IMG/VR virus record: IMGVR_UViG_3300041964_000083
Coordinates: 62,001 to 126,000 of that record
Length of the DNA stretch: 64,000 nucleotides
From: a virus
Direction: 5' to 3' (one strand)
A model generated the notes under the pieces. The model was not told the origin of the DNA. It searched no databases and saw only the letters and a program-made list of their open reading frames with translations. Position 1 is the first letter of the stretch. Every line of letters starts with the position of its first letter. Both the position numbers and the translations under genes were made by a program. Positions 1 through 64,000 of this stretch are shown piece by piece.

Positions 1-75
1 GCTGACCCAGAAAGAGTACAGAAAGTGGGTAAACGCTTAGGCGATCGCTGGGCAAGAAATATGGGAGCAAAATAA
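1..75 (+). CDS. C-terminal end of an upstream gene (partial)
   Basis: Frame 1 is open from the window edge and ends at TAA 73-75, giving 24 residues that end in ARNMGAK. A HIP1 site lies inside it. The stop overlaps the ATG of the next gene (TAATG), so the two are probably co-transcribed and translationally coupled. Too little is visible to assign a function. Confidence 0.6.
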   Translation, partial: ADPERVQKVGKRLGDRWARNMGAK

Positions 76-3000
76 TGATTGCTGTTCGCTATGATCGTGC
101 CAAACCTAATTGCAAAAAAGGTAAGCCTTGCGGTAGCGTTTGCATTCCGCAAAAAGCTAAATGTCGTAAAGAATCTCCACAAGAAACTAATACAGGTGGG
201 GATGGCGCAATCAAAGCAGCGGGCTGGGCAGTTGCGGCTGCCGCAACTGCCGCATTAATTGGTGTGCCTGTAGCCACTTACGCTGGTGTGCGATCGCGTT
301 ATCGAGAAGGGTTTAAAGAATCTGCCAAAATGGCACAGTCAATGGCAAAGGATATAGAACCTATCAATGTAAAGGAAAAACAGCACTCTGTTGTATTTTG
401 TGTTGGTGGAATGGACTATGGGCATGAAAACACTAATCCTAATATTAGTGGCAGAATAATTTCTTTAGCCGTTAATAAGTCTTTATCCCAAAAAGATAAA
501 GGACTAAAGACAATTCCTATTTCTACACAAGGTAGTAATTTAGATAAGAAAGAGAAACCAGAAGGTATTCATCAATTTGTTGCTGATGGATTTAAGCGAA
601 CTGTTTACAAAAATGTGGTAGAGCAAGGTAGAAATAAAGCTGCGGTAAGGCTTGCTGCACAGGCGATCGCGTATCACGATAAATACCCAGATAAGCAAAT
701 CGTCATGTTTGGTACTTCTATGGGTGGGATGATTGTCAATGAAGCACAGGAGATACTAAAACAAGCCAAACCGTCTATGAAGAGCAAGCTTAAGTCAATG
801 ACGGTTGGAACTCCTTATTTTGGGCTAACTGAGCCTTGGGGAGAAACGACAGAGATTGCTGCACACGAAGACAAATTTACAACCGTTTTACCGACGCGAT
901 CAAAGACTAAGTTATTTAATCTCAAGCACGTAAACACTAAATCTACGGATGTGCTTCATGGACATTTGTTAAGTGATTATTTTCAGTCAGATGAGGTGAA
1001 AAAACATTTATCAGATTTTATTTATAAAGATGTTAAAACAACTAAAAATACCAAAAAAGACTCAGCTAACGAACCTAAATGTCGGACAGGACAACCATGT
1101 GGGGAGATTTGCATACCTAAAACACATAAATGCAGAATAGGTTCTTATTCTCCTGCAAAAAAAGCAAAAGTTGAAGCTGTAAAAAGAAAACGACGACAAG
1201 TCGCATTAATGAAATTTTCTGCCGCAATAGGCGTACTTGTGGCATTTGAAGCTGCGGTTGTTGCCACGAATTACGCAATTGACAGAAGGAATGAGCAAAC
1301 AATAGCTGAAGAAAAAGAGGTTAAAGACGATTTTCAATCAGATGTCGACAATTTTGTAGATTTTCGTTCCGAAATGAGAGATAAGGCTCGATCATGGGGT
1401 GTTGGTCGAGGATATACGGATATTGAGCTTGTAGATGATTGGTATTGGGGCTTTCCTCCTACAGGGTATATGCAAGAACCTATTCAAAGTGAAAACCAAG
1501 AACTAGAACAAGTTAAAAAATCACTACAAGACATGGAAAAGAAGTGGCGCGATCGCGCTAACGTTGAGCATTTTAACAATATCCCTGATACAGCGCATAG
1601 CAAGAATAGAAAAAAAGCTACTACAGATTCTATTGCTGTCACCAATCCACATTATCAAAAACTTATATTTCAATTAAAAACTATTCTAAATCGTGTTTAT
1701 ACAGATGGTATTGATCATTTTATAAAAGTAGAAGTTGATAAGGCTAATACTATAACTGGGTTATTCAGAGATGGTACAAAAATATTAGAGTTTACGATTA
1801 AAGGTAACGACATTACTTATAAAAAAGCAGGATTTAAAAACAAAAAAGACTCAACTTATTATGATTCTTTGGCATTAGAGTTAACGTTACGTAGTGATGC
1901 GATCAAGAAAAAAGATAAATGCGTAAAGGGTATATCTTGTGGGGCAGCTTGTGTTGCTTCTAATAAATCATGTCGATTGAAAGCTAACGCGATCGCGTCA
2001 TTTGGGGAACTGGCTCAACTAAGAACTACGGCTGCTCAAGTTGGTGGTGGAACTGCACCAACACCCGTAGCCGATCAAGACACATATGAAACGAACCCAG
2101 ATACTGGACAACCCTACACTATTCGAGAGCTAAAGAAAAAAGCATCAGAAAAAGGAGTATATCGTTACTCTGAAATGACAAGTGATCAGCTTAAAGAGGC
2201 GTTAAGGGCAACAGATAAAGACCCTGACCAACAAGAAAGGCTAGGGAAAACTCTAACTAGAGAGCGATCACTTACTGGGCGTGCCCAACGCGCTGGTTTA
2301 ATTGGCAAAACTAAACCTGAAAAGCAATTTGTTCAATGGACGCGGGAATGGAACAAGATTTCTAAGTTTGCTGATTATGTCGGCAAAGCGCCACTAGGTT
2401 GGGGGATGACAGCAACTGCTGCATTCTTGGCGGGTACAGCAGTTCGTACTTATGAGCAAGCTAAAGACCACTATCGACAAGGTTTGAATGACTCAGCACG
2501 AGCCGCTGAAGCGCGTGCCGTTGGAATGGATACGAGTCGCGTTAGCAAAGAAAATATTGCATTTGTGGTTGGCGGTTTTAATGGGTTAGGGCATTCATCT
2601 CAGAAGATGCGCGAACTATTGGAAGAAGACCCTCAGCTAACTGATAAAAATCATTATGTGCAATTTGATTTAAAAGAAACCGATGTTCCTCCTTACGACG
2701 GTAACAAGCGTAACCCCGATGGTTCTTATAGTTTGGGTTATTTAGGGTATGTTGCAACTAGAGGTGTAGGGCAATTTGCTAAAGATTTGACCAGACAGCG
2801 TAACGATGATGCTGTAGAACTAGCCGCCCAAATTTATGCTCATGCGGTACGACGCAATGCGACCAATTATCAGATGGCGCATAAAGACAAAAGCTTCAAC
2901 ATCGTGTCGCATTCGGTAGGTGGCGAAGTCGTGAACCAAGCAATGGATATCCTATCCAAAATGAAAGCGGTAGGGGGGAAGAGTTCACCTACAGGGAAGG

Positions 3001-4724
3001 AGGTACTAGAGCGAGTTAATATTGTTCACCTATCCGCTCCCGATACGGGGTTTACTGAAAACCTTCCAGGTAACTACCGCAATATTACTTCTGGGCAAGA
3101 CCCTTTTTCTTGGATGCCCAAACGTCGAGAAAAGTGGGTAAGTACGGTTAAAGGGAATGAGCCTGAAGATTATATTCGTGACCCAGAGGTGCGAGAACAG
3201 ATTCGTCAAGGGTTTGGCTATTACGATATCAGTGCTAAACAACGGGAACGTAGCGAGAAGACGCGATCGCGCAAGAAGAAAGAACCGAGTGCAGCTAAAT
3301 CAAAACCGAAGCCTAAACCTAAAGCAAAATCTCAAGGCACAGAACAGAAAACAGATGCTTACTGGGAAGCATTTAATGCGGTTCGCTTAGATGCAGCTCG
3401 AAAAAAAGCTAAATGTAAAACAGGTAAACCTTGTAAGGATGTCTGCATACCCAAAAACGCTATTTGCCGCGATGACGTGATTAAACGGGTAAAAATAGGT
3501 GCGGAAATTACAGGTAAAGGGTTATTGGCTGCTGCTGGTGTAGGACTAGCGGTAGGTGCTGCTAGTATTTTGTCACCTGGAGGTGGACTCCCCATGCCAG
3601 GGAAACCACCCAAAATTGATATTAAAGCACCTGTAGTTGATAAACAAGCTCAGAAAGAAAGATCAGAGCAAATACGTAAACAAGGCGAAGAAATTGGGCA
3701 GCAGGTTAAAGAAGGGTTAGAGAAAACACGACAGCGTTTTGAAGATGAGCGCAAAGCAAGACGAGAAGAGGAAAAAGTGGAACGGGAACGCAAAAAAACC
3801 GAAAGTAGAGCGCAACGACAAAAGGAACAAGAAGAAGCTTGGAACAAAATTCAAGCTAAAAGAAGACAAGCCATTGCCACCAACAAACAGGTAATTGATG
3901 AAAATTTCGATGATTGGGTTGATCGAGCTTCAGCTAATACACTGGATTTAACACCCGAAGAACGCGCAAAAAAAAGTGAAGCTGGCGATCGTTTCCTTAA
4001 TGGAAAAGGTATGGGGGCTATCGCTGGTGGTAGTTATAGCGAATTTTTGTTACTACAAAACCATGTAGCTAAATCTAGTCCAGAAGAAGCTTACAAAGCG
4101 TGGAAGCAAGAAATGGGGTTAACCAAAGAACAACTACAAGAAAAAGTTATTTCTAGGTATGCTCCTGATGACGAACTTGAAATGCAGCACGATGATATTG
4201 ACAAGGGAGAAGGCACAAAAGAAGAAAAAACGTTTTCTAAGCAGCTTGCTACAACACGTCACAACAACAAAGTAGCAGCATACAAAAAAATTGCCGAAAA
4301 AATGGCTAATGATGTTGACTTAGTAAACCCAAGGCAACGCAAGTCCGAATTTGAAATGTCAGCAAAAATGGCAGGTGCAGCTAAAGATTTAGTTGGTGGA
4401 ATGAATAAGACATTGCGGGATATTGAAGACTGGGATATAGGCAAAGATTTTGATAAGGTATTTAACCAATTTAAAGATAGATTTAAATCTAACTTTGGTG
4501 AAGGTAATACCCGATCACGTAGTACCAAAACATTTGCTGGTAATGATTGGTGGGATGCACTAGAAGTTAAGCAAGCTTCTACGGAACCAGAAGTTAAACA
4601 AGCATTTAAGAAAAAAGCTAGACAATACCATCCAGATATTAATAAAGCGCCAGAAGCTGAAGAACAAATGAAAGAAATTGTCAACGCTTACGAACTTTGG
4701 CAGCACCATAACAAGCGCAAATAG
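75..4724 (+). CDS. Modular Cys4 / membrane / hydrolase-like protein with C-terminal J domain
   Basis: This 1549-residue protein has four copies of a Cys motif, C-x5-C-x3-C-x6-C, at residues 13-30, 336-353, 616-633 and 1114-1131, usually with the core PCG..CIP. Hydrophobic segments follow at about 47-71, 377-400, 776-793 and 1149-1168. Modules 1 and 3 carry alpha/beta-hydrolase-like nucleophile elbows, GTSMGG (Ser215) and SHSVGG (Ser947), each after an F-V-GG strand. A charged coiled-coil region lies near 1190-1260. Residues about 1490-1545 form a J domain with the diagnostic HPD at 1519-1521, which would stimulate an Hsp70 such as DnaK. Position next to the tape measure suggests a virion or tail-assembly role, which is inference. 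The Cys motif recurs in the ParB-like protein at 20085-22139. The TAG stop abuts the next ATG in the same frame. The domain calls are from motifs only. Confidence 0.8.
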   Translation: MIAVRYDRAKPNCKKGKPCGSVCIPQKAKCRKESPQETNTGGDGAIKAAGWAVAAAATAALIGVPVATYAGVRSRYREGFKESAKMAQSMAKDIEPINVKEKQHSVVFCVGGMDYGHENTNPNISGRIISLAVNKSLSQKDKGLKTIPISTQGSNLDKKEKPEGIHQFVADGFKRTVYKNVVEQGRNKAAVRLAAQAIAYHDKYPDKQIVMFGTSMGGMIVNEAQEILKQAKPSMKSKLKSMTVGTPYFGLTEPWGETTEIAAHEDKFTTVLPTRSKTKLFNLKHVNTKSTDVLHGHLLSDYFQSDEVKKHLSDFIYKDVKTTKNTKKDSANEPKCRTGQPCGEICIPKTHKCRIGSYSPAKKAKVEAVKRKRRQVALMKFSAAIGVLVAFEAAVVATNYAIDRRNEQTIAEEKEVKDDFQSDVDNFVDFRSEMRDKARSWGVGRGYTDIELVDDWYWGFPPTGYMQEPIQSENQELEQVKKSLQDMEKKWRDRANVEHFNNIPDTAHSKNRKKATTDSIAVTNPHYQKLIFQLKTILNRVYTDGIDHFIKVEVDKANTITGLFRDGTKILEFTIKGNDITYKKAGFKNKKDSTYYDSLALELTLRSDAIKKKDKCVKGISCGAACVASNKSCRLKANAIASFGELAQLRTTAAQVGGGTAPTPVADQDTYETNPDTGQPYTIRELKKKASEKGVYRYSEMTSDQLKEALRATDKDPDQQERLGKTLTRERSLTGRAQRAGLIGKTKPEKQFVQWTREWNKISKFADYVGKAPLGWGMTATAAFLAGTAVRTYEQAKDHYRQGLNDSARAAEARAVGMDTSRVSKENIAFVVGGFNGLGHSSQKMRELLEEDPQLTDKNHYVQFDLKETDVPPYDGNKRNPDGSYSLGYLGYVATRGVGQFAKDLTRQRNDDAVELAAQIYAHAVRRNATNYQMAHKDKSFNIVSHSVGGEVVNQAMDILSKMKAVGGKSSPTGKEVLERVNIVHLSAPDTGFTENLPGNYRNITSGQDPFSWMPKRREKWVSTVKGNEPEDYIRDPEVREQIRQGFGYYDISAKQRERSEKTRSRKKKEPSAAKSKPKPKPKAKSQGTEQKTDAYWEAFNAVRLDAARKKAKCKTGKPCKDVCIPKNAICRDDVIKRVKIGAEITGKGLLAAAGVGLAVGAASILSPGGGLPMPGKPPKIDIKAPVVDKQAQKERSEQIRKQGEEIGQQVKEGLEKTRQRFEDERKARREEEKVERERKKTESRAQRQKEQEEAWNKIQAKRRQAIATNKQVIDENFDDWVDRASANTLDLTPEERAKKSEAGDRFLNGKGMGAIAGGSYSEFLLLQNHVAKSSPEEAYKAWKQEMGLTKEQLQEKVISRYAPDDELEMQHDDIDKGEGTKEEKTFSKQLATTRHNNKVAAYKKIAEKMANDVDLVNPRQRKSEFEMSAKMAGAAKDLVGGMNKTLRDIEDWDIGKDFDKVFNQFKDRFKSNFGEGNTRSRSTKTFAGNDWWDALEVKQASTEPEVKQAFKKKARQYHPDINKAPEAEEQMKEIVNAYELWQHHNKRK

Positions 4725-7700
4725 ATGCCAGCAACTAACAACGCGGTTCAAATTGTCATTAGTGCCACCGACAACGCCAGTGGTGTTATTTCCAACATTC
4801 AATCAAGCCTGAGTGGTTTATCAAAGCTTGTTTCTCAACCACTACAGACGGCATTATTAAATCTTAACCGTGTTACCAACTCTGTTTCTCAAGATATTGT
4901 CGATAAAGTTGGCGCAATTGGCAAATCATTCAACCAAGTTTTTAGCAATATAGCCAGCCCAGTCTCCTTTCCTCTGAGTGGGTTGACGCGATCGCTTGAT
5001 GAAATTCCGGGTTTATTCACATCAGCCTTCACTCGTGGTAGTCAAGCTGCAACCATAGCAATTCAGGATATTGGTGGAGTAGACACAAGGGATTTAAATC
5101 AGTCTCTTGGTGAAGTACCTAAACTATTTAACTCCACATTCACTCGTGGTGCTCAAGCTGCAAACAATGCGCTTAAAGAGATTGGTGGATTAGATGTAGG
5201 TGAGCTAAATCAATCTTTAGCAGGTGTACCACAACTATTCAACTCTACATTTATTCGCGGTAGTCAGGCAGCTAATAGCGCACTCCAGAATATTGGCGGT
5301 ATTGATACAGGCAAATTAACTCAATCCCTTGATAGAGTTCCACAACTATTCAACTCGACTTTCATTCGCAGCACTCAATCAGCTCAAAACGCGCTTAAAA
5401 GTATTGGTAGTGTTAATACCAGTGGATTGAGCCAGTCTTTAGGTGAAGTTCCAGCTTTGTTCGCTTCGGCATTTAATCGTAGCGGTCAGGTGGCAAACAA
5501 TGCTCTCCAGAATATTGGCAAATTAAATACTGGTGAACTATCTCAATCATTAGCCGAAGTTCCCAAACTATTTAACTCAACATTTACGCGCAGCAGTCAA
5601 GTAGCTCAGAATGCGCTACGGGATATTGGTGGAATAGAGACTGATGGATTGACGCGATCGCTAAATGAAATTCCAACCTTATTTGCAGCAACATTTACTC
5701 GCAGCGCTCAGTCGGCGCAAAAAGTCATTCAATCGATTGGTGGTGTAGAAACAAACCAGATAACACAGTCTTTAGCTGAAGTTCCAGGTTTATTCACATC
5801 AGCATTTACTCGTGGTACTAACGCTGCAACAAATGCTCTCCAATCGATGGGAGAATTAAATACTGAGGGACTAACTCAATCTCTGGATGAAGTACCGCAG
5901 CTTTTCAATTCAGCGTTTACCCGTGGAAGTCAGGCTGCAACTACAGCTCTTGGGTCAATTAATGGAATTGATACAGACAAACTAGACCAATCACTAAGTG
6001 AAGTACCAAGTTTATTTGCTAGGGTATTTAACCAAAGCAATCAGATTGCTCAAAACAATCTTGAATCGATTGGTGGAGTGGACACAAGGGAAATAACCCA
6101 ATCATTAGCTGAAGTTCCAACCTTATTCACATCAGCATTTAGTCGTGGAGAGCAGGTAGCACAAAATGCTTTTAAAGGTATTGGAAATATTAATACGGGT
6201 GAATTAAAGCAATCCTTAAACGAGATACCGAGTTTATTTAATTCAACATTTACTCGTAGCGCACAATTAGCACAGAACAAACTCAAAGATTTCGATGGTA
6301 TAAATACTGGCAAATTAACGCAATCGCTAAGTGAGGTTCCACAGCTTTTTAGTTCAACTTTTAATCGAAGTAGCCAAGTTGCCCAAAATGCTCTCCAGAA
6401 CATTGGCGACGTTAATACTGACGGATTAGCTCAATCATTGGGTGAAGTGCCGCGTTTATTTACTTCATTTTTTACCCGTGGTACTCAAACTGCTCAGAAT
6501 GCGCTTCAAAACATTGGTGATATTGATGCTAGTGAGCTAACGCGATCGCTAGACAAGATTCCAAGTTTATTCACAACCACATTCACCCGTAGTAGCCAAG
6601 TAGCAAAAAATGCGCTTCAAAACATTGGAGAAATAGATACGGGTAAATTAATCCAATCAATTGATGAGGTACCAAGCTTACTCGTATCAACATTTACTCG
6701 TGGTAGTCAAGCGGTTAACAACGCACTTCAAAATATTGATGGAATCGATACCGACAAACTAACTCAGTCTTTGTCAGAAGTACCAGCTTTGTTTACTTCA
6801 ACATTCAATCAGGGGAGTCGTGCAGCTACTAATGCTCTTCAGGCGATTGGTGGCATAGACACTGGAGGGTTAACTGAATCTCTTGGTGAAGTACCTCAAT
6901 TGTTTAATTCGGCATTTACTCGTGGTAAGCAATCGGCAAATAATGCCATTCAGGGTATTGGTGAATTAAGCACGGATAAACTTAATCAATCACTAGAAGA
7001 AATACCGCGACTATTTGGCACAACATTTACTCGTAGTAGGCAAGTTGCGGACAATGCTTTTCAAAATATTGATGGGATAAACACTGGTAAATTAGATCAG
7101 TCTTTAAATCAAATACTTAAACTTTTCACATCAACATTTAATCAAAGCAGTCAGGCTGCAACCAATGCTTTACAGAAAATTGGTGGAGTAGATACCGACA
7201 AACTAACTCAATCAATCAACGAAGTTCCCCAATTATTAGGCTCTTCATTTACTCGTGGCAGTCAAGCGGCAACTACGGCACTTCAGAATATTGGTAAGCT
7301 TGACACAGGCAGACTTACTCAATCTTTAGGCGAAATACCCGCTTTATTTAATTCAGCGTTTACTCGTGGTGGTCAAGTAGCACAAAATGCACTTGCAAGT
7401 GTTGATGGTATTGACACGAGTAGATTAACCCAATCATTGAGTGGTGTTCCACAACTATTCAACTCAGCATTTGATCGTAGCAGTCAAGCCGCAACCACCG
7501 CGCTTCAGAATATCGGTGAATTAAATACAAGCGGTTTAACCCAATCTCTTGGTGAGATTCCGACACTTTTTAATTCAGCGTTCACCCGTGGTTCGCAATC
7601 AGCTCAAAATGCTCTTCAGGACATTGGTGGTGTTGTCGATACAAGCGAACTTACTCAATCGCTGAGTGAAGTTCCACAAATTTTTAACTCAACATTCGCT

Positions 7701-10700
7701 CGTAGTAGTCAAGTTGCACAGAACGCCATACAGTCAATCGGGGAAGTCGATACGGGTGCGCTAAGTCAATCTTTGGGTGAAATACCGAGTTTATTTGCAT
7801 CAACATTTAATCGTAGTCGCCAAACGGCTTCAGATGCGCTTAAAGATATTGGAGGAGTAAACACCGACGAATTAAATCAATCGCTAGGCAAAATTCCGCA
7901 ACTCTTTAACTCGGCATTTAGTCGAGGTAGTCAGGTTGCCACAGATTCACTTCAAACCGTGGGTGAATTGAACACCGACGAATTAACGCGATCGCTAGCC
8001 GAAATACCTGATTTATTTAACTCGACCTTCACCCGTAGTCGTCAGTCAGCTCAAACTGCCTTACAGTCAATTGGTGGTATTGATACTGGAGAACTAAGCC
8101 AGTCTGTCAATAGTATCCCACCGCTCTTTACTTCAGCGTTTGATAAAGGCAGTCAAGCCGCAGAAAATGCACTTCAAGATATTGGTGGGGTAGATGCCCG
8201 TAAGTTGACACAATCTTTAGAAGATGTTCCGGGTTTATTCGCCTCGACATTTAATCGGAGCGCTCAAGCAGCACAGAACGCTCTCCAGAGCATCGGTGAA
8301 TTAAATACAAGTGGTTTAACTCAATCATTGAGTGAGGTTCCAGTTTTATTTAATTTGGCATTCACCCGTAGTAGTCAGGCTGCAAGCAACGCTCTTCAGG
8401 GTATCGACAAACTTGACACAAAGCGTTTAAGCCAATCACTAGACGAGATTCCTCAACTATTTACATCGACATTTACTCGTGGTAATCAAGTTGCTCAAGA
8501 TGCACTTCAGAATATTGATGGCGTCAATACAGATAACCTAAAGCAGTCGCTAAATGAAGTCCCAAGTTTATTTACATCAGTATTTAATCGTAGCCGTTCA
8601 GTTGCCACCAATACCCTTCGATCAATTGGTGGAGTAGATACTAGTGAATTAACGCGATCGCTAAGTGGAATACCTCAATTCTTCACTTCAGCATTTACCC
8701 GTGGTGTTCAGATAGCACAAAATACCTTTCAGAGTATTGGCGAACTTGACACTGGTGAATTGAATCAGTCTCTGAGTGAGATTCCTCAATTATTTAACTC
8801 CGCATTCACCCGTGGTAACCAATCTGCTACCAACGCTCTTCAGAATATTGGTAATGTAGACACTAGCGGACTGACTCAATCACTGACTGAAGTCCCGCAG
8901 ATTCTCAACTCAGCATTCACTCGCGGCAGTCAATCAGCAAACAGCGCACTCCAAGATATTGGTGGTGTTAATACAGATGAACTAACGCAATCGCTGAATG
9001 AAGTACCTCAACTCTTTAGCTCTACGTTTAATCGCGGCACTCAAGCCGCAACTAATGCTCTTCAAAACATTGGTGAACTCAATACAAGTGGTTTAACTCA
9101 AGCGCTAGGCGAGGTTCTAACTTTATTTAATTCAGCTTTCACTCGTGGTAGTCAGGCGGCAAACAGCGCACTTCAGTCCATTGATGATATCGACACGGGT
9201 AACTTAAATCGGTCTTTGGCTGAAATCCCTCAGTTATTCACTTCAACATTTAATCGGGGTACTCAAGCTGCGCGGAATGCTCTACAGTCAATTGATGGAG
9301 TAGATACAAATCAGCTGGGTCAATCTCTAAGTGAGGTTCCTCAGCTATTTACGTCGGCATTTACCCGTGGGGGTCAAGCAGCACAAGATACGATCGCGTC
9401 CGTGTTTTCAGATATCCCCGCAGATGTATCAACGCTGTTTAGTGATATATCGAATCGCGCTAAAACTTCGGTTGATAGTTTATTTCAAGGAATTGCACCA
9501 GATACTGGAAAACTTAATGCCGCAATTAAGCCTATTGGCAATGCTATACCAGATTCGCTAAAACCTGGAATTGCATCTGCACGGCAAACTTTTGCAAGCT
9601 TTTTTCAATCAATCCCTAATCAAGTTGATGATTGGCTTGCAGCACTACCTACATCATTAGGTAATGCTGTTAACAGTGCAGTTGACAGCATTGCATTAAA
9701 TTTTGATGGATTGACGCGATCGCTTACCGATGGTCTATCCGATGCCTTTGGTGGTGCGGCTCTAGGGATTGGTGATATTGGTGCTGGATTAAACCCTTTT
9801 GCAGGATTAGCATCTGGGATTAGCGGTGCTGCCACTGGATTAGATAAAGTCGGAACATCTATTAGTAGCGCGATCACATCTGGCTTTACCAAAGCCAATA
9901 CTCAAGTAGATGGATTTTTCACTGGAATTACAAACCGAGTACCCAATCTTCTATCGGGTTTACCCCAAGCTATTTTAGCTCAATTAGATACGTCTGTTAA
10001 AGCACTCACTCCTGATTTAAGCGGTATTCAAGCATCGTTTGGTCGAATTAGCGATGCATTTGCCATCGGATTTGAACCAGGAATCGCCGCAGCACAAGAA
10101 GAAGTTGAAACATTTTTCCGAGAAATTGCTCAAAATGCACCCGAATGGATGCGGGATTTACCGCAGTCAATTACAAATACATTCGATAGTGCATTTAATT
10201 CAATAAACCTTGGACAAGCCTCGTCAAACTTTTTAGAGTTTGGTGAAAATGTATTTTCTGTATTTGACAGTATTGGAGACGCAATCAATGATACTGGTAA
10301 TTTAATCCGAAATCTTGACACTATTTTCCAGACAACTCTAGGCACTAGTCTGGGTGACTTGGTTAAGAAACAAATTGAAGACCTTAACGATGATATGGGT
10401 AAGGTTTTTGATGACGGACAAATATTAATACCATTGTCAACAACATTAGGTGAGCTTGCTAAAACAGGTACACCCGCAGGTGCTAGCTTCTTCTCTGGGT
10501 TTTTTGGAGCTTTTGGTGAAGAATTTGCTAGTTTCTTTCCTACATTCACAAGTCTTATTTCAAAAGGAATAAGCAGTGTTACAGGGCTGATTCCATCTTT
10601 ATTCGGTTCAATTTCGTCGTTAATACCTAGTACCCTTAAAACGGCATTTTCTTCTGTAACAGCAACCGCAGGGTCAGCTTTCACTTCCATTTCGGCATTA

Positions 10701-13700
10701 ATACCCACCACGTTTACATCAGCCTTTAGTTCAGCTGCGGGCAGTATCAGTACAACTATAAGCTCTGCATTTTCGTCTGTAACAACAACCGCAGCATCTA
10801 TATTCACCTCAATTTCAGCAAGAATACCCAGTTGGCTTGCTGGCGCACCAGCGGCAATAATTGATACATTTGATCGTGCTTGGTTTGGCGTTGCCGATTC
10901 ATTTGAAACTACGTTTAGTTCTATAGACTTTGCAGGAAATGTTGGCGCTAATTTAGCTAGTATCGGCACAGGTGCAGACGATTATGCTAGAGTATTTGAT
11001 TTACTGAAAAATTCTGTTGGTGGGGTAACCGACGCAATTGGAACTGTTACCCAGCAGGCGTTCTTCTTCACCGAAGGATTCAGTGCTTTACAAGGATTAG
11101 TACAAAACGGTCCTTATCAACTACTTGTTCAGCAGAACGTAGAATTGCAGCAGCAACTATTAGAAACACAAGCAAGTCTAGTTGCTACAAACAAAATCAT
11201 GCAGTCAGGGCAGCAAATTGTTGATCCTACTGCGGCAATTCAAGCATTAAATGCGCCAATTCGTTCCGCGATCGCGCAACTTAGACAAGATAGTTTAGAG
11301 CTTGTTGGTGTTACTTCTAAAGACTTAGTTGGTGTGTTTCAAGTTGTGGCACAACAAGCTTCTGGGATTGGAATTAACATTCAAGAAGCTCAAAAACTTA
11401 CAGTTTCATTCTCGGCTGCACTTGGAACAATGGGTGTGCCGCTCCACCAAGCGTCGCAAGAGATAACATCAATTTTGACAAGTCAAATTGACCAAAATAG
11501 CGTCGTAGCAAAGAATCTAGGACTAAATAATGATTTAATTCAACGCTTATCTACACAAGGTAAGTTGTATGATTTCTTGCAACAAAAACTGGGCGCTTTC
11601 CGAGAAGGAAATAAATTACAGTCTCAAACAATTGAAGGTATAACTTCAAACATTCAAGAACTGGTAGACACAGTTGGACTTGCTGCGGGAGAACAATTAA
11701 TTAAACCAATTGTTGATAATTTAAATCAGGTTTATTCATATTTACAAAATAACTTTAAGACTATTTCTGATTATGCCACATCATTAGTTGGAAAACTTAG
11801 TACCGCAGGTCAATATGTAGCAGAAGCTGTTGGATTAGTATTGAACAGTATTGCTGGTGTTTTAGGCGCAACAACCAATTCGCTATTTGATTTTCTAATT
11901 ATTGGCGCAAAAGGATTTAAAGACGCGGTAGCTACAATGCTTCCGATATTTCAACCTTTTATTGATTCGCTGGCAATACTAATAACAGTTGCAGGTAATT
12001 TGTCCGAGGCAATAGGTGAATTGCCATTTACCCAGCTTTTCTTCCAATTCAAAATTCTTACAACAGGTGCTGGATTATTAAAAGAATCATTCAGCGCATT
12101 TGCGGGTGTTACGCCAATACTTGGCGAAGCCATGTTCTTAATGGGTGGTCGTGCTAACGGGTTAGTTGGTACATTTACTAATCTCACCCAAGCGTTGGGT
12201 AATAGCAGTGCAGCAATGGGGTTGCTGGCTGGCAAGCATATGAACGATATCCCAATACTTGCTGGGCTTGTTCAAAATAAAGTCACGGGTATGCTTGGAC
12301 CATTCAGTGCATTTGGTCCCGTAATTAGCGGTTTAGTTCCACAGTTATCAACCGGTGCGATCGCGTTAGTTGGTTTAACTAAGCAATTCCCAGTACTTGG
12401 AAGCACAATCACAAGCGCAGCAGGTATGATACCTGGGCTTTTGAGTAGTACTGGCGCTTTAGCGGGATCTAAAGGATTTGGAGCGTTAGGTGCAAGCCTA
12501 ACAGCAGCTTCGGGTAACCTCAGTACATTTTTGAGCGGTACGGATTTAGCTACTTTTGCCAGTGAGAAGTTAACAGAAGTAACCAAGCAAGTTAGAGCAG
12601 AGTTCATCAAAACAATTACAACTACAGGGCTTGTGATTGCTGGTCTTGCTGCACTAGCCATAATTGTGGTTGAAGTCACTAAGCGAATGCAAGATGGTGG
12701 CGCACCGATTAAGCAACTAGCCAAAGACACACAGAATACAGCCAACTTAATTCGAGATACTTGGGACAAAACACGCGCTACAACCAGTAAAAAGTTATTT
12801 GAAGACCAGCAAGTTCCAGCAACCGATTGGATTGACACGATGATTCTCAAGACCCGTGAGCTTGAGAAGGGAACTCTGCAAATCACAGACGCTATGAGCG
12901 CTGTTCAAGCGGTAGGTGCAATTTTAGCTAAGGGATTTGATTTTGTTGCCAAGGCTGTACAGTCTGTTGTTGTTTTGGTATATGAAGGAGTGCAAGGGAT
13001 TGTTGCAGGGGCACAGTTAGCATTTAATGTGCTAAAAAACCCACTAGATACTAAAGCTATTGAAGCTTCAATGCAGAAATTGGTAAGTGTTGGAGATAAC
13101 GCTTCAGATGGATTGCAAGAAACTTGGTCACGTAGCTTTGGCGATATTCAGACCAAAGGCGAAAAATCGATGACTGACATTGGTGACGCCTTAAAGTCGG
13201 GGGGGTTGCAGCGTGGTGTCAAAGACATGGTTGACCAAGTTAATAGTTTAATTGCTAGCGGACTCCAACCCGGTAAATTATTTGAAAAAGAATTAGAACC
13301 AGTTAGCACGGCTATAGAAAATCTCAAAAACAAAACAGGTTCAGTAAAAGATGTACGAGACGCGATCGCAACACTCCCAGATTCAATACCGGCTGATCGC
13401 AAACGAGAATTCCTGGATTTGGTTAACAAGGAATTCCCAAACGGTGTAGCTGAGTCGGGTGAATCTACAGAAGCATTCCAAGAGCGCTTAAAAAACCTTA
13501 GCAAACAGCTAGGCGTAACAGGTTCAGATGCATCTAATATTAGGCTTGAAGAAATTCGTGAAAAGCTTGAAGGTAATATTCAATCAATCAACCAACAGAT
13601 TGATGCTCTGAAGCGTTCTGGACAAGGGTACAGTGGTAACGCCCGTGAGCTTCGGAGTTTGGAGGGACAACTAAAGACAGCTAAAGATGCGTTTGATAAA

Positions 13701-16190
13701 TTTAACCAATCAACCAAAATTGAACAAGATTCGGTACAAAAGCTAGAAAAAGCTCTTGCTGCGGGTGAAGGAAAGATTAAACAAGTAGCATCAGCAGCAA
13801 CCGCAGACGAGAAAGAGCGATTGGCAAAATCTACAGAAGCATTTGCTAAACATCAATCTGATAAAGAGTCTCTTGAGTTAGATCAAATCAACACATCTCA
13901 AGCGTCACAGAAGAAGCAATACGCAGAAACACAAAAGCAGCTAAGTTTAGCTCAAGAACAATACAGTAAGCTCACTAAAGAAGAAAAGGAACGTGCTAGC
14001 CCGCAACTTGAAAAAATTAATGCATTGCGATCGCAGGCAGCAGAACAGCGCACTACGATCGCTAAAGCTGAAACTGAACGGGAAGAAAAACTCAGAAGCA
14101 CAGCAACCGAAAAATCTAGCATCGCTCAACAAAAAGCGTTAGATGTTGCTAAGGCTGCGGAAAATGATCGCCTAAAGAACATTCAAGAGCTTGTAAACAA
14201 AGGTGTTCTAAGTCAAGCAGATGCGGATGAACAACGCGCCAACCTTACAGTTGGTAGCTTAAAAAACCAGCTAAGTGCCGAGCAAGCACACTTAGCCAAT
14301 ATGGTTGACATTGCTAAAAAATACCCCAAAACAGGGCTAGAAGGGCAAAAGCAAGAGGAAGAGATTCGCAAAGCTCGAATCAAGACTCAAGAAATCACAA
14401 CACAAATACTGGAACAAGAAAAAGCAGCGTATGAGGCACACATCGCATCGATTACCGCCGCACTAGACCGCGAAAGCAACTTGAGTCAAGCTAAAGATGA
14501 GCAACTTGTTCGAGATGGATTGGAGATTCAGGAAGGTGCTGATCGCAAGAAGGCTGATTCTACAGTTAACCGTTTACAGAAGTTACTAGCACTCGAAACC
14601 AAAGATAAAGATAAACGCGCTCAATTAGAACTACAGCTACAAGAAGCACTGTCGGCACAAGACGATGCGCGGGTAAAAGAAAAATTAAAACATATTGATA
14701 ATGTCAATACCCAAGAACTGGCAAGAGATGAAGAACTATATCGTACAGGCAAACTTAAGAAAGAACAGTACGAAATAGAAAAAGCTCAATCAACATTAAG
14801 TCGTTTAGAACAAGAGCTTGCTTTAGAACAAGACGATGTAAGTAAGCGAATTGCTCTAGAACTTCAGGTACAGCAAGCGCGTACCAGTTTGCAAGAGGCA
14901 CAGCTAAGTCAACGCAAAGCTCAAATTGAAAGTGAGAACCAAGAATACCAAAACCAATTAGAGCGACAGCTCGAACCTCTCAAAGCACAGCAGTCTGTAT
15001 TTGACCTCCTCAATAAAGCATTAGAGAACCGCAATAAACTTCTCAGTGCTAGCCAAGACTTAATGCGGGCAGGTGCTAATTACTTGACTGGGCAGCTAGA
15101 AGCTATCTCATCTGTAGAGACATCAGAATATCGCCGTAAGCAGCTAGCTCAAGGTATTGCGGCAATCAAATTGGATGCGGCTAAAAAAGAAGCTGAAATG
15201 ACCGCAGCTTCCCTTGAAGCAGAGCAACAGATGCAACGATTTGCCCTGATGAGAGAGCAAATTGAAAATAGAGTTGCACTAGCGCGTCAGGTTGGGGAAA
15301 CAGCTAAACTCCAAGGGCAAATTGCAGTAGCCGAAGCTGACCCCCGTACCAGCAAAGCCCAGAAAGATGCGTTGTATATCCAACTTGATGCCGCCAAACA
15401 ACAGCAAGCACAGCTAAAGGGTATTGGTGTTCTATTGGCACAACAAGCACCTGCTCAAGAAAAAGTATTTGCTTTGCAGAAGCGCTCTAAACAGCTAGAA
15501 GCTGAAGGAACGGTTACTCAAGCGCAAGCGGCATTGATTAATACGCTTGGACCCGGCTCTAAAGAGCGTGCCGCTCGTGCTTTCCAAGAGCAACAATCCC
15601 AAAAAGTGTTTGGAACGAGTTATCAAGATGTAAGATCTGGTTCTCGTGCGTTAGCGCGTGAAACAGTTGATCGGGAAATACCGGGCGCAAACTTAGGGAC
15701 AGGGGCTGGAATGTCGGGGTTTGCACCTTATTTAGAGGAAGTGAGTGGTTCTGTTGCAGCTATGGCTCAAGCTAATACAGATTTGGCAAGAACAATGGGA
15801 CCTGCGGCAACAGCAGGAGTTGGCTTAGTCGGTGCTGGTGCTGCATCGTTAAGACTTCCGGATGTAGTTGGAAAGATACCGGGGTTAGATGAAATTAATC
15901 GCGGTTCACAAGATGCGATCGCGCAATCACTTCAGGCTTATCAACAAGAAGGGTTAAAGCTACCCACAGGACTCGCAGGACAACAGTTACAACTACCTAA
16001 AGTTTCAACGGATGGAATGGCGAAAAGTAGTTCCACGTTTGAAAAAGCTGTTTCTCAGTTTGCCAAAGCGGTACAATCGAGTCAGCAAACGAAAAAAACT
16101 AGTAGCGGCAATAATGTAACACTCAACGTTAATCAGTCGCAGTCATCAGATATCGGTAACATCTTAACCCTTGCAAAACAACTAAGCTAA
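4725..16190 (+). CDS. Phage tail tape measure protein, giant, with 40 tandem repeats
   Basis: At 3821 residues this is very long for a tape measure protein. Residues 87-1567 are 40 tandem 37-residue repeats (L-T-Q-S-L-x-E-V-P-x-L-F ... A-L-Q-x-I-G). The region 1568-2100 is rich in Ser, Ala, Gly and Phe. A hydrophobic segment lies near 2634-2654, and about 2850-3600 is a Lys/Glu/Gln-rich coiled coil. Repetitive helical composition, great length and adjacency to structural genes fit the family, whose length sets tail length. At roughly 0.15 nm per residue the tail would be over 500 nm, which is an estimate. The start immediately follows the TAG of the preceding gene with no usable Shine-Dalgarno, suggesting coupled translation. 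No interruption occurs over 11.5 kb. Confidence 0.88.
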   Translation: MPATNNAVQIVISATDNASGVISNIQSSLSGLSKLVSQPLQTALLNLNRVTNSVSQDIVDKVGAIGKSFNQVFSNIASPVSFPLSGLTRSLDEIPGLFTSAFTRGSQAATIAIQDIGGVDTRDLNQSLGEVPKLFNSTFTRGAQAANNALKEIGGLDVGELNQSLAGVPQLFNSTFIRGSQAANSALQNIGGIDTGKLTQSLDRVPQLFNSTFIRSTQSAQNALKSIGSVNTSGLSQSLGEVPALFASAFNRSGQVANNALQNIGKLNTGELSQSLAEVPKLFNSTFTRSSQVAQNALRDIGGIETDGLTRSLNEIPTLFAATFTRSAQSAQKVIQSIGGVETNQITQSLAEVPGLFTSAFTRGTNAATNALQSMGELNTEGLTQSLDEVPQLFNSAFTRGSQAATTALGSINGIDTDKLDQSLSEVPSLFARVFNQSNQIAQNNLESIGGVDTREITQSLAEVPTLFTSAFSRGEQVAQNAFKGIGNINTGELKQSLNEIPSLFNSTFTRSAQLAQNKLKDFDGINTGKLTQSLSEVPQLFSSTFNRSSQVAQNALQNIGDVNTDGLAQSLGEVPRLFTSFFTRGTQTAQNALQNIGDIDASELTRSLDKIPSLFTTTFTRSSQVAKNALQNIGEIDTGKLIQSIDEVPSLLVSTFTRGSQAVNNALQNIDGIDTDKLTQSLSEVPALFTSTFNQGSRAATNALQAIGGIDTGGLTESLGEVPQLFNSAFTRGKQSANNAIQGIGELSTDKLNQSLEEIPRLFGTTFTRSRQVADNAFQNIDGINTGKLDQSLNQILKLFTSTFNQSSQAATNALQKIGGVDTDKLTQSINEVPQLLGSSFTRGSQAATTALQNIGKLDTGRLTQSLGEIPALFNSAFTRGGQVAQNALASVDGIDTSRLTQSLSGVPQLFNSAFDRSSQAATTALQNIGELNTSGLTQSLGEIPTLFNSAFTRGSQSAQNALQDIGGVVDTSELTQSLSEVPQIFNSTFARSSQVAQNAIQSIGEVDTGALSQSLGEIPSLFASTFNRSRQTASDALKDIGGVNTDELNQSLGKIPQLFNSAFSRGSQVATDSLQTVGELNTDELTRSLAEIPDLFNSTFTRSRQSAQTALQSIGGIDTGELSQSVNSIPPLFTSAFDKGSQAAENALQDIGGVDARKLTQSLEDVPGLFASTFNRSAQAAQNALQSIGELNTSGLTQSLSEVPVLFNLAFTRSSQAASNALQGIDKLDTKRLSQSLDEIPQLFTSTFTRGNQVAQDALQNIDGVNTDNLKQSLNEVPSLFTSVFNRSRSVATNTLRSIGGVDTSELTRSLSGIPQFFTSAFTRGVQIAQNTFQSIGELDTGELNQSLSEIPQLFNSAFTRGNQSATNALQNIGNVDTSGLTQSLTEVPQILNSAFTRGSQSANSALQDIGGVNTDELTQSLNEVPQLFSSTFNRGTQAATNALQNIGELNTSGLTQALGEVLTLFNSAFTRGSQAANSALQSIDDIDTGNLNRSLAEIPQLFTSTFNRGTQAARNALQSIDGVDTNQLGQSLSEVPQLFTSAFTRGGQAAQDTIASVFSDIPADVSTLFSDISNRAKTSVDSLFQGIAPDTGKLNAAIKPIGNAIPDSLKPGIASARQTFASFFQSIPNQVDDWLAALPTSLGNAVNSAVDSIALNFDGLTRSLTDGLSDAFGGAALGIGDIGAGLNPFAGLASGISGAATGLDKVGTSISSAITSGFTKANTQVDGFFTGITNRVPNLLSGLPQAILAQLDTSVKALTPDLSGIQASFGRISDAFAIGFEPGIAAAQEEVETFFREIAQNAPEWMRDLPQSITNTFDSAFNSINLGQASSNFLEFGENVFSVFDSIGDAINDTGNLIRNLDTIFQTTLGTSLGDLVKKQIEDLNDDMGKVFDDGQILIPLSTTLGELAKTGTPAGASFFSGFFGAFGEEFASFFPTFTSLISKGISSVTGLIPSLFGSISSLIPSTLKTAFSSVTATAGSAFTSISALIPTTFTSAFSSAAGSISTTISSAFSSVTTTAASIFTSISARIPSWLAGAPAAIIDTFDRAWFGVADSFETTFSSIDFAGNVGANLASIGTGADDYARVFDLLKNSVGGVTDAIGTVTQQAFFFTEGFSALQGLVQNGPYQLLVQQNVELQQQLLETQASLVATNKIMQSGQQIVDPTAAIQALNAPIRSAIAQLRQDSLELVGVTSKDLVGVFQVVAQQASGIGINIQEAQKLTVSFSAALGTMGVPLHQASQEITSILTSQIDQNSVVAKNLGLNNDLIQRLSTQGKLYDFLQQKLGAFREGNKLQSQTIEGITSNIQELVDTVGLAAGEQLIKPIVDNLNQVYSYLQNNFKTISDYATSLVGKLSTAGQYVAEAVGLVLNSIAGVLGATTNSLFDFLIIGAKGFKDAVATMLPIFQPFIDSLAILITVAGNLSEAIGELPFTQLFFQFKILTTGAGLLKESFSAFAGVTPILGEAMFLMGGRANGLVGTFTNLTQALGNSSAAMGLLAGKHMNDIPILAGLVQNKVTGMLGPFSAFGPVISGLVPQLSTGAIALVGLTKQFPVLGSTITSAAGMIPGLLSSTGALAGSKGFGALGASLTAASGNLSTFLSGTDLATFASEKLTEVTKQVRAEFIKTITTTGLVIAGLAALAIIVVEVTKRMQDGGAPIKQLAKDTQNTANLIRDTWDKTRATTSKKLFEDQQVPATDWIDTMILKTRELEKGTLQITDAMSAVQAVGAILAKGFDFVAKAVQSVVVLVYEGVQGIVAGAQLAFNVLKNPLDTKAIEASMQKLVSVGDNASDGLQETWSRSFGDIQTKGEKSMTDIGDALKSGGLQRGVKDMVDQVNSLIASGLQPGKLFEKELEPVSTAIENLKNKTGSVKDVRDAIATLPDSIPADRKREFLDLVNKEFPNGVAESGESTEAFQERLKNLSKQLGVTGSDASNIRLEEIREKLEGNIQSINQQIDALKRSGQGYSGNARELRSLEGQLKTAKDAFDKFNQSTKIEQDSVQKLEKALAAGEGKIKQVASAATADEKERLAKSTEAFAKHQSDKESLELDQINTSQASQKKQYAETQKQLSLAQEQYSKLTKEEKERASPQLEKINALRSQAAEQRTTIAKAETEREEKLRSTATEKSSIAQQKALDVAKAAENDRLKNIQELVNKGVLSQADADEQRANLTVGSLKNQLSAEQAHLANMVDIAKKYPKTGLEGQKQEEEIRKARIKTQEITTQILEQEKAAYEAHIASITAALDRESNLSQAKDEQLVRDGLEIQEGADRKKADSTVNRLQKLLALETKDKDKRAQLELQLQEALSAQDDARVKEKLKHIDNVNTQELARDEELYRTGKLKKEQYEIEKAQSTLSRLEQELALEQDDVSKRIALELQVQQARTSLQEAQLSQRKAQIESENQEYQNQLERQLEPLKAQQSVFDLLNKALENRNKLLSASQDLMRAGANYLTGQLEAISSVETSEYRRKQLAQGIAAIKLDAAKKEAEMTAASLEAEQQMQRFALMREQIENRVALARQVGETAKLQGQIAVAEADPRTSKAQKDALYIQLDAAKQQQAQLKGIGVLLAQQAPAQEKVFALQKRSKQLEAEGTVTQAQAALINTLGPGSKERAARAFQEQQSQKVFGTSYQDVRSGSRALARETVDREIPGANLGTGAGMSGFAPYLEEVSGSVAAMAQANTDLARTMGPAATAGVGLVGAGAASLRLPDVVGKIPGLDEINRGSQDAIAQSLQAYQQEGLKLPTGLAGQQLQLPKVSTDGMAKSSSTFEKAVSQFAKAVQSSQQTKKTSSGNNVTLNVNQSQSSDIGNILTLAKQLS
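4983..9425 (+). repeat. 40 tandem 111-bp units in the tape measure gene
   Basis: Forty consecutive units each encode 37 residues, except unit 24, which has one extra Val. The phase is fixed by L-x-Q-S-L at the start of each unit. The protein consensus is strong, but synonymous positions differ widely between units, so the array is old or selected against DNA identity. In five units (1, 7, 15, 28, 34) the TQSL codons read ACGCGATCGCT, creating a HIP1 site and changing Gln to Arg. Confidence 0.95.
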
Positions 16191-16195
16191 ATATT

Positions 16196-16504
16196 ATGAG
16201 TGGTGGACTGAATTACATACAAAACCAAGACTTACAACTTGTGGGCGAAGTTAAAGCTGTAGCAAAACCTGACCGCACTCTGTTTAAATTAATTGCTCAA
16301 AACACCGAAAACCTTCATGAACTTGGAAAAGAGTTGAGATTAGCTGAAGGTGCGAACAATATTCAAAAACTAGCTGCTGCGATCGCGAGTTTAGCTGATG
16401 CTCAAAGTAAATTGGTTGTAATTGCGCTAACACAAGAACCCAACTATACACGAATTCTCGACTATGCCGAGCATTTAACCAATGATCAAGAGTCCACACT
16501 TTGA
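16196..16504 (+). CDS. Small hypothetical tail-region protein
   Basis: This 102-residue soluble protein starts 5 nt after the tape measure stop, so it is almost certainly in the same operon. It is mostly helical in composition (ENLHELGKELRLAEG). No known motif was recognised. It overlaps the next gene by 23 nt. Genes just after a tape measure usually encode distal tail or tail-tip components, which is the most likely role here by position only. Confidence 0.7.
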   Translation: MSGGLNYIQNQDLQLVGEVKAVAKPDRTLFKLIAQNTENLHELGKELRLAEGANNIQKLAAAIASLADAQSKLVVIALTQEPNYTRILDYAEHLTNDQESTL

Positions 16505-17069
16505 TACAGGTCGAGCGCTTGCAACCCAAATCAACAATGTTTTTGTGCGATCGTTTGGGTTAAAGACACCATTTCGTTACGATGATGTGCTTCCCGGTGA
16601 GCAGTACGGGCTGATTAACTTCCGGTATTTGCGCCAAGGCAACTATCTAGCCCACAATGCGGTAGCGCAGCACCCGTTGGTTATGGATGCAATAATTGTA
16701 ATCGGCTGCAAGGATATGCAAGAGGCAAGTGAGATGGAACTTGCGTGGATGCTCAATGCCGACCATGTTAGCAACGCCATCAAAACACTTGATGAATTTG
16801 ATGGCGCAGACTTACTCCATGATTTAGAAATTAGTGGTGACATAACGGCTGTACCACGACAAAGCGTTAAACCATTAGAGGATAGCCAAGATTCTAATCC
16901 CAAAATAAGGAATGGGCGTAACGCTAGACCCATCCACCCTTGGATGGTAGATATAAGCTGGGAACTCAAGGGTATGCTGCATATACCTAAAGGGTATGAT
17001 GGACAACATATTCAATTTCCTCAAATTGAAACTGGCTCAAGCAATTCTTTAGCAATTACCAACAGATAA
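16482..17069 (+). CDS. Hypothetical tail-region protein
   Basis: This 195-residue protein overlaps the preceding gene by 23 nt in another frame. It contains a compact segment (LVMDAIIVIGCKDMQEASEM) and a C-terminal half rich in Pro, His and Gly. No family was recognised. Its position in the post-tape-measure operon suggests a distal tail or baseplate component, by inference. Confidence 0.72.
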   Translation: MIKSPHFDTGRALATQINNVFVRSFGLKTPFRYDDVLPGEQYGLINFRYLRQGNYLAHNAVAQHPLVMDAIIVIGCKDMQEASEMELAWMLNADHVSNAIKTLDEFDGADLLHDLEISGDITAVPRQSVKPLEDSQDSNPKIRNGRNARPIHPWMVDISWELKGMLHIPKGYDGQHIQFPQIETGSSNSLAITNR

Positions 17070-17087
17070 ATATCGAGATTTACTAAT

Positions 17088-17819
17088 ATGGCAGATTACG
17101 CAGCGATTGAAGTTGAACTTAAGGGCATCAAGTACACTACCGAAGGAACCGACTCTACGGGTTTGTTGTTTCTCTCTATCCTCTTTAGTGAAGAAGAAAC
17201 AGCGTTAATTAAGCAGGGGCGCATAAAAGATGTGATTACGATGTATGGCGATCGCAGCACATCGAGGATGAAGCAGAAACTCGAAAGCGCTACAACTCCT
17301 GAAGAGAAAGAGAAAGTAGAAAAGCAGCTCAACGATGAAATTATGCTCGCGTTGTGGCAGCGAATGGAGCGCGACTGGGAGATTCGGTTATTAGTGGCTG
17401 AACGGATTGTTGAATTATTCCGATTTGCCGAGCCGCACGCTATTCCTAAAAAGCTTGTAATGTTTGAAGCTTACAAAGAAGGGGACAAGCTCAAGTATGA
17501 ATTTGGCATCAACTTGTCATCAACCGATCTGCTAGCTTTGTTTGGCGCGATCATTGGACCCACCTTGGCTGACATCAGCGAGAGGCAGAAGAAATCTAGT
17601 GAGCCAGCATCAGAACCCACAACAGCTATCGAACAGGTAAGTGTTACAGAAGAAACACCAACCTCATCAGCACTTGTACTTACAGACACAAGTCGTCGGG
17701 ATGAACTAACACAGCAGCGTGTTGCGATCACAAAGCTACTTGAATCAAATCCAAGTGAAGATATGCGGCTAGGTTTAGAGAAACAGTTGAAGGATGTTGA
17801 TGCTCAATTGGTGAGTTGA
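17088..17819 (+). CDS. Hypothetical tail-operon protein with charged helical middle
   Basis: This 243-residue protein has an N-terminal mixed region (about 1-50), a charged helical middle with Arg/Lys/Glu-rich stretches (about 60-130), a Ser/Thr/Pro/Glu linker (about 175-205) and a C-terminal helical segment. No domain was recognised. It lies 18 nt after the previous gene. Its TGA stop (17817-17819) is the first three bases of a copy of the dispersed 19-bp palindrome, so the element marks the end of the tail operon. Confidence 0.75.
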   Translation: MADYAAIEVELKGIKYTTEGTDSTGLLFLSILFSEEETALIKQGRIKDVITMYGDRSTSRMKQKLESATTPEEKEKVEKQLNDEIMLALWQRMERDWEIRLLVAERIVELFRFAEPHAIPKKLVMFEAYKEGDKLKYEFGINLSSTDLLALFGAIIGPTLADISERQKKSSEPASEPTTAIEQVSVTEETPTSSALVLTDTSRRDELTQQRVAITKLLESNPSEDMRLGLEKQLKDVDAQLVS

Positions 17820-17835
17820 CATCGATTCGATGTCA
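17817..17835. repeat. Dispersed palindrome, copy 1
   Basis: TGACATCGATTCGATGTCA is a perfect dyad with 8-bp arms and a 3-bp spacer. Both arms carry A-to-T/T-to-A changes relative to the consensus, so symmetry is kept. The TGA is the stop codon of the gene ending at 17819. Confidence 0.9.
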
Positions 17836-17860
17836 GCGCGATCACACAACCTTTGAATAT

Positions 17861-18361
17861 ATGACAGTAAAAACACCCCTTCCTCTTGAATACTTGTTTC
17901 CGATTGAAGCAAGTACTGATTTTAATCCAGAATCATATCGGCATAGAATTCTGTTTGGTGAGCCTAAGTTCAACATTCCGGGTATATTCAATCATCCTGA
18001 GATACCACGCTTCTTTGCTTGCTACACCAACGATATTCCTGATCGGGAGGTCGCATGGCACAAGATTATTTCTACGAGCTTAAACTCGCTAGAAACACTA
18101 ACAATGTGTATGGAGCAACCCGACTCTTTGTTGTTACCCTACTGGTTAAACCCTAGCGTAAGTTTGTTAACTGCATTGCAGGGGATGAATATCAAAAGTA
18201 TAGGAGTGCTACCTGAACTCGGCAAAGCCTTTATGCCACATGGTGATACAGCATTAATTTACACAAAAAATAAGTGTAAGTTTGAAATCTTCGTAGACCA
18301 TAACAAGTGTGAAGTGGCGCTGTACCGACCACATTCATTGGCTTTTATTTTGGGTATTTGA
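17861..18361 (+). CDS. Hypothetical protein
   Basis: The ATG at 17861 is chosen because the longer frame back to 17816 would begin inside the palindrome. The product is about 166 residues (MTVKTPLPLEYLFPIEAST), probably mixed alpha/beta, with no recognised motif or membrane segment. It is separated from the tail operon by palindrome copy 1, so it may be a separate accessory gene. Confidence 0.65.
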   Translation: MTVKTPLPLEYLFPIEASTDFNPESYRHRILFGEPKFNIPGIFNHPEIPRFFACYTNDIPDREVAWHKIISTSLNSLETLTMCMEQPDSLLLPYWLNPSVSLLTALQGMNIKSIGVLPELGKAFMPHGDTALIYTKNKCKFEIFVDHNKCEVALYRPHSLAFILGI

Positions 18362-18382
18362 TACGCATACGCGATCGCACCC

Positions 18383-18583
18383 CTAACCCAAAACAATCAC
18401 ATAAGAATCACAATATCCATGTTGTTCGTCAGCAGTATGACGGATAGCCCAGTCGGTATGCGATCGCGGGATGTATCCAGCATCCTCCGATTCGCGACTG
18501 GTGATTACTCCTAAATTGTAATATAAATAATTACTATCTTTTGTCGTTTTGCTAACATTTGAAAGTTCTGTTTTATGAACCAA
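18383..18583 (-). CDS. Possible small protein, weakly supported
   Basis: This 66-codon frame fills an otherwise empty stretch between two plus-strand genes, and its start overlaps the start of the gene at 18575. The sequence (RSHTDWAIRHTADEQHGYCD) looks protein-like and includes a HIP1 site, but there is no clear ribosome site or recognised family. It may be a chance frame. Confidence 0.3.
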   Translation of the reverse strand: MVHKTELSNVSKTTKDSNYLYYNLGVITSRESEDAGYIPRSHTDWAIRHTADEQHGYCDSYVIVLG

Positions 18584-18790
18584 CTAAAACCAGTTTGTGT
18601 TTATCATGTATGCTTTTGCATAAATAATCCTAACTGGGTAATAACATATGTTAAACCAAAAGATAAATCGGCTTATTACGTTGTAGTTGTTCCCAAACAT
18701 TGTGATATTGAGAAACGTGGCAATATGCATTCAGAAGAAATGCTAGGGCTTCTTGAATATTTGGGATGCGGATACCTGAATTGCCGCTAA
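18575..18790 (+). CDS. Small hypothetical protein
   Basis: This 71-residue product is rich in Cys, Val and Tyr (VCVYHVCFCINN), with a C-terminal helix ending in CGYLNCR. Beta-strand character is likely. No family was recognised. It stands alone, followed by a HIP1 site and then the RHH gene at 18897. Confidence 0.5.
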   Translation: MNQLKPVCVYHVCFCINNPNWVITYVKPKDKSAYYVVVVPKHCDIEKRGNMHSEEMLGLLEYLGCGYLNCR

Positions 18791-18864
18791 GGTACAATGA
18801 GAACTAGCGATCGCGTAATTGATTTCCAGTCATGAGTACGCGATCACTTGTGTTTGTTGATATA

Positions 18865-18890
18865 ATTATACAGCGAATACAATGTATAAT
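18865..18890. promoter_or_regulatory. Inverted-repeat operator upstream of an RHH gene
   Basis: ATTATACA (18865-18872) and TGTATAAT (18883-18890) form a perfect 8-bp inverted repeat with a 10-nt spacer, ending 6 nt before the ATG at 18897. RHH proteins usually bind such sites to repress their own gene. The site overlaps the alternative ATG at 18882, which argues for the downstream start. Confidence 0.6.
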
Positions 18891-18896
18891 ATAGAT

Positions 18897-19037
18897 ATGG
18901 CAAGAACCCACAGGTTTCAGATTCTCTTCACAGATGAAGAGGCGGCACGGTTAAAAGCTGAGTCAATACGACGAGGAATACCGATGGCTGAAATTATTAG
19001 AGATTATGTGAAAAATTTGCCAGCACCAAACGAATAG
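18897..19037 (+). CDS. Ribbon-helix-helix DNA-binding protein (CopG/Arc-like)
   Basis: This 46-residue protein (MARTHRFQILFTDEEAARLK ...) has a basic beta-strand followed by two helices, the RHH pattern of small repressors and antitoxins. The ATG at 18882 is possible but lies inside the inverted-repeat operator. It closely resembles the RHH protein encoded at 22832-22984; both have R/K-T-H-R at the strand, PMAEIIR in the second helix, and end near NLPAP/RLPNP. Probably autoregulatory; it may also control the genes at 19052-19988. No toxin partner is evident. Confidence 0.72.
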   Translation: MARTHRFQILFTDEEAARLKAESIRRGIPMAEIIRDYVKNLPAPNE

Positions 19038-19051
19038 GAGCGCGATCATAC

Positions 19052-19402
19052 ATGACTTACATTGGTTTGCCTTTGTTTAATATTTCAGACGAACAGTTTC
19101 AGCAACTAATTGAATTTGCTATTTTTGACGGCGCAATTACTAAATGCAACTGTTTTGAAGAGAATGGAACTCAGATTTGTTTGATAACCACTTTTGAATT
19201 AAACCCATCAAAACTTGAATCACCGCAAAAGCTTAAGGACGAATTGTTTTCTATTGATTCCGCTAAAGCATATTTAACGGGGTTGCTACGAGGAAGAATT
19301 AACGGACGTGTATCTACCAGGATGGCTTTTGACCTTAACTCAGGATGGCATAGGGTTGATTTTGACCAAGATAATGCAAATTCTCAAGGCGATCGCGCAT
19401 GA
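19052..19402 (+). CDS. Hypothetical protein
   Basis: This 116-residue protein has an acidic N-terminal half, two closely spaced Cys residues (KCNCFEENG) and an Arg-rich stretch (LLRGRINGRVSTR). It follows the RHH gene by 14 nt. Its 3' end is a HIP1 site (encoding GDRA) that runs into the ATG of the next gene with a 4-nt overlap. No family was recognised. Confidence 0.65.
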   Translation: MTYIGLPLFNISDEQFQQLIEFAIFDGAITKCNCFEENGTQICLITTFELNPSKLESPQKLKDELFSIDSAKAYLTGLLRGRINGRVSTRMAFDLNSGWHRVDFDQDNANSQGDRA

Positions 19403-19725
19403 ATCTATTGAACCAATTTCTTGAAGATTTTTGTAAACCCGTAGGTATAACATCTGATGGAGGTTTAACTTATTCTTTGAATTCCCCAAAAGAAACCGTA
19501 AACCTAGGAAAAAACTGGAGCAAAATTCATGAAGATTTATATGTTTTGATTGTGATCACAGAAAGCCAGCTAAAAATCGAAGTTTGGCATGTGGGTAGTG
19601 ATGAGGAACTAGAAAATCAAAAAAGCTTGCCTATTAACACATCGTTTAAAGAAATCACAGAAACAATCGTAGAGCTTTTGTTTGCAGCGTCTTCTTTTTA
19701 TATCGCAATAGATATTGTTGTTTAG
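19399..19725 (+). CDS. Hypothetical protein
   Basis: This 108-residue acidic protein has a hydrophobic C-terminal end (FAASSFYIAIDIVV). Its start overlaps the previous stop by 4 nt within a HIP1-GCATGA junction, and its TAG overlaps a GTG start of the next gene. It is the middle member of a three-gene coupled unit after an RHH regulator. Function unknown. Confidence 0.65.
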   Translation: MNLLNQFLEDFCKPVGITSDGGLTYSLNSPKETVNLGKNWSKIHEDLYVLIVITESQLKIEVWHVGSDEELENQKSLPINTSFKEITETIVELLFAASSFYIAIDIVV

Positions 19726-19988
19726 TGCGATCGCGCAACATCATTCACAAAAACCAAAAGAATACCGTGTCAGAATTAAATCTCAGCCTACAAGCATCAG
19801 AAAACAGCACACCTGTAACCTTCCGTTATTCCGGAGAAACGTCTGAATCTGGTATAGGAGAAATTCAAATTGGAGAAACCAAAGCAGAAATAAGTATTGT
19901 TGTGCTGTGCAAAATAGCCGAACTGTTAAAAACATTAGACACAGTTGATTATCTAAAAAAGAGCAGCGTGTCAGACAAACGTAAATGA
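19725..19988 (+). CDS. Hypothetical protein
   Basis: This 87-residue frame starts at GTG 19725, overlapping the upstream TAG; an alternative GTG start lies at 19767 (VSELNLSLQ). The core looks like beta-strands with a C-terminal helix (VVLCKIAELLKTLDTVDYLK). The TGA stop is the beginning of palindrome copy 2, and an intrinsic terminator follows, so this ends the 18.9-20 kb unit. Function unknown. Confidence 0.6.
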   Translation: MRSRNIIHKNQKNTVSELNLSLQASENSTPVTFRYSGETSESGIGEIQIGETKAEISIVVLCKIAELLKTLDTVDYLKKSSVSDKRK

Positions 19989-20004
19989 CAACTAATAGTT
20001 GTCA
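19986..20004. repeat. Dispersed palindrome, copy 2
   Basis: TGACAACTAATAGTTGTCA is a perfect dyad with a compensated G-to-T/C-to-A pair relative to the consensus. It supplies the TGA of the gene ending at 19988 and lies 4 nt before a terminator stem. Confidence 0.92.
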
Positions 20005-20008
20005 TTTC

Positions 20009-20044
20009 AACACCGCGTCATGTACTGATGCGGTGTTGTTTTTT
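20009..20044 (+). terminator. Intrinsic terminator
   Basis: An 8-bp stem, AACACCGC (20009-20016) with GCGGTGTT (20030-20037), is followed by six T residues. It closes the operon ending at 19988. Confidence 0.9.
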
Positions 20045-20084
20045 CGTATCAGGGTAGAATTGACATGAGAACTAGCGATCGCGT

Positions 20085-22139
20085 GTGGCAACTCAACAAG
20101 ATTTAGATAAAACCTACCTCACTATCCTTCGTCGCATAATCGAGGAGCAGTTAGGCGATCGCGTAAATCGTTTTCTTTCGCTCAAATTCACTCCACAAGG
20201 CGTAACTGGTACATTCCTAAGTGAAGCTCGACGATTTAACTTCTCTGTTAATCCAACTGAAATCAAATATGGACTCGCTACAGAAAAGTTTGATAGTTAC
20301 GCCGTTGGTTCAGCCTCGAACCGTCTAGGGCTATCCCACTTACCACTAGGAACCGATGCGTACTCCTTAGCGTTCATGCAGGTATATGAACGGTTAGACG
20401 CGGGCAAAAAGAAGTGTGTGGTTGGTATTGGTTGTGGTGGAACCTGTATTAACAACAAGAAAATGTGTCGGTTGTTGGTTAAATCCCCTGAAACTAAAAA
20501 ACTGATACGAAAGCTAGGGGAGGTGCAGGATTATGTGCAGCGTAAACCTGGAAATGCCATACTTGCGCTACTTGGAGTCGCCGCAGTTGGAGCCGCAGCA
20601 TTTACCGCAGCCGCTTACTTTGCAGGAAAACCTAACTACAATGCAAAACCGTTAGAACCTCGATATCAGGGCAAGAAACCTACGGGTAAATTACCCAACA
20701 CAACGCCAAGAGCAGCGCGATCGTTTAAAACCCCTGCGTCAGAACCCGCACCACCCCCAGAACCACCTACTGTAGTTGTTGCGCCAGCCCAACCAACCGT
20801 AAACAAGCCACCAGTATCTGTAAAACGTACTCGTAAACCATCGACAAGCGTTCCAGAAGGTCAACTAGAGATTGATATGAATACTCGGTACGTAGAGACA
20901 GTGCGGGAGGTTAAGACCGTACCTGAAGATGTATCTGGGATAAAAGAATTGCCTATTGATCAAGTTAAAGTAGCACCGCGTTTGTTTCAGTACAAAATGC
21001 CAGAAGGGGTAGGCAAGCAAGCACAAAAAGATTTTAAAGAGAAAGGTGTAACAGGCGCATTAGCTGATGCTAAGGTATGGAACCCCAATTTGGCAGGAAG
21101 CTTGATGGTATGGCGCGTACCTAAAGGTGGGGTAAAAGATGGTGAAGGGAATCAGTTTGAAGAAGGTGAATCATTGTTGGTGCATGGACACCACCGATTA
21201 GCATTGGCTCAACGCGCGGAAGGTGTATTTGAGGGAGATCCGAGTACGGGTAAGGTTGTTCCCGGTAAGCCTGATAAGGTGCGCGTCGAGTTTATCAACG
21301 CACCTACTCCCAAAGAAGCACGGGTAGTGGGAGCGCTCCAGAATATTGCCCAAGGTGCGGGAACATCCAAGGATGCAGCGAATGTATTCCGAGAGCTTAA
21401 CGTCAATGACTCCAATCAACTAAAACAGTGGGGCATTTCACTTAAAGGGAAGGTTGCTGATGAAGGATTGGGGTTAGCTGGGCTTAACGATCATCTGTGG
21501 CGCAAGGTATCAGACCCTAGTTATCAGAAACAATCAGGGGAACGGAAACTTACGACAACGAGAGCTAGTGAAATTGGTAAGATTCGCAATCCTGACTTAC
21601 AGAATGAAGTTTGGGATGTGGTGCGTACCAGCGATGATGTAGACGATGATTTTGTGAAGTCGTTGAGCGATCGCGTACAGCGTCGATATGAGCGGGGTGA
21701 AATCGCATTCCAATCACCAGAAGCGGGTAACCAAATGTCGCTATTCGACCAAGCCAAGATTGCAGTGGCTGGTGAGAAAGAGCGGGCTGAAGCTGATTCA
21801 CATATCGAGCGACAGATTACGGATAATGATAAATTCTGGTCGGGTAAGCGGATGGGCGCGATTGCAGACCGATTAAAGTCAGAAAATGTTGGAGACTTGG
21901 ATTTAGACCGCGCTGGAGAAGTATCAGAACAGACCGCTAAAGTGCGTTGGCTCTACCGCAAGGCTAAATCCCTTCCCAATGACCCCAATGCTCAAGCAGT
22001 GGAATCTGCACTCAATAAGTTTGGAAACGAGATTCAGGCTGCGCGATCACAAGGGGCGGATAAAGCTGAAATCAAGAAGATTAAGGAGGCGCAATGGAAC
22101 GAAATGCAAAAACTTCTTACCGCGTTCTTAAACGGTTAA
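20085..22139 (+). CDS. Cys4/membrane protein with ParB-like domain
   Basis: This 684-residue protein (GTG start) has an N-terminal region of about 100 residues, the Cys motif C-x5-C-x3-C-x6-C at 111-128, a hydrophobic segment at about 157-180 and a Pro-rich linker (215-260). A ParB/sulfiredoxin-like domain follows, with the signature GHHRLAL at 368-374. The C-terminal third is helical and charged. The Cys-plus-membrane unit matches the four modules in the protein encoded at 75-4724, linking the two products. ParB-like domains can bind or cleave DNA or hydrolyse CTP; which applies here cannot be read from the sequence. The start is uncertain, as no ribosome site is visible. An ATG at 20065 gives only a 13-codon frame. 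Confidence 0.75.
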   Translation: MATQQDLDKTYLTILRRIIEEQLGDRVNRFLSLKFTPQGVTGTFLSEARRFNFSVNPTEIKYGLATEKFDSYAVGSASNRLGLSHLPLGTDAYSLAFMQVYERLDAGKKKCVVGIGCGGTCINNKKMCRLLVKSPETKKLIRKLGEVQDYVQRKPGNAILALLGVAAVGAAAFTAAAYFAGKPNYNAKPLEPRYQGKKPTGKLPNTTPRAARSFKTPASEPAPPPEPPTVVVAPAQPTVNKPPVSVKRTRKPSTSVPEGQLEIDMNTRYVETVREVKTVPEDVSGIKELPIDQVKVAPRLFQYKMPEGVGKQAQKDFKEKGVTGALADAKVWNPNLAGSLMVWRVPKGGVKDGEGNQFEEGESLLVHGHHRLALAQRAEGVFEGDPSTGKVVPGKPDKVRVEFINAPTPKEARVVGALQNIAQGAGTSKDAANVFRELNVNDSNQLKQWGISLKGKVADEGLGLAGLNDHLWRKVSDPSYQKQSGERKLTTTRASEIGKIRNPDLQNEVWDVVRTSDDVDDDFVKSLSDRVQRRYERGEIAFQSPEAGNQMSLFDQAKIAVAGEKERAEADSHIERQITDNDKFWSGKRMGAIADRLKSENVGDLDLDRAGEVSEQTAKVRWLYRKAKSLPNDPNAQAVESALNKFGNEIQAARSQGADKAEIKKIKEAQWNEMQKLLTAFLNG

Positions 22140-22273
22140 GTGAAGAGGAGCGCGATCGCGTATTGAAAGAATTTGTTCGCTTACAAGAGTTATCCCTTTC
22201 AGTTACCAAGGAAGACAGCGATATACCAGAGGCACATCCTGACACTTCTGCCTATATCGCCCCAATTTCGTGA
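22094..22273 (+). CDS. Small charged helical protein
   Basis: This 59-residue product (MERNAKTSYRVLKRLSEEER) is preceded by a strong Shine-Dalgarno, AAGGAGG at 22083-22089, and overlaps the end of the ParB-like gene by 46 nt. The signal is better than for most genes here. The N-terminal half is a charged helix and the rest looks unstructured. Function unknown. Confidence 0.65.
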   Translation: MERNAKTSYRVLKRLSEEERDRVLKEFVRLQELSLSVTKEDSDIPEAHPDTSAYIAPIS

Positions 22274-22277
22274 ACAA

Positions 22278-22430
22278 ATGGCTTATTTGTATGGATGGGG
22301 GTTGTTAGTCAAGATTGGTGCAATCAAAAATGAAGTAATAGACAAAACCCTCTACAAAAAGTATGGGATAGCACCTGAATTCAGAAAAGGTAGAACGCGA
22401 TCACGTAAGCTTTGTTTCAATGTTTTCTAA
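22278..22430 (+). CDS. Small hypothetical protein
   Basis: ATG 22278 lies 4 nt after the previous stop; the open frame extends further upstream to 22173 but that part overlaps the preceding gene. The 50-residue product is basic (KKYGIAPEFRKGRTRSRK). Function unknown; it may be co-translated with the gene at 22094. Confidence 0.5.
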   Translation: MAYLYGWGLLVKIGAIKNEVIDKTLYKKYGIAPEFRKGRTRSRKLCFNVF

Positions 22431-22478
22431 AGGTTGGGTGGATGTTGATGTGCGATCGCGTATGGCATATAGCGTAAG

Positions 22479-22835
22479 TCAATCAAGTGGAACAAACTGA
22501 GAAAAGAATTTAGCTCCACCAAAAACCCCATTGGGATAGCTAGCATCAATTGTTATCCTACAATCATCTAATTTGGAATCGATGTACCAAACCCAGTAAT
22601 AGCGGTCTAACATATTGCCTGCACCAAACTGCCAATCCTTGATTCGGATAATCTCGTTACGAAACCGATACTCGCCATCTCGTACCAAATTGTTGCCATT
22701 AGTATCTACCACAGGGCACTCATCAGTATTAAAAACACTGCCAGTGTCTAAAACTCGATCAAACGCTTCAGTTAGTCTTGGGTCTTGGTTTAGCAGAAAA
22801 AGGTTTTGACGAATATTCTTGTGATTGTCGTTCAT
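22479..22835 (-). CDS. Hypothetical protein
   Basis: This 118-residue acidic protein is rich in Asp and Asn, with aromatic strands near the middle (DRYYWVWYIDSKLDD). Its ATG overlaps the stop of the RHH gene at 22832-22984 (ATGA), so it is the second gene of a two-gene operon controlled by that RHH protein. No toxin family was recognised, although the arrangement resembles antitoxin-first toxin-antitoxin pairs. Confidence 0.68.
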   Translation of the reverse strand: MNDNHKNIRQNLFLLNQDPRLTEAFDRVLDTGSVFNTDECPVVDTNGNNLVRDGEYRFRNEIIRIKDWQFGAGNMLDRYYWVWYIDSKLDDCRITIDASYPNGVFGGAKFFSQFVPLD

Positions 22836-22984
22836 GATTTTACTGTTGTTTTTGGGTTAGGTAGTCTGTGGATGTACTGCCGAATGATTTCAGCCATCGG
22901 TTCGCCTTTAGCATCAGCCTTAGCTTTCAACTTTAAAAACTCATTTTCACTGAGCCTGATTTGAAGTCTGTGGGTCTTTGTCAT
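22832..22984 (-). CDS. Ribbon-helix-helix DNA-binding protein
   Basis: This 50-residue protein (MTKTHRLQIRLSENEFLKLK ...) has the RHH strand-helix-helix pattern and ends RLPNPKTTVKS. It is similar to the RHH protein at 18897-19037. A perfect inverted repeat (22992-23015) begins 8 nt upstream of the ATG. It is coupled to the gene at 22479-22835 by a 4-nt overlap. Probably an autorepressor, perhaps an antitoxin. Confidence 0.75.
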   Translation of the reverse strand: MTKTHRLQIRLSENEFLKLKAKADAKGEPMAEIIRQYIHRLPNPKTTVKS

Positions 22985-22991
22985 GAACTTA

Positions 22992-23015
22992 TTGTACATT
23001 CAAGTAGATGTACAA
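22992..23015. promoter_or_regulatory. RHH operator within a likely minus-strand promoter
   Basis: TTGTACAT (22992-22999) and ATGTACAA (23008-23015) form a perfect inverted repeat with an 8-nt spacer. On the minus strand a TTGACA element lies just upstream and overlaps the site's far arm, with TACAAT about 19 nt later. The site would therefore block transcription of the RHH gene when bound. Confidence 0.65.
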
Positions 23016-23169
23016 TGTCAAATAAGCAAAAAATAACCGCCTACTAAGAGACGGTAAATTGAAGAATAACTATGCACGATGCCATGCACACACTGTCGAA
23101 GTGTAGAGCAAAACAGAAGTGCTGATTTTATTTTACCTGTTTGCGATCGCGTAACACCTTTCCTCTAAA

Positions 23170-23188
23170 TGACAACGAATCGTTGTCA
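23170..23188. repeat. Dispersed palindrome, copy 3
   Basis: TGACAACGAATCGTTGTCA is a perfect consensus copy. It lies just past the T-tract of the minus-strand terminator at 23193-23220, in a 285-nt intergenic stretch. Confidence 0.93.
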
Positions 23189-23192
23189 AACC

Positions 23193-23220
23193 AAAAAAAT
23201 AACCGCCTTATCAGGGCGGT
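23193..23220 (-). terminator. Intrinsic terminator (minus strand)
   Basis: The stem is ACCGCC (23202-23207) with GGCGGT (23215-23220); on the minus strand it is followed by TTATTTTTTT. It is the second of two tandem terminators downstream of the gene at 23270-24043. A weaker look-alike stem lies near 23024-23050. The rest of 22985-23269 holds the RHH operator, palindrome copy 3 and a HIP1 site; no gene is seen there. Confidence 0.8.
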
Positions 23221-23229
23221 GTATATAAG

Positions 23230-23258
23230 AAAAAAATGAAGAAACCCGATGAAGGGTT
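23230..23258 (-). terminator. Weak intrinsic terminator (minus strand)
   Basis: On the minus strand AACCC (plus 23254-23258) pairs with GGGTT (plus 23243-23247), followed by a T-rich run including seven consecutive T residues. It begins 12 nt after the stop of the gene at 23270-24043. Confidence 0.55.
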
Positions 23259-23269
23259 GCATTTATATT

Positions 23270-24043
23270 TTACCGACTAGCGAGCGCTTCCGCTTTATCC
23301 TTCTTGCTAATTTTCAAGAATCTAGGTGCAGTTTCAGATGGCATATTGAGTAGCGTGGAGAATTCAAATAAATCGTTGTCAGGCAAGAATTTCGTTGTCA
23401 TTTGGATGAATGCAGGTTGACCTTGGGCTTCTCTATCAAGTTTGGGGTTGAATCGGTACGGTTTGATGATTGGTCTATCCCAGCTGATGGGAACATGAGA
23501 AGCTTTCAAAGTTTTTAGTTTATCAGCAGGTGGCAACTCTTTAATGCGCGATCGCCTATCATCACTAAAATTCCGCAGCACCGTAACAACCGGATACTTG
23601 CAGACAGGGATATGCTGCCACAGTCCGCAGAGTCGAAATTCAAAATCCTGCAACTCTTTAGTAATGCTATCTTCTCGCGGTTTGTTGCCTTCAAACCCCA
23701 GTAAATTGAATGTTAGTTGGTGGGGAACATCGCGTCCGGGTAAGTGAATGACGCGAGGGTAAACGACAAGTCGCTGTTTCTTGCCTGTTCGTGCGATCGC
23801 GTACTTCAATGCCCGGAATGTCTGACGATTGATAGCATCCCCACCAAGCCGATATATGCTATCGCCTTGGTTTTCCATCACATAGCCAAGTCGATAGGAT
23901 TTATCACCAATTACAACAGACGCTTTACCTTCGTCTAGTTCAACATCAGCATAGAGTACACCAATGGCTTGAAATATCGAATCGGGTTGTGGGGTTTTGA
24001 GTAGCTGCGGCTTGGGTTTGGGAACGGGTTTGGTGATTACCAT
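23270..24043 (-). CDS. Hypothetical protein
   Basis: This 257-residue protein begins with a Lys/Pro-rich segment (KPVPKPKPQLLKTPQPDS), followed by a mixed strand-rich region (IGVLYADVELDEGKASVVIG) and a basic C-terminus. No catalytic or DNA-binding motif is obvious. It is the last gene of the minus-strand group led by the XRE regulator at 24756 and is followed by two terminators. The sequence looks like a well-formed conserved protein; function unknown. Confidence 0.75.
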   Translation of the reverse strand: MVITKPVPKPKPQLLKTPQPDSIFQAIGVLYADVELDEGKASVVIGDKSYRLGYVMENQGDSIYRLGGDAINRQTFRALKYAIARTGKKQRLVVYPRVIHLPGRDVPHQLTFNLLGFEGNKPREDSITKELQDFEFRLCGLWQHIPVCKYPVVTVLRNFSDDRRSRIKELPPADKLKTLKASHVPISWDRPIIKPYRFNPKLDREAQGQPAFIQMTTKFLPDNDLFEFSTLLNMPSETAPRFLKISKKDKAEALASR

Positions 24044-24086
24044 CAGTATTTTTTCAAATTCCTGTTACATATGATATGCGATCGCG

Positions 24087-24539
24087 TTACTTTTCTGACG
24101 GTAATTTAATGTGCCCCAACTTAGTCAATTCACTCAAGACTTCACTCAACTGAGCTGCATAATCCGTTTCGAGAGCACGGAGTTGTTGTTCAAACTCCAC
24201 TTGTAACTGACGTTTTGCGTACTCATGCCGAGTTTCTAGTAATTTAATAGCTATTTGGCGCTCGGAAACAATGCGTTTTCTTAATTCCAAAAGACTCTGG
24301 ATTTGAATGCTCCATCCGGAAGTTGGTCGGCGTAACTCAACGCTACGGTTTTCTTGTCTGTTTACAACTATTTCCCAACAGGGAAAATTTAAAACGTAGT
24401 CTATCAAGTGTCTTTTGCACCCCAAAGAATACAGGTTAGCCGATAACAAATCGTCAGTTAATGTGTAATCACCTTCATCAGGAAAGTTATATTCCGACTG
24501 AAAGAATTGATTCGTTGGTTTGTATTTTAGAAGCAGCAT
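24087..24539 (-). CDS. Hypothetical protein with C-terminal coiled coil
   Basis: The chosen start is the internal Met (MLLLKYKPTNQFFQSEYNFP); the frame extends to 24581, further inside the XRE gene. Either way it overlaps that gene's 3' end, by about 53 nt from this start. The C-terminal 65 residues form a Glu/Gln/Leu-rich coiled coil (LETRHEYAKRQLQVEFEQQL). It is probably co-transcribed with the XRE regulator. Function unknown. Confidence 0.62.
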   Translation of the reverse strand: MLLLKYKPTNQFFQSEYNFPDEGDYTLTDDLLSANLYSLGCKRHLIDYVLNFPCWEIVVNRQENRSVELRRPTSGWSIQIQSLLELRKRIVSERQIAIKLLETRHEYAKRQLQVEFEQQLRALETDYAAQLSEVLSELTKLGHIKLPSEK

Positions 24540-24756
24540 ATTTTTGTCTGTTTTTTGAAGATTCAATCGCCGCTTGCTCAAACTCAGCCAAAGTACATCG
24601 ATACACTTCCAAAGCCAACCGTGTCTCCGTGGGCGTTAATGTTGGCACAAAGCGACCTGTTTCCCAATTGCTGATAGTTGTGTGACTTTTGCCGAGCGTA
24701 GCCGCAACCTGTTCTCGACGTAACCCAGTTTTTTCCCGTAACTCACGTAAGTCCAA
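24487..24756 (-). CDS. XRE-family helix-turn-helix regulator
   Basis: Residues 1-60 match a classic HTH_3/XRE fold: LRELREKTGLRREQVAATLG, then the recognition helix SHTTISNWETGRF, then TPTETRLALEVYRC. The 89-residue length fits a small phage repressor or Cro-type protein. It is divergent from the Rha-like gene at 24898; the 141-nt spacer holds the HIP1-bracketed leader, so the pair may form a regulatory switch. It leads the minus-strand group 24756 to 23270. Confidence 0.85.
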   Translation of the reverse strand: MDLRELREKTGLRREQVAATLGKSHTTISNWETGRFVPTLTPTETRLALEVYRCTLAEFEQAAIESSKNRQKYAASKIQTNESILSVGI

Positions 24757-24822
24757 TGTACTAACAGTCTCTAATTTGTATTGTTTTCTTGTTCAGTATA
24801 CAATATTTACAGAAAATTAAAA

Positions 24823-24865
24823 GCGATCGCGTTTCTCGACTGGACATCTGGAATTACGCGATCGC
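24823..24865 (+). promoter_or_regulatory. HIP1-bracketed leader, copy 1
   Basis: Two HIP1 sites (24823-24830 and 24858-24865) flank a conserved core, CTCG-ACTGGACATCTGG-AA-TTAC, 33 nt before the ATG at 24898. Nearly the same block lies upstream of the frameshifted paralogue at 31753, and a shorter form before 48634. It is probably a shared control region of the regulator genes; its function is inferred from position only. Confidence 0.55.
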
Positions 24866-24897
24866 CTTACCCCACACACATGAAGGGCTAACAGCAT

Positions 24898-25614
24898 ATG
24901 CTAACAGTCAATGAGCGCAATGGTTTACTTGTTGTTGATTCTCGATTGATCGCCAAGCGGCTAGGGATTCAGCACAAGAACTTCTTAGGAACTATCGACA
25001 AATATTCAGCCAAAATGGCTGAAAGCCTCATTGTTAAAGCACCCGCGTTTGAAACGCGCCTGGTTAAGCGCCAACAAGGTGGTAGTTTTGAAGACCGATG
25101 GGCGTGGCTAACAGAACCACAAGCTAACTTCTTGATGACGTTATCGCGAAATACCGATGAAGTTGTTCAATGTAAACTTGAGTTGGTTGAAGCGTTTGAA
25201 AAAGCTAAGAATAAACTGCGATCGCGCACAGATGTTTCTCAAGCCTCCCTTGTAGGTCATTGGGCAGAACGTCAGCGCCTGTTTATCCAGCGCACGACTA
25301 TCCCTAGCGGTTGGTTCTGTATTTTCCAAGAGCTGGCACAGTTAATGTGGCAATTAGAAAATTTGGGGTATGTTATCCCTGACTATAGTCCTGTGGATAA
25401 CTCGCGGATAATCCCGGATATCTCAATTGGGCGAATGTTCTGTAGTAATATGCGGTCAAAAGGGTATGCGGTGGGTGCAAAAACCCAGAAGTACCCGCAC
25501 TGGTATCCGGGCTGGAAGTTGCCAGTCAAAGCCAATATCTATCCCAATGCTTGGTTAGAGGAGTTCCGAGCTTGGTTTGATAACCAATGGAAACCGAATA
25601 ATTTGTTACGGTAA
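24898..25614 (+). CDS. Rha-family phage regulatory protein with extra C-terminal domain
   Basis: This 238-residue protein has an N-terminal pRha-like domain: LVVDSRLIAKRLGIQHKNF, then LTEPQANFLMTLSRNTDEVV and LVEAFEKAK. Residues about 115-238 form a second domain with WAERQRLFIQRTTIPSGWFC, WQLENLGYVIPDYS and YPNAWLEEFRAWFDNQWKP, shared with the broken paralogue at 31753-32657. Rha proteins affect temperate phage development. It is divergent from the XRE repressor and convergent with TerL, 7 nt away. The intact copy shows what the paralogue has lost. Confidence 0.8.
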   Translation: MLTVNERNGLLVVDSRLIAKRLGIQHKNFLGTIDKYSAKMAESLIVKAPAFETRLVKRQQGGSFEDRWAWLTEPQANFLMTLSRNTDEVVQCKLELVEAFEKAKNKLRSRTDVSQASLVGHWAERQRLFIQRTTIPSGWFCIFQELAQLMWQLENLGYVIPDYSPVDNSRIIPDISIGRMFCSNMRSKGYAVGAKTQKYPHWYPGWKLPVKANIYPNAWLEEFRAWFDNQWKPNNLLR

Positions 25615-25621
25615 ACCGAAT

Positions 25622-27541
25622 CTAAAGGTCGTCTATCCAGTCAGCAGACTCTGGCGCTTTTACGAGCTGGATGTAGAATGCTGCTACAGAAAACATGGTG
25701 GCATAGAACAAGTCATCTATGTTGTTTTGCCCTCGACTCCACCGACCTGTAGCGGAATCATAACTAGGTCCTGTGAAGTGGACAAGGGGCGATCGCTCAC
25801 TTGGGTTACCAAACCATTGCTCCCACTCTGGAGGGAGACGGTACAAAGGAAGGTCATCAAACCCAGGTTTTAAGAATCCCACCAATACTTGTTTGAGAAA
25901 CATCTCGTTGCGTATTGCCCAACATGGGTATTCAATCCCTCCATCAAATACCGTTGTCTCTTTCACAGCATCTTTAAGTCCTGGCTTTTGGTCTGCCATC
26001 TCAAGGCAAGTGGTGCGGCATAGTTCCGATGCATCAGCACGGTCTGGTTCGTTATCAATAATTCCGTAGGTTACGTTATATTCCCTGAGCTTATCGGGTA
26101 TCGCGTTGCGCTGTACGTCTCCACCAAATAAGATCACTCGCGTACTTTGCTCCATGATTTCAGATATAGACAAACGGCTGTAAAGAGGTGGGTAGTAAAA
26201 GCCTGTAATAACTAACCAATCCTCGCCACGTCCTTGGTCTACTCCAGCTACTACAACATCCGGGCGAATCATTGGACGAGGAGCCGCGATCGCACTCCTC
26301 AGCATATCCAACGTAATATTTCCAAGCTCAGATTCAGATGGATGTCCTAAACGCTGCTGCTGCCAATCTCGATTGTTATAAGTGTCTATTCCTTCCCGAA
26401 TAATCTCAGCCGCTAAGTTATATTCGGTTAGGCGTAGTAGTGGGCTAAGGTTAATCCCTACCTTCCATCGTCGCTTAGGAATACCTTCTGGCAATTCATC
26501 TAAAAACTGACGTAATGGTTTTCCAGTCTTGCGACATTGAAACCAAGCGTTTTGACGTTTCTTGTCTGCTATAGGCTGCCCACATTCAGAACACGCAAAC
26601 CACGCCGTATTTACTGCATCCCCTTTATTTTCGCAATGCCATTCAACTGGACGACCAATCTCAGATAGATAGGATATCTTCTCTTCCCCTACCGAATCAG
26701 TTCGTTTTATTGGTTTGAGTAAACATCCCTTAGGGTCAAGCGCGATCGTTGTGCCGCAGTTATCGCAAGAGCAGTGCGGGTAGAAGTAGTGGTCTGCACT
26801 CTCAATAGATAGCTCAATACCATTTCCTGCTCCAGGTGTTCCTAGTTCTCGAATTGGTTGTGATGGTAAGCGTGATGCATCAAGACGGCGAACTAAAGGG
26901 TCGCCCGCACCCATTGGATACTGGCTACGCTCTTCTTGAAATAAGATGTCGCGACTAGTTCCTACAGCAATACCACCCGCTGCTGCACCGCCTTCATTCT
27001 TTGCCTTGGCGCTAGTGCTGACATAAGTAAACTGTGCTGACACACTCCCCAATTGGTAGAGCGTATTGTTTCGCACTCCTTCACTAGAACGCCCAACTTT
27101 AATATTTCGAGATGCTAACCATTGGCGAATAACTGGACGAAAGTTACTGGGTACTTGTAAATCCAAAGTCCGCTCTTGATCATAAGACCAGAGTGTATTG
27201 AGTCGTCCTTCGGTAAGACAAAAACAAACCAGTAACGTGTGGAGTAGCGTTTTCCCAACTTGGGCACAACCCGATGCAAGTGTAATTTTCACCCGGAAAT
27301 CGCCAATCATTTCGGCATACTCTTCGTGCCACGGGTAAAGCGTTAGGCGATCGCCCCTTTCGTTTACGCCCCATTTCTTCACTGCCGCAACAAACGGTTT
27401 ACCACCCAATATGTAGCACTGCTCGATAAAGCGATCGCGTGCCATAGGGTCATAAGGTAAGACCTGATTCTTAGATTTCCCTGCCTCCGCCATCATCTTC
27501 TTGTTGGCGTGTGTCAGCTGGGAGATTGGTTGTATCTGCAT
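25622..27541 (-). CDS. terL: Phage terminase large subunit
   Basis: This 639-residue ATPase-nuclease packages DNA into the prohead. Walker A is GCAQVGKT at 91-98, after the strand RVKITLAS; a Walker B-like strand is RDILFQEE at 198-205. A Cys cluster follows (C257, C259, C262, C303, C317, C320), probably a zinc-binding insert as in GpA-type terminases. The nuclease domain begins near VVAGVDQGRGEDWLVITGF, with Asp435 as a likely metal ligand. The first 71 nt overlap the terS 3' end; an internal start at 27496 (MMAEAGK) would shorten the overlap. The gene ends at TAG and is convergent with the Rha-like gene. Confidence 0.9.
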   Translation of the reverse strand: MQIQPISQLTHANKKMMAEAGKSKNQVLPYDPMARDRFIEQCYILGGKPFVAAVKKWGVNERGDRLTLYPWHEEYAEMIGDFRVKITLASGCAQVGKTLLHTLLVCFCLTEGRLNTLWSYDQERTLDLQVPSNFRPVIRQWLASRNIKVGRSSEGVRNNTLYQLGSVSAQFTYVSTSAKAKNEGGAAAGGIAVGTSRDILFQEERSQYPMGAGDPLVRRLDASRLPSQPIRELGTPGAGNGIELSIESADHYFYPHCSCDNCGTTIALDPKGCLLKPIKRTDSVGEEKISYLSEIGRPVEWHCENKGDAVNTAWFACSECGQPIADKKRQNAWFQCRKTGKPLRQFLDELPEGIPKRRWKVGINLSPLLRLTEYNLAAEIIREGIDTYNNRDWQQQRLGHPSESELGNITLDMLRSAIAAPRPMIRPDVVVAGVDQGRGEDWLVITGFYYPPLYSRLSISEIMEQSTRVILFGGDVQRNAIPDKLREYNVTYGIIDNEPDRADASELCRTTCLEMADQKPGLKDAVKETTVFDGGIEYPCWAIRNEMFLKQVLVGFLKPGFDDLPLYRLPPEWEQWFGNPSERSPLVHFTGPSYDSATGRWSRGQNNIDDLFYATMFSVAAFYIQLVKAPESADWIDDL

Positions 27542-28061
27542 CGAGTGGTGTTACTTCCCATGCGCCAGAGTCACTTTGTCGTAGCACTAAACCGTATTTG
27601 CGAAGCGTCGCGATCGCACGGTTGAAATCGTTATCCAATCCCAAGTGCTGCATTACAAGTTTGAGTGCAGTTTTCTTGTCATGTAACTTGGCATAAGTCT
27701 TGGTACTTTTGCCAGCTTCAATCTGTCCTACTTCCTGGATTGCCGCGATCGCCCAATCAGGTAAGACATCACTATTCTTGAGTGAGAAATTACTATTCGA
27801 GAATGAAGTTACATCGGTAATTCTGGAGAAGGCAATATAAGATAATTCTTCTAAGACGCGATCGGCTGTTATCTGGGTTCTACGCGATCGCTCCGCCTGG
27901 AGTCTAGCTATCTCAAATTGTATGTCATGTTTTGACATATTTAGATCTGCGACTTGGCGTGCAGATCTCGCGCTATACCCAGCCCGTATAGCCGCCTGAG
28001 TCCCATTCAGGTCAACAATGTACTCTATACAGAACTGGCGTTGTTTGTTTGTTAAAGACAA
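27471..28061 (-). CDS. terS: Phage terminase small subunit
   Basis: This 196-residue protein matches the Terminase_2 type: TNKQRQFCIEYIVDLNGTQA, then AIRAGYSARSARQVADLNMS with an HTH-like helix pair that recognises the packaging site, then a helical oligomerisation segment (LQAERSRRTQITADRVLEEL). It is followed directly by terL with overlapping ends. The upstream 170 nt carry HIP1 sites and a short hairpin (28130-28147) but no obvious promoter. Confidence 0.85.
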   Translation of the reverse strand: MSLTNKQRQFCIEYIVDLNGTQAAIRAGYSARSARQVADLNMSKHDIQFEIARLQAERSRRTQITADRVLEELSYIAFSRITDVTSFSNSNFSLKNSDVLPDWAIAAIQEVGQIEAGKSTKTYAKLHDKKTALKLVMQHLGLDNDFNRAIATLRKYGLVLRQSDSGAWEVTPLDADTTNLPADTRQQEDDGGGREI

Positions 28062-28129
28062 TTCTCGTGGGAGATAGACTATTACTAGTTTACGTTATGC
28101 GATCGCACACCAAAGACATATGGAAAAAA

Positions 28130-28147
28130 ATAGAAGTTAGCTTCTAT
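28130..28147 (-). promoter_or_regulatory. Short A/T-rich hairpin upstream of terS
   Basis: ATAGAAG (28130-28136) pairs with CTTCTAT (28141-28147) around a 4-nt loop, followed on the minus strand by T residues. It resembles a weak terminator that could insulate the terminase genes from upstream minus-strand transcription, or a small operator. Confidence 0.35.
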
Positions 28148-28231
28148 AGCAAACGATCGCGCACACAAACATTGATGATAACGGGGAAGCGATCGCACAC
28201 ATCTGCCAAAATTACTTAACCAAGCGTTGAA

Positions 28232-28471
28232 ATGCTGTTATCGGAACTATGCGATCGCGCAAAAATCAAATATTCAACCGCGATCGCAGTAGTACTCGGC
28301 TGCAAGAAGCTCAAACCGTCACTGGCAATATTCCACACCTGCCAGCCAAAACCTGTCCAACTTAAGAAATTCGGCACAGGTTTCCCCAACACCCCATACC
28401 GTTGCCCTTGCTGTGATGTGTTGGTTAGAAACCCAAATGAGTTGAATTACGATGTTTTAGTGAGCAAATGA
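28232..28471 (+). CDS. Small Cys-rich hypothetical protein
   Basis: This 79-residue protein has a C-terminal CPCC pair (TPYRCPCCDVLVRNPNELNY) and other Cys residues (LGCKKLKPSLAIFHTC), so it may bind zinc. HIP1 sites lie just before and within the N-terminal codons. Its stop is the TGA of palindrome copy 4, which supports the reading frame because the same arrangement closes several other genes here. Function unknown. Confidence 0.55.
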   Translation: MLLSELCDRAKIKYSTAIAVVLGCKKLKPSLAIFHTCQPKPVQLKKFGTGFPNTPYRCPCCDVLVRNPNELNYDVLVSK

Positions 28472-28487
28472 CAACGCATCGTTGTCA
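28469..28487. repeat. Dispersed palindrome, copy 4
   Basis: TGACAACGCATCGTTGTCA has perfect arms with CAT in the spacer. It supplies the TGA of the plus-strand gene ending at 28471 and lies at the T-tract side of the minus-strand terminator at 28488-28519, marking a convergent gene junction. Confidence 0.93.
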
Positions 28488-28519
28488 AACAAAAACACCC
28501 CGTCACAACGACGGGGTGT
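28488..28519 (-). terminator. Strong intrinsic terminator (minus strand)
   Basis: ACACCCCGTC (28495-28504) and GACGGGGTGT (28510-28519) form a perfect 10-bp GC-rich stem with a 5-nt loop, followed on the minus strand by TTTTGTTT. It ends transcription of the 30254-28626 gene group. Confidence 0.9.
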
Positions 28520-28625
28520 GTCGCCCAAGACAAGCGACGATAAGAAAATTGTTCCAGAATTCTATTCTACTGCCTTGTAAACGTGAACGTTATTTCTTAA
28601 CTAATGCGATCGCGTCTCCCTTTGT

Positions 28626-29015
28626 TCAATTTTTGAACCCGTACACGTAATATTCGTAACCGTTAGATAAGTTGCATCCACCCATAACGCAAATAAGTTT
28701 CAACTTGGGGTTATCAAAATACGCTCTCAAAAACGCTTCTGCGTATCGGGCTGTTCTTGGTGATGCGCCTGAATCCTTTGCTTTCTCGCTTGCCGCTTCT
28801 GCTTTCGTCCTATCCCATTGCCAGATGCGATCGCTATACTCCCATGTCAAACCATCTTCTTGATGACCATAAATAACTTGAGGCTTTTTCCAGATTTTTT
28901 GCTGATAACTTGGGTACTGAAGGCGTTGATCTGGGTCTAATGTTGGAATAATTGCTGGTAGCTGATATTCTTTGGCAATGCCATGCGCCATTTCAAACCA
29001 TTCTTCGTCCATCAT
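28626..29015 (-). CDS. Hypothetical protein
   Basis: This 129-residue protein starts with an acidic aromatic helix (MMDEEWFEMAHGIAKEYQLP), has a Trp/Tyr-rich middle and ends EYYVYGFKN. Its start overlaps the 3' end of the dnaN reading frame by 4 nt, so it is co-transcribed with it and is followed by the terminator near 28.5 kb. No family was recognised. Confidence 0.68.
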   Translation of the reverse strand: MMDEEWFEMAHGIAKEYQLPAIIPTLDPDQRLQYPSYQQKIWKKPQVIYGHQEDGLTWEYSDRIWQWDRTKAEAASEKAKDSGASPRTARYAEAFLRAYFDNPKLKLICVMGGCNLSNGYEYYVYGFKN

Positions 29016-30242
29016 CGCTTTATCCTTGCAATTTGTTGAGTAGACGCAAGTCCTAATAATGTACGGTGCGATCGCGTCTCCCCTTTAGTCTCTAATCTGT
29101 ACGGGCATATCAGGTAAGTCATCTTCAACTCACCTAGGGGTACGAGTATGACCGGAGTATCAGCGGTATTAATCAACATCTGAATCTCTGTAGTCGCAAG
29201 CGTCTTTAAGCCATCAATTAAGTATTTAACATTGAAGGCTATAAGTAAGTCATCACCTGATACCTGAATAGGCATTGACTCTTGTCCACTACCAACATCT
29301 TGAGCATCAACCGATAAAGTAAGCTGCTGGTTAATGCTGTCAATGCTGAACTTAACCGTATTGTTTTTCTGGTCAGCTAGTACGCCGATGCGCTCCACTG
29401 CACCAAGTAACTGCCGTCGATCAATTGTGACTTGCCGCTGGAACTGAACTGGAATCAACTGCCGATAGGCTGGGTATGTTCCTTCTAGTGTGCGACTCGT
29501 TAAGCGCTGCTCTCCCTCCTGAAAGACAAGCTGACCTTGCTCAAAATGAAGCATAACCGTATCTACTGGTTGCTTGGTGGCAATCATCCGTTCAAGCTCT
29601 TTTAGCGCTCTAGTGGGCACGGTGACTTGAAATGGCTCAACACTTTCTTGATTGTCTTCGCTCTGATTTTTTGTTTCTACAACGGCAAGGCGATGCCCAT
29701 CTGTGGCAGCAAACTCTAAGCCATCTTGCTGAACAGTTAAGTGAACACCAGTTAGTACCTGTTTGGTTTCATCGGGACTAGTGGCAAACAGCGTGCTACC
29801 CAACCCTTGCTTTAGCGCTTCAACGGGGTAGGCTAATTGCCGTCTCTGATTGCACCTGTGGAAGTGCTGGGAATTCATCAGCACTCATCCCGCGCATTTG
29901 ATAGCGCCCAGATGCTGAAGTTAGCGTGACGATATGGCTACCTTCAGCATCGCCTTCTCCTGATTTCTCAGATAACGTGATTTCCCCTTCAGATAGACGA
30001 GAAACAATATCACTAAGTAGTTTTGCCGGAATGGTTAGTTTTCCGCTCGTTTCTACCGTAGCGGCAAAACTGGTCTGAATGCCAAGACTCAGATCAAATG
30101 CGGTAAGCGTCACCTTCTGTGCTTCGGCATCAGCCACGAGCAGCACATTACCCAATATTGGGTGGGTAGGACGAGAGGGAACCGCTCGACTTACTAGAGA
30201 GAGGTTTGTGTTGAGTTCGCTTTGGATGCAGGTTAGTTTCAT
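29012..30242 (-). pseudogene. dnaN: DNA polymerase III beta clamp, split by a 1-nt frameshift
   Basis: The N-terminal frame (30254-29820; likely ATG 30242, MKLTCIQSELNTNLSLVSRA) carries clamp domain 1 with THPILGNVLL and ends SADEFPALPQ..ISLPR. The second frame (coding part from about 29829 to 29012) continues PVEALKQGL, LFATSPDETKQVLTGVHLTV, and ends with the conserved YLICPYRL near the C-terminus, followed by a 26-residue tail. At CCCC (29825-29828), dropping one C would join SLP to VEAL, giving about 409 residues. A programmed shift, a real mutation or a sequencing indel are all possible. An element-borne clamp would serve its own replication. A free domain 1 product of about 140 residues would not form a ring. 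Confidence 0.85.
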
Positions 30243-30277
30243 GGTTTTGTCCAATGTTGGTTGTTGTGTGCGATCGC

Positions 30278-30529
30278 CTAATAACTGTCAGTGCCTAAAA
30301 TCTTAGATTTTGGTTTGGGTTTGTTTACCCGCCACTTTTTAAAGCTACGTTCGCTATACCATTGAGGAGGACTACCATTCCAAGAAGCAAATACTTTTTG
30401 GTTGTCGATATCAACCTCAATTATTTTGAGCGTGTAGAGCGCGCCGTATGAAATCTTGACCACACCCATCTGCTGACGACGCACTTCATAGACGATTTGC
30501 TCTGGCTTAAGTCGATTAATTGATGCCAT
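30278..30529 (-). CDS. Small basic hypothetical protein
   Basis: This 83-residue protein begins MASINRLKPEQIVYEVRRQQ, continues with predicted beta-strands (KISYGALYTLKIIEVDIDNQ) and a W-x-G-S-P-P-x-W-Y core, and ends in a basic Lys/Pro tail. It looks like a small SH3-like or barrel protein, which is a guess. It lies 23 nt upstream of the dnaN open frame (36 nt from the ATG at 30242) in the same direction. Confidence 0.68.
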   Translation of the reverse strand: MASINRLKPEQIVYEVRRQQMGVVKISYGALYTLKIIEVDIDNQKVFASWNGSPPQWYSERSFKKWRVNKPKPKSKILGTDSY

Positions 30530-30566
30530 GTTTATGCCTCATTAATGAAAGTTAGTTGCAAATAAA

Positions 30567-30989
30567 TTATGTGCGATCGCGCTCCTCTTTATCTGGAAAA
30601 GTTGCCCAAACAGGAACTTCGCCTAAACAAATCCAAATAAACAAGTCTTCCCAGTACCCAGATTGAGCCTGAAGAGTTATTGATTCTGTTAACAAAGAAA
30701 GCGATCGTGCATTACGAAATGAGCAAGCGTGCGATCGCTTTACAACTTTAAAAGGTATATGTGCCGTACCCTTAAAATTGTTGTGTATAGAATCTGAATC
30801 CACAAAAACGCTCATTGGATGTACGTTTAATTGTTGTGCTGATTCATACATTTGCCGAGTGATGTCAAACAGCAGTACAACTTCATCACCAATCATAAAA
30901 CTGGCAAATGAAGATAAATCGTTACCGTCGTATAGATTGAAACTACAGTCTATTGCAGTTTCGTATTTGCGAGATTGAAAATATACCAT
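30567..30989 (-). CDS. Hypothetical protein
   Basis: The start at 30989 (MVYFQSRKYETAIDCSFNLY) is chosen because it follows GCGATCGCACATGG, the HIP1 start context seen at several genes here; the frame extends to 31046. The product is 140 residues, strand-rich and acidic in the middle. Its last residues, RDRT, come from another HIP1 site. Function unknown. Confidence 0.62.
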   Translation of the reverse strand: MVYFQSRKYETAIDCSFNLYDGNDLSSFASFMIGDEVVLLFDITRQMYESAQQLNVHPMSVFVDSDSIHNNFKGTAHIPFKVVKRSHACSFRNARSLSLLTESITLQAQSGYWEDLFIWICLGEVPVWATFPDKEERDRT

Positions 30990-31006
30990 GTGCGATCGCG
31001 TCCTGT

Positions 31007-31459
31007 TTAAAACAAATTTAACTGTCCTGGAACTTCTGCTAAACATCGCTCCACTTCATCAATCACAGCTTTAGCGAAGTCTCTGATAAGTGTGTCGTGA
31101 TAGTAGCCAAACTCTTCATCCGTAGGGCGACCCCACCAACCCGACTCGTGGATGATATCAACAGCAAGAATACCCCCATTGGGAATATCGAGGTAAATAC
31201 CCCATCCTCTGTACGGTTGGATTTCGTTCTCAGGATAGTCACACTCCTCACCCATATGAATAAAACCAAATTGGTCTACAAGCTGATCAATCCTGCCAGC
31301 TAATCCAGTCAAATGAGAGGCTCTTAGCTTGTTGGTGTCAATTTTGAAAACTTCAGGCAACTCTAACAAGACACCACCACAGTCTTCATGCTCCATCTCA
31401 CTTAAGTTTTCGAGGCTATCGATGATTTCGTCACAGCGGGAACAACGGTACTTAGTCAT
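31007..31459 (-). CDS. Hypothetical protein with N-terminal zinc-ribbon-like motif
   Basis: This 150-residue protein starts MTKYRCSRCDEIIDSLENLS with a C-x2-C pair and a later Cys (HEDCGG), suggesting a zinc ribbon. The middle contains MGEECDYPENEIQPYRGWGI, and the C-terminal helix ends PGQLNLF. The QLNLF ending resembles beta-clamp-binding peptides (consensus QxxLF), interesting beside dnaN but only a suggestion. Its ATG overlaps the stop of the RHH gene upstream (ATGA). Confidence 0.68.
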   Translation of the reverse strand: MTKYRCSRCDEIIDSLENLSEMEHEDCGGVLLELPEVFKIDTNKLRASHLTGLAGRIDQLVDQFGFIHMGEECDYPENEIQPYRGWGIYLDIPNGGILAVDIIHESGWWGRPTDEEFGYYHDTLIRDFAKAVIDEVERCLAEVPGQLNLF

Positions 31460-31620
31460 GTGCGATCGCGTCCTCCAATCTTTTCGTAAATAAACTCTCT
31501 AACTGCATCCGCCATAGTGGTTTTGTTTTTTTGACACCACTCAGCAAATGCCTCTTTGTCGGATTTCTCCAAATGAACATGGATATCCGCAGGCTCTTTA
31601 TATCTCTTAGGTCGTGGCAT
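31456..31620 (-). CDS. Ribbon-helix-helix-like regulator
   Basis: This 54-residue protein (MPRPKRYKEPADIHVHLEKS ...) has a basic strand followed by two short helices (KEAFAEWCQKNKTTMADAVREF), typical of RHH or plasmid-stability regulators. It ends GGRDRT from a HIP1 site, with ACATGA overlapping the next start. An imperfect palindrome at 31636-31658, 15 nt upstream, is a likely operator. Probably controls the minus-strand group 31620 to 30278. Confidence 0.65.
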   Translation of the reverse strand: MPRPKRYKEPADIHVHLEKSDKEAFAEWCQKNKTTMADAVREFIYEKIGGRDRT

Positions 31621-31635
31621 TTCTTTAATTCGGTC

Positions 31636-31658
31636 TATGGGTTATACTATATACCATA
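31636..31658. promoter_or_regulatory. Imperfect palindromic operator
   Basis: TATGG and CCATA arms surround a TATA-n-TATA core in a 23-bp imperfect dyad, 15 nt upstream of the RHH start at 31620. The A/T-rich centre could also act as a -10 element. Confidence 0.4.
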
Positions 31659-31680
31659 AACCAATAATTGCAAAGCAAAA

Positions 31681-31722
31681 GCGATCGCGCACCTCGGACT
31701 GGAAATCTGGTTACGCGATCGC
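31681..31722 (+). promoter_or_regulatory. HIP1-bracketed leader, copy 2
   Basis: HIP1 sites at 31681-31688 and 31715-31722 flank CTCGG-ACTGGAAATCTGG-TTAC, 30 nt before the ATG at 31753. It matches the leader at 24823-24865 almost base for base apart from a 2-nt gap, showing that the leader was duplicated or shared with the gene family. Confidence 0.55.
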
Positions 31723-31752
31723 CTAGCACTACCCAACTACTTAGGAGCACCA

Positions 31753-32657
31753 ATGGAAATCATACGTCGCGTTGACAACAACGTCGAGTTTTACACAGTA
31801 ACTGCTACCGGAAAATCTGGAATGAGTCAAAGTGGTTTATCAATTCTTTCTGGAGTTACCCGCCAAGCTATTATCAAAATCGAAAAGACCCTTGTAACCG
31901 AAGCACCATCTAAAACGCTGGAAAGGTTTGTGGGTAAGGATTTTACCCTTGTAACCGAAAATGCAATGATTGATGGTAAACCAACCGGAAACCTCAATGT
32001 TTACGCTTCGCCGTTTTGCGGAGCAGTGATTCGTCACTATGCATACAAAGGTAACGATACGGCACAATATAGCCTTGAACAGTTCTCTGATATGGGGATA
32101 GAGAAGTGGATTCAAGAGATTACTGGATGGACTAAACCCAATCAACCGTCTCAAGCATCAATGGTTGGGTACTGGGCAGAGCGGCAGCGGCTATTCATCC
32201 AGAAGACTACAATCCCTAGTGGGTGGTTCTGTGTCTTTGAGGAATTGGCTAAGTTGATGTGGCAGCTTGAGAACTTGGGTATGTTATCCCCGACTACAGT
32301 CCAGTAACCAACAAACGGATTATGCCCGATATATCGATTGGTAAAATATTCTGCAAATATATGCGGAAGAATGGCTACGCTGTTGACTCTACTGTTCGCA
32401 GCTACCCGCATTATTATCCCGGATGGGCGTTACCCGTAAACGCTAACATTTACCCCAATGCTTGGTTAGAAGTGTTTCGAGCTTGGTTTGATGAGCAGTG
32501 GAAGCCGCAACGGTTGGTTAAGTATTTAGGAAAGCGCGACCCCGATAGTATGCCTTCAATCTGCAAATTGTTAGGTTTACCTGAAGCGCCAGTGCAACTT
32601 GAACTACTTACTGTTAAAAATGGCGAGATTCTAGTACTCAAAGATTGCAACAGCTAA
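31753..32657 (+). pseudogene. Rha-like regulator paralogue, broken by a frameshift
   Basis: The first frame (31753-32307, 184 residues) has its own N-terminal DNA-binding-like region (MSQSGLSILSGVTRQAIIKI) and enters the C-terminal domain shared with the gene at 24898 (WAERQRLFIQKTTIPSGWFC, WQLENLG), then goes out of frame (MLSPTTVQ, stop). The second frame (from about 32280) resumes with YVIPDYSPV-like and PDISIGKIF, and continues to 32657. The intact paralogue has GGGG where this one has GGG at 32277-32279, so one G is missing. The restored protein would be about 300 residues. A truncated product may still be made from the first frame. Confidence 0.78.
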
Positions 32658-32672
32658 CTCAATTATCTAGAC

Positions 32673-32691
32673 TGACAACGTTTCGTTGTCA
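32673..32691. repeat. Dispersed palindrome, copy 5
   Basis: TGACAACGTTTCGTTGTCA has perfect arms; symmetry extends outward to 13 bp per arm (32668-32696). It lies 15 nt after the Rha-like pseudogene. Confidence 0.93.
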
Positions 32692-32721
32692 GTCTACCAC
32701 TAGAACCAATACCCAAACCTT

Positions 32722-33252
32722 ATGTCAACCTACACAGAACTCCGACAAGAACTAGATCGCATTGAGAAGTATATTCAAGACGCGATCGCGCAATTAGTCA
32801 ACGCTAAAGAACCAAAGGACAAATTGCGAGAAGAATTAAATCGTGTGATGGGCGAACAAATCAGAGTGCGAGTTGAGCTATCCAGTTTGCTAGAGCGTGA
32901 AGCAAAGGAAATTGCTGCATCATCCGACCTTGACGATATTAAATTCTTGTACCGGGGGAGACGATATTCGGCAAGTGGTTGGTGGCACGTCTACTACGAG
33001 AAGTGCCAAGTCATCGAACGTAAGCCCAATTATCTCACTGTGGTGTCTCAAGATATGGATATCCCAGGCTTTTATAAAGGTGGAAAGTTTCGGGTTAAGC
33101 GTGATGAGCTTCAGTCTGAGGCAAAGCCTACCATAGCCGACATGGAGAATTCTTTTACATCGAACCCCTTAGCGACAGTTCACCCCTCCCCGGTAGTGCG
33201 GTCATTGGCTCAAACCTTACGGCTACTCCAGAGCAAGGCGCAATGGTGCTAG
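32722..33252 (+). CDS. Hypothetical protein with N-terminal coiled coil
   Basis: This 176-residue protein starts with a long charged helix (YTELRQELDRIEKYIQDAIA to about residue 65), followed by a strand-rich part (DDIKFLYRGRRYSASGWWHV and VIERKPNYLTVVSQDMDIPG) that looks like a small barrel. A HIP1 site encodes part of the first helix. It lies between palindrome copies 5 and 6 and is followed by a terminator, so it is a single-gene unit. Function unknown. Confidence 0.7.
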   Translation: MSTYTELRQELDRIEKYIQDAIAQLVNAKEPKDKLREELNRVMGEQIRVRVELSSLLEREAKEIAASSDLDDIKFLYRGRRYSASGWWHVYYEKCQVIERKPNYLTVVSQDMDIPGFYKGGKFRVKRDELQSEAKPTIADMENSFTSNPLATVHPSPVVRSLAQTLRLLQSKAQWC

Positions 33253-33272
33253 GTACACCCCATCAATTACGT

Positions 33273-33291
33273 TGACAACGAATAGTTGTCA
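33273..33291. repeat. Dispersed palindrome, copy 6
   Basis: TGACAACGAATAGTTGTCA has one mismatch between the arms. It lies 20 nt after the gene ending at 33252 and 9 nt before a terminator stem. Confidence 0.9.
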
Positions 33292-33300
33292 TTTGAAAGC

Positions 33301-33326
33301 CCACCCTCAGCGATAGGGTGGTTTTT
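33301..33326 (+). terminator. Intrinsic terminator
   Basis: CCACCCT (33301-33307) and AGGGTGG (33315-33321) form a stem followed by TTTTTG. It terminates the gene at 32722-33252. Confidence 0.88.
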
Positions 33327-33491
33327 GTTTGGAGATGGTGCGATCGCGCAATATTAAATAGTTGGTGCTGCTTATTCCAGAATGATTGCTGTGTCTAAGC
33401 TTCGATGGAACCGTTACACCTACTCCTCAAATCAGAGACGGTTCAAGCTCCAAATCTAGGTAGTGTATTAATTGTATGCGATCATTCTAAT

Positions 33492-33713
33492 ATGGCTGGA
33501 ATTTGCTCAAAACACCAACACCACGAGGTTGGATGCCCGCTTTGTGAGGCGTCACCAACAGATTTGTTCCCTGATTGGCACGAGAAGAAAGCTGCTGCTA
33601 TACTGGCTGGAACTCAGGTGTGTGCGTATTGTGGTTTTGAATCATACAAAACAACTTCATCTTGCCCAAAATGTCGGGCGCATTTTCCTGAAGATAAAAG
33701 TTTGCTGAATTAG
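33492..33713 (+). CDS. Small zinc-ribbon-like protein
   Basis: The start at 33492 (MAGICSKHQHHEVGCPLCEA) is preferred; the frame opens at 33405, but the extra residues look non-coding. The 73-residue product has Cys/His clusters (GC-P-L-C, CAYCGF and CPKCRA), which suggests two zinc-binding knuckles. Such small proteins often bind nucleic acid or partner proteins. It is convergent with the minus-strand gene at 33710 (4-nt overlap). Confidence 0.6.
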   Translation: MAGICSKHQHHEVGCPLCEASPTDLFPDWHEKKAAAILAGTQVCAYCGFESYKTTSSCPKCRAHFPEDKSLLN

Positions 33714-34498
33714 ATTTGGTGTGATCGCGTATCAATCCACTCCGGCGACACATCCGCAGATTCCTCAGTATCTAAGCAAACTCCGCCAAAGATGTTGTAG
33801 GAAATACCATTTTCCCAGTACACAGCAACGTGTTTGGGGTCTACTTCTGGTTTGCCAACGCTGTCAGTCTTGCGACGGAATCGGGTTACCCCTTCAAAAA
33901 CAGCGTTGAAGAGCAGCCGGACGATCGCGCCTCTATGTTTAGGTAAATCGTGCAAATCACTATGCCAGCGCCAGCAGAAGAACTCTTCTAAGCTTTCGTA
34001 GAGTATCAGTGCCTTTACCATATCGAAGTTTTCAATGTCGGGTGCTGTGCCGCGCTTTTTCTCACCAGGGTTGAAACTCTGCTTTTGGTAGCGGAAAATC
34101 CCAAACACATCAGCAAGCATATCCCGCATTTTCCACATAGTTGTTCGTCCAGAGGCAGCACCCGTCCAATGCTCTTTGAGGTAAGTGCAGATGGCTTGCT
34201 GTGTGATGTTGAAGCACTCAACGCCTTGTCGTGCGATCGCAGTGAGTCTATTGGTTACGTGGTGGCGTGTACCTTTCTTCTTCAGGCTTAGGGTATCCAT
34301 TGCGGCACGGTATAGGTAAGCGTTGAGTACGCCCATTGCCGTTAGCACCTGCTTCTTAGTCCAGTTGGCGACGATACCGAAGATGTCTTGTCGAATGCTA
34401 TGGAGTTGCGATCGCGTCGGTAAGGTTAAGCCAAACCCTGTGCGAACACTTGTACTCTGTTGATTTGCGGGAAATTGCATTATACTTTCCATATTCAC
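33710..34498 (-). CDS. Paralogue A of an unknown protein family with a structured upstream region
   Basis: This 262-residue protein is clearly related to the one at 41810-42745. Shared blocks are VLTAMGVLNAYLYRAA / ILTTMGLLNILIYRAA, YLKEHWTGAASGRTTMWK / YLKTYWKGANTGRTTLWK, and LPKHRGAIVRLLFNAVFEGV / LPEHKGAIISLVFNKFFAGV. Conserved basic residues and helices suggest a DNA-binding or replication role, but no known motif was recognised. The ATG at 34480 (MQFPANQQ) is an alternative start. Both paralogues have the same upstream arrangement of hairpin, inverted-repeat element and palindrome at matching distances, so the protein may act on that region. Confidence 0.75.
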   Translation of the reverse strand: MNMESIMQFPANQQSTSVRTGFGLTLPTRSQLHSIRQDIFGIVANWTKKQVLTAMGVLNAYLYRAAMDTLSLKKKGTRHHVTNRLTAIARQGVECFNITQQAICTYLKEHWTGAASGRTTMWKMRDMLADVFGIFRYQKQSFNPGEKKRGTAPDIENFDMVKALILYESLEEFFCWRWHSDLHDLPKHRGAIVRLLFNAVFEGVTRFRRKTDSVGKPEVDPKHVAVYWENGISYNIFGGVCLDTEESADVSPEWIDTRSHQI

Positions 34499-34521
34499 GG
34501 ATGGGAAACCGAGAATTTATT

Positions 34522-34558
34522 GAAAGCCGTCGAGGGGTAAGAATGCTCGGCGGCTTTC
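34522..34558. promoter_or_regulatory. Upstream hairpin of paralogue A
   Basis: GAAAGCCGTCGAG (34522-34534) and CTCGGCGGCTTTC (34546-34558) form a 13-bp stem with one G-T pair and an 11-nt loop. It starts 24 nt from the gene start. No T-tract follows on either strand, so a regulatory leader or protein site is more likely than a terminator. Confidence 0.65.
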
Positions 34559-34604
34559 GCTATTGGTTGAAATTATCGCACAAAACTCCGTCGAAAACCA
34601 AAGA

Positions 34605-34740
34605 TGAACGCTTAAGCCTCTTTATTAATTTTGAGTGAAGATTTTCTTCTTTCCAACGAAGTTTTGTCTTTCTAGCAGGGTTTGTCTTGTTAAAAAAAAT
34701 CAATTCAGACAAACTCCTCATCCCAAAGCTTAAGCGTTCA
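34605..34740. repeat. Inverted-repeat element A
   Basis: TGAACGCTTAAGC (34605-34617) is repeated inverted as GCTTAAGCGTTCA (34728-34740) around a 110-nt A/T-rich interior. It is equivalent to element B at 42842-43000. The left arm is 107 nt from the gene start in both. The 301-nt stretch 34499-34799 otherwise holds only the hairpin and palindrome copy 7; no gene is supported. Confidence 0.75.
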
Positions 34741-34771
34741 CACCTTGTTAAAATAAGCTTTCTGCAAAATT

Positions 34772-34790
34772 TGACATCGTTTCGTTGTCA
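34772..34790. repeat. Dispersed palindrome, copy 7
   Basis: TGACATCGTTTCGTTGTCA has one arm mismatch. It lies 31 nt beyond inverted-repeat element A and 9 nt past the stop of the minus-strand gene at 34800. Confidence 0.9.
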
Positions 34791-34799
34791 GCATTAATT

Positions 34800-35009
34800 T
34801 TAATCGTCTGCCATCTCATATCCTTTCAAGCTTCTAACAATGCGATAAATAACCCCACAATTTTCGTATTCAACATACTTGTTAGATAAGTTTTCAAGTA
34901 TTGCCCACCCTAATCGCTCTGTTCCCATAGTCCAATTAGGATTACTGACAACCGTCCACTGACTTTTATCAACCTGCCGACAAATTAAATATTGAATCGG
35001 TTTTTTCAT
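34800..35009 (-). CDS. Small hypothetical protein
   Basis: This 69-residue protein (MKKPIQYLICRQVDKSQWTV) has a strand-rich middle and a short basic C-terminal helix. It lies downstream of the integrase and the 35042 gene in the same direction, so it is probably the last member of that unit. Palindrome copy 7 follows its stop. Function unknown. Confidence 0.6.
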   Translation of the reverse strand: MKKPIQYLICRQVDKSQWTVVSNPNWTMGTERLGWAILENLSNKYVEYENCGVIYRIVRSLKGYEMADD

Positions 35010-35041
35010 ATTTCGTCAAACTAAATCAGAAGCGATCGCGT

Positions 35042-35296
35042 CTAATCGTCTCTCAAATTTCCATTCTCTAGGGCACGCTCAACAAGTAAGTCGGCTGCCT
35101 CTAAAATACTTGTACCAGTTGCCCAGCAGGGGTTGGCATTCAAAGAGCACCAGTCGGTTAAAGCTATTGCTAGAGCTTCTTCTAGTTCACCGCTTCGTTC
35201 TAACTCTCCCTCAAATTGCACTGGGGTACTAACACAAGTACAAATTAACTCAACACCCATATCTTTTAGTGTTATCAGCAATTCATCAGTGTCCAT
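35042..35296 (-). CDS. Small acidic hypothetical protein
   Basis: This 84-residue, strongly acidic protein (MDTDELLITLKDMGVELICT) is mainly helical. Its ATG directly follows the integrase TAG in the same frame (TAGATG), so translation is probably by termination-reinitiation; stop-codon readthrough would append it to the integrase. It may be a small regulator or partner of the recombinase, which is inference from position. Confidence 0.65.
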   Translation of the reverse strand: MDTDELLITLKDMGVELICTCVSTPVQFEGELERSGELEEALAIALTDWCSLNANPCWATGTSILEAADLLVERALENGNLRDD

Positions 35297-36262
35297 CTAA
35301 ATTAATCCTGAAACAATTTCCGACATCTCTCCCTGAGCATTCTTCCGATTGTCATCATAGATCAGTAAGGTGTCAGACTTACTATGGCGAGAGAGCTTCT
35401 GCACCCGCCTCACGTCTCCATTCGTCGCATCCAGTGCCGCTGTTAAGGTCGAGTGCCGGATGCGGTGAGGTGAGAATATCTTTTTAATACCAGCTTGAGT
35501 CGCAATTTCTCGAACAATCCGATACACACCATCACCCGTGAGAGGATGCCCGTAGTGGGCATTATTGAGTGCGATAAATAACGGGTCGCCTTCCTCCACC
35601 TCGCCTCGGCAATCCAACCATTCCTGAATTGCCACTACGGTTGTAGGTGGCAATTCAACCCGCTCCACCTGAGTCCCCCGACCTTTTCCTAAAATACTGA
35701 GCGTTCGTTTTCTCGCATCAAAATCCCCAACCTTTACCAGCGCCTCACTGCGCCGCAGAGCATTGGACCAGAATAATCGAAGCAGTGCATAATCTCGCTT
35801 CCCTTTCAACGTTGCGCGATCGCACACTTCAAGCATCGCCTTAAATTCATCAACGCTCACCCCAGAGGTATCCCGATACGTCCGGCATCGTTCACCCTTA
35901 ATTTCCTCAAGGGTAAATTTACATTTATCAAGTTTACGTGCATAAGCCGTCAACGACTTAATCGCTGCTAGCCGTCGATTAACCGTCGCCTCTTTCAACC
36001 CCTGCGCCAACAACTGAGCTTTATACTTCAGCACCACCTTAATCGCATCTGCCCGCGCCAACCCCAAAAACTGTCCAACAGCTTCTGGGGTTGGTTTGGT
36101 TTTAGTCAAGAACTCGAAGAAGTACCCCAAGTCTTTCTCATATGCACGACGGGTGTTACGCGATCGCTTATCAGCCAGCAAGTCACGAATTAAGTCATCA
36201 TCTTCAATGTGTTCAGCAAGCCAAGATGGTTGCTGAGTTGCGAGGTTACTCACGCTCAACAC
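35297..36262 (-). CDS. Tyrosine recombinase / integrase
   Basis: This 321-residue phage-integrase/XerC-D-type enzyme catalyses site-specific strand exchange. The N-terminal SAM-like core-binding domain spans about 20-115 (RNTRRAYEKDLGYFFEFL). The catalytic domain has Arg170 (NALRRSEAL), His266-x-x-Arg269 (PHRIRHSTLT), His293 (LSRHSKSDT) and the nucleophile Tyr302 (LLIYDDN). All expected residues are present, so it is probably active. It could integrate the element or resolve multimers. It overlaps the 36246 gene by 17 nt. No attachment site was recognised nearby. Confidence 0.92.
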   Translation of the reverse strand: MLSVSNLATQQPSWLAEHIEDDDLIRDLLADKRSRNTRRAYEKDLGYFFEFLTKTKPTPEAVGQFLGLARADAIKVVLKYKAQLLAQGLKEATVNRRLAAIKSLTAYARKLDKCKFTLEEIKGERCRTYRDTSGVSVDEFKAMLEVCDRATLKGKRDYALLRLFWSNALRRSEALVKVGDFDARKRTLSILGKGRGTQVERVELPPTTVVAIQEWLDCRGEVEEGDPLFIALNNAHYGHPLTGDGVYRIVREIATQAGIKKIFSPHRIRHSTLTAALDATNGDVRRVQKLSRHSKSDTLLIYDDNRKNAQGEMSEIVSGLI

Positions 36263-36638
36263 CTGGTGTCAATGAGTATGAGTATTGTTCACTTGATAAT
36301 GGTTCTGGATCTAGATAGATTTCAACACTATCTTTATCCATATCCTCTCCTAGTGTTAATGCCCAATCATTACCCAACGCGGCTACTTCAACGTTAATCC
36401 GCAATACATTAAATTCAGAAAAATAAGAAAGTAACCCTTTGTAAATCTTTGAACTACCATCGCGCCATGTTCGCTTCATGAGAATGGGTGTGTTAGCAGG
36501 GAGCGATCGCGCTTCGATAAAACTAAGCGATTGTTGAGTTATGCGGTTACTCAGCAATACATCGCTGTCAAGGGTATGTATAGTACACACACCCTTTTCA
36601 TCATGAATTAGCGATTCAAGCTGTTCTTGGGGCTGCAT
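36246..36638 (-). CDS. Hypothetical protein upstream of integrase
   Basis: This 130-residue acidic protein starts MQPQEQLESLIHDEKGVCTI, is strand-rich in the middle (LRINVEVAALGNDWALTLGE) and has a C-terminus rich in Asp, Glu and Pro. It overlaps the integrase start by 17 nt, so the two are probably translated together. No DNA-binding signature is obvious. An excisionase role is possible by position but not supported by motif. Confidence 0.62.
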   Translation of the reverse strand: MQPQEQLESLIHDEKGVCTIHTLDSDVLLSNRITQQSLSFIEARSLPANTPILMKRTWRDGSSKIYKGLLSYFSEFNVLRINVEVAALGNDWALTLGEDMDKDSVEIYLDPEPLSSEQYSYSLTPGVERE

Positions 36639-36755
36639 AAGAGCTTTTAGGCTATATAAATATCTGACTAGTATACCCTCAACTCATGATAATGAGCGTT
36701 TACAAGAGTTAGGTAGGGTTGGGTAGAATTTAAGAGTAGCGTTACGCGATCGCAC

Positions 36756-37004
36756 ATGAGCAAATGGTGGCTATTATCAGACGAAGACTTTTGCAGCATT
36801 GCAAAGAATCTTACCCAAGCAATTGAAGAATGCTGCGATGCCGATAAGAAAAGGTTGCTAGAAGATACGCGGCATACATTGGAAACGGGACTGCACGTTA
36901 CGGATGCCGTGCCGAGTGACTTCAAGAACAAAGAGCATCGATCAGCACCAGAGTACCCACCAGCAACACCAAAGCACCTTCGCACAAACAGTCGTGAATT
37001 ATGA
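36756..37004 (+). CDS. Small hypothetical protein
   Basis: This 82-residue helical protein has three Cys residues (MSKWWLLSDEDFCSIAKNLT, EECCDADKKRLLED). The ATG follows GCGATCGCACATGA (HIP1 at 36746-36753). It is first in a coupled three-gene plus-strand unit (36756-37668) with 4-nt overlaps. Function unknown. Confidence 0.65.
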   Translation: MSKWWLLSDEDFCSIAKNLTQAIEECCDADKKRLLEDTRHTLETGLHVTDAVPSDFKNKEHRSAPEYPPATPKHLRTNSREL

Positions 37005-37423
37005 GTAATCTACAGCAGTATTTTGAAGAACTCCTTTCATCATTGTTGACTCAAGAAGCCCATTTTCACAAACGCTTTGCCAATCCAAAAGCAACTGATA
37101 TCCTCAACAGCAAATATACACTAGCAAGATTTTGTACCTACCTCAGAAACTTGCAAGAATTAGAACCAGCGCAAGCCGCAAAATCACTCGTTGATAAAAT
37201 AAATTGTTCCCCTCAGTACTGGTATACAAGAGAGCAAGATGGTGCATTATTGCGGAAGGTTGAAACGCTTGAACCAATGATAGCTTGTGCAATGAGAGAC
37301 GCGATCACGCAAGTTGATTGGGTAGAGTTGTGGAACTCGCTACAACCACACATTGAACCATTTCTGATTAGGTATGAGTATGAAGGATTAGTAATTAGCA
37401 AAATACAAAATAATCGCACATGA
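37001..37423 (+). CDS. Hypothetical protein
   Basis: This 140-residue, largely helical protein (MSNLQQYFEELLSSLLTQEA) contains KRFANPKATDILNSK and a C-terminal segment with paired Trp (VDWVELWNSLQPH). ATGA overlaps join it to the genes on both sides. No family was recognised. Confidence 0.68.
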   Translation: MSNLQQYFEELLSSLLTQEAHFHKRFANPKATDILNSKYTLARFCTYLRNLQELEPAQAAKSLVDKINCSPQYWYTREQDGALLRKVETLEPMIACAMRDAITQVDWVELWNSLQPHIEPFLIRYEYEGLVISKIQNNRT

Positions 37424-37668
37424 CCTTATCAACAAGCTGCCCTCGCTGCTATGGAGAGTCAACGCTATTTCACAAAAGCCAGTACAAGGGCGACATCTTC
37501 AAGTGCAAATCTTGTTTGATTCCTCATCCAACAAAAGAGGAAAAGATACCGCTGTTGTGGTTTTGGGAGAGCGATCGCTTATGGGAAGGATTAGATCAAC
37601 CGGAAGGTGAAAATAAGCCGGAACTTGTCAAGGTAATCTTAGGAACCGAGCCAGAGAAAATTGTTTGA
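37420..37668 (+). CDS. Small zinc-ribbon-like protein
   Basis: This 82-residue protein has CPRC near the N-terminus (STSCPRCYGESTLFH) and CKSC further on (IFKCKSCLIPHP), a likely zinc ribbon. The start follows AATCGCACATGA, a degenerate HIP1 start context. Its TGA is part of palindrome copy 8. Function unknown. Confidence 0.65.
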   Translation: MTLSTSCPRCYGESTLFHKSQYKGDIFKCKSCLIPHPTKEEKIPLLWFWESDRLWEGLDQPEGENKPELVKVILGTEPEKIV

Positions 37669-37684
37669 CATCTAATCGTTGTCA
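37666..37684. repeat. Dispersed palindrome, copy 8
   Basis: TGACATCTAATCGTTGTCA has two arm mismatches. It supplies the TGA of the gene ending at 37668, at a convergent junction 9 nt before the end of the minus-strand gene at 37694. Confidence 0.85.
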
Positions 37685-37693
37685 GTTAAAAAT

Positions 37694-38056
37694 TTAGATT
37701 GCGATCGCGTATCCTTGTTCAGCTTGTGCAGCAAGTTCTTTGAGGCGTTCCCAGCAATAAGGGTCACGATTTATTGGTTTAATTTCAAATTTGGGAAATA
37801 GCTGATTAATCTGGTTCTCAGTTATGGATTCAGGTAACGCCATAAGAATTCGGGTAACTGTTGCCAAGAGAATAAGTGCAAATTCTCTATCCGCACCTGC
37901 ACAATAATCAAGCGTCACCCAATCTCTACCAACTAATCCTACCCTAACTCGAACTCCATACATAACTGGAAGAAAACCAATTTCCCAAATCTGGTTTTCA
38001 GACACCCAACGACCTGCGGGGAAGTTTTGGTTTGATTCTACTTTGGTGAAGTTCAT
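37694..38056 (-). CDS. Hypothetical protein
   Basis: This 120-residue protein (MNFTKVESNQNFPAGRWVSE) has a hydrophobic helix near the middle (LILLATVTRILMALPESI) and a basic C-terminal part. It follows the Phage_ABA_S-like gene by 5 nt on the same strand, so it belongs to the 40740-37694 group. Function unknown. Confidence 0.65.
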   Translation of the reverse strand: MNFTKVESNQNFPAGRWVSENQIWEIGFLPVMYGVRVRVGLVGRDWVTLDYCAGADREFALILLATVTRILMALPESITENQINQLFPKFEIKPINRDPYCWERLKELAAQAEQGYAIAI

Positions 38057-38061
38057 TTTGC

Positions 38062-38544
38062 TTATGCAACCTCATCATCCAACACCCAATACTTAAAGGT
38101 TACACCCAATGCTGGTGTAGGCTTTACCGCAATACCAACAGCTAGCAAACTCGCTACACAAATTGCCAGTGTAGGTGTATCAGCCGTAGCATCACAAAAC
38201 CCCATGTGACAGTGCCAAGCACGGATAGGGTGTTTAAGCCATCCTTTTTCAAGCGTAAATTCATGATTTGGGTACATCTTTTCTGCTACAGCCCAAGCCA
38301 AAGCCATAGAGCGACTTGGATTCCAAGATGTACCACGCAATCCAATACTATCTACTTGATAGAGCGCCCAACCATTACATTCTTTTGGCTCGAATATCTC
38401 GTAGATTAGGATTTCCCCTTCTTCGGGAACGGTTTCATCCCAATCGATTACTCGCCAACCCATCACCTTCTCGGCAACTAATCGATCTAAAGCGTTGTAA
38501 GAGTCAACTGACAACGTTTCGATGTCATTACGGTTTCTTCTCAT
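38062..38544 (-). CDS. Phage ABA-sandwich-like protein
   Basis: This 160-residue protein resembles the Phage_ABA_S family found in many phages: ALDRLVAEKVMGWRVIDWDE near the N-terminus, WNPSRSMALAWAVAEKMYPN in the middle, and ATADTPTLAICVASLLAVGI near the C-terminus. The family's function is unknown. Palindrome copy 9 lies inside codons 6-12 of the annotated frame. A TTG within the palindrome could be the true start, so the first 11 residues are uncertain. The start overlaps the stop of the gene at 38541. Confidence 0.75.
   Translation of the reverse strand: MRRNRNDIETLSVDSYNALDRLVAEKVMGWRVIDWDETVPEEGEILIYEIFEPKECNGWALYQVDSIGLRGTSWNPSRSMALAWAVAEKMYPNHEFTLEKGWLKHPIRAWHCHMGFCDATADTPTLAICVASLLAVGIAVKPTPALGVTFKYWVLDDEVA
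38509..38527. repeat. Dispersed palindrome, copy 9 (in or at the start of a CDS)
   Basis: TGACAACGTTTCGATGTCA has one arm mismatch. It lies just past the stop of the minus-strand gene at 38541, as the general placement rule predicts, but within the annotated 5' codons of the ABA-sandwich gene. It is the only copy inside an annotated coding frame. Confidence 0.85.
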
Positions 38545-38990
38545 GATTTGCCTTCAATGCGTCGTTGTTCTTGCTCTATCATGCTTAGAAATTTCTCTCG
38601 AACTTCCCATGCTCGCTGGAGTTTCGGAACATCAGCTGAATTTGCTTCTTTAGCTTGGGATAGTGCGATCGCGTATGCATGACGTTCTAGATAAATCTGG
38701 TGCAGCGATATCTCCGTAGAGATGATCGCAATTGGTAACTTTTTCAGGTCACTTGTCATGTACACAAATGGCTGACCCTTCACCTCGACATAACAATCAC
38801 CCAATGGGTTAACCAGCATAACGATGCCGCGCTCTCCGGTTGGTAACTCCGCGCAGCTACCTTGACTGATTTTTTGTTCTTTCTCAACTTTGACCAGCTT
38901 TTCGAGTTTTACGGGTTCGATGCGGTTTTCTACTTCGGTGTTGGGAACCAAATCCGGAAATAGAGATGGTTGGATTGGTTGGTTGTTCAT
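38541..38990 (-). CDS. Hypothetical protein
   Basis: This 149-residue, largely helical charged protein (MNNQPIQPSLFPDLVPNTEV ... VKVEKEQKISQGSCAELPTG) contains a strand-rich segment (YVEVKGQPFVYMTSDLKKL). The N-terminal QPSLF may be a peptide-binding motif, possibly clamp-binding. Its ATG overlaps the upstream stop by 4 nt. Function unknown. Confidence 0.66.
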   Translation of the reverse strand: MNNQPIQPSLFPDLVPNTEVENRIEPVKLEKLVKVEKEQKISQGSCAELPTGERGIVMLVNPLGDCYVEVKGQPFVYMTSDLKKLPIAIISTEISLHQIYLERHAYAIALSQAKEANSADVPKLQRAWEVREKFLSMIEQEQRRIEGKS

Positions 38991-39547
38991 ACGCGATCGC
39001 CTCCTCTACGAGTTTCCCTTAACTGCTGAAACTCTTCAATTGTCGATTCAACATCAAACAGACTATCAGCAGGTTTGCCACTTGACTCTTTAACCTTCTC
39101 AAAAAAGTCTTTTAGAAATTCATCGCTTTCCATTGTTTCTGCCGCCCTTAAGATATCTAGCGCCTGCCCTCGCCATGCCGTAAAACGACTAGGATTCTCC
39201 TCCCTAAACTTCCTAAATTCTAAGAGTAGCGCACCAGCAATTTCCAGCTCCACGCCTATAACACGAGTCATCCATTCAATAAGTAGGCTATCAGTTTCAG
39301 CTGCAATCGCGCACTGCATTATCCCTAGGGCAAACTCGAAAGCTTCGGTGGGTGTGAATTCTGTCCTGTTTTTGTCCCAAGCCACATCAACCATTGGCTT
39401 TTTGTCGCGACTATTTACCCGTGAGTGAACATAAATTTCACCAGCACTGTATTCAGTCAATACCCCAATTTTCTTTTTCTCAGATGGAGGTAAGCGCTTG
39501 AGTTCCGCAAACGTTGTTTTCCTGGCGGTTTTACCAAATCCTTTCAT
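38987..39547 (-). CDS. Hypothetical protein with N-terminal KGFG motif
   Basis: This 186-residue protein (MKGFGKTARKTTFAELKRLP) has a basic N-terminus followed by a mixed body (VDVAWDKNRTEFTPTEAFEF) and an acidic helical C-terminus. The KGFG start also appears in the products at 41217 and 47785. It overlaps both neighbours by 1-4 nt. Function unknown. Confidence 0.68.
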   Translation of the reverse strand: MKGFGKTARKTTFAELKRLPPSEKKKIGVLTEYSAGEIYVHSRVNSRDKKPMVDVAWDKNRTEFTPTEAFEFALGIMQCAIAAETDSLLIEWMTRVIGVELEIAGALLLEFRKFREENPSRFTAWRGQALDILRAAETMESDEFLKDFFEKVKESSGKPADSLFDVESTIEEFQQLRETRRGGDRV

Positions 39548-40740
39548 CAGTTATCTATAATCTCCAATCCTGTCTCTCTTGCAACTTGCTGGGTAAATGA
39601 TTCCCAGTTCTCACCGCCATACTTTAAACGGGTGCGTTGAACGCTACTGATAGCATTATCAATCGCTTCAACGACTAAATCATCCCAAGGCGTATCGAGG
39701 TTCGTTGTAGATGCGCCCGTACCAAATAGCGCATCGTCACCGCAGTCATAAGAATTCTCGCCCTTTCCTGGCATGGGAATCCCACCCACAATTTCAAGCC
39801 CAACATCTTTTCGGGTTCGCTTGAGGAAAGGGAAACGCGATCGCGTCCATGTTCTGATTTCTAGCTTGGCATTGGCTTTGTAGATTCGGTTATCGAAATG
39901 AATATCAACAGGTCGTTCGCCCTCAACTTGTGTAGTGCAACGCTCCCGTCCAAGTAGTAAATCGGTTGGATGAATAACGATTCGTCGCCAATCATTATTC
40001 CTCCAGCAGTCAACTTCCGCAAATAGATAAATCCAAATAATGCCGTGATGAATTCTAAAGCTGAGTTCTCGTTCGTCTTCAGATAACCAGCTTACCCAAT
40101 GGTGAGGCAGTTTTTCAATGGATAGAAAAACACTAAATAGAAGTAACCCAACATGGAAAGTTACTACATTCTCAATCCCGCCCACATTAATACTGAGAGC
40201 TAAACTATCCCATTGTGGAATAGTCCAGCTGCCATGCAATGCCCACACATCTTGCGCAGGTTCATTTTTGGAATTGAGTTTCCAATAAGTGAGGGTTCGA
40301 CTTCCTGCAATCCATGCTCTACCTCTATCATCTCGATTATTGTCTACAGACCAGAAAGTGTAATGTAGCTTCCATTTGAGAAACAAATGCCAATTAATTC
40401 GCGCTAAACCGTTAACTAACCCGATGATGGGGTTATCTAATAGTCGATAAAATTCATCCGCGCAAGGCTCAATTAGCGTCAACATATCCATGTAGTTGTC
40501 AGCTAGCCAGTTTCTTTCAGTGTCACTAGCAGCACGCCTAAACAACGTTGATATGTATTCACCCAACTTAGCTAAATTAAAATCTGGGAAACTTAGTATT
40601 TCCTGAACAAATACGCGATCGCACCCGTTCTCTACCATGTAAGCCTCTATCCATTTGAGTTCGCGCCACTCGTCTCCATGCACGTTAGCAATTAGTTCCC
40701 AGTCCCGCATTAGCATAAGTGCCACTCTTCCTGATAACAA
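39547..40740 (-). CDS. Hypothetical protein, 397 residues
   Basis: A Trp-rich protein (about 20 Trp) with a hydrophobic stretch near residues 195-215 (ENVVTFHVGLLLFSVFLSIE) that may be buried or membrane-associated. Other recognisable stretches are SRTLTYWKLNSKNEPAQDVW and WIYLFAEVDCWRNNDWRRIV. No catalytic motif was seen. It leads the minus-strand group 40740-37694. It looks like a full-length conserved protein, but the family was not recognised. Confidence 0.7.
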   Translation of the reverse strand: MLSGRVALMLMRDWELIANVHGDEWRELKWIEAYMVENGCDRVFVQEILSFPDFNLAKLGEYISTLFRRAASDTERNWLADNYMDMLTLIEPCADEFYRLLDNPIIGLVNGLARINWHLFLKWKLHYTFWSVDNNRDDRGRAWIAGSRTLTYWKLNSKNEPAQDVWALHGSWTIPQWDSLALSINVGGIENVVTFHVGLLLFSVFLSIEKLPHHWVSWLSEDERELSFRIHHGIIWIYLFAEVDCWRNNDWRRIVIHPTDLLLGRERCTTQVEGERPVDIHFDNRIYKANAKLEIRTWTRSRFPFLKRTRKDVGLEIVGGIPMPGKGENSYDCGDDALFGTGASTTNLDTPWDDLVVEAIDNAISSVQRTRLKYGGENWESFTQQVARETGLEIIDN

Positions 40741-40786
40741 TAGTGATAGAACCTTTAGGTAAGCCTCACACTAAATCTACCTCAAT

Positions 40787-40984
40787 ATGCCTTGGTTTGT
40801 TATTGTTCAGTCTGCTACAGAAAAACCAGACCATCTGACTGTTTGGACTCGATTTCCCGTAGGAACAGAACGATACGCTTATGTGGGTAGCGTATCTCAC
40901 GAAGATTTTGCAGAATTAAAGGAACAACACCGAGTAGTTGTCGCAAAGTGGCTAAAAAAGTACGTACTGCAACCAAAACAGTAA
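40787..40984 (+). CDS. Small hypothetical protein
   Basis: This 65-residue protein (MPWFVIVQSATEKPDHLTVW) has a strand-rich core and a C-terminal helix (EDFAELKEQHRVVVAKWLKK). It is divergent from the gene at 40740 and overlaps the HNH gene by 37 nt. Function unknown; the coupling suggests co-expression with the nuclease. Confidence 0.62.
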   Translation: MPWFVIVQSATEKPDHLTVWTRFPVGTERYAYVGSVSHEDFAELKEQHRVVVAKWLKKYVLQPKQ

Positions 40985-41220
40985 AAGTGAAGGTAAAGCG
41001 TAAACCAATTCCTCCGGGTATTCGTTATGACGCACTCTCTAAAGCTAATTTTCGCTGCCAGTCTTGCGGTGTGCTATCTCGAAATGCACGGCTGGAAATC
41101 GATCACAAAATACCCGTGGCGAAAGGTGGGACTAATGCGATCGCGAACCTACAAGTTTTATGCGTTGCCTGTAATCGCGGGAAAGGTGCAAAGCTCAAGC
41201 GCAAGAGAAAACAGATATGA
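40948..41220 (+). CDS. HNH endonuclease
   Basis: This 90-residue protein (GTG start) has a Lys-rich N-terminus, then C-x2-C (FRCQSCG), the HNH core LEIDHKIPVAKGGTNAIANL, and C-x2-C (VLCVACNRGKG), the full zinc-HNH signature. It could be a homing or packaging-associated nuclease; it is not near the terminase genes. It overlaps both neighbours (37 and 4 nt) in a three-gene unit. Confidence 0.88.
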   Translation: MAKKVRTATKTVKVKVKRKPIPPGIRYDALSKANFRCQSCGVLSRNARLEIDHKIPVAKGGTNAIANLQVLCVACNRGKGAKLKRKRKQI

Positions 41221-41549
41221 AAAAGAATAAGGGTTTTGGTACTCCACAGGAGAAATGTCAACCTTTGCTACTTTTGGTAGGTGATGGCGTTTCACCAGAT
41301 GTTTTGGCAAAAGATCCAAACATTCAAAAAACTTACCCTGGTATCACCGCAAAGGAATTCATATGGATAAAAGCAACCAGAATGGAAGAGTTTGGGTCTT
41401 TTCCTAAAACAATAGAATTACAAACTGACGACGGAAAGATTCAACGTATTTACAAAATACCAAAAGACACAGCAACGCAACTCAAGAAAACAAGACGAGT
41501 TTATATCGAATCTGACATAAACTGGAGTAAGTTTGACGGCTTATCCTAG
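41217..41549 (+). CDS. Hypothetical protein with N-terminal KGFG motif
   Basis: This 110-residue protein (MKKNKGFGTPQEKCQPLLLL) is followed by a compact alpha/beta region (VGDGVSPDVLAKDPNIQKTY) and strand-rich C-terminal half. It shares the KGFG N-terminal signature with the products at 38987 and 47785. Coupled by a 4-nt overlap to the HNH gene. Function unknown. Confidence 0.65.
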   Translation: MKKNKGFGTPQEKCQPLLLLVGDGVSPDVLAKDPNIQKTYPGITAKEFIWIKATRMEEFGSFPKTIELQTDDGKIQRIYKIPKDTATQLKKTRRVYIESDINWSKFDGLS

Positions 41550-41569
41550 AGCTACATTTGAATGTGCGA

Positions 41570-41803
41570 TTATTCTTGCGATCGCGTGTTAACCACAGCG
41601 GCTTGACCCCTCTCCCCTATCTGCAAACCAAGTCGAGAGAGATAGTTATCGCCATAATCAACTCTCCATGCGTCCGATGGTGAAGTGGCTTCTACTTTGA
41701 CAACTACTCCGGTATCCCCGTCTGGGTGTCTAATCGTGTCGCCTTCATGGATTGGTTTTTCTGCGAAGTCACTCCACGGTGCTTTTTCAGGTTGTTTAGT
41801 CAT
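41570..41803 (-). CDS. Small hypothetical protein, possible SH3-like fold
   Basis: This 77-residue protein (MTKQPEKAPWSDFAEKPIHE) contains GDTIRHPDGDTGVVVKVEAT and WRVDYGDNYLSRLG, a strand pattern like small SH3-like or KOW-like barrels. It lies 6 nt after paralogue B (41810) on the same strand, so it may be expressed with it. Its last residues overlap a HIP1 site. Confidence 0.62.
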   Translation of the reverse strand: MTKQPEKAPWSDFAEKPIHEGDTIRHPDGDTGVVVKVEATSPSDAWRVDYGDNYLSRLGLQIGERGQAAVVNTRSQE

Positions 41804-41809
41804 GCGTTT

Positions 41810-42745
41810 TTAATATGGAAGTTCGTTCTCAGGGAACGGTGTGTCAACTTGAAGACTGGGTTCAGCTTCGTGTCGAGTGAATCGTTGTCGCCACAATTCA
41901 TGAGCTTTCTTTGCGCTCATGACACACCCATCTTCACAAACAATTAAAACAGCTAATGGTAATCCTCCATCTTTTAAAATGTACTCGCAATCATGCTCAA
42001 AGGTAAAGTTACGGGGTTTTACGTACTGGTTAGACTCAACCTGTGATGCTCTATCTAGTACTTCTTCGCGAGGGTCGGGCAGAGCAAGTTCTTTGCGACG
42101 GTAGCGAACAACGCCCGCAAAGAACTTGTTAAATACAAGAGAGATAATCGCACCCTTATGCTCTGGTAATCCATCAAACCCATCCTTCTCTTCGCCGTAA
42201 TGCTGACGCAGCAGATTCTCTAGGTGTTCGTAGAGCAGAAGTGCTTTGGCAAAATTAAAGTTTTGAATAACTGTTGCTTGCCCCCATTGACCCGCTTTGA
42301 ACTTACGCTCTTCACAGGTGAATAAGTTAAAGGTATCCGAAAGCATTTTCTTGGTTTTCCAAAGCGTCGTGCGTCCGGTGTTGGCTCCTTTCCAATAAGT
42401 TTTGAGGTATAGTGCAACCGTTTGCATCCCACACCGGAACTTTCTAACACCACGGGATAGAGCTTGTCCAATATTCTCGACAACTCGGTGGAAGCCTGAT
42501 TGTTTATAGGTTTTGGTTCTAAATGCTTTCTTGACTTGCACCAACACCTTCATCTCTCTTGCAGCGCGATAGATGAGGATGTTGAGAAGTCCCATCGTGG
42601 TTAAAATCTTTTCTTTACTCCATACCCTCGTGGCTGTGGCGATGTTGCCAGAGGTAATGGCAGTAAATTCAGTGACGCAATCGGTTATCTGCTGGGCAGT
42701 TAGGGGTTTTGGAGCGAAGCCTTTGGGAAATGTAGGGATAACCAT
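41810..42745 (-). CDS. Paralogue B of an unknown protein family with a structured upstream region
   Basis: This 311-residue protein is related to the one at 33710-34498 along most of its length. It is longer by a basic block (KAFRTKTYKQSGFHRVVENI) and a C-terminal extension (LRQHYGEEKDG region; end HELWRQRFTRHEAEPSLQVD). The shared cores include GRTTLWKTKKMLSDTFNLF and FAKALLLYEHLENLL. Upstream are a hairpin (42780-42809), inverted-repeat element B and palindrome copy 10. Function unknown; a DNA-binding, replication or regulatory role is an inference from the paired upstream architecture. Confidence 0.75.
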   Translation of the reverse strand: MVIPTFPKGFAPKPLTAQQITDCVTEFTAITSGNIATATRVWSKEKILTTMGLLNILIYRAAREMKVLVQVKKAFRTKTYKQSGFHRVVENIGQALSRGVRKFRCGMQTVALYLKTYWKGANTGRTTLWKTKKMLSDTFNLFTCEERKFKAGQWGQATVIQNFNFAKALLLYEHLENLLRQHYGEEKDGFDGLPEHKGAIISLVFNKFFAGVVRYRRKELALPDPREEVLDRASQVESNQYVKPRNFTFEHDCEYILKDGGLPLAVLIVCEDGCVMSAKKAHELWRQRFTRHEAEPSLQVDTPFPENELPY

Positions 42746-42779
42746 GTTACGATGGGGATGCTTTTTTGATAAATTGGTA

Positions 42780-42809
42780 AGCCGCTCGTTGTTGAAGCAA
42801 CTGGCGGCT
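42780..42809. promoter_or_regulatory. Upstream hairpin of paralogue B
   Basis: AGCCGC (42780-42785) pairs with GCGGCT (42804-42809), with inner GTTG/CAAC pairing, 34 nt from the gene start. On the plus strand it is followed by ATTTTTTTG, so it could also terminate plus-strand transcripts. It corresponds in position to the hairpin at 34522-34558. Confidence 0.6.
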
Positions 42810-42841
42810 ATTTTTTTGTATTATGCCACGGAAAGCTAGTT

Positions 42842-43000
42842 AAACGCACCGTGAACGTATAAGCATTTTTGTTAATCTTGTAAGTCTATTTGTTAACCCA
42901 AAGTGGTAGGAAGGGATCAATGGACTAGAGCGAACAAGCAAAAGTGAAAAATAAAACTCTTTAACTTTAAGACTGATGCTTATACGTTCACGGTGCGTTT
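42842..43000. repeat. Inverted-repeat element B
   Basis: A perfect 25-bp inverted repeat (left arm 42842-42866, right arm 42976-43000) surrounds a 109-nt A/T-rich interior. The inner core TGAACG..TAAGC is shared with element A. The core begins 107 nt from the start of paralogue B, exactly as at paralogue A. No target-site duplication is evident. The rest of the 368-nt gap 42746-43113 holds a hairpin, palindrome copy 10 and the operator-like repeat at 43069; no gene is supported. Confidence 0.85.
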
Positions 43001-43022
43001 TGTGTAAAGATATGTAACAAGC

Positions 43023-43041
43023 TGACAACGAATCGTTGTCA
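43023..43041. repeat. Dispersed palindrome, copy 10
   Basis: TGACAACGAATCGTTGTCA is perfect; symmetry extends to 12 bp per arm (43019-43045). It lies 32 nt beyond the TTCA of element B, matching the spacing at element A, and upstream of the nuclease-like gene at 43114. Confidence 0.93.
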
Positions 43042-43068
43042 GCTTGGGGCGTGGTTGTAGCTTAAAAT

Positions 43069-43090
43069 GAATAGTGAGATCGCACTATTC
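43069..43090 (+). promoter_or_regulatory. Operator-like inverted repeat
   Basis: GAATAGTG (43069-43076) and CACTATTC (43083-43090) form a perfect inverted repeat, 23 nt before the ATG at 43114. No T-tract follows, so an operator or 5'-leader hairpin is more likely than a terminator. Confidence 0.5.
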
Positions 43091-43113
43091 GAGTTAAAGC
43101 AAATAGCCCAACT

Positions 43114-43845
43114 ATGTCAATCACTAATCAACCTGTTGCATTCCCAAAGGCAATATGTGAAAACGAAATGATAGCTTGGTTGCTGGATCAGTTTGTATGT
43201 GAAGCCGACATAGACAAAACTCCTTTTTCTTTAATGGCATGGGCTGATTTAATGAAACAAGGACTTGTTGATGTTTTTAAAACTCCAGCAGGTTATAAAG
43301 ACCCGTCAGGAGATCTTGTTTTGCGAGGTATAGTTAGAATCAAAACTGACGCATCGCCTGAGTCTTTAACTATCTTTGGAGAAAGAGCAAAGGTTGATTT
43401 TTTCGACAATATTAGTGTTTCTGAAATTGCGCCATCCCCCGCTGTTTTAGATAACCCAACAATCAATCAAGGACGGGGTGCTGTAATTAAATGGAAATAT
43501 TTATCTTTCCGCTCTGAGCATGAGGTCGTAATCGCGTCTTCTTTTGATGCCCTCGGCGTGATGTTCTTTCCCAATGCTGCCGTAAGATTGACTGAGAATG
43601 GCAAACGAGTCACCAAAGAAGTAGATTTTCTTGTTTGCAAAAATGGACGTTGGGGAATTCTAGAAGTTGACGGCTCCCAGCATAGAGAAAGTAGAGCAGA
43701 AGATATGATGCGAGATGATGCTTTTACTGATGCAGGCGTTTGGTTTATTCGTCGCTACCCCGCAAGTGTTTGTATACAAAAATCAGAATGGGTAGTACAA
43801 GACTTCATCTCACGTCTAGACGCTTACTACTTGCGATTGAAATAA
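43114..43845 (+). CDS. Probable restriction-endonuclease-like (PD-(D/E)xK) protein
   Basis: This 243-residue protein has an N-terminal unknown region and a C-terminal segment with the order E...EVDFLV, ILEVDGSQH and WFIRRYPAS. The pair D (in EVDFLV) and E-V-D (in ILEVDG), followed by an Asp-rich helix (RAEDMMRDDAFTDAG), fits the nuclease fold seen in DUF559- and Vsr-like proteins. Catalysis is not proven. It may act in anti-host or anti-competitor defence or in recombination. It is a single gene with an operator-like repeat upstream. Confidence 0.62.
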   Translation: MSITNQPVAFPKAICENEMIAWLLDQFVCEADIDKTPFSLMAWADLMKQGLVDVFKTPAGYKDPSGDLVLRGIVRIKTDASPESLTIFGERAKVDFFDNISVSEIAPSPAVLDNPTINQGRGAVIKWKYLSFRSEHEVVIASSFDALGVMFFPNAAVRLTENGKRVTKEVDFLVCKNGRWGILEVDGSQHRESRAEDMMRDDAFTDAGVWFIRRYPASVCIQKSEWVVQDFISRLDAYYLRLK

Positions 43846-43898
43846 CTTAATTATTATTAAAGCGGGGATTCTATGATTTTCGGCTGTTCGTTCCATAT

Positions 43899-44621
43899 TC
43901 ACCATCCCTCCGGTAACTCCACACCGATCGCGCACAAACTTCTGGTAATCCTTTCCTTATTCTCCTCGAACAGTGGGTGGTCGGGTACATCGCCACCAAT
44001 AGAGGCTAGCGGGATACTGAGGGTTTCTTTGTTCTCGTCTTCCTTATCGGGTGGCGTAAGGCGATGATTAGCTTGGACGAGCATCTTGGCTAGGTCTTGA
44101 GTACCGAACTGCTGAAATAGGTCTTTGGCACGAAGCTTGAATATCAGGAGAGTGTCTACCCAAATATCAAGCTCACTATCCCCCGTGGTGTGTTTGGGTG
44201 GAGTGTCGTCCCCTGTTGAGTAGGTGTACCCCATAAGTTGGGATAGCTTTGATAAGCCCACAACGAGTTCGTTTGTGACGGGGTGAGTAACGGGGTCGGT
44301 GCAGATGAAGAATTTGTGGCGGCAAAGGGAGGTGATGCGATCGCAGTTCACTACCCACCCACTACTTACTTGCTTTAAATTCTCGCTCAATTCTTGTACC
44401 CCTGCAAGGGGGAGTTGATTGGCAATCTTCTGGTAGTAGCGCTTAAGAGTTTCGTAGATTTGGTACTCGACTACTTCGTTGTAGGGATAGATTTCATAGC
44501 CCTCAAGCTGGGTGAGGAGCGCTAGATGATATTGGCGGATGAGGGAAGAGTGCGCGATCGCAGGCGTCTTGATAAACGCAAAATCACCGTCGATAAAATC
44601 AATCTGCTCCCAGTTCGGCAT
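43899..44621 (-). CDS. Structural-cluster hypothetical protein
   Basis: This 240-residue, mostly helical protein (MPNWEQIDFIDGDFAFIKTP) includes LALLTQLEGYEIYPYNEVVE and DLFQQFGTQDLAKMLVQANH, and ends ITRSLCAIGVELPEGW. Its start shares one base with the stop of the 491-residue gene upstream, so it is translated with the structural cluster. Role unknown; late-gene context suggests a baseplate or tail component. Confidence 0.68.
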   Translation of the reverse strand: MPNWEQIDFIDGDFAFIKTPAIAHSSLIRQYHLALLTQLEGYEIYPYNEVVEYQIYETLKRYYQKIANQLPLAGVQELSENLKQVSSGWVVNCDRITSLCRHKFFICTDPVTHPVTNELVVGLSKLSQLMGYTYSTGDDTPPKHTTGDSELDIWVDTLLIFKLRAKDLFQQFGTQDLAKMLVQANHRLTPPDKEDENKETLSIPLASIGGDVPDHPLFEENKERITRSLCAIGVELPEGW

Positions 44622-46096
44622 CAGGCGTAATAACTCGCAGCGATAACCACAGCCCCTATTGATAACGGATAAAATTTATTTACTTTAATATCTTCTTCTA
44701 CTTCAATCGTATTGTTTATGAGATTGATAACTGCTTTCCATACAGGAATATCTTTTAATTCCGCGTTTGGTGTTTTATAAATGTTTGAACTATTTTGATA
44801 AAGAGCTAATGTTTTGGTCTGCCATAACCCCTGCTGAAATTGTCCAGAATTAGCTGGGGGAAGAACTAGATAATAATTGTTATCAATTAAACTTGCACCA
44901 CGCTGCGAATTTAATGATTGAAATTTATCAATGTTATAAGGAATATCAATTTTATCTTTGTTATTAGGTTTTTCATTAACAAAAACCAAGTTATTTTCTT
45001 GAGTTTCAGTTCGATCTCCATTAACCGTATTAGAAACATTCTCCTCTTGTTGGTAAATGTAAGCATTTTTCCCTGATATCTGTGGTGTAACGGTTAAAGA
45101 TCGTGTTCCTGATATAACAGGTCCTGTAACACCTGTATCTGTTTGTACCGTATCCTCATTTAAACTATATTGATATTCGGTGTTGATAATTTTTTTTGAT
45201 AAACTCTTTGAATATAAAACATAAGTTGGTGTGATAGACGATTGATTTCTAATGTCTTTAATTTTAGTTATAAAACTAGAAGAAACATTAGAAATTTGCA
45301 CAGAAATTATTTCGTGAGTACGATTCATCTCATAAGATAATGCGCCTATCGTTACGTCTACCGTTTTATTAAACGCAAAACCAATATTCCCAACAGAATA
45401 AATATTATTTGTTTGTTGAAAATTATCACTTTGAGTGTAGTTAAAACTTCCTGATCCAAAAACCAAAGGACTTGTGCTTTCGTAGCTCCAGGAAGATGAG
45501 GTATCTGTGTATGTTTGCCCAATAGCTCTAACGCTCCCTTGAAATGTCCCTACCCAATTTCCAAATCCGATCCAATTCAACAAGTATGTCCACGGCTCGG
45601 TACAGGTGTAAATTTTGTTGTTATAAACATTAACAACGCGATCACTAAACTTAAACCCAGCGACCCAATCATTCTTCCCTCGTCCCGTATTTGAAAACTG
45701 GACTACAGGAAGTGTAGTTGTAGTGTAAATTTGAACAGGTTTTTTGCGATCACCGCCAACATACCAATCGTATCCTTGAGCGGTTCTGATATAGAAAAGA
45801 ACTTTGATGGGTCCTGTGTCCACCTGAATATTGTTAGGACGCGATCGCCTAGAGATTAACGTGTTGTCAGATATAGTTTGGTTAGGAGACTGGAAGGCAT
45901 ACCAGGTACCATTAGCGCGTTGCAGCAAGGTAGGTTGAGTTGTACAGGGGGTAGCTGCGATCGCGTTAACACTACCATTTTCGCCCTGCACATTTACCGT
46001 ACCATCAGCATTCATCCCCGTCGCTAACCCAATCGCTTCGTCTGGGTCATTGGTAAGAAAGTCGTGAAGCTCTTTGGAGGTGTCTTGGTCGCTCAA
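44621..46096 (-). CDS. Probable tail/fibre-like structural protein
   Basis: This 491-residue protein is rich in Ser, Thr, Asn, Gly and Tyr with alternating polar/hydrophobic strands (FVFG-like GSGSFNYTQSDNFQQTNNIY). Such composition is typical of beta-rich tail fibres or adhesins. The N-terminal helical lead-in (LHDFLTNDPDEAIGLATGMN) may be the attachment part. It overlaps the gene upstream by 4 nt. No receptor-binding motif can be named, and it may be a baseplate protein instead. Confidence 0.66.
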   Translation of the reverse strand: MSDQDTSKELHDFLTNDPDEAIGLATGMNADGTVNVQGENGSVNAIAATPCTTQPTLLQRANGTWYAFQSPNQTISDNTLISRRSRPNNIQVDTGPIKVLFYIRTAQGYDWYVGGDRKKPVQIYTTTTLPVVQFSNTGRGKNDWVAGFKFSDRVVNVYNNKIYTCTEPWTYLLNWIGFGNWVGTFQGSVRAIGQTYTDTSSSWSYESTSPLVFGSGSFNYTQSDNFQQTNNIYSVGNIGFAFNKTVDVTIGALSYEMNRTHEIISVQISNVSSSFITKIKDIRNQSSITPTYVLYSKSLSKKIINTEYQYSLNEDTVQTDTGVTGPVISGTRSLTVTPQISGKNAYIYQQEENVSNTVNGDRTETQENNLVFVNEKPNNKDKIDIPYNIDKFQSLNSQRGASLIDNNYYLVLPPANSGQFQQGLWQTKTLALYQNSSNIYKTPNAELKDIPVWKAVINLINNTIEVEEDIKVNKFYPLSIGAVVIAASYYA

Positions 46097-46746
46097 AGTA
46101 AATGAAATGTTGTGCGATCGTGTAAATAAACTAACTCAATTCTACGACGTTCCTGCTCGATGTGCTGAGAGCTACGGATAAGGTCTACAAAGCTTGAAGC
46201 TAAATAGAATTCGTTGTTGTCAGCAAAAACTATCTTTGCTTCGAGGTGTTTAAATTGTTCTTGGGAGATGGATACAGCAGGCGGTTGAATAACGGGAAAT
46301 TTGGCAAACTTGATGTGCTTGCCAGCGAGATCAGGGGATACTTCGATAATGCCGCCCTCGGCAATTGTAAGTTGTCCAGTTCCCGTGATTTGGGAGACTA
46401 TACTCACACCCTGAGCTTCGCCTTTGGCTGGGAGATACGCGATCGCAGGTGTAGTTTCATCCTGAGCCATAATTCGCCCGGTTTTACCCAGTAGATGTAA
46501 TTGCCCTTTTGTCCCATGTAGGTAGGTTTCAGCTTCAGCGTACATGGCTGGTGTTTCATCAACCTTGTACTTGCTGCCAATACTAATTGCATACAATTCA
46601 GCTCCCCCACCTAAAAAGGAGAGGGAGATGCGATCCGATGTAATCGTAATGTCGGGAGGTTTGGCGATCGCGGGTACTACTGCACCATCAGCAACAAGCC
46701 AAGCGCGAAGCGGTGTAGTATCTTCAAGCGGGGCGGGGAATACCAT
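46093..46746 (-). CDS. Structural-cluster hypothetical protein
   Basis: This 217-residue protein starts MVFPAPLEDTTPLRAWLVAD, has a strand-rich middle (ISLSFLGGGAELYAISIGSK, GQLHLLGKTGRIMAQDE) and a C-terminal helical part (EQFKHLEAKIVF; SSQHIEQERRRIEL). It overlaps the gene upstream by 23 nt and the gene downstream by 4 nt, consistent with a tightly packed late operon. Role unknown. Confidence 0.68.
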   Translation of the reverse strand: MVFPAPLEDTTPLRAWLVADGAVVPAIAKPPDITITSDRISLSFLGGGAELYAISIGSKYKVDETPAMYAEAETYLHGTKGQLHLLGKTGRIMAQDETTPAIAYLPAKGEAQGVSIVSQITGTGQLTIAEGGIIEVSPDLAGKHIKFAKFPVIQPPAVSISQEQFKHLEAKIVFADNNEFYLASSFVDLIRSSQHIEQERRRIELVYLHDRTTFHLL

Positions 46747-47413
46747 TGTCTATCTGAATGGTGTCTAGGGAACGCGGACCTTTAGCGGCATACTTCACCG
46801 GCGCTTGAAATTCAACGCTAGTTGCAGCACCCGTAAACCACTGTACCGTGATATCACATAGCGGTAGACCGGTGGGGTCAACTGAGTAAATAAGGTTAGC
46901 CTCCATGATTTTCACATGGCGCACACTACCAGATGCTGGGGTTGTCGTCGCGATCGTCACGTTTCCAACAGCGGTACTACCCGCGTTGTCGAGCGTGAAA
47001 GCCAAGCCCGCTACAGCACCGGTTATCGTGATTGTGCCGTTACTGGCTTTGGCGTTTACCCTAGGGTCTTCGTTGAGCTGTTTAGCGAGGTTTTGGGCAA
47101 TGATTGTCACCGTGTCAGCATTCTTTTGGCGATAGAGTGCTGTTCCTGGTGCTAGCGTCACGTTGGACGTACCACTGGTTGGTGGGGCATCACCTGCGAT
47201 CGCAAGAGAATAAACGTCACCCGTTGCACCGGCTGTAATAGTAACGGTAGATGTTTGGATTGCCGCTGCGGGGTCGAGGGAGATGTATTGCTCGACTTTG
47301 ACTTGATTTTCGTTTGGCGTAGCTACCCGGCACTCTGAAACAACAGACGCTGGTGCAGTTTGAGATAGTTTTGGTCGATTAAAAGTAAGTGTTCCAGTAG
47401 CTTGATCTGGCAT
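46724..47413 (-). CDS. Beta-rich phage structural protein
   Basis: This 229-residue protein is built of Thr/Val/Ala/Gly-rich strands (VTITAGATGDVYSLAIAGDA; NGTITITGAVAGLAFTLDNA) around a helical AQNLAKQLNEDPRVNA segment. Similar motifs occur in tail-associated and head-decoration proteins. First gene of the 47413-43899 minus-strand structural group. A tail or head surface role is inferred. Confidence 0.65.
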   Translation of the reverse strand: MPDQATGTLTFNRPKLSQTAPASVVSECRVATPNENQVKVEQYISLDPAAAIQTSTVTITAGATGDVYSLAIAGDAPPTSGTSNVTLAPGTALYRQKNADTVTIIAQNLAKQLNEDPRVNAKASNGTITITGAVAGLAFTLDNAGSTAVGNVTIATTTPASGSVRHVKIMEANLIYSVDPTGLPLCDITVQWFTGAATSVEFQAPVKYAAKGPRSLDTIQIDNGIPRPA

Positions 47414-47500
47414 AGCTGGTATAGGTTTTGAGTTGCAACTACTTCAACTTCTAACCTATGTAGTAGTTCAATCGACTGAATCACTCGAAATTGCATCGGC

Positions 47501-47519
47501 TGACAACGATTCGTTGTCA
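47501..47519. repeat. Dispersed palindrome, copy 11
   Basis: TGACAACGATTCGTTGTCA has perfect arms. Its right end (TCA 47517-47519) is the minus-strand TGA stop of the RHH gene at 47517-47723. Confidence 0.93.
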
Positions 47520-47723
47520 GTCATCGGCTGTTGGGTTGTTTAGCGATCGCGCATACCTCTCTACTAACTCGCTCCGACTAATCCCCAACCTTGTAGCTTC
47601 GGCATCAAGATTGGTGCGTGCCGTAGGCGTAAGCGATAAGTTGACATTTACCTTAGCTTCGCCATGTTCTGTTCTAGCCTCCCCTTTCTTCGGTTTTGTT
47701 TTAGTGAATCTTGTTTTTCCCAT
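47517..47723 (-). CDS. Ribbon-helix-helix-like regulator
   Basis: This 68-residue protein starts at ATG 47723 (MGKTRFTKTKPKKGEARTEH); a TTG start at 47732 is possible. A basic N-terminal tail precedes VNVNLSLTPTARTNLDAEAT and RLGISRSELVERYARSL, a good RHH strand-helix-helix. Divergent from the gene at 47785; the shared promoter region holds a half palindrome (TGACAACG at 47727-47734) overlapping a -35 box. It probably regulates itself and its divergent neighbour. Confidence 0.75.
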   Translation of the reverse strand: MGKTRFTKTKPKKGEARTEHGEAKVNVNLSLTPTARTNLDAEATRLGISRSELVERYARSLNNPTADD

Positions 47724-47725
47724 TA

Positions 47726-47754
47726 TTGACAACGTTTTGAATATTGCGTATTAT
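47726..47754 (+). promoter_or_regulatory. Sigma-70-type promoter
   Basis: TTGACA (47726-47731), a 17-nt spacer and TATTAT (47749-47754) closely match consensus. It would transcribe the gene at 47785. The -35 box begins a TGACAACG half-site of the dispersed palindrome (47727-47734), so a protein that binds the palindrome might also repress here. Confidence 0.7.
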
Positions 47755-47784
47755 TAAGTTATCAACTTTATGAGAAAAGGTCAA

Positions 47785-48531
47785 ATGACTCAATTTAAAG
47801 GATTTGGTTCAGCCCCAAAACTAATAAAAGGATGGCTGCTCCCAGAGTTGCAAGAGAATTACACCGACAACGCATACAACATGGCGTCATTAAAAACAAC
47901 GATAAACCTATGGACTGGTTATCTTTGTTACCGAAAAGTAGACAAAAGTGATTGTTTTGAGCGTCGAGTTGAAGTGGCGTCATCTTGTTTTGCTTTGTTA
48001 TGCCAAATAGATTCCGAGCTTGACAAACTAACAGCCGATGAAACAAACTTTAAGTCTTTGATTAATCGATTGAAAAATGATGATGACTTTTATATTTCGT
48101 TTATCAACAAAAGGTACGAATTAGTCAAAGCTCGGACACTTGCAGGAGATACCGAAGATTTGAATGTACTGATCAAAGAGTCATACGACTACAAGGATTG
48201 GCTTAAAGAATCTGGTGTTTTGTCTGCTGGTATTGAGTTAGTTGATGGCTGGGGGCATCCATTATCAGCAGCAGGTAAGGTAATTGACGGCGAAGAAACA
48301 ATGAATACTTGGGCATTTGCCAGCATGATTTGCGCTACAGCCACAAAACGACTAGAAGGTGGAAATCAAGAAAAAGCCGTTTCTATGTTGATTACATTTG
48401 GCGTACTTGAACCTGAAACATGGCAAACAAAAGTTGAAATATGTCGGCAAATAGACGCTGAGTACATTCAAATAATCAATCGCTGCCACGCTGAACTTGA
48501 AAACAAGCTGGAAAAAGCTTTTGAGAAGTAG
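47785..48531 (+). CDS. Hypothetical protein with N-terminal KGFG motif
   Basis: The start at 47785 (MTQFKGFGSAPKLIKGWLLP) is preceded by AAAAGG; ATG 47770 is only about 15 nt from the -10 box. The 248-residue product is helical and acidic (DEAE-like region DCFERRVEVASSCFALLCQI). It shares the KGFG start with the products at 38987 and 41217. It has its own near-consensus promoter. Function unknown. Confidence 0.7.
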   Translation: MTQFKGFGSAPKLIKGWLLPELQENYTDNAYNMASLKTTINLWTGYLCYRKVDKSDCFERRVEVASSCFALLCQIDSELDKLTADETNFKSLINRLKNDDDFYISFINKRYELVKARTLAGDTEDLNVLIKESYDYKDWLKESGVLSAGIELVDGWGHPLSAAGKVIDGEETMNTWAFASMICATATKRLEGGNQEKAVSMLITFGVLEPETWQTKVEICRQIDAEYIQIINRCHAELENKLEKAFEK

Positions 48532-48557
48532 TGTAGCCTTCTAGGTAAACACTGTAT

Positions 48558-48593
48558 GCGATCGCGTCTTGTCTGGAAAACTTACGCGATCGC
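48558..48593 (+). promoter_or_regulatory. HIP1-bracketed leader, copy 3
   Basis: HIP1 sites at 48558-48565 and 48586-48593 flank TCTTGTCTGGAAAACTTAC, a shortened version of the leaders at 24823 and 31681, 40 nt before the ATG at 48634, which again begins a regulator gene. Confidence 0.45.
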
Positions 48594-48633
48594 ACGTCCA
48601 CTAACCCACAAGCTAATGGAGCAACTATCCATC

Positions 48634-49512
48634 ATGACACAAATTGAGCAAGTTGTTAAACAAATTCAATCAGAGTTCCGCGTAAACCCCAATGGGCAAG
48701 TATTTACCAGTATTCGCGGTGCAGCAAGGTTAGCCGATATTGATGAATCGTCAATTAGAACAGCTCTCCATAGTGCGGGACAAAAACCATCGCGTTTAGC
48801 TGAATTCCTTATCCAACAAGGATTTGAAAGTGCGGAGCTAATTTCGTGGGTAACTACAAGGATACCCGATATTGCACTTGCGTTGATTCTTGAGTACTAC
48901 GCTTACGAGTGCCAAGAACGCTATCGCTCAGAGCAAGCCAAGCTTTGTTGTCGCGCATTTAATTCCGTAGGTATCAGGGATTGGGTTAAAAAATCAATAG
49001 GGTGGGAGGTACAACTAGCAAGCGGGATAACCAAAACCGAAAGCCGTATAGAAGAAATACTGGCTCAAAACCAGCAAATGATGCAGCAAAGTCAGCAAAT
49101 GATGATGGCAATCGCGATGATGTGTCAGCAGCAAGGAATCCAAATGGAATCACTTGCATCACAGGTTTCTTCTGTTGATACCCGACTAACGCGCATCGAA
49201 TCAGACCGCGATGATGCAATTGCAGAACTCGATGAAGCCGAACCCCCATCTGTTGAAGCAGAAGACCTAACCACCCGTGCCAAACTTAATCGCTTGGTTC
49301 GCGATTATAGTGCGGCTACCGCTATTCCGTTTAGCGAAGTGTGGAAGCGAGTATATCGAGAATTCCGCGATCGATATCATGTTGATCTCAAGCGGCGGTC
49401 TAAAAATATCCAAGAAAGTGGCGGCAAAAAGCTAAGTTCTTTAGATGTTTGCGAACACCTCGGCATGATAGAACAGCTATACGCTGTAGCATTTGCGCTA
49501 TTAAAAGCTTAA
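48634..49512 (+). CDS. Antirepressor-like regulatory protein
   Basis: ATG 48634 (MTQIEQVVKQIQSEFRVNPN) is chosen; the frame opens at 48556 inside the HIP1 leader. The 292-residue protein has an N-terminal DNA-binding-like region (VFTSIRGAARLADIDESSIR ... ALHSAGQKPSRLAEFL), a segment PDIALALILEYYAYECQERY, a Gln/Met-rich coiled coil (QMMQQSQQMMMAIAMMCQQQ), and a C-terminal basic helical domain (VWKRVYREFRDRYHVDLKRR). The layout matches the regulator at 56966-57673. It is probably a Rha/antirepressor-class regulator; exact family uncertain. Confidence 0.7.
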   Translation: MTQIEQVVKQIQSEFRVNPNGQVFTSIRGAARLADIDESSIRTALHSAGQKPSRLAEFLIQQGFESAELISWVTTRIPDIALALILEYYAYECQERYRSEQAKLCCRAFNSVGIRDWVKKSIGWEVQLASGITKTESRIEEILAQNQQMMQQSQQMMMAIAMMCQQQGIQMESLASQVSSVDTRLTRIESDRDDAIAELDEAEPPSVEAEDLTTRAKLNRLVRDYSAATAIPFSEVWKRVYREFRDRYHVDLKRRSKNIQESGGKKLSSLDVCEHLGMIEQLYAVAFALLKA

Positions 49513-49530
49513 TTCGCTTAGGCTTTTGTC

Positions 49531-49561
49531 AACCTGCCATTCTCTTTGTAGTTGGCAGGTT
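49531..49561. other. Hairpin after the antirepressor-like gene
   Basis: AACCTGCCA (49531-49539) pairs perfectly with TGGCAGGTT (49553-49561). No T-tract follows, so it may be a weak terminator, an RNA-stability hairpin or a protein site. Confidence 0.45.
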
Positions 49562-49603
49562 GGGCAAATCGCCCTTGTCAACACACAACACCCAACAAGT
49601 AAA

Positions 49604-49837
49604 ATGGCTGAATCAATCAAGGTAACTGTCAAGAAAGAATTAGAAATTGACTTAGACACTCTTCAAAACCATTGCTCTGATGATGCTGAAAAAATGGAAA
49701 AGATGCTTAATTTATTTCAAAGCATTGAGAAAGAAGACGATTTGTTTAAGCGTGAAAACGAAGACTTGCTTATCTTATTAGGGGAAATTACCGAAGAAGA
49801 CGGGGATTCAGACACAAGGTTTGAAATTTACGTTTAA
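49604..49837 (+). CDS. Small acidic hypothetical protein
   Basis: The start at 49604 (MAESIKVTVKKELEIDLDTL) is preferred to the frame start at 49526. The 77-residue product is Glu/Asp-rich and helical (EKMEKMLNLFQSIEKEDDLF). Such small acidic phage proteins can mimic DNA or bind partners, but nothing specific supports that. Function unknown. Confidence 0.6.
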   Translation: MAESIKVTVKKELEIDLDTLQNHCSDDAEKMEKMLNLFQSIEKEDDLFKRENEDLLILLGEITEEDGDSDTRFEIYV

Positions 49838-49922
49838 GTTTATTTGCGATCGCGTACTGCTTCCCTTAAAGATTAGGAATACGCGATCGCGCAACTACAT
49901 CAACAATCAAAGGAGCAAAACA

Positions 49923-50207
49923 ATGGTAGAATACACAGTTCGATTTAGAGTTGAAATCAAATACCTCACAGAGGAAGAACAAGAAGAAGCGATTTTGTTA
50001 GAAAAAATGAATGTTTATGAAAACAAACTTGTATCTTTAACACCCGAACAGGTTTTTCAAGAGGATGCCGTGTATATTTGGGATACGTATATTTGGTTTG
50101 AGCAAAGCTTAAATTTTGTGCCTCAAATTGGAATGGAGTTCCCCGATGTTTTTGATAACTTGAAATGGTGGAAACCTGATGACATACCAATCGTGTCACA
50201 TATATAG
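49923..50207 (+). CDS. Small hypothetical protein, 3' end altered by the IS630 insertion
   Basis: The start at 49923 (MVEYTVRFRVEIKYLTEEEQ) follows AAAGGAG. The 94-residue product is acidic with a central helix (AILLEKMNVYENKLVSLTPE). The stop codon TAG (50205-50207) combines the TA target dinucleotide with the first base of the IS. Without the insertion the frame would add a few residues (Y-S-L-L-L) and stop. The insertion thus barely changes the protein. Confidence 0.62.
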   Translation: MVEYTVRFRVEIKYLTEEEQEEAILLEKMNVYENKLVSLTPEQVFQEDAVYIWDTYIWFEQSLNFVPQIGMEFPDVFDNLKWWKPDDIPIVSHI

Positions 50208-51345
50208 CCAGTCTAAATGATTCGTGAAAGCGAATGCCGCGAATAAGTGATAAAGTAGAAAGTTATTTTAGGGAAATAATAATGATATCTGAGTCGAGAG
50301 AGAAAGAAATTAAGACTTTAACAGACTTCATCACTAGTAATCCAGACCCCAGAGAGTTGAAGAGAGCCTTGGCGATAAAATTAGCACTAGAAGGCTATGC
50401 TTATCGAGCTATTAAACAAAGTTTAGGAGTGTCTTATGGATTTATAAGTAAATGGAAAACAAGTTTTGAAGCCTGGGGAATATCCGGAATTAAATTAGCT
50501 CATAAAGGGAGCCAAAGTTTCTTGACTGAAGAACAAATAGAACAAGTAATAACTTGGCTATTTTCCCAAAATCATTGGGATATATCCGAATTAGAAGTTT
50601 ATCTAATAGACCATTATGACGTGGTCTTTCAATCACCGCAGAGTTATTATGCGCTGCTGAAGAAAGCTCGGATAAGTTGGCAAAAAGCTCAACAAGTCAA
50701 TCCTCGCCAAAACCCGGAATTGGTAAAAAAAAGAACTCAAGAACTCGCCAATCTCCTGGAAAATAGACGCCAAGAGATAGAAGCGGGAAGCCTTGTCGTC
50801 TATCTTATAGACGAATGTCATCTGCTGTGGAATGATATTTGTGGTTACCTATGGAATTTCATTAAAAATCCTCGAAAAGTTCCCCTGCTCAATCCTAAAG
50901 AAAGACAAACTTACTATGGAGCCTTAAATTTAATGTCTCCGGACTTTGTTCTATCAGCTTATCAGGCTGGAAATGGGGAATGTACGGTAGATTTTGTCAA
51001 GAAATTACTGGAAAGAAATAAACGGGCGAAACTTTTGCTGATTTGGGATGGAGCCATCTATCATCGTGGTCAAGAAATGCAGGAATTTTTAGCTCAACAC
51101 AATGATGGTTTATCTCCCGATGAATGGCGAATTACTTGTGAGTTATTTCCTGCCTATGCTCCCGAAGAAAATCCGGTTGAAGCCATTTGGTTACAATTAA
51201 AAAGTTTACTGAGAAGATTTTATAGATTTGGGAAGAATTTTAACATAGTTAAACGTCTTTTCAAAATGTTTGCTGACCTAAAACTTTTCAATTTTCCTAA
51301 TCTTGAAAGGTATCAGGCATTTTCACAATTCATTTAGACTAGCTA
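50205..51345 (+). mobile_element. IS630-family insertion sequence
   Basis: The element spans 50207-51343 and is flanked by TA direct repeats (50205-50206, 51344-51345), the target duplication of this family. The ends are imperfect inverted repeats: GCCAGTCTAAATGATTCGTG on the left and, read inward from the right, GCTAGTCTAAATGAATTGTG. It encodes one transposase and contains no HIP1 site, unlike the rest of the window, which supports recent arrival from another replicon. Confidence 0.9.
50234..51337 (+). CDS. IS630-family transposase
   Basis: This 367-residue DDE transposase has an N-terminal HTH pair (LKRALAIKLALEGYAYRAIK, then SLGVSYGFISKWKTSFEAWG), and catalytic residues in VVYLIDECHLLW (D), LLLIWDGAIYH (D) and AYAPEENPVEAIW (E). 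It catalyses cut-and-paste at TA. An internal ATG at 50282 is an alternative start. All three catalytic acidic residues are present, so it may be active. Codon and base use are more A/T-rich than neighbouring genes. Confidence 0.93.
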   Translation: MPRISDKVESYFREIIMISESREKEIKTLTDFITSNPDPRELKRALAIKLALEGYAYRAIKQSLGVSYGFISKWKTSFEAWGISGIKLAHKGSQSFLTEEQIEQVITWLFSQNHWDISELEVYLIDHYDVVFQSPQSYYALLKKARISWQKAQQVNPRQNPELVKKRTQELANLLENRRQEIEAGSLVVYLIDECHLLWNDICGYLWNFIKNPRKVPLLNPKERQTYYGALNLMSPDFVLSAYQAGNGECTVDFVKKLLERNKRAKLLLIWDGAIYHRGQEMQEFLAQHNDGLSPDEWRITCELFPAYAPEENPVEAIWLQLKSLLRRFYRFGKNFNIVKRLFKMFADLKLFNFPNLERYQAFSQFI

Positions 51346-51483
51346 TAGCTTATTACTTTAAACACAGTGTCTTCATTGTTGATTTAGATTATGGGTGTAA
51401 CTACCTAGATACAATCAGACGAATAGCAGTAAGACAGATTCAAAGTTTATAATCGCACAATTCAATTAACAATCAAAAAAACA

Positions 51484-51816
51484 ATGAGTTACTTGGACGA
51501 TCTAATAGTAATCAAATACATAGGGACAATTTTTTACGTTAGTCCTGATAAAAACAAACAGTTTTACACCGTTGAAAGCAAAGTTCCTCTAATAACAACA
51601 GAGAATGTACCTTTTGATAAAATCCAGGAAGCTGTACAAAAGCAATGTTTGCTTAAGGATGCGTATTACAAAGCAACAAAATCAACGTGTGGTTATGAAA
51701 CTGTGGCTGAATTAGAAGCAATGCATCCTTTCGCGTCGTGGGCAGAAATCTCTGCGGGTAATAAAGAACTGGAAAATGTCTTGATAAATCAACTCAATCT
51801 CAATAACACAGATTGA
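51484..51816 (+). CDS. Hypothetical protein
   Basis: This 110-residue mixed alpha/beta protein (MSYLDDLIVIKYIGTIFYVS) contains FDKIQEAVQKQCLLKDAYYK and ends with an Asn/Leu-rich tail. It is the last gene of the plus-strand accessory block and is followed by palindrome copy 12 and a terminator. Function unknown. Confidence 0.62.
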   Translation: MSYLDDLIVIKYIGTIFYVSPDKNKQFYTVESKVPLITTENVPFDKIQEAVQKQCLLKDAYYKATKSTCGYETVAELEAMHPFASWAEISAGNKELENVLINQLNLNNTD

Positions 51817-51831
51817 GTAAGACTACCCAAC

Positions 51832-51850
51832 TAACAACTAATCGATGTTA
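51832..51850. repeat. Dispersed palindrome, copy 12 (variant)
   Basis: TAACAACTAATCGATGTTA has two inner mismatches. Its outer G-C pairs are both changed to A-T, so the dyad is kept by a compensatory change. It lies 15 nt after a stop and 1 nt before a terminator stem. Confidence 0.75.
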
Positions 51851-51851
51851 A

Positions 51852-51876
51852 ACCCCACTAAACGTGGGGTTTTTTG
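51852..51876 (+). terminator. Intrinsic terminator
   Basis: ACCCCAC (51852-51858) and GTGGGGT (51864-51870) form a stem followed by six T residues. It ends the plus-strand accessory block directly before the convergent minus-strand gene end at 51877. Confidence 0.9.
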
Positions 51877-54231
51877 TTAGAACTGTCTGCGGCTCTGCCC
51901 TTTGGTGGCAATCATACCGAGTGTGTTACTCGTTCCACCTCCGGTGGTTTCAAGTTTGGGTTCACCGGATGCACCGTCACCTGCACCAGCATCCTCGACT
52001 TCCTCTATTCGATAGTCAACAGCGCGGTTATGGTCGATACCTAACGTTAAACTTGTGCCATCACAGAGGCAGATAGGAGATAGTCCGTGATTGGTGCTAA
52101 CACCTGAATAATTTAATGTCCACGACACGCCCAACACACGCTCTCTGCCGAATTTAGCGAAGCGATCGCTGCCAACACTCACTACATCGCCATCTCTGAC
52201 ATTGGGGTAGTACCAAGAAACTTTCTTCGAGGATTGGCACGCTTGCAGGTCTTTGATGCGTAAATCCAATATGGCGGCATTGAGCGCTTGTTGGAATGTG
52301 GCGGCTTCTGGGTAAGACTTGGATGATTCAATTGCAGTGAATTCGGTGAGTAGATCGGAGGTGAGGAGGTATTTCTTAGTTTTGCCCGCTTTGGGTTTAC
52401 CAAAAGTCACCCAACGATCCGGTGGAACTTCCTGCTTCTCCCATTGGGTATCGCGAGTCGAGGCTTCGGGTGGGCGTCCAATCACTTCTTTAAAGTTTGC
52501 GTGTTCGGCACTGGTAAGAAAGCCCGAATCCTGGAATGATGAGTTGGTAACCCGCTCCCGATACTTATTGGCAGAACCAATTGTGCGATCAACTTGATAG
52601 TAACTCTCTTCTCCCGTCGTTAGTGGCGCTTTGTAGTCGTCTGGGGGAGCTGAATTTGGGTTTGCTGCCCAGAGGAAGGTGTTGACTACCTTAGATTCAG
52701 TTTTAATGAACATCGGTTCTTTAAACGCTGGATCTGGGGTAAGAATCCCCACCATGCCGCTTGACGTAATATTTTGCGTAGCTACAAGGCGTTTGAAGCG
52801 TTCCTCAAGCTCGTCGTATTTGCGCCACTCTACAGAGAAGGGGGAACCAACATCTGTACCGTATTCTTTGCGTGTAGATTTAAGTAGGTAGGCTTGGATT
52901 TGCTGTCCTGTAACTTTTTTGTACCGAACCAAGTTGTAGTAAGGATTTTCTTCATCAATAGACGCATAACCCACTTCACCCCCTTCAGCTTCCTTAGCCA
53001 AACGAACCAATTTAGTTGTTGTGGTTTGAATTTGAGTTAAATATTGCGTCGTGTTTTGAAACGTAACCGTCCCACCCAACGCTGAACCTGAAACTAAATG
53101 GGCATAATCGGGGTGAATAATTAGGTTAACAAAGCCCGCCACACTACTTTGTGCATATTTGGGGTTAGGGTCTTTAGCACGAACGGTAAAAGTAGTTGCA
53201 GGTAGGGATTCGTAGATATGTTGCGTTTCCTGGCGCTCAACTAACTTCCAAAATTGACCTGGGTTTGAAGAAAACAACATATCCCCAGTCCAGATATCGG
53301 ATGCAATGTAGCAAAACTTGTAAATCTCTATTATTTCGCGTTCTGGCGTACCGTTTATGGTCGTAGTTTTTTTTACGGTCTTGGGTGGGCTACTCTCATC
53401 ACAAGTTGAGGAGAGGTCTTTTAAAATAAACGTGTTGGGTGGAGGACTTGCGTAGTCTTCATCCCCTTCCACAATCGTCTCAATTTGCGGCTCTTTTCGT
53501 ACCAGTTGTGTGCCATTAGTCGGAGTTGTAGATTCAGGACTATCTTTGGATTTCCCCCAAGTCAGTTCAGTATCACGATACCCGTTCCACCCCGATCGCG
53601 TATTTTGCCCATCTACAATCACATCGGGTGTCGCAAACGTCCAGTTTGCTGCGCCAGAGTCAAAGTTTTTAAAGTGACAGCCATTCGTCCAGCTTACATA
53701 ACACCCATTAATCCGAAGGTGGGCATTAACGGCATCTTGAACACTGATTGTTAGGTTGGCATCAGAGTTGGGCGGAATGGGAATGTTGATGTTGGGTCCT
53801 ATGTAGGGAATTTGAGCAGCCCGACATAACGCCGATAAGGAAACGTATGGAGAATTACGGCTTGCAACACTAAATACCTTAATGGGTTTAGCTGACCGCA
53901 ACTCATAAAGAGATTTTAGAGCGATGCTGACTTTATAAGTTGCAAACGGCTGCTGCTTACTGGGGTGGCGTTCGCGATCAAAACCAAACGACATTACAAC
54001 AAAGGGTGTAATGTTATTGTTTAGTACAACTTGAGTAACGTTTGGTACATACGTATTTTCATATCGCGCAATGTCTACTTCCCGCACCCCTTCATAGCTA
54101 AAACTTGCTGATGGATGCCCTTCAAAGCTTAAGCCAAGATTCAAGCTCCCAAAGTAAATAGGGATAGTCGGCTGGGGTGGGTTGCGGACAATACTTGGTT
54201 TAGTTTTATTAATGCGTCCCGTTACTGGCAT
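51877..54231 (-). CDS. Large tail/baseplate-associated protein
   Basis: This 784-residue protein is last in a four-gene minus-strand structural group. The N-terminal half is mixed alpha/beta (YFGSLNLGLSFEGHPSASFS; FATYKVSIALKSLYELRSAK; CRAAQIPYIGPNINIPIPPN), with hub-like features; the C-terminal half includes SWYYPNVRDGDVVSVGSDRF and a Gly-rich tail. Length and position fit a tail-tip or baseplate hub protein. No lysin or protease motif was found. A specific hub family could not be confirmed from the sequence. Confidence 0.65.
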   Translation of the reverse strand: MPVTGRINKTKPSIVRNPPQPTIPIYFGSLNLGLSFEGHPSASFSYEGVREVDIARYENTYVPNVTQVVLNNNITPFVVMSFGFDRERHPSKQQPFATYKVSIALKSLYELRSAKPIKVFSVASRNSPYVSLSALCRAAQIPYIGPNINIPIPPNSDANLTISVQDAVNAHLRINGCYVSWTNGCHFKNFDSGAANWTFATPDVIVDGQNTRSGWNGYRDTELTWGKSKDSPESTTPTNGTQLVRKEPQIETIVEGDEDYASPPPNTFILKDLSSTCDESSPPKTVKKTTTINGTPEREIIEIYKFCYIASDIWTGDMLFSSNPGQFWKLVERQETQHIYESLPATTFTVRAKDPNPKYAQSSVAGFVNLIIHPDYAHLVSGSALGGTVTFQNTTQYLTQIQTTTTKLVRLAKEAEGGEVGYASIDEENPYYNLVRYKKVTGQQIQAYLLKSTRKEYGTDVGSPFSVEWRKYDELEERFKRLVATQNITSSGMVGILTPDPAFKEPMFIKTESKVVNTFLWAANPNSAPPDDYKAPLTTGEESYYQVDRTIGSANKYRERVTNSSFQDSGFLTSAEHANFKEVIGRPPEASTRDTQWEKQEVPPDRWVTFGKPKAGKTKKYLLTSDLLTEFTAIESSKSYPEAATFQQALNAAILDLRIKDLQACQSSKKVSWYYPNVRDGDVVSVGSDRFAKFGRERVLGVSWTLNYSGVSTNHGLSPICLCDGTSLTLGIDHNRAVDYRIEEVEDAGAGDGASGEPKLETTGGGTSNTLGMIATKGQSRRQF

Positions 54232-54249
54232 TACGTTTCCCTAATACCG

Positions 54250-54936
54250 CTATACATCAACCTTTATCTGTCTTAGCGTAAATCCTCGTGTTGCCCCTTG
54301 TGCGATCGTCTGGGTTGCCGGTAATTGACCTGCACTCGGACCTGTAGGTGGCTCAAACTGATCAATTGTACCCGTTGTTGCCTGGTATACGGCTGTACCA
54401 CCTCTAATTAACACTAGATAGTTATAGGTAATATTTCCCGTGGTTGGGGTAAAAGTGACAGTCACAGGTGGTGTGGCAGCACGGTTATTGGCAGCATCTT
54501 GTACGGCTGCTCCAGGGGCGTAAGGTTGCCTTGCCGAACCAAAATACTGGGATTCATAACGCGCCCATATTGTTAAGTCGTCGGTTTGATCCGGTACTTG
54601 TTCTGTTGCTGTGTGCGCTCCCGTTCCTACATCCGTAATAACTACGGCTGTGCCACCTCTTGTTAAGGATAACTGGAACGTTGTAGCAGTTCGGTTGATA
54701 ACAAAGTAAGTGGTGTTGGTATTGAGTCCTGCCGGTAGCGTACCTGCTGATGAGACTCTGATTCGGTTACCATTTACAAAGTTATGTCCGCCCGCAACCG
54801 TAAAAGTACTTGGTGTAGCAGCGGTAAACGTTGGTGTTGCTATCTGATAATTGACAAGCAACACAAAAAAACCAGTTTGGCTGTTGTAGCAAAAGTCAAT
54901 TTGGTTAGCAAGTGTTTGTAAACTATGAACTGGCAC
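54250..54936 (-). CDS. Beta-rich structural protein with phage G-x-H-N repeat domain
   Basis: This 228-residue protein contains PSTFTVAGGHNFVNGNRIRV, then GTLPAGLNTNTTYFVINRTA and TFQLSLTRGGTA, a beta motif found in many phage tail and capsid-surface proteins. A C-terminal beta region follows (VTVTFTPTTGNITYNYLVLI). It is separated from its neighbours by 10-18 nt in the structural group. Probably a tail or fibre-associated component. Confidence 0.72.
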   Translation of the reverse strand: MPVHSLQTLANQIDFCYNSQTGFFVLLVNYQIATPTFTAATPSTFTVAGGHNFVNGNRIRVSSAGTLPAGLNTNTTYFVINRTATTFQLSLTRGGTAVVITDVGTGAHTATEQVPDQTDDLTIWARYESQYFGSARQPYAPGAAVQDAANNRAATPPVTVTFTPTTGNITYNYLVLIRGGTAVYQATTGTIDQFEPPTGPSAGQLPATQTIAQGATRGFTLRQIKVDV

Positions 54937-54946
54937 GAATTAACTC

Positions 54947-56416
54947 CTAAGACATTATAGATGTTGCGTTAACAATGGACACAATGGGTACTGCGTTTTG
55001 AGTTACTGATTGCCACTGTGTTGTCAGTGAAAAATTGGCTGCCGGATTAACAAACGATAACCAACCACTGGTTAGCGGCAGTGATACCCCTGGTGTCTCT
55101 TGTACTGCGATCGCGCTTATTACCCAACCCGTAGTTGAAGGGAAAGTAGTGAAATCGTCGGTAGACGTGAACCCTATTTGATTGCCGACTGTACTAAAAA
55201 CATTTGTTGGTAACGTAACTGTACTTTGCCAACCAGTTGTTGCTTGAATAAGTGTTGTCGCTGCTTCTTCTGCAATAACTGAACTTGCCCAGCCACTTGT
55301 TAATGAGACAAGATCTGGATTTACTACAGAAAATCCAAACCCATTACCTACAACACCAGCAACTGCCGTTACAACAGTTGGCAAAAACGTGCTTTGCCAA
55401 GCTGCTGTTAATGAAAGTTGTATTGTCGGCGTATCTGCTATCTGGATAGGATTATCAACCCAACCACCGCTTGCTGTGAGTGTTACGTAGTCAGTTTGAG
55501 TGAAAACAACTCCAGTGCAAGCGGTAGTAAGGTATATTTCACCACCAAAGTCTTCTGTAATCGCTATTTCACTCGACCAAGAGCTAATAGCGATCGCGTC
55601 TTTAGTTTTGCTCTGGGTACTACTTCCTGATACGTTGCTTAATTGCGAAGTGCGCTTCGAGTAATTCCATAGTGCGGGTGTAGGCGCATCGATAAGGATT
55701 GGGCTAAATACGGTGCAGAGTTTTGAAACTTCATTCCATATAAATTGCCCAACTTGGGGATTATTGGCATCCGGTGCAGGTGCAAAACTTACCCCCATCC
55801 AATCAAATCGATCTATATGATCGATTCCAGGAAACTTGAATGTCGCCGCATAAGCAACAAATTCCGTTGACGCGCTGTACGTGCCACTAATTTCTAATTC
55901 CTCCCCAACTGCGATCGCGTAATCAGTCGAGATTGTTAGCGTTTGCTCTTGCTGAGTAAAAGATAACCGTAACCCTCTGTACTCAACACTTTTCACCGTC
56001 AACCCAGAAGCAATCGCGATCGCTTGTCCTGGAATCGGTGCACCCGTTAATAGGACGACATAAAAAAGAGCCGGGATAGCAAGCGCTGGGGAGTAGAGGT
56101 TAACTGCCTCATCTCCTAACCAAAGCGTTTTGATTAATGGATTAGTCGGATCGGGTAATAGCGCAAAACCTTCAAGGCTTGGTGACCTGAAGGTAAACGG
56201 TAATAGAAACTTGAGGAGATAACCTGTCGCGATCGGAGGAGGGATGTCAACTTCTTCTACCCCAAACCCTGGTGTGTCGTAATTGGCGTAAGTATTGATA
56301 CGCGCAAGCACACCCAATCCTCTACTTTCCCCCTGCCAAACACGAAAAGTAGGAGGAATAGTATTGGCTGATGCGGACTTACTGGTCGGTAGATCTGCTC
56401 CAGTGAGCCGAAACAT
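54947..56416 (-). CDS. Structural protein with repeated T-x-G-W motifs
   Basis: This 489-residue protein has an N-terminal half with strand-rich domains (YLLKFLLPFTFRSPSLEGFA; YRGLRLSFTQQEQTLTISTD). Its C-terminal 200 residues carry seven short repeats centred on Trp (SGGWVDNP, LTAAWQST, LTSGWASS, ATTGWQST, STTGWVIS, LTSGWLSF, LTTQWQSV). The repeats suggest a stacked or fibrous beta structure. Its start shares a base with the preceding gene's stop. Probably a tail or host-recognition component. Confidence 0.7.
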   Translation of the reverse strand: MFRLTGADLPTSKSASANTIPPTFRVWQGESRGLGVLARINTYANYDTPGFGVEEVDIPPPIATGYLLKFLLPFTFRSPSLEGFALLPDPTNPLIKTLWLGDEAVNLYSPALAIPALFYVVLLTGAPIPGQAIAIASGLTVKSVEYRGLRLSFTQQEQTLTISTDYAIAVGEELEISGTYSASTEFVAYAATFKFPGIDHIDRFDWMGVSFAPAPDANNPQVGQFIWNEVSKLCTVFSPILIDAPTPALWNYSKRTSQLSNVSGSSTQSKTKDAIAISSWSSEIAITEDFGGEIYLTTACTGVVFTQTDYVTLTASGGWVDNPIQIADTPTIQLSLTAAWQSTFLPTVVTAVAGVVGNGFGFSVVNPDLVSLTSGWASSVIAEEAATTLIQATTGWQSTVTLPTNVFSTVGNQIGFTSTDDFTTFPSTTGWVISAIAVQETPGVSLPLTSGWLSFVNPAANFSLTTQWQSVTQNAVPIVSIVNATSIMS

Positions 56417-56799
56417 TACACGTAATCCAAACTGATATACGTAAGCTTCAGTTCGCTGAACACGATTCGACCATTGATGTTGATAGCTCCGCTCTGGGTC
56501 ACGTCATCAAGGTAAGCGTTGGTGATGGTTTGACCAAACAGGGTGATGTCTTCCCCTGTTAGCTGCCCATTAATAGCTGAAAGGGTGTTGTTGTAGCGCT
56601 CTGTCTCGAATTCATCGAAGCGACTGCCAACGGGACCTTTAAACGTGAATTCAACCTGCTTCTTCTTGAGCTTGACGTTGATAATCCCACCTTCGCCTAG
56701 GTTGATGGGGACATCCTTCGTCTCTGCATCGGAAACTGAGATGCCGTCCGGCTCAACGGCTAAATCTTTGAAAACAAATCTAATGTAAGGAATCGGCAT
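56416..56799 (-). CDS. Tail-related structural protein
   Basis: The start at 56799 (MPIPYIRFVFKDLAVEPDGI) is preferred to the longer frame to 56862, which reads through the HIP1 leader region. The 127-residue product is strand-rich (INVKLKKKQVEFTFKGPVGS; FGQTITNAYLDDVTQSGAIN). Small size and position before the tail proteins suggest a tail tube or tail-completion-type protein; this is uncertain. Confidence 0.65.
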   Translation of the reverse strand: MPIPYIRFVFKDLAVEPDGISVSDAETKDVPINLGEGGIINVKLKKKQVEFTFKGPVGSRFDEFETERYNNTLSAINGQLTGEDITLFGQTITNAYLDDVTQSGAININGRIVFSELKLTYISLDYV

Positions 56800-56878
56800 C
56801 TTTCGCGATCGCGTACTACTCCTTAAAGTTAGGAGAAGATATTGTGCGATCGGCTGAAACACTCACTATTGCATCATC

Positions 56879-56897
56879 CGACAACTATTCGTTGTCA
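56879..56897. repeat. Dispersed palindrome, copy 13
   Basis: CGACAACTATTCGTTGTCA has two arm mismatches. It lies past the T-tract of the minus-strand terminator at 56901-56930, the same arrangement as copies 3 and 4. Confidence 0.85.
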
Positions 56898-56900
56898 AAC

Positions 56901-56930
56901 AAAAACCCTTTTGATTTAATCAAGAGGGTT
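56901..56930 (-). terminator. Intrinsic terminator (minus strand)
   Basis: AACCCTTTTGATT (56904-56916) pairs with AATCAAGAGGGTT (56918-56930) with one G-T pair and a 1-nt gap between arms; on the minus strand TTTTTGTTT follows. It terminates the regulator gene at 56966-57673. Confidence 0.85.
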
Positions 56931-56965
56931 GTATACGAATTATTCAGATGCGGTGTTTATGTGAC

Positions 56966-57673
56966 TTAGCTTGCTTTTAGAACTGACGCGATCGCTTCTG
57001 CCAATACATCATCAGGATAGCTATTGACAGTTCCGTGTCGTTCATCAGGCACTTGCCCCATCGGATAACCCTTGGCTCGACAAATCTTACCCGCAACAGT
57101 TCCAACTCGGCGTGCCATTGCTTCACCAATCCGAATTCGCTTTACTCGGCAGTATGCCCGCACAGTAGAGTAGTTAGATGCACCGTTAAGTGCTGCAACC
57201 TTTTCCTCCACAACCTCAGTACGACACTCTAGTTGATGTTGTTTCGATTCGATTTCAGCTTGGCGACGTTCTTGTTCTAGCATCTGATGACCAATCATAA
57301 CGATGGTTTCAGCAAGAGATTTGGGTTGAGGTTGAACCGCCTCTGATGTGACTTTATACCCAGCTAACTTATGCAGAAAGACTCGAACACCAGCTTTGAG
57401 CAGTTGTTTTGCCATCATTGGGTTATCATCGACAATCCAGTCTGTAATCAGATCTTCATTCACCAATACAACACCTTGTATTCCTCCTGGGGTAAGGATT
57501 TCATCTGTTTTTGCTTCGTTTGATGCAACGGCTTTTAATCGTCGAGAAATAGTTCCTTTGTCTTTTCCGCTCATCCGAGCATAGCCAGACACAGAGCAAA
57601 AACTTTCGCCTGTCTGCTGATTGATAATAATTTCGATTCCGTTATCCGACTTAAAAGCTGATAAATTAGACAT
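56966..57673 (-). CDS. Antirepressor-like regulatory protein
   Basis: This 235-residue protein has an N-terminal region FCSVSGYARMSGKDKGTISR and LITDWIVDDNPMMAKQLLKA, similar in layout to the regulator at 48634. A coiled coil follows (EQERRQAEIESKQHQLECRT), then a C-terminal DNA-binding-like domain (NYSTVRAYCRVKRIRIGEAM, KICRAKGYPMGQVPDERHGT) as in phage antirepressors. It lies between structural genes, with its own terminator. Probably a lytic/lysogenic switch component or morons-type regulator. Confidence 0.72.
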   Translation of the reverse strand: MSNLSAFKSDNGIEIIINQQTGESFCSVSGYARMSGKDKGTISRRLKAVASNEAKTDEILTPGGIQGVVLVNEDLITDWIVDDNPMMAKQLLKAGVRVFLHKLAGYKVTSEAVQPQPKSLAETIVMIGHQMLEQERRQAEIESKQHQLECRTEVVEEKVAALNGASNYSTVRAYCRVKRIRIGEAMARRVGTVAGKICRAKGYPMGQVPDERHGTVNSYPDDVLAEAIASVLKAS

Positions 57674-57765
57674 TGCTCATTTCCTTTTGTAGGTTAGTGG
57701 GCAGCAGCCACCCTGCGTGTGTTCAATTCGACAGGGTGGCTGCGTTTACTTGCTAAGTGAATTCA

Positions 57766-57789
57766 GTACATCTATAATTATGGATGTAC
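57766..57789. promoter_or_regulatory. Inverted-repeat operator upstream of an RHH gene
   Basis: GTACATC (57766-57772) and GATGTAC (57783-57789) form a perfect inverted repeat with a 10-nt A/T-rich spacer, ending 17 nt before the ATG at 57807. The half-site resembles that at 22992-23015 (TGTACAT). Confidence 0.55.
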
Positions 57790-57806
57790 ATAACATAATA
57801 AGTCAA

Positions 57807-58067
57807 ATGGTTAGACCTACATATTGGGATGAAACAAAAGAGCGACATCAAATTAGACTTACGCCAACGTGTTGGCAACATTTAGATGATATAGCAGCAG
57901 CAAATGCCCTACCTAGTAGAGCAGAAGCGATTGAATACTTGTCTCGGTTTGCAGCTAGGAATTACATCATATTCAAAAAAGATAGTAGAGCGATCGCACA
58001 TGACTCAACACAGACTTTACGGACTGCGGGGAAAAGCATACGTCACTCGCTACAAACAAATCTTTGA
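57807..58067 (+). CDS. Ribbon-helix-helix-like protein
   Basis: The start at 57807 (MVRPTYWDETKERHQIRLTP) is chosen because the ATG at 57780 lies within the inverted-repeat operator. The 86-residue product has a strand (HQIRLTP) followed by a helix (WQHLDDIAAANALPSRAEAI), an RHH-like arrangement, and a basic C-terminal tail. It overlaps the next gene by 68 nt in another frame. Probably a repressor of the small-gene unit 57807-59264. Confidence 0.6.
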   Translation: MVRPTYWDETKERHQIRLTPTCWQHLDDIAAANALPSRAEAIEYLSRFAARNYIIFKKDSRAIAHDSTQTLRTAGKSIRHSLQTNL

Positions 58068-58305
58068 AAGCGATCACGCCGCCATTCTTGCTGCATTCAA
58101 CGGCTTGGTTGAACGTGATGGGAAGTTTACGCCTGTGCATTTAGGACAACTTTGCAACGAGTTCCAGCTGCCTGTAAAGGTAATGGACGATTTCTTGCCA
58201 GAGATCACTAACCGCAGGTATTCTGCTGGAACATGGGAGCGACTGCAAGATAGAGGGTGCAAGGCAAAAGATATTGGTGTTACTTGGGAGCGCGATCGCA
58301 CATGA
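58000..58305 (+). CDS. Small hypothetical protein
   Basis: The start at 58000 (MTQHRLYGLRGKAYVTRYKQ) follows GCGATCGCACATGA; the frame is open back to 57904. The 101-residue product has a basic N-terminus and a possible helical DNA-binding core (AAFNGLVERDGKFTPVHLGQ), ending WERDRT from a HIP1 site. The next start is coupled by ATGA. Function unknown. Confidence 0.62.
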   Translation: MTQHRLYGLRGKAYVTRYKQIFESDHAAILAAFNGLVERDGKFTPVHLGQLCNEFQLPVKVMDDFLPEITNRRYSAGTWERLQDRGCKAKDIGVTWERDRT

Positions 58306-58895
58306 CAAATCAACCAACCAACACAGACGCCGTACTAGGCGGTAACAATCAAACAACTGCTGCGGTGCTTGGAGGTATCGAAGGAGCAAAGCGAAGATTT
58401 CATCAAGCCAAAGAATTCCAGCAGCGATACGCCGCATGGCTGGAGATAGCCAAATATGACCCAGCAGAAGCAGAGCGATTGAGCAACCAGTTGATTAGGT
58501 TAAATATCGAAATTGATGAAGCTGGGGTGCAGAAGCTTCGTGATGCGATCGCGTCAGCACAACAAGCCATTGCAAATATGGCAACCACAATCGCACCAAC
58601 ATTTAAAAATGTTATTGATACATATCAGTATTTGGAGCAATTACGGAGAAATGGCGTTATTAGCGACTACGAATATGTAAGTAGTTTGCGAGAACTTCAA
58701 AATATGAATACGCCTTCATTTCCAGAAAAGAAAGCTGAAAGTAAAGGAATACTTCTTCAGATATGGGATGCTAAGGATGAAGCTGAGTGGAGAAAAGAGA
58801 AAGAACTGGAGAAAAAACATATAGCCAAGTTAAAACAATCTTCTTATCTAGATGGGGTTGAGCGCATTATTGGGAAACGCAAGCGGAAATATTAA
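58302..58895 (+). CDS. Hypothetical protein with helical body
   Basis: The start at 58302 (MTNQPTNTDAVLGGNNQTTA) follows the second GCGATCGCACATGA of this unit. The 197-residue product carries two VLGG repeats at the N-terminus, helical segments (EAERLSNQLIRLNIEIDEAG), and a Lys-rich C-terminus. VLGG-type motifs occur in short repeats of some cyanobacterial proteins. Function unknown. Confidence 0.65.
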   Translation: MTNQPTNTDAVLGGNNQTTAAVLGGIEGAKRRFHQAKEFQQRYAAWLEIAKYDPAEAERLSNQLIRLNIEIDEAGVQKLRDAIASAQQAIANMATTIAPTFKNVIDTYQYLEQLRRNGVISDYEYVSSLRELQNMNTPSFPEKKAESKGILLQIWDAKDEAEWRKEKELEKKHIAKLKQSSYLDGVERIIGKRKRKY

Positions 58896-58910
58896 GCGTA
58901 TTTAATTCAC

Positions 58911-59264
58911 ATGATAGATCAATCAACACAACACAAAGATTTCCAATTTACAATTGCTGGTAAAGTTTACACTGTACCTGCTGCGGTATTCGTAGAAGCC
59001 ACAAAAGATGTTACTGCTACTAAATGGCATGACAAAGACAAAAATTGTTTATTTGCAGCAAAAGAGGCTTTCTTTAAATCTATTAACGCAATTTACTATC
59101 TTGATGACTCGCGTAGTTTTCGCCACACGCTTCATATCGATGGTGTTTTGGTTTGGGTAGATTATTGGAAAGATAGGGCAAAAGAGAATTTAATGGCAAA
59201 TCTGTTTGAATCACTAGCAGACTACATCTACGAGATTGGAATAATCTCTAAACCTCTAAATTAA
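58911..59264 (+). CDS. Hypothetical protein
   Basis: This 117-residue protein (MIDQSTQHKDFQFTIAGKVY) has a strand-rich N-terminal half and an aromatic helix-rich C-terminal half (FRHTLHIDGVLVWVDYWKDR). It is the last of the small plus-strand unit, 15 nt after the previous gene, and is followed by a terminator. Function unknown. Confidence 0.62.
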   Translation: MIDQSTQHKDFQFTIAGKVYTVPAAVFVEATKDVTATKWHDKDKNCLFAAKEAFFKSINAIYYLDDSRSFRHTLHIDGVLVWVDYWKDRAKENLMANLFESLADYIYEIGIISKPLN

Positions 59265-59285
59265 TTGCGCGATCGCACATAACAA

Positions 59286-59313
59286 ACCCCTCGGCTCACA
59301 CTGAGGGGTTTTT
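59286..59313 (+). terminator. Intrinsic terminator at a convergent junction
   Basis: ACCCCTC (59286-59292) and GAGGGGT (59303-59309) form a stem followed by five T residues. It ends the 57807-59264 unit. Palindrome copy 14 and the convergent minus-strand gene end follow. Confidence 0.88.
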
Positions 59314-59317
59314 GATT

Positions 59318-59336
59318 TGACAACGAAACGATGTCA
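59318..59336. repeat. Dispersed palindrome, copy 14
   Basis: TGACAACGAAACGATGTCA has one arm mismatch. Its right end (TCA 59334-59336) is the minus-strand TGA stop of the gene at 59334-59588. Confidence 0.9.
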
Positions 59337-59588
59337 AGGCTTAGGCGATTCGTTTGAGATTTCATCGGAGAGAATGTGCAATCCTGTGCCTTCTTGTAAA
59401 ATTACAGTGTTGGTTAGTCCAGTTGAGTAGTGGCGCAGGAACTCCTCTTTCGTCTTACCAGAAGCTTCCTGATCCATCAGGTACGTTGCGATCGCGTCTT
59501 CACTCCCCTCCAGTAGTTCAACCTCATTATCTGTAACTTTGAACTTGGCGAGTATTTCGCCTCCGCTAAGAATTTGTGCGTTGAACAT
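59334..59588 (-). CDS. Small structural-region protein
   Basis: This 84-residue acidic protein (MFNAQILSGGEILAKFKVTD) is strand-rich, then helical (SEDAIATYLMDQEASGKTKE). It follows the portal C-terminal frame with a 23-nt overlap, so it is part of the head operon. Its stop lies within palindrome copy 14. A head-completion or decoration role is possible by position only. Confidence 0.65.
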   Translation of the reverse strand: MFNAQILSGGEILAKFKVTDNEVELLEGSEDAIATYLMDQEASGKTKEEFLRHYSTGLTNTVILQEGTGLHILSDEISNESPKP

Positions 59589-60009
59589 TTAGCAACTCCT
59601 TGTATCGCTTTGCAATCCACACCTCAGCCCAACGACTAGGGTAAACTTTGAATTTCTTTTTGGCTTCCGCGATCGCCTGATTATGTAGCTTCGCATCAGC
59701 AAATCCTTGGGAAAGAGAATCTGTTTGTACTACCGCTTCTTCCGGTGCTGGTGTTGTCTCTTCTGGCGCAGCAACCGCTTCCTCCTCAGGTACTGCTGCC
59801 TCATCCGTTGGAGCAGCTTCTGCACCCCCACCAAAGTCACCATAGCTGCCATACCCCCCTAATGCTTCCTGTTCAGCTTGGGCTTTCTTCTTATCCCATT
59901 CTTTCTTATCGAGTGTGATGTCAATACTGAACTGACTGCCACCAAATAAGCTATCTCTGACCTCTTCTTTAGTTAACACCTTCTTGTTGAACGCAGCTAA
60001 GATACGCAT
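59566..60009 (-). CDS. Portal C-terminal part in a shifted frame
   Basis: This 147-codon frame begins inside the portal gene and reads LAAFNKKVLTKEEVRDSLFG, GGSQFSIDITLD, the kind of sequence expected at the C-terminus of a DUF1073 portal, right where the main frame ends with unrelated residues. An acidic Pro/Ala/Glu linker and a helical end (AKKKFKVYPSRWAEVWIAKR) follow. The natural reading is one portal of about 570 residues interrupted by a 1-nt shift near 59990-60000 (main frame shifted by +1). The second part may be translated separately from ATG 60009. Confidence 0.68.
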   Translation of the reverse strand: MRILAAFNKKVLTKEEVRDSLFGGSQFSIDITLDKKEWDKKKAQAEQEALGGYGSYGDFGGGAEAAPTDEAAVPEEEAVAAPEETTPAPEEAVVQTDSLSQGFADAKLHNQAIAEAKKKFKVYPSRWAEVWIAKRYKELLNVQRTNS

Positions 60010-61315
60010 TAATTGCCGCTGCCCGCAGCTCTACTTTCTCTGAGGGTGATTCTAAGATTAAAGGTCTAAAGTGAAGATCCCAGCCATCCGGTTCCTTCCC
60101 TTTAGTTGGTCCATCTTTGGCAAGGAAAATTAACTGGTAAAGTCGGCGTAGTTTGGATTTAAGTGTGCTGGATTGGTACTGTCCAACTAACTTCGCCCAC
60201 ACTCGTTCCTCGGCATCCCCCGTCCCTTGCGCCGCCATTCCCAACGGACCACGCCCCAGGATTACGGTAGTTGGTAATCCACTAACAGCAACGAGTAAGT
60301 AGAGGAATTTATCGGCTAAAGTGTCGAGTCCCGCAAAGGTACGGGTAACGAACTCGATCCGCTCTTTCTTGGCGTCAAGTGCCACACCACCAAGCATATT
60401 CCCACCTTTGCGTAGGAGTCGCAGGCGGTTTTTGATCTTATCCTCTGCACCATCGGATATCTTGTCAGAAAGTCCGTCAAGGAAATATACAAACAAGCTG
60501 TAGTCGGCAATGATTGCGCCAATCTCAGCCATGATTTCGCCAAATTGCTTAAACTCTGTCCAAATTGCATCGAGCAAGCTTTGTCCCCAGCCAGGGCATT
60601 CGCGATTGTCCCTCATGGCATCGGAGGGTAAAGCAATGCCATCAAATCGAATTATTCGCGATCTGTGAATCTTGTAGCTATATTTGTTTTTTCCTTTAAT
60701 CGCTTTTTCGCCAAACATATTCTGTAGGCGATCGCCATGCTGCATCCCCCCTAACAATAAGTCGTAGTGCATGGGACGATTAGCACTCCAACTTGTTGTT
60801 AAGTCAGGTTGCAATTGGTACGAGTGCAGCATCTCAACCGAGCGGACGGTTTTAATAAAGTTTTTGCGAATCGGCTCATCGGGTGGTGCGCCATCATCAA
60901 CATCAAGCACGAGCGCAGCACCACCATACGTATTGGCATGAATGCCCGCGCTTTGAACTAAGTCGTAGTCAGAAATACCTTCTTCGTCATCAAGCAGATT
61001 GGGATCTTTGATTGATGCGCCTACTTGCGATCGGTAGTTGTTGAGTTCTTGGAGGATGCCATTATCTTGATCGTCTCCGCCGAATGTAATGTCCCACCCT
61101 TCTCTCGTCGCTTCTAATGGGTAGGCATGACAAATCCGCCGAGGTATCTCACGACGAATCAGTTCTTCTTTTTGAATTTTGCTGAGTTGGGGTACGTAGC
61201 CAAGTTGTGTTTGCTCGGTTTTGTCTAATTCTGTACCAATTCCAATCAGCGCGTTGGCAAACGCACCGTCGTTGCGGATCTCTGAGCTATGCCCGTTATC
61301 ACTGGTTGCAACCAA
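59969..61315 (-). CDS. Phage portal protein, DUF1073 type, probably frameshifted near its end
   Basis: This 448-residue protein matches DUF1073/Acb1-N-type portal sequences: RREIPRRICHAYPLEATREG, NNYRSQV-like core, GGAALVLDVDDG, and a C-terminal region with SEKVELRAAAINAYL. The portal ring is the vertex through which DNA is packaged and ejected. After INAYL the frame gives SCVQQEGVN and stops, while an overlapping frame continues the expected sequence. The upstream 130 nt to the PAPS-reductase-like gene hold no recognised signal. It is co-oriented with the genes at 59334 and 59566. Confidence 0.82.
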   Translation of the reverse strand: MVATSDNGHSSEIRNDGAFANALIGIGTELDKTEQTQLGYVPQLSKIQKEELIRREIPRRICHAYPLEATREGWDITFGGDDQDNGILQELNNYRSQVGASIKDPNLLDDEEGISDYDLVQSAGIHANTYGGAALVLDVDDGAPPDEPIRKNFIKTVRSVEMLHSYQLQPDLTTSWSANRPMHYDLLLGGMQHGDRLQNMFGEKAIKGKNKYSYKIHRSRIIRFDGIALPSDAMRDNRECPGWGQSLLDAIWTEFKQFGEIMAEIGAIIADYSLFVYFLDGLSDKISDGAEDKIKNRLRLLRKGGNMLGGVALDAKKERIEFVTRTFAGLDTLADKFLYLLVAVSGLPTTVILGRGPLGMAAQGTGDAEERVWAKLVGQYQSSTLKSKLRRLYQLIFLAKDGPTKGKEPDGWDLHFRPLILESPSEKVELRAAAINAYLSCVQQEGVN

Positions 61316-61445
61316 AATTTATGCATAAAAACAACCCCAGCACGATTGTATGCACTGGAATTGGGTATCAATGATTCAATTTTGAGTAACGTGTTGAGCG
61401 GATAGCTTGATTTGTAACAAATGAGTCATTACTACATTTCATTAG

Positions 61446-63434
61446 TTACATCTCAGTGAACTTAATTTCGCAAGAGTGACACAAGGGCATCGAGAACAAA
61501 TTTAATTGACCTTGTTCCTCCAGCTGAAGCATTTTGCATTTTTTCACCCACCACGCAGGGGGTTGCTCTTCCCACCCCCACGGAAACCCTTGAGCCTTTA
61601 CGTCAGCTTCTAATGACTTGATTCTTGCGGCTATTTCTGGGTAGAAAAACTCTAGCTGCTCTAACTCATTAGGTTGAGCGTATGCTCCGCAGTTATGAAC
61701 CAATCCACCATGAGTAAGATAATTGGGTTCGCCAGCAATAGTAAGATTCTATGTTTGCTGAATTTCACTTTCGCTAACTGACTGAACAGTAGCCCACAAC
61801 CATCCATCCTCAAGAAAAGCGTATCGAGTTCTTTCGTTAGAGCGACCCACTTGATACATATGGCGAAATCCAGCAGAAATTGAGCTAGTTGATTTCTCTC
61901 TGGGCTTGGTTGTGCGAATACCATAAACTTTTCCTTGCCTTAAAAGCATTTCGTGAACTTGAAGCGCCAAAACTTTTGAAGTGGTGCAGTAAACCGAGTT
62001 CTTCTCTGTTTTCCCTTCTCTGTGTCGGGTATATTCAGATCCATCTCCAGTCCACATTGCTTCTAGTATTTTTGACTGCATGGCAACAGGCGCTAGCATT
62101 ATTGATTGGTTGAACGACTTCTCCCAACAGTATCGACCATCGATAAAACAAGAAACCCAGTCAGATGAACGCTTTCCGCAGTTCCTGACGGTAATAAATC
62201 TCCTACCCGTTCTGTCATCTACCCAATCTCTCCAGTGTGTTGGCAGTCCAAGCCCTTTTTCTATACAGAGCTTGATATCTAATGCCATTGTTTCGCTTTT
62301 AACAGAAACCGTAAAAATTATGCCGCCTTTACTGTTACGGTATTTATCTCTTCTCCAGTTGTAAGCCCCCTCTGCCATGAAATAGCCAAGCAATCTAAGT
62401 TGCTCATCTGTTAAGTTAATTGGTATTTCTTCTGTTCTAAATGGATAGCCCACGTAAAACTTTTGTTGGTTCCATACTGTTTGAGTTTTTCCTTGTGCAA
62501 ACTTCTGTTCGATTTCTCCAGCTTCTATGTAAATTGGTGCATCTATTTGAGCGCGACTGGTTCTTACTCCTTCTATTTTGGTTGTTTTATGTTGATATGG
62601 TCTGACATAAATAGGATGATTGCGTGTGATGTCTATTGCTGGTAAAAAATACGCTTTTAATGAAATCATTGGTTTTGGATCGTTACAATGAACTTTATAA
62701 ATGGGTTGAGGTGTAATACAACCTTCAATTGAACTGTGGATAACGTCACCGACTTCTAGATTGGCTATTTCAATCCATCCATTCGGTATTGAGATTAATG
62801 TGTCACCAGCAATACATAAACATTCTCCACTCATGCACAAGTTGTCTTTAACTGGGTTGCGGGGTAGGTTGTAAGACTTCATATAGCTTTGACAATCATC
62901 ATCACTAAACAACAAGGTAGGCGCAATCCAAACCCGGCTACCTTCTCGACGGTGAATTTCAGCTCCTTGTTTAAAATTACGCTTACGTCGATCGCTTTCA
63001 GCAATCCTTGCTCCCGTAACCAAACCAATTCGTTTTGCGCCTAATGTTTTGCGATCGCGCATAAACCTAGCAATTTACCGTTCTTTTAACCGCGTATACA
63101 TAAACTGATGCAAGTTTGCTCCTGGAAACCCCCAACGAAGAACTAAGTCTCGATAAATCATTGGATCTGGCGTACCGTCAGCGCGGGTATTTTCAACAGC
63201 TCGATAAATCTCTAAATGCCAGTTGTAGCGATTACAGGTATCTACGACGTATTGCTGTGTATCTGGAATACCTGTTCCGGTGTCTATATGCAAGATGCCT
63301 TTAAATTGGGGAGCTAAACTTGCAATGTGTGAAGAGACTAAAGAATCGTGACCCCCACTAAACATTCCCCAAATCTCGTCAACTTTATGTGTAGCAACAG
63401 CATCTTGAATTATTTCTACTGGCGTTAATTTCAT
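61446..63434 (-). pseudogene. PAPS-reductase-like gene with an intein and two in-frame stops
   Basis: One reading frame runs through 663 codons with two stops: TAA at 63075-63077 and TAG at 61749-61751. N-part: PP-loop SGGHDS in WGMFSGGHDSLVSSHIASLA, fitting the PAPS reductase/adenine-nucleotide alpha-hydrolase superfamily; then RIGLVTGARIAESDRRKRNF and NPVKDNLCMSGECL. The intein follows and the C-part resumes CGAYAQPNELEQLEFFYPEI, restoring the motif SGECLCGAYA. Host protein length would be about 286 residues. The TAA splits the N-part just after TRLKER; ATG 63062 could restart translation. The TAG sits in the intein, 19 residues before its end. So the gene is probably inactive unless stops are read through. 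Phage homologues often accompany ParB-like proteins; function unproven. Confidence 0.82.
61692..62816 (-). other. Intein with LAGLIDADG/DOD endonuclease, interrupted by TAG
   Basis: The intein (375 codons) starts with Cys in CIAGDTLISIPNGWIEIANL and ends NLTIAGEPNYLTHGGLVHN followed by Cys+1, the standard splicing blocks A and F/G. Block B is ITRNHPIYV. Two DOD motifs, LLGYFMAEGAY and ILEAMWTGDGS, mark a homing endonuclease. The TAG occurs in the C-terminal splicing block directly before NLTIAG, where a Tyr or Trp codon is usual. It inserts at SGECL/CGAYA, a conserved motif of the host protein. Confidence 0.88.
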
Positions 63435-63532
63435 TTTTGTGGCGATCCAAAAAACTTTAAGATGTTATTGCGAAAACCCTATTCGCGATATTTATAAGGT
63501 AACATAAACATCAATAATCATAAATTTACACT

Positions 63533-63766
63533 ATGCGATCGCGTATTCAAATTGATATGGAATACCTCAAGCAAGTCTACGCCGAGGAAAACTCGATTCC
63601 AAAAACAGCTGCACGATCTGGGTTGTCGTATGGAACTGTGCGATCGCGCTTGCTTGAAGCTGGAGTAACACTCAAGTCTCGTGGTGGGCAGTGCGTTGGA
63701 GACGAGAAAATGACCAATGCAGAGCGAACTTACAAACACCGTAAGCAGAAAAAGAAGGCGATCTGA
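63533..63766 (+). CDS. Small helix-turn-helix DNA-binding protein
   Basis: This 77-residue protein (MRSRIQIDMEYLKQVYAEEN) has an HTH (SIPKTAARSGLSYGTVRSRL) and a basic tail (TYKHRKQKKKAI). The start at 63533 overlaps a HIP1 site; ATG 63557 is an alternative. It is divergent from the PAPS-reductase-like gene. The following sequence has GATCTGATC repeats. Probably a transcription regulator or DNA-binding accessory protein. Confidence 0.68.
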   Translation: MRSRIQIDMEYLKQVYAEENSIPKTAARSGLSYGTVRSRLLEAGVTLKSRGGQCVGDEKMTNAERTYKHRKQKKKAI

Positions 63767-63837
63767 TCTGCAAAAAGCCGATCTGATCCTCGATCTACAA
63801 TACCCTAATTTACGTCATAGCAGTATAAGATCAGATC
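63760..63837. repeat. GATCTGATC repeats, two direct and one inverted
   Basis: GATCTGATC occurs at 63760-63768 and 63780-63788, and inverted as GATCAGATC at 63829-63837, just after the HTH gene. They may be operator half-sites or a hairpin. The remaining sequence to 63970 is A/T-rich with no gene seen. Confidence 0.5.
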
Positions 63838-63970
63838 ATAATTAATGTTATTTGCTTAATTTTTGTTATGTTGATCGTTTGCTAACACACTAAGTATTTA
63901 TACTCACCTAATAAAATATTTCTGACATTCATGTTGCATTAGTTGATATTTGCGTTACTATAAAGAGGTG

Positions 63971-64000
63971 ATGCAAAAGCAAGCGATTTCAATCAACAAA
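63971..64000 (+). CDS. Start of a gene running off the window
   Basis: ATG 63971 is preceded by AAAGAGGTG, a plausible ribosome site, and opens a frame of 10 codons (MQKQAISINK) to the window edge. TTGCAT and TATAAA (19-nt spacer) lie upstream and could form a weak promoter. Too short to identify. Confidence 0.4.
   Translation, partial: MQKQAISINK

Follow-up and report, generated by a model that had tools for sequence, protein, structure and literature searches.

A Cys4-tagged polyprotein with hydrolase-like and J-domain modules and predicted head-protease sites in a probable cyanophage

Described relatives and the setting of the locus

Injected polyvalent proteins, ejection proteins processed by a head protease and a functional phage J protein are all already known. 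The polyvalent proteins of phages and conjugative elements are large, multidomain and predicted to be injected with the DNA (Iyer et al., 2017, PMC5512222), in which they resemble the polyprotein described here, and their partner domains InPase, MuF, LPD1 and metalloprotease-like domains also lie near it. However, we assign the cutting here to the head protease and not to a metalloprotease within the protein, and the text of that paper does not contain DnaJ, Hsp70, hydrolase or lipase. In the giant Salmonella phage SPN3US and in phiKZ, head proteins are cut at a short motif by a prohead protease and some of them are ejected, according to the available part of the source (PMC5694885); that protease belongs to another family and its motif is A-x-E, as against [RK]-x-D/[AS] here (the slash marks the predicted cut), and the same part reports no J or lipase-like modules. 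The T1-like coliphage TLS (AY308796) has a homologous capsid protein and a DUF2213 protease with the same cleavage rule, but no Cys-tagged cargo polyprotein among its annotated genes. RB43 057w is a phage-encoded functional J domain working on host DnaK, as we predict for this locus; in the accessible part of its description (PMC3486835) it targets DnaK and sigma32 and is not a head polyprotein.

Two sets of genes are alike in position and make-up: gp047/gp048 of the Aphanizomenon phage vB_AphaS-CL131 (MG209611), for which a published list counts 23 virion proteins, and those of the IMG/VR contig IMGVR_UViG_3300042288_002007 (L003 below). Both share with our polyprotein the place before the tape measure, the Cys4, hydrophobic and hydrolase modules and the protease sites. 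The CL131 modules lack a J domain, and in L003 the J domain lies mid-protein and not at the C-terminus; the modules are split over two genes, for which the record gives no functional annotation. Searches of open-licence literature and of libraries turned up neither such a combination within a single polyprotein nor the Cys4-hydrophobic repeat nor the DUF2213 cleavage rule, which is weak evidence of absence. The original prediction that no phage structural protein has this combination agrees with that literature, but polyvalent proteins delivered by the virion, the broader class, are known.

The window, the whole stretch of 64,000 nucleotides that was analysed, runs from base 62001 to base 126000 of a virus record of 154 kb. 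Across the whole window the octamer GCGATCGC (HIP1), which is typical of cyanobacteria, occurs 103 times against 0.5 expected, an excess that makes a cyanobacterial host very probable. As predicted, the polyprotein is encoded by a single uninterrupted open frame. Its start codon shares bases with the upstream gene's stop codon (TAATG), an operon arrangement, and a 3,821-aa tape measure begins at the very next base, 4725. The predicted position directly upstream of the tape measure is thus correct for this virus, and the adjacency recurs in CL131 and L003, but it is not a family-wide property: in three other relatives (L013, L016 and L017, the last a single hydrolase gene) the related protein is instead encoded immediately before the genes for the DUF2213 capsid protease and the major capsid protein. 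In the translation of window positions 4725-9500, many degenerate repeats of ~37 aa (LNQSLGEVPKLFNSTFTRGAQAANNALKEIGG...) can be seen by eye, and these make up at least the N-terminal third of the tape measure; a tblastn search with the N-terminus of the tape measure as query gave no phage relative.

Relatives of the polyprotein were found in phages CL131 and PaV-LD, in four more IMG/VR contigs and in one Leptolyngbyaceae genome bin. The whole protein and fragment 4 (Table 1) had no matches as queries against viral contigs, so that profiles were needed to find them. The neighbouring genes encode MuF, InPase, LPD1 (just under the cut-off) and a protein of the phrog 'minor head protein and DNA pilot'; PADLOC gave no match. 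Like a polyvalent protein, the polyprotein joins several unrelated activities (hydrolase and J) in one polypeptide, but InPase, MuF and LPD1 are encoded by its neighbours, none of the published-set domains being in the same polypeptide, and we therefore regard it as a polyvalent-like relative and not as a member of that class.

Modules of the polyprotein

The pattern C-x5-C-x3-C-x6-C occurs four times in the polyprotein (Table 1). Clear hydrophobic segments (mean hydropathy 1.74-1.94) follow close behind motifs 1 (aa 49-67), 2 and 4, whereas the best segment after motif 3 lies ~140 aa away and is weaker (mean hydropathy 1.13); the segments are Ala/Gly-rich. The anticipated fourfold repeat of Cys motif plus hydrophobic segment therefore stands for the four motifs and three of the segments, the fourth being distant and weak. 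A scan of the 154-kb record with the DNA pattern of the Cys motif gave 9 matches, every one on the + strand; the reverse strand and a reversed control each gave 0. At least eight further genes of this virus carry the motif, the portal among them, and the family is spread across the head genes of this virus and of related cyanophages. The partners of the motif in these Cys-tagged genes include a J domain (in a 296-aa gene), hydrolases, a metalloprotease-like domain (HEVGHFIHH), stretches that by eye resemble JAMM and coiled coils. The Cys4 profile had no match in the PDB, and zinc knuckle is our guess for the motif. Domains resembling JAMM/MPN proteases (HNHP or HTHP, then S..D) lie at L005:14311-16569 and L005:16651-17415, at L003:569-1261 and at L015:9067-10527; these stretches had no Pfam match at the cut-offs used.

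Table 1. Features of the polyprotein gene and of the Cys-tagged portal gene, in window coordinates
Feature	Position (nt)	Strand	Basis
Whole polyprotein gene, 1,549 aa	75..4724	+	Uninterrupted open frame; relatives
Predicted fragment 1, aa 1-329, 36 kDa: Cys4, hydrophobic helix, hydrolase 1	75..1061	+	Sites, alignment, AF2, Foldseek
Cys4 motif 1, aa 13-30	111..164	+	
Predicted prohead-protease site KKD/S, aa 327-330	1053..1064	+	
Predicted fragment 2, aa 330-592, 30 kDa: Cys4 motif 2, hydrophobic 378-396, slr1957-like 439-497, N-domain 528-590	1062..1850	+	
Cys4 motif 2, aa 336-353	1080..1133	+	
Two predicted sites, KKD/S (aa 590-593) and RSD/A (aa 606-609); 16-aa linker between cuts	1842..1901	+	
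Predicted fragment 3, aa 609-1094, 54 kDa: Cys4 motif 3, Rho_N-like ~680, hydrophobic 772-790 (weak), pseudo-hydrolase	1899..3356	+	
Cys4 motif 3, aa 616-633	1920..1973	+	
Two predicted sites, KTD/A (aa 1092-1095, with DAY element) and RLD/A (aa 1104-1107); 12-aa linker between cuts	3348..3395	+	
Predicted fragment 4, aa 1107-1549, 50 kDa: Cys4 motif 4, hydrophobic 1149-1167, long charged helical region, J domain	3393..4721	+	
Cys4 motif 4, aa 1114-1131; K replaces the usual G after the second Cys	3414..3467	+	
J domain, aa 1491-1549; HPD aa 1519-1521 = nt 4629-4637	4545..4721	+	Pfam DnaJ
Portal gene, Cys4 motif at nt 20415, RLD/A site just upstream	20085..22139	+	

Two regions of the protein, aa 61-335 and 761-1140, are mutually homologous (blastp 2e-15, 24% identity). 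The AlphaFold2 model of hydrolase 1 is a confident alpha/beta-hydrolase (pLDDT 81, pTM 0.84) for which Foldseek finds cutinases and Bacillus LipA as structural matches (probability 1.00, best E 2e-4), and structure prediction thus upholds the proposed fold for this domain, whose Pfam matches stay below the curated cut-offs. Its triad is complete (S215, D266, H297) and lies in conserved columns of a 13-copy alignment in which the Asp is present in 13 of 13 copies, the Ser in 11 of 13 and the His in most. The original prediction of two GxSxG hydrolase-like domains holds as far as two homologous domains go, but the exact motif is confined to hydrolase 1 (GTSMG). Hydrolase 2 reads SHSVG, has S947 and D1009 and carries Asn (N1028) in place of the triad His, a change from which it is probably inactive, and its counterparts in CL131 and L003 have lost the Ser; on these grounds we reject, as far as domain 2 is concerned, the reading of two active hydrolases. 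Decay of the third-module hydrolase in two ways, by loss of His here and of Ser in CL131 and L003, suggests that its role in that module is not catalytic. The hydrolase profile also gave WD40 matches, which we judged to be artefacts, since none of them contained a single stretch above threshold.

The C-terminal J domain was correctly foreseen: it is matched by Pfam DnaJ (E=9.8e-14, 51.6 bits vs a cut-off of 27.8), its HPD is intact and it matches many solved J domains. The AlphaFold2 model of fragment 4, which holds it, was poor and of low confidence and was left out of the fold search. A second J-domain gene of the same virus, upstream of the window (L005:4313-5203, record bases 47313-48203), encodes 296 aa with a Cys4 motif, a hydrophobic segment and a J domain (DnaJ 7.7e-15). 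J domains also lie inside the related polyproteins of L003/L014 (aa 854-909) and L013 (aa 967-1014), with a different module order in each, and none was found in CL131 gp048. Since its placement varies and it can be absent, the J module is a variable element that has undergone gain, loss or relocation.

Among the remaining modules, the N-domain of fragment 2 is common to other cargo genes. The slr1957-like stretch (window 1389-1565) is a weak match to a cyanobacterial family (1.1e-5, under the curated cut-off) and is possibly a domain acquired from the host. Rho_N was matched weakly and in the L003 relative only.

The predicted DUF2213 protease code and predicted processing

The motif [RK]-x-D/[AS], our predicted prohead-protease site, occurs 54 times against 6.2 expected in seven DUF2213 proteins, those of this virus, CL131, PaV-LD, L013, L016, L017 and coliphage TLS, assigned through Pfam or, for L017, through sequence and position. 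With altered spacing, P1 or P3 the excess is gone or strongly reduced, so the motif is specific for its spacing and for Asp at P1; Gly or Asn at P1' is also tolerated (17 vs 3.9 expected). Edman degradation of the mature TLS capsid protein gave the N-terminus ASDMGIW (PMC11447400), and the TLS capsid ORF (L012:15087-16061) reads ...AKND/ASDMGIW. TLS gp33 is a DUF2213 protein by Pfam, and the capsid proteins are homologous (cyanophage capsid profile vs PDB 9kmg, 7e-30; 9kmg vs TLS capsid protein, 5e-155), which together with the Edman N-terminus at the predicted cut ties the code to one experimental cleavage. The TLS authors infer that the capsid protein loses 45 residues (PMC11447400), but in the deposited ORF the Edman sequence begins at residue 28, and the loss would be of 27 residues, not 45, if translation starts there. 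R/K-x-D is found within the first 28 residues of every major capsid protein examined, with Ala/Ser next in five and Asp or Asn in L013, L016 and L017, and the major capsid proteins of this virus, CL131 and PaV-LD have one site near the N-terminus.

In this virus, the motif is found 15 times in Cys-tagged genes (7.1 expected) and 15 times in other structural-region genes (3.7 expected), ten of these 15 within the protease, with no excess in the remaining genes (33 vs 27 expected) or in the tape measure (3 vs 3). Of the 35 Cys motifs counted over related and hence not independent phages, 24 are preceded by a site no more than 35 aa away (3.0 expected). The polyprotein has five predicted sites, a total that by itself is not unusual (P 0.11), and each of its three internal Cys motifs has a site 9-10 residues upstream (random-placement P about 2e-5). 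Sites for the virus's own protease, predicted from the TLS-anchored code, therefore lie at module borders, as in a protein processed by the prohead protease, and capsid-protease sites in its modules point to the head. Judged from the sequences, processing by the head protease is well supported, and the polyprotein itself would be cut into the four fragments of Table 1. As a separate observation, CL131 gp012 (L006:8800-12981) is a fusion of portal, InPase and MuF (1,393 aa) with seven [RK]xD[AS] matches against 2.2 expected.

Other features of the cargo set may bear on entry into the head. The 296-aa J protein and the DUF2213 protease/scaffold of this virus end alike (NAWRKPLDLL and NSWNKPLDLV), and DUF2213 proteins of five other phages end in a similar tail. 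Among the frames scanned in this virus, no other has such a tail except one antisense frame inside the tape-measure gene, and the 1,549-aa polyprotein lacks it. In the 296-aa protein an R-K-D/S site lies shortly upstream of the tail, which would thus be cut off. Cargo proteins contain 13 copies of the element D[AS]Y..[GA] (DAY), where 1.0 would be expected, and 32,000 aa of this virus's other sequence contain one; this virus and PaV-LD also have it in their DUF2213 proteins. By analogy with T4 and phiKZ-like phages (PMC5694885), the shared tail and the DAY element have the features expected of capsid-targeting sequences and may be such sequences.

Proposed function and alternative readings

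The sequence analysis establishes module anatomy, homology, the enrichment and placement of sites and the match to the published TLS cleavage. We propose, with a probability of roughly 0.55, that the polyprotein is packaged in the head and processed by the protease, that its membrane-linked pieces are ejected with the DNA and that one of them recruits host DnaK. The polyprotein would enter the prohead during assembly, aided by the N-domain and the DAY element that it has in common with other cargo genes, and the DUF2213 prohead protease would cut it at [RK]-x-D/[AS] into four Cys4-headed proteins with hydrophobic segments: a cutinase/lipase-like hydrolase, a second piece, a pseudo-hydrolase and a J-domain protein. 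These products would leave the head with the DNA and work at the host membrane, where the hydrolase may modify a lipid or another ester. The original suggestion that the membrane segments could act at DNA entry is compatible with this picture. In the cellular proteins DjlA and mitochondrial Pam18, a hydrophobic segment, a linker and a J domain put Hsp70 at a membrane; these are not virus-borne and have neither a Cys4 tag nor hydrolases, and they serve as an analogy only. The J piece is arranged in a similar way, and could bring host DnaK to the entry site, where it would refold the ejected proteins or help draw them in. We infer packaging, virion presence and ejection of the pieces, and delivery to the next host in particular from the company that the modules keep, namely InPase, MuF, LPD1 and the DNA-pilot phrog; membrane location, enzyme activity and DnaK recruitment are predictions. 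A more specific version, which we offer only tentatively, is that an injected J protein within a Cys4-tagged head kit of membrane-linked proteins positions host Hsp70 at the site of entry, where it would serve as a motor for refolding or import, the phage counterpart of Pam18-Hsp70.

The original prediction gave the J domain a different task, that of recruiting DnaK to fold, hold or unfold the giant tape measure. The two genes do adjoin in this virus, CL131 and L003, but the relative sits beside the capsid protease in L013, L016 and L017, CL131 gp048 holds the same place without a J domain, and the head-protease sites fall in the modules while the tape measure has no site excess. Because synteny is not conserved and the CL131 protein has no J domain, we reject this as the main reading and consider it very unlikely. 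If DnaK were instead recruited in the producing cell, by a late-made J-domain protein that serves head-protein folding or assembly and is perhaps cut but not delivered, the place of the gene within the late structural cluster would be accounted for, and jumbo-phage J-domain proteins have been predicted to help folding and assembly via host Hsp70 (PMC7824862); the protease sites, moreover, indicate exposure in the prohead and not ejection. Such an assembly factor would leave the hydrolases, the hydrophobic segments and the JAMM-like, metalloprotease-like and InPase partners of the tagged set unexplained, and its J domain is not constant in close relatives, which makes it a doubtful account of the locus.

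The tagged proteins might also never be in the head: late hydrolases and the J protein could act in the membrane of the infected cell, remodelling lipids or blocking other phages. A lipase/cutinase fold preceded by a hydrophobic helix would suit such a membrane effector or superinfection factor, and the lack of a PDB match for the Cys4 profile would be compatible with such a role of the tag. However, the portal bears the tag too, the tagged genes have portal, MuF, protease and capsid genes for neighbours, and the tag is preceded by protease sites, so that we find this reading improbable. Our preferred reading of a head-packaged, processed and ejected polyprotein offers a testable interpretation for 'hypothetical' head genes of cyanophages, including phages of filamentous bloom-forming cyanobacteria. 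The rule [RK]-x-D/[AS] for DUF2213 proteases predicts processed virion proteins, T1-like coliphages included. Finally, if the J module is injected, the use of host Hsp70 by phages during DNA and protein entry would become directly testable.

Follow-up and report, generated by a model that had tools for sequence, protein, structure and literature searches.

A duplicated phage module in which a predicted winged-helix protein gene lies beside a co-varying inverted repeat, a possible autoregulatory element

Two related genes in a single virus each carry a long-spaced inverted repeat (IR) upstream, with other elements in the same arrangement, and the question that this raises is what such a layout might do for the gene beside it. 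The genes lie in a window of 64,000 nucleotides, which covers bases 62001-126000 in a virus record 153,952 bases long, and positions below are those of the window unless another record is named. On its sequence the record is that of a tailed phage, marked by head genes, by genes for DNA polymerase III alpha of bacterial type and DnaB helicase that the phage carries (L003:15313-18756, L003:13255-14637), and by a major capsid protein with 50% identity to its counterpart in Aphanizomenon phage CL131. The host is probably a filamentous cyanobacterium. To our knowledge, genome-scale regulation in phages of such hosts is poorly known.

Both genes are read from the minus strand. The gene of module A (33710-34498) encodes a protein of 262 aa and that of module B (41810-42745) one of 311 aa. 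They had been proposed to be paralogues in a preliminary description of the window, and comparison of the proteins bears this out, with 39% identity across 186 aa (E=1e-40). The same description had not recognised the protein family. Both proteins match the profile phrog_34986, which is listed as of function unknown, protein A with an E value of 4.3e-15 over residues 23-209 and protein B with 6.5e-8 over residues 40-221. Searches of Pfam, NCBIfam, PADLOC and PDB sequences returned nothing convincing, and no Pfam helix-turn-helix (HTH) match was found. A structure model built from 14 sequences has moderate confidence overall (pLDDT 65.8), with most core blocks at about 80-90. Its core, with helices at 78-91, 100-110 and 118-130 and strands at 93-97 and 154-158, has the predicted order H-E-H-H-E-E, as in a winged helix, and so the phrog_34986 core reads as a predicted winged helix. 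In the structure prediction, which had been suggested as a check, the order of elements fits, and a Foldseek search of the model against PDB gave no match at E<0.001. Against BFVD the sole match below 0.001 was an unnamed entry of 293 aa, the same length as CL131 gp052. Within the predicted recognition helix, proteins A and B have a GRTTxWK segment in common, and CL131-type proteins have a common TxxxYR segment in its place.

Upstream of each gene a hairpin and then the long-spaced IR had been described, and both elements were located in that order at A and at B. The 5'-UTR hairpin spans 34522-34558 in module A (GAAAGCCG..CGGCTTTC, minus strand) and 42780-42809 in module B (AGCCGC..GCGGCT, minus strand). 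Beyond it lies an extended -10 element with a weak -35, at 34572-34580 in A (TGCGATAAT, minus strand) and at 42820-42828 in B (TGGCATAAT, minus strand). These promoters were assigned by eye, that of A being absent from the promoter scan list and the scan giving none for B; all promoters and transcription starts discussed here are predictions.

The IR follows, and its arm core, TGAACG..TAAGC, is the same in both modules. In module A the promoter-proximal core occupies 34605-34617 (TGAACGCTTAAGC), with its centre at about -46 from the predicted transcription start, and its distal partner 34728-34740. In module B the cores (TGAACGTATAAGC) are at 42852-42864 and 42978-42990, within a proximal arm of 25 nt (42842-42866) that is the perfect complement of the distal arm (42976-43000). 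This stem of 25 perfect pairs extends to 34 nt at 88% and is longer than first reported. As described earlier, 107 nt separate the proximal core from the start codon in both modules, and the repeats span 136 and 139 nt. The proximal core is centred at about -45/-46 from the predicted transcription start in A and B, where it adjoins the weak -35, and the spacers are A+T-rich.

The motif is restricted to the modules. There is no other exact occurrence of TGAACGNNTAAGC in the 154-kb record, and a scan of the 340 nt before each of 141 ORFs gave scores of at least 13 only for modules A and B and for ORF 43114, which has B's upstream region in common. A scan of the whole record for IRs found four others scoring 13-14.5, none of which is an upstream match of the 141-ORF scan. 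The arm core occurs at no second place in the record, so that no regulon is visible through it, and a role for the arm motif as a regulon site elsewhere in the record was rejected. The preliminary description had also counted a 19-bp palindrome as a third part of each module (34772-34790 near A, 43023-43041 near B). This element, roughly TTGACAACGNNNCGTTGTCAA, has about 28 copies across the 154-kb record, including window copies at 23171, 28470, 32674, 33274, 37667, 47502, 56880 and 59319, and its first TGA is often the stop codon of the preceding gene. Since it is dispersed in this way and absent from 318 kb of relatives, it is judged to lie outside the module, and is a dispersed repeat of this virus.

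Relatives of the module provide a broader test of its layout. One named phage relative was found, CL131 (MG209611.1), which has two copies of the gene, gp018 and gp052; a scan of IMG/VR with gp052 gave 25 loci, and later scans added two contigs (27 in total). All records other than the present one and CL131 hold one copy each, and most are fragments. The CL131 genes belong to the same protein family and have an IR, a promoter and a 5'-UTR hairpin upstream; they differ in protein identity (∼25%), in their arm core, in a consensus-like -35 and in having no 19-bp palindrome. The main text of the CL131 genome paper (PMC6293099) has no terms for the gene pair or for inverted repeats. A homologue from Scytonema hofmannii is named in the annotation of CL131, and two scans of genome contigs, in which cyanobacterial chromosomes were covered shallowly, gave no confirmed match.

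When the sequence before the gene was inspected in each relative separately, the order of IR, sigma-70-like promoter, hairpin and gene proved to be kept in all of them but one, L014. Their predicted promoters consist of TTGACA or similar, 16-18 nt, and TAGAAT/TATAAT or similar, some falling below the scan threshold and being assigned by eye. Consensus promoters stand downstream of the IR in CL131 gp052, L015, L019, L024 and L033. At L033 the IR is flanked by a 12/12 divergent promoter and by the gene promoter, and at CL131 gp018 it likewise lies between two divergent promoters. In the exception, L014, what looks like a TnpB-type element interrupts the -10, and the IR is therefore displaced. 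Here, 275 nt within L014:1-373, 99.6% identical to L038:5966-6240, meet the module within the -10 of its promoter; the L038 stretch looks like one end of a TnpB-type insertion element. A TnpB guide beside that element end would, we infer, target the module in uninterrupted relatives.

Wherever the upstream region is uninterrupted, no relative was found that keeps the gene and lacks the architecture, and the paired site beside the gene's own promoter is conserved in all such relatives. The spacing that had been described as preserved is exact only between A and B; among relatives the order is constant and the distances vary. The arms are spaced by ∼83-139 nt with no helical phasing, and the length of the arms is near constant while that of the loop is free. 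CL131-type arms have a core of their own, TACAnnATC (or TACAnnAKC), in 11/11 arm pairs, so that the arm cores, this one and the TGAACG..TAAGC of A and B, track the protein groups. The genes next to the module vary by lineage and include a terminase, a RadD-like helicase, a DnaG zinc finger and, in L019, Csf2-/Csf3-like and PAPS-reductase genes. Because the neighbours differ among lineages, the module seems to travel as a self-standing unit and not as part of one pathway. In the L019 viral contig (L019:4926-8301), the Csf2- and Csf3-like type IV CRISPR genes and the PAPS-reductase (cysH-like) gene lie directly downstream on the same strand.

The pairing of the arms was analysed for co-variation in 11 distinct arm pairs. 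Across them 89% of cells pair, and half of the stem pairs (12/24) have changed on both sides. The co-variation score was 0.428, compared with 0.165 when shuffled and at most 0.16 for slid partners. The flanks outside the conserved core pair only with their own partner, at 35/49 positions compared with a mean of 17.7 under permutation, and the true pairing ranks first among the 5040 permutations; this flank pairing is found without sequence conservation. Judged by these comparisons, the IR is under constraint. The order kept in relatives, as well as the co-varying stem, lends strong support to the earlier proposal that an architecture preserved while its sequence diverges implies function. As the layout is kept despite changed letters, it is probably the gene's own control switch. 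In itself, the co-variation is compatible both with base pairing in a stem and with a pair of symmetric protein sites.

Several models may be considered for how the switch could work. Our leading one, which we hold tentatively and place ahead of a role in RNA, is that the IR acts at the DNA level, as an autoregulatory element to which the encoded protein binds. It is the likeliest because the IR precedes the predicted promoter and, in two lineages, has divergent promoters on its two sides. Also in its favour are the position of the proximal core near -45 beside a weak -35 in A and B, and the way in which arm core and predicted recognition helix both track the protein group. Three functions had been offered at the outset, namely a replication origin with its initiator, a partition site and a self-regulated switch; the last of these fits best, and no partition gene was seen near the modules. 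Each module would then be a self-contained transcription unit of a cyanophage-specific, predicted winged-helix DNA-binding protein. Upstream of its own promoter the protein would bind both inverted arms, probably forming a bridge between them, and by this binding it may set its own synthesis, in whichever sense. The divergent promoter across the IR, where there is one, may also be set by the protein, and modules A and B, having the same arm core, would be expected to cross-regulate. The 5'-UTR hairpin probably stabilizes the mRNA or tunes translation.

Autoregulated winged-helix regulators of phages and plasmids are among the closest parallels to such an operator. In common with them the modules have a predicted winged helix and paired sites at the gene's own promoter, with a proximal site near -45 (A, B) and divergent promoters in some lineages. 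The modules differ from them in having arms ∼80-140 nt apart at unphased, variable spacing and in pairing beyond the conserved core, and neither their protein sequence nor its structure matches a named regulator. Some findings count against an operator. There is no second genomic site with the arm core, and the spacing is unphased, unlike that of a rigid DNA loop; the paired, unconserved outer flanks are explained less simply by two protein sites than by base pairing. The moderate pLDDT of the protein model, with its lack of a PDB match at E<0.001, and the absence of the A and B promoters from the promoter scan also weigh on this side. A family listed only as of unknown function becomes a defined module with a directly testable cis element, and an architecture that survives strong divergence and occurs in duplicate in two different phages makes a good model of regulator-site co-change.

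A possible but less likely model is that the IR forms the stem of a structured RNA, either a leader or a small RNA, transcribed across the region and recognized in its folded form by the protein or by a host factor. The core would then be the contact, and the flanks would need only to pair, which is in keeping with the strong co-variation that includes flanks lacking sequence conservation, and with a free loop length beside a near-constant arm length. Folding z-scores of -5.2 (A) and -11 (B) point the same way. So does the stem of L024-type loci, which is far more stable on the coding strand than on its complement (-22.6 and -8.7 kcal/mol) because of its G-U pairs. However, the predicted promoters lie 3' of the IR, so that the predicted mRNA is without it, and the search upstream of the IR gave no consistent promoter. 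Over all arms, G-U cells number 19 and A-C cells 12, counts that show no clear strand preference and leave the strand undecided, and no Rfam family was found at or above gathering score. Furthermore, template switching within imperfect inverted repeats could keep arms alike. Long-spaced complementary arms upstream of a gene are also a feature of retron-type non-coding RNAs with outer inverted repeats; the modules differ from these in that their gene is not a reverse transcriptase, their arms lie outside the predicted transcript, and their match to Rfam msr is no better than chance (E 1.7). A more speculative and rather doubtful form of the RNA model sees in the co-varying stem a structured phage RNA of a new class. 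It would work with the adjacent winged-helix-like protein, the two forming a unit of RNA and protein that is limited to cyanophages and serves control or counter-defence. If the stem were to prove to be RNA, a new phage RNA class would be added.

The modules might instead be origins of replication with their initiator, the protein binding arms around an A+T-rich spacer and starting replication, which we regard as improbable. As in rep/ori modules with operator-like inverted repeats, the gene and its adjacent cis element are always together and the motif is nowhere else. The A+T-rich spacers would suit this function, the winged helix is common among replication initiators, and in one lineage (L015) a gene with a DnaG-type zinc finger adjoins the module. 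The modules depart from rep/ori systems in that iterons or other tandem binding-site repeats are absent from the window, the promoter stands between the IR and the gene, and in neither this record (G000) nor CL131 does the GC skew, which follows gene orientation, turn at the modules. There are two copies in each of two phages, the family is absent from the plasmid collection, and profile comparison with initiators, namely the phage's own phrog_11233 replication protein and CL131 gp132 and gp081, was negative. The 33-nt repeats of CL131, which have two to three mismatches to the arm core, were considered as iterons and rejected as a coding repeat, since the unit consists of whole codons that on one strand encode an acidic 11-aa repeat, ADDTEEDDFVV. 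Tandem copies of a nearly identical unit are present at each end of the linear record of CL131 (L011:1-113, L013:12649-12793); with the repeat coding on one strand, the record ends probably cut one gene.

Very improbable is an invertible switch, in which a recombinase flips the segment between the arms. Nothing supports either this or an origin. Inverted repeats ∼100 nt apart do lie upstream of a gene, and a candidate enzyme, an XerC/D-like tyrosine recombinase (35297-36262), is encoded between modules A and B, but the spacer orientation is identical in all related sets, the gene promoter lies outside the segment, and the closest relatives of the recombinase are those of cyanobacterial plasmids. 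These relatives, in the plasmid collection, reach ∼57% identity, and the likeness is possibly a phage-plasmid trait.

Equally hard to credit is a MITE-like mobile element or independent repeat placed upstream by chance: the terminal inverted repeats of 20-27 nt, A+T-rich core, total of 80-160 nt and TA that starts the conserved core are reminiscent of one, but the arm cores track the protein groups, and when every contig of IMG/VR was scanned with a pattern for the CL131-type arm pair, true IRs occurred only at modules, other matches sharing only the searched motif, so that with no copies at unrelated sites in the record or in these scans the mobile element was rejected.

Elsewhere in the window, a single reading frame of 3,821 aa (4725-16190) is probably, by its length, the tail tape measure protein, and a beta-clamp-like reading frame near 29-30 kb (29012-30254) appears by eye to be split across two frames.
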